The translations under genes and the position numbers were made by a program. From IMG/VR virus record IMGVR_UViG_3300018418_003100, positions 1 to 21,957 of that record: a stretch of 21,957 nucleotides of DNA; one strand, written 5' to 3'. The stretch is from a virus. Below the pieces are notes generated by a model. The model ran no database searches, was not told the origin of the DNA, and was given only the letters and a program-made list of their open reading frames with translations. This document shows positions 1 to 21,957 of this stretch, piece by piece (position 1 is the stretch's first letter; every line of letters begins with the position of its first letter).

Positions 1-1995
1 CCTTTAGGTTTCTTTAATAACGCTCAGTTTGGTGGTGGAACTCAAGAAGATACTTACGCATCAACAAATACGACTATATCTCATAATTTTGATGGAAGCA
101 CAGTTGATATTGTTATTGTAGAACCTAGTGCTGGTATTGTTGAACAGCCATCGTGGGCTCAAGCACATCCAGATTTCAAAGACTCATCTAATAATTTTAG
201 ATTTGTTGCTGTTGATTGGAGTGATTATGATTCAGGAGTAACTAACGTAAGAAATAATCAAGTCACAAATGGTTGGACAGACCTTGGTAAACACGCACTT
301 GCATCCGCATCAGTTGCAGCAGGTACTTATTGTGGTTGGGCAAAAAACGCAAACCTTTATTATGCTGATACGACTTATGATAGTTACCTTTCAATATATT
401 CCGCAATTTATGCATGGCACCAAGCAAAACCGGTCAACCCAGATACAGGAAAAAGAAACGCTACTATCGTAAACAATTCTTGGGGTTTTTATGCTGATAG
501 AAGAGCCGAAAATATTATACCTATCGAAGAAATTTCTTCTTTTAACGCATTTGATGATGATGGAAATCAAACAACAGTAACTAGACCAGGTGGTGGTTGG
601 GGAAGTGATTACTCAGATTTCGTAGACAACGGATTCAACGTTGTTAACACAACTGGTGCTAATGGAACTGATAAGTGGGGAATCGCAACTTTTCGTTCAA
701 ACACTTCTAGAGACGCAACATGGGATTTTATTTTAGATTACTTTAATTCTATTGAAGGTTGCTATCAATTCTTCTCAGCTGGTAATACTCCAGTTGTTTT
801 TGCAAGAACAGACCAGCCTCAGTATAATAATCAAATCTTTTTAGATGCAAATTATTTTTACTATGACTTAAACGAATTCAACAATAATAAAGTTACGGCA
901 ACCGAAAATACTTATGCACCTGTAACTGGTACAGAATATACTCATAGGTGTGAGTTCATCGGCCATCGATATTCATTTTATGTTTCAACATATCAATTCA
1001 GTACAACAAACCCAATGATAGAGTCTTATCCCGCAAGAGGTCCGGCGATTGATGCATTAGGACAAGGAAGAGGTTCATGGTGTGCTGCAAGTAGTTATAA
1101 TCTTAAAACTGACTCAAATGGATTTCAATGGGGAACATTTTCGGGAACTTCAGCTGGATGCCCAAATGTAGTTGGTGCAGTTGCATTAATGCTTGACCAT
1201 TATTATTATGGAGAAGGTGGAGCGTCTTGGCCAACGATTGCAGAATTAAGAACTATGATAAGAAGTACTTTCTCTCAACACCCTCTTCAATTAGTAGAAG
1301 ATTTAGGAAAAGACAGAGATGGTAATGCAGTAAGTAAAACCGCTTTTCCTGCTGCAGGTACAGAAATGTGGAACCACAGGTTACAAGGTTCTTATTTCCA
1401 AAACCAAACTATGACTCAGCGCACGACGATAACTGAAAGAGTACAAGACAGAAACACTTATAACGATAACTATGTTCTTACTGTAGGAAATAGTGGAAGC
1501 ACAAGTTATACTTTTACAGGAACTGCTGGGCCAAATACATTTAGTGCTAGTAATGACCCAATGATAGTTATAAGAAAAGGTGACACACTAACTTTTAACA
1601 TATCAACAAGTGGGCATCCTCTCTACATTAAACAATACGATGGTGAAATTGGTATTGTACAAGGAAGTACGGGCGGCTATAGTAATGGTGTAACAAATAA
1701 TGGCGCTTCATCAGGATTCATTGTTTGGAATACAAATACTGCAGACACTGGTATCTATTATTATATTTGTTCGAACCACGCTGCAATGGGTAATTATATT
1801 GTCGTATTAAGTGAAGATGAGGAATATTATCAAGGTACTGGAATCATGGGCACCACTCCGAATACAAGAGTTTGGTTACCTTGGTCAATAAGAAATGGAA
1901 CAGTAGGAAAAACAAAACAACCGAGAAGTATAACTTATACTTCTAGACCTTCAACAGGACAAACATATCCTAGAAGGAAAATCAGAGTAGCTTAG
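1..1995 (+). CDS. Subtilisin-fold (S8-like) virion protein with C-terminal cupredoxin-like domain, 5' end outside window
   Basis: The frame is open from base 1 to the TAG-free end at a TAG/TAA-type stop at 1993-1995, so 664 codons are visible and the true start lies upstream; the ATG at 1015 is internal. Codons are numbered from base 1. Subtilase landmarks appear in order: VDIVIVE (35-41, Asp strand), HPDF (56-59), LGKH (95-98, His helix), IVNNSWG (156-162), FFSAGN (oxyanion Asn262) and GTSAGCP (Ser384). The Asp position reads Glu41 and the first His of the usual HGTH reads Leu95, so proteolytic activity is doubtful. Residues about 505-605 look like a cupredoxin: His539, then Cys590, His593 and Met596 in YYICSNHAAMG. 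The tail is Arg/Lys-rich. It sits directly upstream of the gp8-like gene, which suggests a baseplate or tail location (inference). Confident of the fold, unsure of the role. Confidence 0.8.
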   Translation, partial: PLGFFNNAQFGGGTQEDTYASTNTTISHNFDGSTVDIVIVEPSAGIVEQPSWAQAHPDFKDSSNNFRFVAVDWSDYDSGVTNVRNNQVTNGWTDLGKHALASASVAAGTYCGWAKNANLYYADTTYDSYLSIYSAIYAWHQAKPVNPDTGKRNATIVNNSWGFYADRRAENIIPIEEISSFNAFDDDGNQTTVTRPGGGWGSDYSDFVDNGFNVVNTTGANGTDKWGIATFRSNTSRDATWDFILDYFNSIEGCYQFFSAGNTPVVFARTDQPQYNNQIFLDANYFYYDLNEFNNNKVTATENTYAPVTGTEYTHRCEFIGHRYSFYVSTYQFSTTNPMIESYPARGPAIDALGQGRGSWCAASSYNLKTDSNGFQWGTFSGTSAGCPNVVGAVALMLDHYYYGEGGASWPTIAELRTMIRSTFSQHPLQLVEDLGKDRDGNAVSKTAFPAAGTEMWNHRLQGSYFQNQTMTQRTTITERVQDRNTYNDNYVLTVGNSGSTSYTFTGTAGPNTFSASNDPMIVIRKGDTLTFNISTSGHPLYIKQYDGEIGIVQGSTGGYSNGVTNNGASSGFIVWNTNTADTGIYYYICSNHAAMGNYIVVLSEDEEYYQGTGIMGTTPNTRVWLPWSIRNGTVGKTKQPRSITYTSRPSTGQTYPRRKIRVA

Positions 1996-2003
1996 GCAAT
2001 GAA

Positions 2004-2011
2004 GATAAATA
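2004..2011 (+). promoter_or_regulatory. T4-type late promoter octamer GATAAATA before the gp8-like gene
   Basis: GATAAATA lies in the 52-base gap between the subtilase-like gene and the gp8-like gene, about 37 bases before the ATG. T4 late promoters are essentially one conserved TATAAATA box read by phage sigma gp55; marine relatives tolerate other bases at the first position. The same 7-mer ATAAATA recurs at two other gene boundaries here, which supports the call. Confidence 0.65.
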
Positions 2012-2047
2012 AAACTAACAATTCAAATTTTTTAATGAGCTCATAAA

Positions 2048-3925
2048 ATGCCAGAGATATTAAGTAATAGTTTCAAAACAGACATCACAAGATTGTTTAT
2101 TGACGATATTGCCAATAACAATTATTTCTTGTATGTGTCTGGTATTGATTCTTTTGACCCAGTAGATTCTCAGAAATCCAAAAACGAATTTTTGGAGCGT
2201 ACTCTATTCGGTAAAAAAATAGAAATCAATGACATTCATTTTATGATTAAATATTATCCTTGGCAGGTAGGTCAAGTATATGTTGAATATGATGACCAAG
2301 TCGATTTAACAGACCAAAGATTTTATGCGGTTGTTGGACCTAACGATAACGAAACTGGTGATTATCGTGTTTATAAGTGTTTAAATAATAATAGTGGTGC
2401 TGCAGTTACTTCACCTCCTAATTATAACCCAACAACTACAAACCAAGTTTATGAAACAGCAGACGGATATGTTTGGAAATTTATGTATGTTATTAGTGAC
2501 TTACAATTCGAAGCATATAACGCTTTAGGTTATGTTCCTATTATTGGAACATTCAATACGAATCCACCATACGGAGGTGGTTCAAGAGTTTCAGACATAG
2601 TAGTAGAAAATAATTTAGATAATTCTGGATATGTAAAAGAAAGTGGTGGTTTAATTTCTTCACCATTTACAAGCGGAACTATGTTAGTTGACCCATTTAC
2701 TACATGGAGTCCTATTACAAACTATTATGTCGGCCAAAACATTTACACACTTAATGCTAATGGTGTTGCAAACTTATTTACGATTAATTATTATAATTTT
2801 AATACAACTACAGGTAATGCAGAAATACGTGTAGGTAATGAATTAATTTATGGTAAGAAAACAATTAATGTTGAAGGAGTAACAACAACAAATCCAGTTG
2901 TTGTAACAGCAACTGCTCACGGATTAGTTGATGGAACACAAATAAGATTTAGCAATGTAGGTGGAACAACAGAATTAAATAGTGGTGTTACATATTACGC
3001 AGTAAAAATTAGTGATGACACATTCTCTTTGAAAGTTGATAGAAACTTAACTTCAAATTTAGATGGTAGTGCATTTACAGCATACACATCTGGTGGAACT
3101 TTTACCGCCGAAAGAGATGCAGTGGCAGCAGGGGTTGCAAGTAACGCATCATTCACAATATTCCCAAGAGTTAAAGTCACTGGGGACGGAAATGGTGCAG
3201 TCGCAATTCCAGAAATTGTAGACAATAGAATAAGTAGAGTTACAGTTTTAGAACAGGGTAGTGGTTATAGAAACGCTTTCTGTGAAGTTGTAGACCCTGC
3301 GTTTGACTTTGACCCAGAAGATACGACAACAACTGATGTTCGTGCAACGGTTAGACCAAGATTATCACCAGACAGTGGACATGGATATAATTTACTAGAT
3401 GAGTTTAGATGTAAACACTTTAGTTTTTATGCTTATATTTCTGCTGATGATAATACAAGAATTGGAGATACGAATACTTACTCAGGTGTAGGTATTGTTC
3501 GCTCACCTTCATTTGCAAGTTCTGTACCAACTGTTTTCGATAATAGAATTTCAGTCACGACAAATGATATAGATAGATTAACAGCGAATAGTACTGTTAC
3601 TCAAGTAAACTCAGATAATGAGATTACTTTTTCTGGGAAAGTACACGAAGTTGACGCATCTGCAAACACATTCTATATTGCGGAATATATGGGACCATAC
3701 CAAAACAACGCAGATACAGGACAAGGAGATACTTCACTAGATTTAACATTACCATTTAGGAATGAAGCTGGACAGACAATCACTATAAATAGTCCAGTAA
3801 TAGATAATGTAGTGACATCAGATTATACTCAAAGAACCGGAGAGGTTTATTTTATGGAAGACTTCTTCCCATTATCAAGAACAGAGCTCTCTAGAGAAGA
3901 ATTTAAGTTTGTCTTGGAATTTTAA
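2048..3925 (+). CDS. 8: T4 gp8-like baseplate wedge protein, enlarged
   Basis: Probable baseplate wedge subunit, the counterpart of T4 gp8, which joins gp6, gp7 and gp10 in the wedge. The match is by motif. RFYAVVGPND...YRVYKCL is followed by DGYVWKFMYVI (139-149), like YRCLD...DGYVWEYLFEI in T4 gp8. The C-terminus RTGEVYFMED...FKFVLEF resembles SGEMIYMEN...INILFTF of T4 gp8. At 625 residues it is almost twice T4 gp8 (334). Much of the excess lies between the conserved ends and includes a beta domain at about 275-354 with AHGLVDGTQIRF, the signature of the E1-FCCH-like domains common in marine phage tail proteins. The start is the ATG after a late promoter octamer; there is no clear Shine-Dalgarno, only GAG seven to ten bases upstream. 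It begins a four-gene run with short spacers. Confidence 0.85.
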   Translation: MPEILSNSFKTDITRLFIDDIANNNYFLYVSGIDSFDPVDSQKSKNEFLERTLFGKKIEINDIHFMIKYYPWQVGQVYVEYDDQVDLTDQRFYAVVGPNDNETGDYRVYKCLNNNSGAAVTSPPNYNPTTTNQVYETADGYVWKFMYVISDLQFEAYNALGYVPIIGTFNTNPPYGGGSRVSDIVVENNLDNSGYVKESGGLISSPFTSGTMLVDPFTTWSPITNYYVGQNIYTLNANGVANLFTINYYNFNTTTGNAEIRVGNELIYGKKTINVEGVTTTNPVVVTATAHGLVDGTQIRFSNVGGTTELNSGVTYYAVKISDDTFSLKVDRNLTSNLDGSAFTAYTSGGTFTAERDAVAAGVASNASFTIFPRVKVTGDGNGAVAIPEIVDNRISRVTVLEQGSGYRNAFCEVVDPAFDFDPEDTTTTDVRATVRPRLSPDSGHGYNLLDEFRCKHFSFYAYISADDNTRIGDTNTYSGVGIVRSPSFASSVPTVFDNRISVTTNDIDRLTANSTVTQVNSDNEITFSGKVHEVDASANTFYIAEYMGPYQNNADTGQGDTSLDLTLPFRNEAGQTITINSPVIDNVVTSDYTQRTGEVYFMEDFFPLSRTELSREEFKFVLEF

Positions 3926-3943
3926 ACAGGAAAGTAATACGAT

Positions 3944-6900
3944 ATGCCTATTAATACGAACCTAAACCAATCACCATATTTCGATGATTTCGATATCGAA
4001 AATCAATATTATCGTGTGCTCTTTAAGCCTGGGTTCGCTGTACAGGCAAGGGAATTAACGCAATTACAATCTATGCTCCAAAATCAGGTGGAGCAATTCG
4101 GAGATAATATCTTTAAAGAAGGTAGTATCGTAAAAGGTTGTTCATTTACAAACTTAGATGATTTAAGATTTGTTAAGCTTATCGATGTCGTAGGATTTGA
4201 CCCAACTAGTTATATTAGTAGAAGAGTTATTGAAAACTCAGTACAAACAGGTGGACAAGATTTAGAACTTGATTATATTTACGAAGTTACTGGTGCAAAC
4301 TCTGGGTTGAAAGCACAAATCATTTCAGCTGCAAGAGGTTTCGAAACAAGACCACCTGATTTAAATACTTTCTTTATTAACTATCTTGCACCTACTGACC
4401 CAGCAACTACAGATACAGAATTTAGAGCAGGTGAACCATTAACTGTTGTATTGAAGAAATACAAAGTCGGTGTCACCAATACAGTATTCGCAGAAGAGAC
4501 ACAATCAATTCCTGGTTTAGCAGTAACATCTCTTTCAAACCATGTTGGTAAATCATTCGGTATTCAATCTTCGCCGGGTGTTGTTTTCCAAAAAGGACAT
4601 TTCTTATTCGCTGCTGACCAAGTACTTGTTATTTCAAAATATAATAATTTACCTGATGGTGTTTCAGTAGGTTATTCTGTACAAGAAAAACAAGTTAACG
4701 CACTACAAGACAACGATTTATATGACAACGCAAATGGTTCATCTAACGAGAATGCACCAGGCGCAGACAGACTTCAATTAATTCCAACACTTACAGTATT
4801 ACCAACAACTGATGCAAATACTGACTCAGCGTTCTTTACACTTATTCGATATCAAAACGGAAACGCTATTACACTAAGAGACGTTTCTCAATATAACGTA
4901 TTAGGTGAAGAACTTGCAAGACGTACTTTTGAAGAGTCTGGTAACTATGTACTGAAACAATTCCCAGTTGCTACAGATGATAGAGATGGAGATGTTAATG
5001 TATTATTAGGAACAGGTACAGCATATGTTAAAGGATTTAGAGTTGAGAATTCTGGTGAAAGGTCGTTTGTAGTTGACCAAATCACACAAACAGAAGTTCA
5101 AAATAATAACTCAGTATCTTTTGATTATGGAAACTATGTAGATGTAACAGCATTCACTGGTACACTTGATATCGATTGGACTCCTGTAAATTTACAAGAT
5201 AGTGGTGGTAGTAATATCGGTACAGCAATTGCGATTAACGCATCACCAACAAGAGTTTATTTAACTGCAGTTACATTCACCGGTTCAAATAAAGCTGCTG
5301 ACTTAGCGAGAATCAGTGATGGTTCTGGATTCTTAGAAGTAGGAAATAGATTACACGAAACAGCAAGAAAATCTTTATTGTTCGACACAGGAATGAAGAG
5401 TTTATTCGCTACATCAGATACACTACTTCCTGTAAGAGAAAAAATTGCAGCAACACATAATGCGAATGTTATTACATTAACAGCAAATCCTGGTGAAGAC
5501 TTTGATGTTCAACAAGATGATATATTAGTTGTTGATGGTTCTAATACACAAATTCCAGTTACTGGTACATTAAAAACTTTAAACAATAGTCAACTTGACA
5601 TTTATTTAGATGCTTCTGCAAACTCAGCTACTAACGTCACACTCTATTATAATAAGAGATTAGTTGGTGCTGGTTCTAATGGTGTTGAACCATATAATAA
5701 GACAGTTGCAGAACCTTATATTAAAGTTAACTTTACAAGTGCAACAACACAATATAGTTTAGGTTTCCCAGATGTATTTGATATTACAGAAGTAAAAGAC
5801 GCTTCTGGTAATGATTTTACAAGTAGTTTCAAACTTGTTAATAACCAAAAAGATACTTACTACGATATTTCATACATGGAATATATTCAAGGAAGACCAG
5901 TTCCTGCAAATGGTGTATTAACCATTAAACTTAAGGTATTCCAATTAAGTACATCATCTGGAGAGTATTTCTTTACAATTAATAGTTATCCTAATTCATT
6001 AGATGCTTATGACATTCCAGTGTACGTATCTCAATCAGGCAACCGTTTTAATTTAAGAGAATGTTTTGACTTTAGACCTTATCTTAATAAAGACGCATCT
6101 GCAGACTATTCTGCAGTGACTGAAGGTGCGGCACCAACAATTACAACAGCGGTTGGAGCTCATTCACTTGATTGGAGCACTTATGGTCCTGCACTTATTC
6201 CTGCACGTTCAGCTAGTGCAACAACAGACATTGAATATTATTTAAGTAGAATCGATGTTATTGTCGCAGACTCTTATGGTGAAATTAGTTTAATTAAAGG
6301 TAAAGAAGAAAAATTACCAGCACCTCCTCGAGTTGAATCTGAAAAACTCGTTATTGCTGAAGTCACAGTTCCAGGATTCCCTGCATTAAGTTCAGCTGGT
6401 GCGAATACTGCGAAGAAGAGAGAATACGCAGTTAAAGCACGTTCAACAGGAATTAAAAACTATACCATGAAAGACCTTCACTCGTTAGAGAAGAAGATTG
6501 ATAACATGGCATATTATATTTCATTAAACCAATTAGAATCTGAAACTCAAAACTTATCAGTACTTGACGAAAATGGTTTAAACAGATTTAAAAATGGATT
6601 TATTGTTGACCCATTCAATGATTTATCTTTAGCAGATATTCAAAATCCAAACTTTATGGCAGCGGTTCCATTTAATCAAAAGATTTTAACACCTGCTGTT
6701 AAAACTTATGCACTCGATTTAACATACAAAACAAGTAGTAATGCTTCAATTTTCCCATCGACATCTGAAGCAAAGGCTGGAACATTATCTCGAAATCAGA
6801 ACGTTGATATTATTAGTCAACCTTATGCTTCTGGTTTCCGTAATGCAGTAAGTAACTTCTACAAATATCAAGGTGATGGAATTATTTCTCCACCTTATGA

Positions 6901-9325
6901 TGCTGCATACGATACAACAACAAATCCAGTTACTATTGACATTGATATGTCAACAGCTTTCGAAGAATTTGTCGATAACATTCAAGAGTTTTTACCACTT
7001 ACTGACACAACTCAAACAGTTGAATTGCAAGAAGATAGATGGGGTTGGGGAAGAAGGTTTGGTGGAAGAGGACGTGGTGCTACTGAAGTTACAACAATCA
7101 CAACAAGAACAAGTGAAATTAGTGTAAATCAGGGTTCAACTCAAGAACAATTCGTAGGAGACTTTGTATCTAACTTCTCTATGAAACCATATATGGCAGG
7201 TAGAGATATTAAAGTTTATATGTCTGGTTTACGTCCAAATATACAACACTACTTCTTCTTTGATGGTGTTGATGTAAATGCTCATGTAATTCCTGGTTCA
7301 CCTGACGATTCTGCTGGTAACATTAAGCGTAATGGTAATAAAGGTGATGCAGTAACAACTGACGAAAATGGTGTACTCAGAGCGGTATTCTCATTACCAC
7401 CTGAAACATTCTTTGTCGGTGATAGAGTATTAGAAATTGCTGATGTTAATTTATATAACAGTATTGAAAGTGGTTCTACATCAAGAGGTTTCGTAACTTA
7501 TAGAGCATATAACTTCGCAGTTGAGAAGACTGCTTTAACAACTTCAACACGACAACCTGATTTTGATATCAACACAACGACAACAACAAGAAACGTTGCA
7601 AGAAGACCAAGAGGTCGTGACCCAATCGCTCAAACATTCTTTATTAAGAAAGGTATGGGTCAAGGTTCAAACTCTGTTTACTTATCAGAAGTTGACGTAT
7701 TCTTCAAACGTGTAAGTACAACCAACGGTGTATCATTACAAGTAAGAGAAGTTGTAAATGGTTATCCATCTAATCAGATTGTTCCATTCTCAGTAGTACA
7801 TAAGATTCCAACAGAATTAACAAGTGCTTCATCTGACGATGCTTCAGTCGCAACTACATTTGCTTTCGAAGCACCTGTAAGATTAGATGTAGAAAAAGAA
7901 TATGCAATTGTAATTCAACCAGATGCATCTGACCCGAACTACTTAGTATACACTTCAAAAGTTGGTGGAACTGATTTAACACCAGGTGATACTCAAGGTG
8001 CTGCTATTGTACAAGACTGGGGTGATGGTGTTCTATTTAGTTCTACAAACAATAGTGCTTGGAAATCTTATCAAGACGAAGATATGAAGTTTACTTTACG
8101 TAGACACGACTTCAACCAAACAACAGGTAGTGTTACATTAACAAATAATGACCACGAATTCTTAACAGTTAATAACTTTAATGGAAGATTTAATTTAGGT
8201 GAAACAATTTACCAAGAGAAATCTTTACAAGGTTCAACTAGTGCGACAGTAAATGTACCTCTTAATTCTGCAACAATGACAGGTACAAACCTCGATGATA
8301 CTTACGCGGATAATGACTTTATTCTTATTTCGAATGCAGGTAATACTGAATCTGATATTTTCAAGGTTGTAAGTGTATTGAACTCAACAACAATTACACT
8401 CGATAAGCCAGCATCCTTCGCAGTATCTAATGGCACAGGAACACCAGTTGTTGTAGGAAGGTTATCTTATTACAATAAGAATAATCCTTACGAGATGCAC
8501 TTAGAAGAGTCCTCAGTAAGGTCTTCAAACATATTCTCTCCTGGATTGCCTATCGTAGGACTTGATAGTGGTAAAACTGCAGACATCGTAAGTATCGATA
8601 ATATTAACTTCAGTTATGTTCAACCTCTTATTAATAGAGCAGTTGATTCAACATCGAAAACTTTACTTGGTGGAACTTTTGTACCACCTACAAATGTAAA
8701 CACAACTTACACATTACCAATGGAATTCAATAATAATAATCACTTCAGTAAAGAAGGTGTGATTGTTTACAGTAAATCTAATGACCCAAATAGAAGTAAA
8801 GCTTTTGATTTAACTGTTGATTTCGATAATGGTAATAACACTACATCAACTCCTTTCTTAGATATTGAAACATCTAAGTTATTAGCATACACATACAAGA
8901 TTACAAATTCATCTGCGACAACTTCGAAATATATTTCTAAAATTATTGAACTTGCTCCAGATGCAGATGCTGAAGATTTACATTTAATAGTAACAGGATA
9001 TCGTCCAACGGGTTCTGATATTAAGTGTTATATTAAACCTCAAAATTCTTATGATAGTGATGTATTTGATTTAAATCCTTGGATTGAACTCGAACTCTTT
9101 GAAGGAAACGGAGTATTTTCAAGTAATTCAAATCTTAACGATTATAGAGAATTTAAGTTTAGAGTATCAGATGCAAACAAAGCAACCGGTGTATTAACAT
9201 ATGCAAACGCACTTGGAACTAATTTTGATGGTTTCAGAAGGTTCGCAATTAAGATTGAAATGTTATCACCTAATGTATATAACGCTCCAACGCTAAGAGA
9301 TTATCGTGGAATTGCACTAACGTAG
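3944..9325 (+). CDS. Very large DUF4815-type tail/baseplate structural protein
   Basis: A 1793-residue virion protein of the kind annotated DUF4815 in marine T4-like phages. The N-terminus (YFDDFDIENQYYRVLFKPGFAVQARELTQLQSMLQNQ split around residues 12-48) is the typical opening of that family. Residues 1033-1046 form a Gly/Arg/Trp patch (WGWGRRFGGRGRGA). It is followed by a beta domain with MSGLRPNIQHYFFFDGVDV, and then, from Asp1226, by a jelly-roll-like segment (DPIAQTFFI...VDVFF...GYPSNQIVPFS...YAIVI). The C-terminus ends RDYRGIALT, as family members do. AGGAAAG nine bases before the ATG supports the start; the gene lies 18 bases after the gp8-like stop. It is probably a baseplate-peripheral or fibre-anchoring protein, inferred from position and family. 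No enzymatic motif is visible. Confidence 0.85.
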   Translation: MPINTNLNQSPYFDDFDIENQYYRVLFKPGFAVQARELTQLQSMLQNQVEQFGDNIFKEGSIVKGCSFTNLDDLRFVKLIDVVGFDPTSYISRRVIENSVQTGGQDLELDYIYEVTGANSGLKAQIISAARGFETRPPDLNTFFINYLAPTDPATTDTEFRAGEPLTVVLKKYKVGVTNTVFAEETQSIPGLAVTSLSNHVGKSFGIQSSPGVVFQKGHFLFAADQVLVISKYNNLPDGVSVGYSVQEKQVNALQDNDLYDNANGSSNENAPGADRLQLIPTLTVLPTTDANTDSAFFTLIRYQNGNAITLRDVSQYNVLGEELARRTFEESGNYVLKQFPVATDDRDGDVNVLLGTGTAYVKGFRVENSGERSFVVDQITQTEVQNNNSVSFDYGNYVDVTAFTGTLDIDWTPVNLQDSGGSNIGTAIAINASPTRVYLTAVTFTGSNKAADLARISDGSGFLEVGNRLHETARKSLLFDTGMKSLFATSDTLLPVREKIAATHNANVITLTANPGEDFDVQQDDILVVDGSNTQIPVTGTLKTLNNSQLDIYLDASANSATNVTLYYNKRLVGAGSNGVEPYNKTVAEPYIKVNFTSATTQYSLGFPDVFDITEVKDASGNDFTSSFKLVNNQKDTYYDISYMEYIQGRPVPANGVLTIKLKVFQLSTSSGEYFFTINSYPNSLDAYDIPVYVSQSGNRFNLRECFDFRPYLNKDASADYSAVTEGAAPTITTAVGAHSLDWSTYGPALIPARSASATTDIEYYLSRIDVIVADSYGEISLIKGKEEKLPAPPRVESEKLVIAEVTVPGFPALSSAGANTAKKREYAVKARSTGIKNYTMKDLHSLEKKIDNMAYYISLNQLESETQNLSVLDENGLNRFKNGFIVDPFNDLSLADIQNPNFMAAVPFNQKILTPAVKTYALDLTYKTSSNASIFPSTSEAKAGTLSRNQNVDIISQPYASGFRNAVSNFYKYQGDGIISPPYDAAYDTTTNPVTIDIDMSTAFEEFVDNIQEFLPLTDTTQTVELQEDRWGWGRRFGGRGRGATEVTTITTRTSEISVNQGSTQEQFVGDFVSNFSMKPYMAGRDIKVYMSGLRPNIQHYFFFDGVDVNAHVIPGSPDDSAGNIKRNGNKGDAVTTDENGVLRAVFSLPPETFFVGDRVLEIADVNLYNSIESGSTSRGFVTYRAYNFAVEKTALTTSTRQPDFDINTTTTTRNVARRPRGRDPIAQTFFIKKGMGQGSNSVYLSEVDVFFKRVSTTNGVSLQVREVVNGYPSNQIVPFSVVHKIPTELTSASSDDASVATTFAFEAPVRLDVEKEYAIVIQPDASDPNYLVYTSKVGGTDLTPGDTQGAAIVQDWGDGVLFSSTNNSAWKSYQDEDMKFTLRRHDFNQTTGSVTLTNNDHEFLTVNNFNGRFNLGETIYQEKSLQGSTSATVNVPLNSATMTGTNLDDTYADNDFILISNAGNTESDIFKVVSVLNSTTITLDKPASFAVSNGTGTPVVVGRLSYYNKNNPYEMHLEESSVRSSNIFSPGLPIVGLDSGKTADIVSIDNINFSYVQPLINRAVDSTSKTLLGGTFVPPTNVNTTYTLPMEFNNNNHFSKEGVIVYSKSNDPNRSKAFDLTVDFDNGNNTTSTPFLDIETSKLLAYTYKITNSSATTSKYISKIIELAPDADAEDLHLIVTGYRPTGSDIKCYIKPQNSYDSDVFDLNPWIELELFEGNGVFSSNSNLNDYREFKFRVSDANKATGVLTYANALGTNFDGFRRFAIKIEMLSPNVYNAPTLRDYRGIALT

Positions 9326-9332
9326 GTGACTT

Positions 9333-9524
9333 ATGAGTGATATGAAAAGAGACAACATCGGCGCGGTAATAAACACAGACATCGAAGCTCTAAATAAATA
9401 TAAGGTAGAAAGAAGTTATTATCGTAAAGTAGATAAACTTCAAAACGATATTCTCGAGATTAAAAGAAGCATCATTACAATTTACGAAAAAATAGAGAAA
9501 TTGGAAACTAAAGACAATGGCTAA
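9333..9524 (+). CDS. Small coiled-coil protein (63 aa)
   Basis: A 63-residue charged protein of unknown function. Residues 33-57 form an uninterrupted heptad pattern (V33, L36, I40, I43, I47, I50, I54, L57 at a/d positions), so a short dimeric or trimeric coiled coil is expected. AGGTGA, overlapping the stop of the preceding giant, is four bases short of the ATG and supports translational coupling. Its last eight bases overlap the next gene. Wedged between two structural genes, it may be a minor baseplate component or an assembly chaperone for the fibre encoded next (inference). Small proteins beginning with a similar IGAVINTD segment occur in marine T4-like phages as I recall, but no function is known to me. 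Confidence 0.75.
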   Translation: MSDMKRDNIGAVINTDIEALNKYKVERSYYRKVDKLQNDILEIKRSIITIYEKIEKLETKDNG

Positions 9525-10827
9525 ACCAGCACTAAGTACAATTAATACATCACAGACTTTCCAAAACTGGTTTGATAAGACCAACGAGGTTGTTAATATC
9601 TTCAGAACTGATGCAATCACAGCTTCAGGAACTGGTGATACAACAACAGGTGATGCTACATTAATTGGTGATTTCACGTCAACCAATTTAATTGCAAGTA
9701 CTCTACTTCAATCTGATACAATTGCTTCACGTACGGGTGGCGCGACAATCAACTTTAATTCAGATATTAAAATCAATGGTGCTAGTCAAACAACAGCAGA
9801 ATTTAATTTTGGTTCAGGTGGACAAGTAAGATTTACAGACGGAAGTCTCGCATGGGATGTTGGATTAGAAAATTCAAATCCTGGCAACTTTATAATCGAT
9901 ACAGGTACAGCACCTACTAAGTTTCAATTATCAACTGCAGGTACTTTATCAGTTCCAAATATTATTGTTGGTGAAGACCTGACTGTTGCAGCTGATGCTG
10001 AAGTAACAGGAACATTAACTGTAGGAACACTCTCAATTGGTGGAGGTGGTGCAGGTTTAAGTACCGATGATGTTTCTGAAGGTTCAACAAACAAATATTA
10101 CACAGATGCTAGAGCAAGAGGTGCTTTCTCAGGTGGAGACGGAATCAACATCGCAAATGATGGAACAATTTCATTTGATGGAGATGGTGAACTTCAAACT
10201 TATACAGGTAATGAGTTTATTCCTACAGGTTCTAAAACCGGAAGTGGGAGTACATTCGCTAGAGCTTATATAGATGGTGCAAATAATGTCGGTGTTGGAT
10301 TTGGAAGATTAAGATGTGATTGGTCAGGTAATACTTACGATGTATTAACTTGGATGCCAGCAGGTATTGATGTAAATGGTTATGGTCGTTTTGAAGATGA
10401 CGTAAGAGTTACAGGTGGAGATGTTGTTGTAAGAAATAGCTCTAATGATATTGTTGCGTTTATGGACCAAAACGGCAATGGTCACTTTTCAGGTGACGTA
10501 ACAACATACGGTGCTACATCAGACGAAAGATTAAAAGAAAACATCGAGCCAATTGATAATGCTTTAGCAAAAGTTTTAGAGATTAACGGATACACATTTA
10601 ACTATAAAGACAATCCTGAGAAAAGATTACCTGGTGTGATTGCTCAGGAAATTGAAAAAGTTTTACCAGAAGTAGTATATAATGTTGATAATGTAAATGG
10701 TGATGAGGAAGAATATAAAGCGGTAAGATACGCACACGTTGTTCCATTGCTAATCGAGGCAATTAAAGAATTGACAGGAAAGGTAAATGATTTAGAAAAT
10801 CGCTTAGCGAACGGCGATAATTCGTAA
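9517..10827 (+). CDS. Tail fibre protein with C-terminal peptidase S74 intramolecular chaperone
   Basis: A 436-residue trimeric-fibre-type protein. The N-terminus (LSTINTSQTFQNWFDKTNEVV) is a conserved opening of marine T4-like structural proteins, probably the attachment end. The middle is Gly/Thr-rich beta sequence and includes LSTDDVSEGSTNKYYTDARAR, a common phage fibre motif. From residue 335 comes the S74 chaperone: SDERLKENI, GVIAQEIEKVLPEVV, then a terminal helix LIEAIKELTGKVNDLENRL. Ser335 and Lys340 match the Ser/Lys dyad of the endosialidase chaperone (S-x4-K). Self-cleavage is therefore predicted just before Ser335, leaving a 334-residue mature fibre and a 102-residue released domain. 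GGAAA nine bases before the ATG lies inside the preceding gene, which it overlaps by eight bases. Confidence 0.92.
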   Translation: MAKPALSTINTSQTFQNWFDKTNEVVNIFRTDAITASGTGDTTTGDATLIGDFTSTNLIASTLLQSDTIASRTGGATINFNSDIKINGASQTTAEFNFGSGGQVRFTDGSLAWDVGLENSNPGNFIIDTGTAPTKFQLSTAGTLSVPNIIVGEDLTVAADAEVTGTLTVGTLSIGGGGAGLSTDDVSEGSTNKYYTDARARGAFSGGDGINIANDGTISFDGDGELQTYTGNEFIPTGSKTGSGSTFARAYIDGANNVGVGFGRLRCDWSGNTYDVLTWMPAGIDVNGYGRFEDDVRVTGGDVVVRNSSNDIVAFMDQNGNGHFSGDVTTYGATSDERLKENIEPIDNALAKVLEINGYTFNYKDNPEKRLPGVIAQEIEKVLPEVVYNVDNVNGDEEEYKAVRYAHVVPLLIEAIKELTGKVNDLENRLANGDNS

Positions 10828-10863
10828 TTGGTCTTATAAATAAAAAGAAAAAGGGAAGACTAA
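10828..10863 (+). promoter_or_regulatory. Inverted repeat flanking the late promoter and covering part of the giant gene's SD
   Basis: TTGGTCTT (10828-10835) can pair with AAGACTAA (10856-10863): seven Watson-Crick pairs and one G-U. The loop holds the late promoter box, and the right arm takes in the 3' half of the Shine-Dalgarno GGGAAG. A transcript begun at the late promoter would lack the left arm. Folding and function are inferred. Confidence 0.4.
10835..10842 (+). promoter_or_regulatory. T4 late promoter TATAAATA before the giant gene
   Basis: An exact T4 late promoter box, TATAAATA, lies in the 39-base gap before the 10.2 kb gene, 24 bases upstream of its ATG. The short leader and the Shine-Dalgarno GGGAAG at 10853-10858 follow directly. 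Confidence 0.8.
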
Positions 10864-10866
10864 TCA

Positions 10867-13800
10867 ATGTCAAAAATTTCAGAACTAGGTTCAATTACAG
10901 GTGCTAATACCAGGTCGGAAGACCTGTTTGTTATTGTCAACCTTGTTCAAGGTGACGATGGTACCAAGAATATTACTCGTAAAGAATTAGTCGAAGCTAT
11001 TCAATACGAGATTTTCTCAAGAATCACAATCACTGGAGGTACTATCTCCGGTGTTGTCATGTCAGACTCTAGACTTGATAATGTAATCATCGACAACTCA
11101 AACATTGAAGATACTGATTTTGTTCGTGGTTCTATTGATGATACAGCAATTACAGACAGTACTGCTAATAACATCACACAATCATATTCAACTTTCCAAT
11201 TAGGTACAATATTCGCAACTGTAGCGAATACAATGACAATTACCGATTCTGATTTCTCAGATGGTACTGCAAACAATGTCGTTATCACAAATTCTCAGTT
11301 CAATGAAGGTACTGGTAATAATGTAGTACTTACAAATTCAACCATTGATAATTCCACATTTATTAACGGTGATGTTAATAACTCTGTTATTGAAACATCC
11401 GAGTTTAATAATGGTACAATGGATACAGTTACTGGTGTTAATTTAGACATATCTAATTCAGATATTACAACATCAGATATCACAGATTCAACAGCTAACA
11501 ACTTAACGATTACAAGTTCTGAGTTTAACTCAGGAACAATGGACACTGTTACTGGTGTCGATATAACATTATCGAATTCTGAAATTAGTACAACTAATAT
11601 TCAAACTTCTAATTTCTATGAAGGCAATATTAGTAACACAGTTATCGTAACATCAGAATTCAATGATGGTACATCTAATAATGTTGTTATAACAAATTCA
11701 CAGTTTAATGATGGCACAGGAAATAATGTCACATTAACAAATTCAACCATTGACGATTCTTTAATTCAAGATAGCACCATCGCTAATACCTCATTTACAG
11801 GTACAATGAGTGATGTAACAGCAGTCAATATGACAATCACAAGTTCATCTGCTGATGGATTAGGTGCTAATAATTCTACATTCGAAAATGGTACAGTTTC
11901 TTCTTCAACATTCTCAGGTGGAGTCATTGACCAATCAAAACTTGTCGACTTTGACATGGAACTTACTAAAGAGTTCGAACCACCTATTGATGATGAAAGT
12001 TATTTCGCAATTCGAAATGAACAAACTGGTGAAACAGAACAAATTAACTTTGGTCAATTATTTGACGAAGTTTCTGCAAGAACAGCTCAAGCACTTAAAG
12101 TTCACGTTGACGCAGCTTCAGGAGACGATAAAAATCCGGGCACTCAATTAGCACCTGTTAGAACTCTTGAACGTGGTTGTGAACTTATGTTAGAAAAAGC
12201 GGGTGGTTCTTTTGACAGAAACGCATTGAACAACGCAGTTCATATGTCAGTTGGCCCAGGTGCTTATTATACAAAAGGTGAACTTGCAATTCCTGATGAC
12301 TGTTCAGTAACTTCTACTGCAGGTCAGTATGCTACGGTTATTGAAGCACTTCCAGGTTATGAAAATAATAACTGTTGGTTAGTAGGTTCAGGTAACTATG
12401 TTCAAGGTTTCGGTTATCAAAACTGGAAGATTGACAACTTCGATTTCCCAGAAGGTGGATTCGCTATTGCTTACAGACCTGGTGCTAAGTTACTCCGTTC
12501 ACCATACATCAGAGACAGTTCTCAATTATCTAACTTTAACAGGGTAGATGTTGAACCACCTCTAAACCCATATAACACCAAAGGTACACTTGACGACTTA
12601 GGTAGAGAATTTACATTAAGTAATGTTTCAAGTGTTTCTGGATTTGCGGTTGATGATGAGATTACATTCTCATCTGGTGCAGTTGGTTTCGTATCTTACG
12701 TTTCTGAACTTGCTTCTGATAATAAGATTCACGTAAGAAACTTAAAGAACAACAAAGGTTTTGCGGTTGGGGATACTATTACATCTGAATCTGGTGGTAC
12801 TGCTACAATCGACGTAATTGGTATCGACGACTTCCCTAACAGATTAGTTGGAAGAGGTGGTGGATGTCTACTTGCAGATAGAAGAGTATTAGACCCAGAT
12901 TCATTATATACTTACGTATTATGTTTCGGTTTCACACCTCGTTCTCAAAACGGTATGGGTTATGTTGCTAGGGATGGTGCTGGTGTAAACGGTATCGGTT
13001 CTCTATCCATCTTCGTACGATGCGCATTCTACGCATTGAACGGTGGACAAATGACATTGAACAACTCAGGTACTCAGTTCGGTGACATCTCAATGAGAGC
13101 TAAGGGTACAACTCAGTTCTTCGCACCTAAAGCAACCAATGCAACTATATTTGGTAACACAGTATTTGCTGACACTATTGAGAATGCTTATGACGATATC
13201 GTCGATGATATGGTTGACTATCTCACATCAAATACAGCGAACGGTGGATTAAATTACACAGGATACGATGCTGGTAAATGTGAAAGAGATACAAGAATTA
13301 TTGTTGATGGATTAGGTTATGACGTTGCATTAGATTCTAACTACTGGGGTAGATTAGCTGGTATTACATATCGTTCACCTATCTCACAAAAAGTTGTAGG
13401 TGACCAATTAGAACAAACAGTCGCAGCAAACGAATATTTACAAGACCAGATTGAAGGTATTTTCGAAGGCTCAACAAATATTATTAATAGAGCAAATACT
13501 TCAATGCAAGAACTCTTTAATGTTCTTCAATATGGTGAAGAAAACATGAACCCAATTACATGGGTTGACGACATTTATAATCCTGAAAGAACAGCAGCTA
13601 GAGAGTTAATACAAGACAATAGGTCATTTATTCAAGATGAATTAACAGATTGGATTGATAATAATGATGAGTTCTTCTCTTATGATAGTGTAGCATGTAG
13701 AAGAGATACAACTGATTATATTCTTCCAGCTGTTAAGTATGATATGTTATTGGGAACAAACTATAATGCAGTAACTGCGGGTAATGCTTATTACATGAAT

Positions 13801-16800
13801 GCAGCTGCTAAAGTAGTTGATAAACAACGTAATGAAACAATTGCAGCATATCGTCATCTTAAAGATAAAACAAACGAACTCATCGATGCAAATACAGAAA
13901 TTGGTCACGTAAGAGCTGATGAAGCATTTGACGAAATCATCGGTCAATTAGAAGGTAATGGAATTAAGTTATTACCTGAACCTGCTTCTTATACACCTAC
14001 AGATGCTTCTTATGACCACGTAAGTGGTTTAATGGAAGTTACCATAGGTGACCATGCATTTAAAGTTGGAGATGGTATCTTTATTAAAGAGAATGGAATG
14101 ACATTCTCATGTCCAGAAGATGGAACAGGAAATCCAATCAATATTTCACATCCACGTCCAAGTGACCCATTGTGGAATCAGAAATTTGATATTGTATCGA
14201 TAACACAAACAACTATAACGGTTGATGCAAAACCGGCAGGTGTCAATAAAGTACATACATTCGTAAGTGCATATAAGGACGCAATCCAAGCAGCTACTAC
14301 ATACACATGGACACCGACAGGCGGAACATATGATGCAGCAACTGGTTATATGACGTTAACTCTTGGAAGTAAGCATGGTCTATCCAAAGGTGATAGAGTA
14401 TTCTTCAAACCAGAGAGTATAACATTCTCATGTGAAGGTGATGGTACAGTTACACAATTATCACACCCAAGACCACATGACCCAACATACAAAACACCAG
14501 TAGAGATTGACTCTGTCACATCTAATTCGATTACAGTGTTAGTTGGTCCTTCAGCTTATGTTGCACCACATACATTCGTATCAGCTGATGTTAACTCAGT
14601 TATTTTAGCGAATTCTAAGATTTACTTCTCTGATGATACATCAATCACAGCAAGTAAGCGTAATGCTAGAATTCAATTACAAGAAAACAAAGAATTTATT
14701 CAAGACTTAATGCTTGGTTATATTGATTATAACTACTTTAGATATGATTCAGAAAAATGTGAGAGAGATGTTCTTAAACACATCTTACCTGCAGTTGAAA
14801 GAGATATTATTACAGGTTCAAACTATAATGCTAAACAAGCAGGTATAGCATACAGGTCTAAAACTTCTGCAGAAGATACTTGGTTAAATGAAAGACCAGA
14901 AACCGTTGGTTCAATGACAGAGTTGAAGCAATTAGTTGCTAACAACACAATCACAGACCTTGGAAGTATTCATAGGTCAAATGAATCATTCAGACAATTA
15001 ATTGATATTACAAACAGTAATGGTAAATCATATACACCTGCAGCAGGAACAACTTATGACCCAACATCTGGTAAATTAGTATTATCAATTGGTGCTCATG
15101 ATTTCGAACCTGGTCAAAACATCGTACTTGACGATGAGAGTGTTACATTTACATGTGCATTAGACGGTAATGCAACACAACATTCTTACCCAAGAAAAGG
15201 TGACCCTGCTTACAGAACACCAGTATTAATTAACAAAGTAACATCAACAACGATTGAAGTAAATGTTGGTGGATACGAAAATGGTACAGCACATACATTT
15301 GTATCAGCAACTGCTAACAGTGTTAAAGCATCTGATTACATTTCATCTTTCACACCTTCAACTGCTACATACGACCCAGCAACTGGAGTATTTGAAGCAA
15401 CAATAGGTAATCACTCATTTGAAGTAGGTGATTATGTTGAGTTGAAACCTGAAAGTATCGTATTTACATGTGCACAAGATTCAAATACAGTTGAGCATGC
15501 TTATCCAGCAACTCACCACCCTGCATATAAAACTCCAGTTAAATTAACAGGAGTAACTGCGACAACAATCACAATGAATGTTGGTGTAGGTTCTGGTGGT
15601 GCTCATACATTCGTTAGAGCTGACGTTGGTGCTATCGAGGGTGACCCAATTATTTGGACTGACCCATCTAAGTACTTAAAATATTATACACCAACAACTG
15701 CAACATACAACCCAGGAACTGGTGAAAGTGTAGTTACAATTCCAGGCCACGACTTATTAGTTGATGACTTTATCGAATTCGCACCTTACAGTTTCACATT
15801 TACATGTTCTCAAGATGGAGATGCTACTGAACATTCATATCCAAGAAAAGGAGATGGTAACTTCAATACACCAATGCAAATTACTGCAGTGAATGGTGAT
15901 GATATTACTGTCGATGTTGGAGCAGGTTCAGGTGGTACACATACATTTGTAAGAGTTTCAAACGAAGCGGTTGCTAAGGTTACAACAAATTCAGACGGAT
16001 TCTATGCCGCTCAACAATTACAAGCTAACCGTAATATGATTCAAGATGAAGTAATGGCTTATCTTGATAATAATTACTTTGTATTCGATGGTGCTAAATG
16101 TTCAAGAGATACAGGATTTATTTTAGATGCTGTAAGACGTGACGTTGCAACAGGTGCAAACTATAATGCGGTATTCAATGGATTAGGATACAGAATCGGT
16201 ACTGTCGGTGCTAACAAAGTTATTAATGACCAATTACCACAAACAACTGGTTCAATCAATTATCTTAAATCAGAAATTGCAGCTGAACTTTCTGGTAACT
16301 CATTAGCAAGAGCAAACGCAGCATTTGACGAAATTATAGACATTATCACTAACGGTTCTGCAAATGCAAACACACTAGCATTTGGTGCTAATGGTGTAAG
16401 TGCTCAAACAATCGAAGCAAGGAATGCATTACAAAATAACAGAGCATTTATCCAAGCTGAAATTACAGCTTATATTGCTCAAGAATTCCCTAACTTAAAT
16501 TACGATGTTGCTGATTGTGAAAGAGATACAGGTTATCTAGTTGATGCATTATCTTGGGATATTCAACACGGTTCTAACTCGGCTTCTATCAACTTTGCAA
16601 GATTATACTTTGAAAATGCGATTGCAGTTCTACCTGGTGACCAAAAGATACCAACAGCGAAAGCATGGCAACATATTGCTGATGTAGCATATCAAGTTGT
16701 AAGAGACCAAGCAGTCACACCTACATCTGGAAACGGTGCTTCTCAAGACCAATCATTAACTGATGTTGGAATCGCCATTGCAAATGATGTTAAAGACTTA

Positions 16801-19800
16801 GTGAATATCGTTACAGATACAATAAGAAACGAATCACTTGATTGGTTACCTGAATATATTGAACCAACAATTGAAGCAACTTATGAAGATGCTGTTAATA
16901 AGATTGATGGTCAAACAGAACCTCTTTCAATCGATGTTATCGGATATGTACAAAGAGAATGGAAAGGTTTACCATACGAAAAAGCTAAGTGTAGAAGAGA
17001 CGTTGGTCTTATTGTTGATGCTGCTTCTAAAGACATTATCTATGGTGGTAATGCAAATGTTATCGAAGCTGCTAAATACTACTTTAGACTTGACGATGAA
17101 CAATCAGCAGATTACGAACAATTAAGAAGTGTTAACGTATTACCTCTCGAAGTACTTGGTCAGTTTAAAGATACTGCCGAAGAATACAAGACAGCAAACG
17201 TTTCAGGTTTACGTACACTAACAAACATATTACCTATTGAACAACGCATTCCAACAATGGAAGCATTTAGACATTTAGCAGATGTTGCAAGTAATGTAGT
17301 ACAAGAAATTGCGATTACACCTTCAGCAAACAATGTACCTTCACAAGATACTTCAGGTACTCCGGCTGATGCAGCAACTGGTACAGCAATTCACGACCTG
17401 ATTGAAATTGTTGCTAATGTAGTTGATGATGATTCAGATGAGAACTTAACAACTACACTAGTGAGTCCAACAGTTGATTCAAACAGAACAGCAGCACGTG
17501 TTCAAATACAAAGAAACAAAGACTTTATTGCTGAAGACGTCATTGCTAAGTTGAAGAAAGATTACTACACATTCGATGGAGATAAGTGTAAGCGTGATGT
17601 TGGAATTCTTATTGATGCGGTTAAACGTGATGTACTTACAAACTCTAACTTTAACGCAGTGTTCAATGGATTAGCATATAGAATTGGAACAACTGGTGCT
17701 GATGCGGTTATTACAGAACAACTTTCAGAAACAATTAAAGCAATTGAATACACAAGAGACATTGCAGTTAACAACGTAACATCTAGCGTTGGAAAACAAA
17801 GAGCAATGACAGCATTTAATGAAATCCTTGACATCATGAAGAATGGTTCTACTAATGCTGATGCAATCACTTATGGTAGTGTTTCTCAAGCGGGTAATAA
17901 CGGTATTAATGCAAGAGAACAATTACTTAATAACAAAGCATTCTTACAAGCTGAAATCACAGCTTGGATTGCACAGAATTATGGTTCACTAGTTTATGAT
18001 TCAGCTAAGTGTGAAAGAGATTTAGGATACTTAATTGATGCTGTTATCTTTGATGCAATGCATGGTGGTAATAGTGCTTCAATTAATGATACAAAACTTT
18101 ACTTCGAAAATGCAATCAGTGTTTTACCAGAAGACCAGAGAGCACCTACAGCGGCAGCCTTTAATCATATAGGTACTGTTGCAAGAAGTGTTGTACTCGA
18201 CACCGCAGTTACTCCAACAACAGGAAACGCGGAATCACAGAACTTCTCAGCTGGGTCAGTAGGTACACCACTTGCAGATAAGATTGAAGGTCTATTTGGA
18301 TTGGTTGCAACAGCAATTTCTGATAACGGATTAGAAGTTAACCCAGATGTTGAAGAACCAAATACAACATTCTACACTGATGAACTCGCATCTTACGTAG
18401 AATTAGACGCAAGTAAAGAAGCAATTCAAGACGGAATCCTTGCTTATCTTGCAAGATACTTTGACATTCTTCCATACAGCGAAGCAAAATGTAGAAGAGA
18501 TGTTGGATATATCCTTGACGGAGTATCACATGACATTCAATACGGTGGTAATGCAGCTACATTAAATAACGCATATCTCTACTTTGATAATGCAGTAAAT
18601 ACCTTGCCTAAAGAACAAAGAGCTGCAAGTAAAGAAGCATTTACTCATGTCGCTAATGTTGTAGAACATGTTGTTAGAAGAATGGAAGTAGACCAATCAC
18701 GTTGGATTAAACAAACATTCGGAGTTCAAACAGCAACTTATGACCCAGTAACTGGAATCATGGTTGTAACAACAAAAGCTCCACACGGATTAACAACAGA
18801 CGATTACGTCATCGTTGAAGATGAGGGTATAACATTTAGTTGTGGTGGTAGTGTTGAAATATCACATCCAAGACCAGATATTGACCCAAATCATAGACAA
18901 CCTTTAAGAATTACCGCGGTAACTAACCAGACATTTACAGTAAATGCTGGATATGCCAAAGGATACGCTGGTGCTCATACATTTGTAAGTGCTTTACCTA
19001 ACGCTATTCTCCACATTGAAAACCAAATCTACAAGCAAGATATGTCACAAATTGCTGGTGACCCAGAGATTGCAATTAGAGCTAAAAACCTAGTCAATAT
19101 TATTTCTAATGTAGTCGATAAGGGTTCTTATGTAGACTTCCCGAATAGAGTAGACCCACTACAAACATGGCAGGCACAACCTTTCATTGATTCGAAAGAA
19201 TTAATCGAAGATGCAAGTACTGGTTTAGCAACTTCTGTTCTGAATTACATTTCAAATGTTCATAATGGATTGAGTTTCCCAGAAGCTAAGTGTAGAAGAG
19301 ATATTGGATACTTACTAGACGCTATCTCTCATGATGTTCAGTATGATGGAAACATCGCTACACTAACAGCAACTAAGATTTATTTTGAAAATGGTATCAG
19401 CGTATTACCTGCAGACACAAGAACTCAAACTGCAGACATATACAATTACTTAGGAACAGTTCTTGATGCGGTCGTACAAGAAGATAACAGTGTTGCTAAT
19501 ACAACATACACATCGACAACTCAAGATTTACTTGGAACACCTGCAACAGCGATTGAAGGTGGAAGGGTTAGTGACTTAATAGGAATCGTTGAAGACGCAA
19601 TACGTGCTGACAACTTAGATTCATTACCACTTCCTGTTGAACCTACAATTGCATGGGTTGACACAGGTATTCAAGGTGCAGCTCAACAGATTGAAGATAA
19701 TACTGAATCACTTGCTGATGAATTAATCTACTACATTAGACAAGAGTTTGATGTACTTGATTATAACAGAGCTAAGTGTAGAAGAGATATTGGATACTTA

Positions 19801-21033
19801 CTCGATGCATTCAGTTATGACTTGAACTATGGTGGTAACATCGCATCAAGATGGAATGCAGATTTCTACTTCTGGAATAATCAGTTTAGAGTTCCTGAAG
19901 ACCAACGTATTCCAACAGCAAAAGCTTATAAGCAACTTGGTGTAATATGTAAAGATATCGTACTTGGTAAATATCCAAATCAAACAGTTCTTGGAGAAGT
20001 TGGTACTGATGTAGAGTCTAAGAAAGTTAAAGGACTTGCAGACATGTTCTACAAGACACAATTCTTTAAAGATACTAAGTACTTACCTGCTAAGGAAGAA
20101 CCAGATTATACATATGTTGATGATACATTTACAAGTGCTCAGTTCATCCTCGAACAGAATAAACTCGACCTTGCATTTGATGTCGTAAGATTTGTTAATA
20201 CAACTTATGATTACATTGACATTAACTTAACAAGAAGAGATGGCTACAACTTATTAGAAGCAATTACAAATGACTTTAGATATGAAGATGCTTCCGCGGG
20301 CGTACCAGTGTACGGGAACGTGGCAGGGTCTCAGAAATCTACAAGGTCATTTACCGCAGCATTCTTCGACCAGAAAGGTCAGCATACATTCCCAGTATTT
20401 AATCCATCTAATACAGCATACAAATACCAAGGAAGTGTATCACAGCTATCTGACCTAGCTGCTATCACAGGACAGAAACCAAATCACGCATATATTGTTG
20501 CAGATAACTATGCAGTAAGTCATTTTGCGGGAGATATATATTATTGGAACGGAACAACTTGGGTATTAGACCAGACTAACGACACATCATTACTTGACGC
20601 CTTTACTGGTGCTTGGGATAGAATGAGAGATTATATTGTTAATAATCTATCACCTAACTCACAACACGACTTAATGGTTGAAGGTTTATTTAATGACTGT
20701 CTGAAAGATAATATTCTAAGACCAGAAACATTAGTATTTGGTTCCTTGGTTGAATCCATTGCTCACCAGTTTAATGGTGCATCAGCAGGTGTTAACAGAA
20801 ATGCTCTACCTCTAAACTTTAGAAACTTAGGTTCTGCTATATCAGCGGTGGCTTCGGTACTAAGTGAAGATGGTGGTAGAATCAGATGGTCGGGTGCGGA
20901 TGAATTGAATAACCAATACTTCGCAAGAGGTCTAAGAATTAATGGTAGAACAGGTCGAATCGAAGGTCGACCATTTACATCATCTGTAAGAAAACTCGCA
21001 AGAAGAGCTTCAAACAGTAGAGCAGCATTATAA
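10867..21033 (+). CDS. Giant modular virion protein (3388 aa): Ser/Thr repeat, beta-helix, helical KCxRD repeats, beta modules
   Basis: A single unbroken frame encodes 3388 residues. Order: an N-terminal domain (1-56, LFVIVNLVQGDDGTKNIT), typical of marine phage structural proteins; a Ser/Thr/Asn-rich repeat (about 57-356); a pectate-lyase-like beta-helix from about 411 (VHVDAASGDDKNPGT, APVRTLERGCELM) to about 770; then twelve helical repeats centred on KCxRD with six beta modules between them; and a C-terminal region with a YYWNGTTW fibre-type motif and a basic end. The Shine-Dalgarno GGGAAG is eight bases before the ATG, under its own late promoter. No signal peptide, membrane segment or catalytic motif is seen. 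Size, repeats and position fit a long fibre or tail appendage, possibly a receptor-contacting one, but this is inference; the helical repeats match nothing I can name. Confidence 0.85.
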   Translation: MSKISELGSITGANTRSEDLFVIVNLVQGDDGTKNITRKELVEAIQYEIFSRITITGGTISGVVMSDSRLDNVIIDNSNIEDTDFVRGSIDDTAITDSTANNITQSYSTFQLGTIFATVANTMTITDSDFSDGTANNVVITNSQFNEGTGNNVVLTNSTIDNSTFINGDVNNSVIETSEFNNGTMDTVTGVNLDISNSDITTSDITDSTANNLTITSSEFNSGTMDTVTGVDITLSNSEISTTNIQTSNFYEGNISNTVIVTSEFNDGTSNNVVITNSQFNDGTGNNVTLTNSTIDDSLIQDSTIANTSFTGTMSDVTAVNMTITSSSADGLGANNSTFENGTVSSSTFSGGVIDQSKLVDFDMELTKEFEPPIDDESYFAIRNEQTGETEQINFGQLFDEVSARTAQALKVHVDAASGDDKNPGTQLAPVRTLERGCELMLEKAGGSFDRNALNNAVHMSVGPGAYYTKGELAIPDDCSVTSTAGQYATVIEALPGYENNNCWLVGSGNYVQGFGYQNWKIDNFDFPEGGFAIAYRPGAKLLRSPYIRDSSQLSNFNRVDVEPPLNPYNTKGTLDDLGREFTLSNVSSVSGFAVDDEITFSSGAVGFVSYVSELASDNKIHVRNLKNNKGFAVGDTITSESGGTATIDVIGIDDFPNRLVGRGGGCLLADRRVLDPDSLYTYVLCFGFTPRSQNGMGYVARDGAGVNGIGSLSIFVRCAFYALNGGQMTLNNSGTQFGDISMRAKGTTQFFAPKATNATIFGNTVFADTIENAYDDIVDDMVDYLTSNTANGGLNYTGYDAGKCERDTRIIVDGLGYDVALDSNYWGRLAGITYRSPISQKVVGDQLEQTVAANEYLQDQIEGIFEGSTNIINRANTSMQELFNVLQYGEENMNPITWVDDIYNPERTAARELIQDNRSFIQDELTDWIDNNDEFFSYDSVACRRDTTDYILPAVKYDMLLGTNYNAVTAGNAYYMNAAAKVVDKQRNETIAAYRHLKDKTNELIDANTEIGHVRADEAFDEIIGQLEGNGIKLLPEPASYTPTDASYDHVSGLMEVTIGDHAFKVGDGIFIKENGMTFSCPEDGTGNPINISHPRPSDPLWNQKFDIVSITQTTITVDAKPAGVNKVHTFVSAYKDAIQAATTYTWTPTGGTYDAATGYMTLTLGSKHGLSKGDRVFFKPESITFSCEGDGTVTQLSHPRPHDPTYKTPVEIDSVTSNSITVLVGPSAYVAPHTFVSADVNSVILANSKIYFSDDTSITASKRNARIQLQENKEFIQDLMLGYIDYNYFRYDSEKCERDVLKHILPAVERDIITGSNYNAKQAGIAYRSKTSAEDTWLNERPETVGSMTELKQLVANNTITDLGSIHRSNESFRQLIDITNSNGKSYTPAAGTTYDPTSGKLVLSIGAHDFEPGQNIVLDDESVTFTCALDGNATQHSYPRKGDPAYRTPVLINKVTSTTIEVNVGGYENGTAHTFVSATANSVKASDYISSFTPSTATYDPATGVFEATIGNHSFEVGDYVELKPESIVFTCAQDSNTVEHAYPATHHPAYKTPVKLTGVTATTITMNVGVGSGGAHTFVRADVGAIEGDPIIWTDPSKYLKYYTPTTATYNPGTGESVVTIPGHDLLVDDFIEFAPYSFTFTCSQDGDATEHSYPRKGDGNFNTPMQITAVNGDDITVDVGAGSGGTHTFVRVSNEAVAKVTTNSDGFYAAQQLQANRNMIQDEVMAYLDNNYFVFDGAKCSRDTGFILDAVRRDVATGANYNAVFNGLGYRIGTVGANKVINDQLPQTTGSINYLKSEIAAELSGNSLARANAAFDEIIDIITNGSANANTLAFGANGVSAQTIEARNALQNNRAFIQAEITAYIAQEFPNLNYDVADCERDTGYLVDALSWDIQHGSNSASINFARLYFENAIAVLPGDQKIPTAKAWQHIADVAYQVVRDQAVTPTSGNGASQDQSLTDVGIAIANDVKDLVNIVTDTIRNESLDWLPEYIEPTIEATYEDAVNKIDGQTEPLSIDVIGYVQREWKGLPYEKAKCRRDVGLIVDAASKDIIYGGNANVIEAAKYYFRLDDEQSADYEQLRSVNVLPLEVLGQFKDTAEEYKTANVSGLRTLTNILPIEQRIPTMEAFRHLADVASNVVQEIAITPSANNVPSQDTSGTPADAATGTAIHDLIEIVANVVDDDSDENLTTTLVSPTVDSNRTAARVQIQRNKDFIAEDVIAKLKKDYYTFDGDKCKRDVGILIDAVKRDVLTNSNFNAVFNGLAYRIGTTGADAVITEQLSETIKAIEYTRDIAVNNVTSSVGKQRAMTAFNEILDIMKNGSTNADAITYGSVSQAGNNGINAREQLLNNKAFLQAEITAWIAQNYGSLVYDSAKCERDLGYLIDAVIFDAMHGGNSASINDTKLYFENAISVLPEDQRAPTAAAFNHIGTVARSVVLDTAVTPTTGNAESQNFSAGSVGTPLADKIEGLFGLVATAISDNGLEVNPDVEEPNTTFYTDELASYVELDASKEAIQDGILAYLARYFDILPYSEAKCRRDVGYILDGVSHDIQYGGNAATLNNAYLYFDNAVNTLPKEQRAASKEAFTHVANVVEHVVRRMEVDQSRWIKQTFGVQTATYDPVTGIMVVTTKAPHGLTTDDYVIVEDEGITFSCGGSVEISHPRPDIDPNHRQPLRITAVTNQTFTVNAGYAKGYAGAHTFVSALPNAILHIENQIYKQDMSQIAGDPEIAIRAKNLVNIISNVVDKGSYVDFPNRVDPLQTWQAQPFIDSKELIEDASTGLATSVLNYISNVHNGLSFPEAKCRRDIGYLLDAISHDVQYDGNIATLTATKIYFENGISVLPADTRTQTADIYNYLGTVLDAVVQEDNSVANTTYTSTTQDLLGTPATAIEGGRVSDLIGIVEDAIRADNLDSLPLPVEPTIAWVDTGIQGAAQQIEDNTESLADELIYYIRQEFDVLDYNRAKCRRDIGYLLDAFSYDLNYGGNIASRWNADFYFWNNQFRVPEDQRIPTAKAYKQLGVICKDIVLGKYPNQTVLGEVGTDVESKKVKGLADMFYKTQFFKDTKYLPAKEEPDYTYVDDTFTSAQFILEQNKLDLAFDVVRFVNTTYDYIDINLTRRDGYNLLEAITNDFRYEDASAGVPVYGNVAGSQKSTRSFTAAFFDQKGQHTFPVFNPSNTAYKYQGSVSQLSDLAAITGQKPNHAYIVADNYAVSHFAGDIYYWNGTTWVLDQTNDTSLLDAFTGAWDRMRDYIVNNLSPNSQHDLMVEGLFNDCLKDNILRPETLVFGSLVESIAHQFNGASAGVNRNALPLNFRNLGSAISAVASVLSEDGGRIRWSGADELNNQYFARGLRINGRTGRIEGRPFTSSVRKLARRASNSRAAL
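11035..11934 (+). repeat. Ser/Thr/Asn-rich protein repeat (about 20- and 40-residue periods) in the giant gene
   Basis: Residues about 57-356 are built from short units of the form S-x-F-N-x-G-T-x-x-N-V-x-I-T-N-S. NGTMDTVTGV recurs after 40 residues (183 and 223). A longer unit, NNVVITNSQFN-GTGNNV-LTNSTID, occurs at about 136 and again about 135 residues later. The regular alternation suggests a beta-solenoid or pentapeptide-like shaft leading into the beta-helix. The reverse strand shows open frames here only because of the repeat's codon bias. Confidence 0.7.
13990..15966 (+). repeat. Five of six inserted beta modules (M1-M5) in the giant gene
   Basis: About 95-100 residues each: M1 13990-14289, M2 14302-14604, M3 15031-15327, M4 15349-15636, M5 15685-15966. 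The shared pattern is Y-x-P-x-x-A-x-Y-D-P-x-T-G, a strand, H-x-(F/L), F-(T/S)-C, H-(S/A/P)-(Y/R)-P, and HTFV near the end. M1-M2 sit between helical units 2 and 3, M3-M5 between 3 and 4, each set just after a helix like AFDEIIDIITNG. The H-(G/D/x)-(L/F)-x-x-G-D turn resembles the FCCH-like insert of the gp8-like protein. Confidence 0.8.
16021..18717 (+). repeat. Tandem duplication of a three-unit, about 500-residue block in the giant gene
   Basis: Helical units 4-5-6 (Cys 1745, 1884, 2042) and 7-8-9 (Cys 2241, 2382, 2542) are co-linear. The spacings are 139/158 and 141/160, and the block offset is 496-500 residues. Matching landmarks include NAVFNGL-YRIGT-GA, AF-EI-DI--NGS-NA, FIQAEITAYIAQ against FLQAEITAWIAQ, SNSASIN---LYFENAI-VLP, and AVTPT-GN--SQ. 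Block 1 starts near 16021 and block 2 near 17509. Unit 6 carries about 40 extra residues after its YYF, which unit 9 lacks. Confidence 0.8.
18718..19002 (+). repeat. Sixth inserted beta module (M6) in the giant gene
   Basis: Residues 2618-2712 repeat the module pattern: TATYDPVTG, APHGL, ITFSC, ISHPRP, AHTFVSA. It lies between helical units 9 and 10, after a different helix (VVEHVVRRME) from the one preceding the M1 and M3 insertions, so it was inserted or moved separately. Confidence 0.8.
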
Positions 21034-21049
21034 AATAGGATAAAGAAAA

Positions 21050-21475
21050 ATGTCTATAACAACAATTACAACTTCTCAGGCACCTGACGCTAAACCAGTT
21101 GCCGTCAATAAGGTTGTATCCACTAACTGGCAAGTTCTTATTGAAGTACCTCAATACGAGGTTCCTGAACTAGTATTTGGTGGTTCAACAACTATTGAGC
21201 CGGGCGTTGGTGAAGTTATTTCACCATTGATTTTGTGTAATACAATCGCAAACACTGTGAACATTGATGTCAGAACACACCGTGATGACGTTAACGCAGA
21301 ATTTTACATATTGAGAAACATGCCTATAGGCGGTTATCAGACAACAGCAATTCCTCTGAATGGCCAGTTTTTAAAGAGTGGTGATACATTAGAAATTATA
21401 GCAGACACTGACTTAGCATGTCATGCTACATTATCATTCACATTAGGTCAATCTGAAGAAGATGACGTTGTTTAA
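21050..21475 (+). CDS. Small beta-rich structural protein (141 aa)
   Basis: A 141-residue protein that I do not recognise by name. It starts 16 bases after the giant gene, with AGGATAAAG upstream of the ATG, so it probably shares the giant's transcript. The sequence alternates short strands and turns (LIEVPQYEVPELVF, VNIDVRTHRDD, AEFYILRNMPIGG, LKSGDTLEIIAD, ATLSFTLGQ) and ends in an acidic tail (SEEDDVV). There is no signal peptide, membrane helix or catalytic motif. The all-beta look and the neighbours suggest a minor virion component such as a fibre-tip, adaptor or decoration protein; this is inference. The late promoter of the next gene follows its stop at once. Confidence 0.75.
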   Translation: MSITTITTSQAPDAKPVAVNKVVSTNWQVLIEVPQYEVPELVFGGSTTIEPGVGEVISPLILCNTIANTVNIDVRTHRDDVNAEFYILRNMPIGGYQTTAIPLNGQFLKSGDTLEIIADTDLACHATLSFTLGQSEEDDVV

Positions 21476-21522
21476 GTACTGATAAATATATTAATAATGA
21501 TTAACGGAGAATAACTTAAATG
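21469..21522 (+). promoter_or_regulatory. Inverted repeat flanking the late promoter and covering the next start codon
   Basis: TGTTTAAGT (21469-21477) can pair with ACTTAAATG (21514-21522): seven Watson-Crick and two G-U pairs. The right arm contains the ATG of the last gene, the left arm contains the stop of the previous gene, and the promoter box and Shine-Dalgarno lie in the loop. It would form only in transcripts reading through from upstream. Confidence 0.45.
21481..21488 (+). promoter_or_regulatory. T4-type late promoter octamer GATAAATA before the last gene
   Basis: GATAAATA lies five bases after the stop of the 141-residue gene and 31 bases before the next ATG. It is identical to the octamer before the gp8-like gene and differs only in the first base from the T4 consensus. 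Confidence 0.7.
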
Positions 21523-21957
21523 TCCAATTTTGGAACACTAACAGGAAAAAGTCAGCTAATAGGTTTTGGTGAACCTCAAGCATTCCCTATTACACTTGAC
21601 CCAGCCGTCTATGAAGGCGCGGTGGTCTATGCTGATAACGATAAAGTTTATTACTCCGACGGGACAAGTTGGATTGAATTATTAGGTGGCGGTGGTACCA
21701 CAGTCGATGCTATTCTTCCTTTTGCATTTATCCGAGTTGATGGAACAGGTAATATTACAGGTACCGGAATTTCATCTTCGAATTGGGATGCAGTTAATGG
21801 TACGATGGACTTTACCTTTGATACTGCTCAGCCCGATACTGATTATACTGTTGTCACTGATGGTGAACTCAATGATGATGGTCGTTTAGTATCAATTCAA
21901 AGTAAAACAGTTAATGGATTTGAAGCTTCATTCTATGACAGCAATGGTAATGCAACA
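21520..21957 (+). CDS. Probable fibre/structural protein, 3' end outside window
   Basis: An ATG at 21520 opens a frame of 146 codons that runs to the window edge without a stop. GGAGA (21506-21510) sits nine bases upstream, and a late promoter octamer precedes it. The protein begins MSNFGTLTGKSQLIGFGEP. VYYSDGTSWIELL (about residues 43-55) is a short motif common in phage fibre and appendage proteins, related to YYWNGTTW in the giant's C-terminus. It is followed by a Gly/Thr stretch and a beta domain (FAFIRVDGTGNITGTGISS, YTVVTDGELNDDGR). The most likely role is another tail fibre or virion surface protein. The complete length and any C-terminal domain cannot be seen. Confidence 0.75.
   Translation, partial: MSNFGTLTGKSQLIGFGEPQAFPITLDPAVYEGAVVYADNDKVYYSDGTSWIELLGGGGTTVDAILPFAFIRVDGTGNITGTGISSSNWDAVNGTMDFTFDTAQPDTDYTVVTDGELNDDGRLVSIQSKTVNGFEASFYDSNGNAT

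What the first reader, a model, noticed from the sequence alone, without database searches (positions are those of the whole stretch)
1513..1815. Cupredoxin-like domain with amicyanin ligand spacing fused to a phage structural protease fold
After the subtilase core comes a beta domain with GHPLYIK (His539) and C590-x2-H593-x2-M596. Amicyanin binds copper through His53, Cys92, His95 and Met98, exactly C-x2-H-x2-M. A type-1 copper site in a virion protein could give stability, redox sensing or host-surface electron-protein mimicry; that part is speculation. Related blue-copper-like motifs are, as I recall, common in marine phage structural proteins, but the role is undescribed to my knowledge.
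Basis: partly seen in the sequence, partly recalled or inferred. Interest (0 to 1): 0.5.

Follow-up and report, generated by a model that had tools for sequence, protein, structure and literature searches.

The report
Cupredoxin domain in phage tail proteins
A virus of bacteria, related to phages of ocean cyanobacteria, carries on a likely tail protein a small domain of the blue copper protein family with its four copper-holding residues in place, and hundreds of related phages carry the same domain, so their particles may bind copper.

Summary
H539, C590, H593 and M596 lie in a ~115-residue domain (1465-1809) behind a subtilase-like region. AlphaFold (pLDDT 82.9) gives a cupredoxin; the best PDB fold matches are copper nitrite reductases, rusticyanin and small laccases. 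Aligned with phage plastocyanin, all four residues fall on the copper ligands. Of 107 non-redundant relatives 96 keep all four; the other 11 lost the Cys and second His together, and the six ligand pairs are the most strongly co-lost of 171 conserved column pairs. The four therefore form one functional unit, most likely a type-1-like copper site. The loop is amicyanin-length, but the first His is followed by Pro (as in the laccase HPF motif) and the His-to-Cys distance differs. About 350 phage records, mostly cyanophages, hold the domain, most often on gp9, the long-tail-fibre socket. The window's phage has a second copy on the gp9-like gene just upstream; Bacteroidota proteins have it too. 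Seven paper searches found no description. Best reading: a copper-stabilised surface module of baseplates and tail fibres. Fold and ligand set are computed; copper and role are inferred. Electron transfer and host mimicry have no support here.

The parts
1..1995 (+). Subtilase-like tail protein, 3' part (664 of 809 aa; the gene begins before the window)
   Evidence: ORF; Pfam Peptidase_S8 37.4 bits; PHROG 15006 'tail fiber' E=1e-42 and PHROG 9158 (unknown function); whole gene in L003:2102-4528. Virion location is inferred, no proteomics seen
1465..1809 (+). Cupredoxin domain, residues 489-603
   Evidence: AlphaFold model of 1465-1833 pLDDT 82.9, pTM 0.78; Foldseek and VIA matches are cupredoxins; profile vs PDB sequences
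1615..1617 (+). His539, predicted copper ligand 1 (His-Pro)
   Evidence: 98 of 107 non-redundant copies have His in this column; aligned with the PPHN His of phage plastocyanin
1768..1770 (+). Cys590, predicted copper ligand 2, the only Cys of the domain
   Evidence: 96 of 107; aligned with plastocyanin and azurin-like Cys; Cys list
1777..1779 (+). His593, predicted copper ligand 3
   Evidence: 96 of 107, lost exactly when Cys590 is lost
1786..1788 (+). Met596, predicted axial ligand
   Evidence: 100 of 107; loop length C-x2-H-x2-M in 95 of 96 HCHM copies
121..123 (+). Glu41 at the subtilase Asp position
   Evidence: Asp in 43 of the 48 related ORFs (of 59) that align here, Glu in 5; that this is the subtilisin Asp32 column is recalled
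292..294 (+). His98, subtilase catalytic His position
1150..1152 (+). Ser384 (GTSAG), subtilase catalytic Ser position
2048..3925 (+). Next gene: baseplate wedge subunit, supports the tail or baseplate setting
   Evidence: PHROG 438 E=1.1e-40

Best explanation
The stretch is a cupredoxin domain with a complete 2His-Cys-Met (type-1-like) mononuclear copper site, appended to a subtilase-like tail protein. It belongs to a family of exchangeable surface modules found on gp9 (the long-tail-fibre socket of the baseplate), proximal tail fibres, collagen-like fibres and subtilase-like tail proteins of mostly marine T4-like phages. Shown by computation: the fold, the ligand set, its joint conservation, and the protein contexts. 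Inferred: the site binds one copper ion, which ties the loop before one strand (His539) to the loop between the last two strands (Cys590-His593-Met596), as in other cupredoxins. It thereby stiffens an outward-facing beta sandwich at the fibre-baseplate region. There is no obvious signal peptide (by eye), so copper would be taken up after lysis in seawater or at the host surface rather than in the cytoplasm. My estimates: cupredoxin fold 0.97; metal site 0.85; copper as the metal 0.75; structural role rather than redox or receptor role 0.45. The confidence below is for the statement as a whole with a copper site.
For: Window domain model pLDDT 82.9, pTM 0.78; block holding C, H and M (101-110) mean 91, block holding the first His 82. 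Top Foldseek PDB hits are copper nitrite reductase 2dv6 (8.7e-7) and rusticyanin; 117 matches at E<=0.001, 50 listed. VIA Z 11.2, rmsd 3.4, 99 aligned (2dv6) and Z 10.1, rmsd 2.4, 98 aligned (2cal, rusticyanin). gp9-type copy of the same phage: pLDDT 89.5, C-H-M block mean 94, first-His block 77; Foldseek hits include rusticyanin and amicyanin. Family profile vs PDB sequences: 48 of 55 hits are cupredoxins by name. NCBIfam rusticyanin 1.6e-7, plastocyanin 8.8e-5, amicyanin 3.3e-4 as best values among 31 members. The P-SSM2 tail-fibre protein, which has two copies, passes Pfam Copper-bind's whole-protein cut-off (23.3 > 21.2 bits, though no single stretch passes on its own at the E limit of 0.01). 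Ligands in register with phage plastocyanin (H, C, H, M) and with azurin-like proteins (C, H, M). 96 of 107 non-redundant copies are HCHM; C590 and H593 are lost together in 11 of 11, and the first His is never lost while they stay. Ligand pairs rank 1-6 of 171 conserved column pairs for co-loss, Jaccard 0.56-1.0 against at most 0.36 for the others. Four changes by parsimony on a tree built without the ligand columns, two of them resting on short fragments. In the gp9-centred set the four ligands are 4 of 10 invariant columns of 29 sequences at 46% mean column identity. Second copy on the gp9-like gene directly upstream (PHROG 677).
Against: No metal has been seen. Ligand distances could not be measured (no coordinates given). 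The window domain itself is below Pfam's Copper-bind cut-off (15.0 against 21.2 bits, E 0.034), and a PF00127 search of the whole window record lists nothing at E<=1; in the longer contig it lists only the gp9-type copy, below cut-off. The profile-profile match to plastocyanin is weak (probability 29%). The residue after the first His is Pro in 104 of 107, so the backbone NH that hydrogen-bonds the Cys in classical blue copper proteins (recalled) is absent. About a tenth of relatives live without the site, so the fold does not need it. Some loci were found by sequence patterns that include ligands, so 96 of 107 and the invariant columns are biased upward (the co-loss pattern less so).
Confidence: 0.6

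Rival explanations
1. Metal site, but not copper (for example zinc), or a cupredoxin scaffold kept mainly as an adhesive beta sandwich with the site loaded rarely.
For: Virion proteins fold in the cytoplasm, where copper is scarce (recalled). Most relatives without ligands keep the fold motif YSNGVTNNG. His-Pro replaces the usual His-Asn.
Against: One Cys, two His and one Met in type-1 order with loop length kept in 95 of 96 is the copper, not the usual zinc, ligand set (recalled). A structural-only sandwich does not explain all-or-none loss.
Confidence: 0.2
2. Copper Trojan horse or receptor role: the copper-loaded tail domain is recognised by a host surface copper-uptake or copper protein, or mimics one, and helps adsorption.
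For: Domain sits on gp9, tail fibres and tail proteins. A parallel idea exists for iron in tail fibres (PMC11705849, passages). Bacteroidota proteins share the domain.
Against: In T4, gp9 is the fibre socket, not the receptor tip (PMC3004832, passages). No receptor data.
Confidence: 0.12
3. Electron transfer or redox sensor: the site cycles Cu(I)/Cu(II) to sense oxygen or the host surface, or to switch the neighbouring protease.
For: Ligand set of redox cupredoxins.
Against: No redox partner recognised in the window: the matches found are structural or of unknown function. The domain sits mostly on fibre and baseplate proteins. The protease triad is altered.
Confidence: 0.08
4. Chance motif in an unrelated beta domain.
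For: Individual Pfam score is weak and I-set scores nearly the same (15.0 and 13.3 bits).
Against: Fold searches, joint conservation, register with true cupredoxins.
Confidence: 0.01

Closest known systems
Amicyanin
   Same: C-x2-H-x2-M ligand loop; 2His-Cys-Met set; Foldseek match of the gp9-type copy (3ply, 3.1e-5)
   Different: First His to Cys is 39 residues in amicyanin, 51 here; His-Pro instead of His-Asn; part of a phage tail protein
Rusticyanin and copper nitrite reductase domains (2dv6, 6tfd)
   Same: Best fold matches (Z 10-11); best NCBIfam value in the family is rusticyanin (1.6e-7)
   Different: The virion loop is shorter than rusticyanin's (its ligand spacing is recalled); no redox enzyme attached
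Type-1 site of multicopper oxidases (HPFHLHGH motif)
   Same: First ligand is followed by Pro-Phe (His-Pro-Phe consensus); HPFHLHGH listed as a laccase copper motif (PMC10057929, passages)
   Different: No type-2 or type-3 histidines; single domain; Met axial ligand with a short loop. That the first His of that motif is the T1 ligand is recalled
Plastocyanin (petE) carried by cyanophages
   Same: Same fold family and ligand order; records G301, G302 and G303 hold both a plastocyanin and a virion copy
   Different: petE is a separate small protein with C-x2-H-x4-M; the virion domain is fused to tail proteins
T4 gp9 (PHROG 677)
   Same: The domain is the C-terminal ~105 aa of cyanophage gp9 (393 aa in L040)
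   Different: The window copy sits on a subtilase-like protein, not gp9; its phage has a gp9-like protein as well
HxH iron sites of T4-type tail fibres
   Same: Metal in a phage tail (PMC11705849, passages)
   Different: His-x-His motifs in fibres, not a folded cupredoxin

Membership tests
Cupredoxin fold | Predicted fold matches solved cupredoxins over most of the domain | tested here: met
   VIA Z 11.2 over 99 residues, rmsd 3.4, and Z 10.2 with rmsd 2.1-2.2 to small laccases; Foldseek; second copy
Cupredoxin fold | Pfam Copper-bind PF00127 above its curated cut-off for this domain | tested here: not met
   15.0 bits against 21.2; a relative in P-SSM2 reaches 23.3 as a whole protein
Type-1 (blue) copper site | His ... 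Cys-x2-His-x(2-4)-Met in cupredoxin register | tested here: met
   Positions; register with plastocyanin; conservation
Type-1 (blue) copper site | Four side chains converge within copper-bonding distance | not testable with these tools
Type-1 (blue) copper site | Bound copper with strong Cys-to-Cu(II) band | not testable with these tools
   Needs protein
Type-1 (blue) copper site | Residue after first His donates a backbone NH bond to Cys (usually Asn; recalled) | tested here: not met
   Pro in 104 of 107, as in multicopper oxidases with HPF
Amicyanin | C-x2-H-x2-M loop | tested here: met
   amicyanin ligands from PMC12723479 passages
Amicyanin | First His to Cys spacing of 39 | tested here: not met
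   51 here
Amicyanin | NCBIfam amicyanin model hit by the window domain | tested here: not met
   The only NCBIfam family listed for the window domain at E<=0.1 is halocyanin, 14.1 bits against a cut-off of 93.8
Peptidase S8 (subtilase) | Pfam score above cut-off | tested here: met
   37.4 against 21.8 bits
Peptidase S8 (subtilase) | Asp/His/Ser catalytic triad | tested here: not met
   Glu41, His98, Ser384
T4 gp9 (PHROG 677) | gp9 N-terminal part in the same protein | tested here: not met
   Only the C-terminal PHROG 677 stretch 302/303-409 matches the window protein and its full-length form; the gp9-like gene is the upstream neighbour

The most novel reading that the evidence does not exclude
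Most T4-like marine phages carry a ring of copper sites around the baseplate (if gp9 copy number is as in T4, 18 per particle) plus further copies on tail proteins. These are loaded with copper only outside the cell, and the loaded state is needed for fibre attachment or host entry, making copper a regulator of marine phage infectivity.
Probability: 0.15. Interest if true: 0.88.

Novelty: new variant of a known kind. Interest (0 to 1): 0.62.

Why it matters
The cupredoxin fold is known mainly from electron-transfer proteins and copper enzymes. Finding a jointly conserved copper ligand set on the tail-fibre socket and other tail proteins of hundreds of phages suggests a metal cofactor in virions that the annotations listed ('baseplate wedge tail fiber connector', 'hypothetical protein') do not mention. 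It is directly testable by metal analysis of cyanophage particles already in culture. By my rough estimate it would not matter for ocean copper budgets: even 1e9 such particles per litre with 18 sites each is about 3e-14 M, far below nanomolar seawater copper (recalled); its interest is in phage structure and infection.

Tried and rejected
Rejected: chance motif; intradomain disulphide as a general explanation (81 of 96 HCHM copies have a single Cys, 15 have two); exact amicyanin (spacing and His-Pro differ). A solved phage homologue was sought by sequence and fold and none appeared among the rows listed (the fold lists show 50 rows each). Papers: of ten searches, seven aimed at cupredoxin or copper domains in phage proteins and gave nothing on one in phage virion proteins. 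I saw titles and abstract starts only, and three lists were capped (30 of 43, 30 of 236, 20 of 229). The library lacks most subscription journals, so absence there is weak. Searches were for iron in tails and for laccase motifs. (PMC8115048, passages) was about viral nirK, a different thing. One search was meant to document the Pro after the T1 His in CueO and listed nothing on it. hhalign against azurin-like proteins covered only the last 34 columns, so the first His was not tested there. Pfam At5g54830 (PF25489) matches 11 of 31 family members, best 2.9e-5, but not the window domain. The second AlphaFold job went to the gp9-type copy, so the whole subtilase protein was not modelled. In one search, 255 copies were found, 28 without residues at all four ligand columns were dropped, leaving 227, then 107 after thinning at 80% identity; further dropped 5 short ones (102 left, 93 of them HCHM).

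Full report
Observation. CSNHAAM is the only CxxHxxM in the six frames of the window, with 0.005 expected in its proteins. The window begins inside the gene. A longer contig of practically the same phage (L003, IMGVR_UViG_3300023105_000011, 107,852 bases; 5,833 shared bases with 2 mismatches) gives the whole protein, 809 aa: an N-terminal part, a subtilase-like region (Pfam Peptidase_S8, residues 200-569), then the domain.

Fold. The 123-aa stretch 1465-1833, modelled with 22 relatives, gives an all-beta domain (pLDDT 82.9, pTM 0.78; below 50 at residues 61-70, mean 64 at 71-80). His51 of the model comes just before strand 53-57, Cys102 ends strand 96-102, and His105 and Met108 lie in the loop before strand 109-115. 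That is the cupredoxin arrangement (recalled). Foldseek's best PDB matches are copper nitrite reductases, rusticyanin and small laccases, 117 matches at E<=0.001, 50 of them listed. VIA gives Z 11.2 (rmsd 3.4, 99 aligned) for 2dv6 and 10.1 (rmsd 2.4, 98 aligned) for rusticyanin 2cal.

Sequence relationship. Alone, the domain scores below Pfam's Copper-bind cut-off (15.0 against 21.2 bits), finds copper nitrite reductase at 0.0048 in PDB sequences, and is not listed by a PF00127 search of the window record at E<=1. A profile of 31 relatives finds 55 PDB sequences at E<=10, 48 of them cupredoxins by name: nitrite reductases, laccases, rusticyanin, plastocyanin, auracyanin, amicyanin, pseudoazurin and others; the other 7 are unrelated. 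Over the 31 members, the best NCBIfam values are rusticyanin 1.6e-7, plastocyanin 8.8e-5, halocyanin 1.8e-4, amicyanin 3.3e-4. P-SSM2's tail-fibre protein passes the Copper-bind cut-off as a whole protein (23.3 bits). Profile-profile alignment with plastocyanins that cyanophages themselves carry puts His on His, Cys on Cys, His on His and Met on Met (probability only 29%). With Bacteroidota azurin-like proteins the last three ligands coincide (probability 89%, 34 columns).

The site as a unit. From 209 loci I collected 255 copies; 227 have residues in all four columns, 107 after thinning at 80% identity. Of these, 96 are His-Cys-His-Met. The other 11 have lost Cys590 and His593 together in every case, and His539 in 9 of 11; no copy lost His539 while keeping Cys and His593. 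A tree built without the ligand columns needs four changes by parsimony, two of them resting on short fragments. Among 171 pairs of conserved columns (102 copies) the six ligand pairs are the six with the strongest co-loss (Jaccard 0.56-1.0; the best other pair 0.36; median of other pairs 0.10). The sharing of ancestry is the same for all columns, so relatedness alone does not explain this. The sample leans towards intact sites because some loci were found with patterns that include ligands. In 18 loci from named phages, found by tblastn and picked by me for variety, 20 of 21 copies keep all four; the exception (RN05-S) lost His, Cys and His at once (read by eye). C-x2-H-x2-M length is kept in 95 of 96, and 81 of 96 have only one Cys, so a disulphide within the domain is not the general explanation.

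Not quite amicyanin. The loop length is amicyanin's (ligands in PMC12723479, passages), but His539 to Cys590 is 51 residues against 39, and the residue after the first His is Pro in 104 of 107, giving the consensus GHPF. His-Pro-Phe also begins the HPFHLHGH copper motif of laccases (PMC10057929, passages). From memory, that His is their type-1 ligand. The site looks like a mixture of a multicopper-oxidase-type first ligand and an amicyanin-length loop.

Where else it occurs. tblastn with a gp9-type member matches 353 of 50,697 phage records, chiefly Synechococcus and Prochlorococcus phages; with another member 350; with the window domain 219 (E<=0.01). [quoted passage not shown] Others are a proximal tail fibre (S-SCSM1), a peptidase S8 (S-BM3), gp7 (P-HM1), and a podovirus hypothetical protein next to a tail fibre gene (P-GSP1). 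In ACG-2014d gp9 (393 aa) the domain is the last ~105 residues. In T4 gp9 is a trimer, 18 copies per tail, and the long fibres attach to its C-terminal domain (PMC3004832, passages). The window's phage has a gp9-like gene (561 aa; PHROG 677 6.4e-45; T4_gp9_10_N 2e-4 but below its cut-off) whose stop codon ends 3 bases before the subtilase gene, with its own copy of the domain. That copy models still better (pLDDT 89.5; block of the C-H-M loop 94, block of the first His 77) and matches rusticyanin and amicyanin. Some phages carry both a soluble plastocyanin and virion cupredoxin domains: records G301 and G302, whose lengths equal those of S-CAM4 and ACG-2014e, and G303. The window phage's own host is unclear: its 1,793-aa neighbour protein is nearest to Sinorhizobium phages at 33%.

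Cellular relatives. 14 of 296 genomes of the phylum sample around a Bacteroidetes genome have the domain. The 18 cellular copies listed (read by eye) all keep Cys-x2-His and a Met, 15 with x2 and 3 with a longer gap. In L217 and L220 the same protein carries CHRD domains, and in L209 it sits at the end of a collagen-like protein (by eye) beside ordinary chromosomal genes. So the module occurs both in bacterial proteins and in phage tails.

How it likely works. I think the domain is a copper-stabilised surface module: copper ties two ligand loops and rigidifies an exposed beta sandwich near the fibre attachment. The fold, ligand set and joint conservation are shown; copper and role are inferred. 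The full-length protein has no evident signal peptide (by eye), so copper would be acquired after release (inference). Electron transfer has no partner in sight; a copper-receptor role is open but unsupported. The protease part is doubtful as an enzyme: the catalytic Asp column holds Glu41, with His98 and Ser384 present.

Novelty and score. A cupredoxin domain is a known kind; its place on phage baseplate and tail proteins with a jointly conserved copper ligand set is, as far as seven targeted paper searches in a partial library show, undescribed. I call it a new variant of a known kind and score it 0.62.

Noticed in passing
121-123, 292-294, 1150-1152: Subtilase triad reads Glu41/His98/Ser384 instead of Asp/His/Ser; among 59 related ORFs (window copies included) 28 have Asp and His (no Ser aligned), 10 have Asn and 5 have Glu at the His column, so several relatives look inactive.
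   Followed up: partly
10867-21033: A 3,388-aa protein with many repeats of a C-x-RD-x(n)-D motif (e.g. CRRDVGYILDGVSHDIQYGGN, by eye) and inserted THTFVSA segments; PHROG 5342, 701 and 4527 match in pieces.
   Followed up: no
9517-10827: Fibre protein ending in a Peptidase_S74 chaperone domain.
   Followed up: no
2048-3925: Baseplate wedge protein with an E1_FCCH-like stretch at residues 286-354.
   Followed up: no
3944-9325: 1,793-aa DUF4815 protein whose nearest named relatives are Sinorhizobium phages (33%) and, weaker, a Pelagibacter phage, so the host need not be a cyanobacterium.
   Followed up: partly
L003:413-2095: gp9-like gene of the same phage with a second cupredoxin copy, stop codon 3 bases before the subtilase gene.
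   Followed up: yes
L217, L220, L222-L231: Bacteroidota proteins with the same or a close cupredoxin domain; L217 and L220 were scanned with Pfam and carry CHRD domains; Pfam PF25489 (At5g54830-like) matches 11 of 31 family members and L220 below its cut-off.
   Followed up: partly
L032, L033, L034, L029, L031, L024, L066: Copies that lost the copper ligands but kept the YSNGVTNN-type motif (YNKGVINN in L066): natural ligandless controls, several in ORFs of about 1,600 aa.
   Followed up: partly
model m410948170bdb vs BFVD: Weaker fold matches to 'beta-sandwich' proteins of Pithovirus and Marseillevirus records and a Fadolivirus blue copper protein.
   Followed up: no
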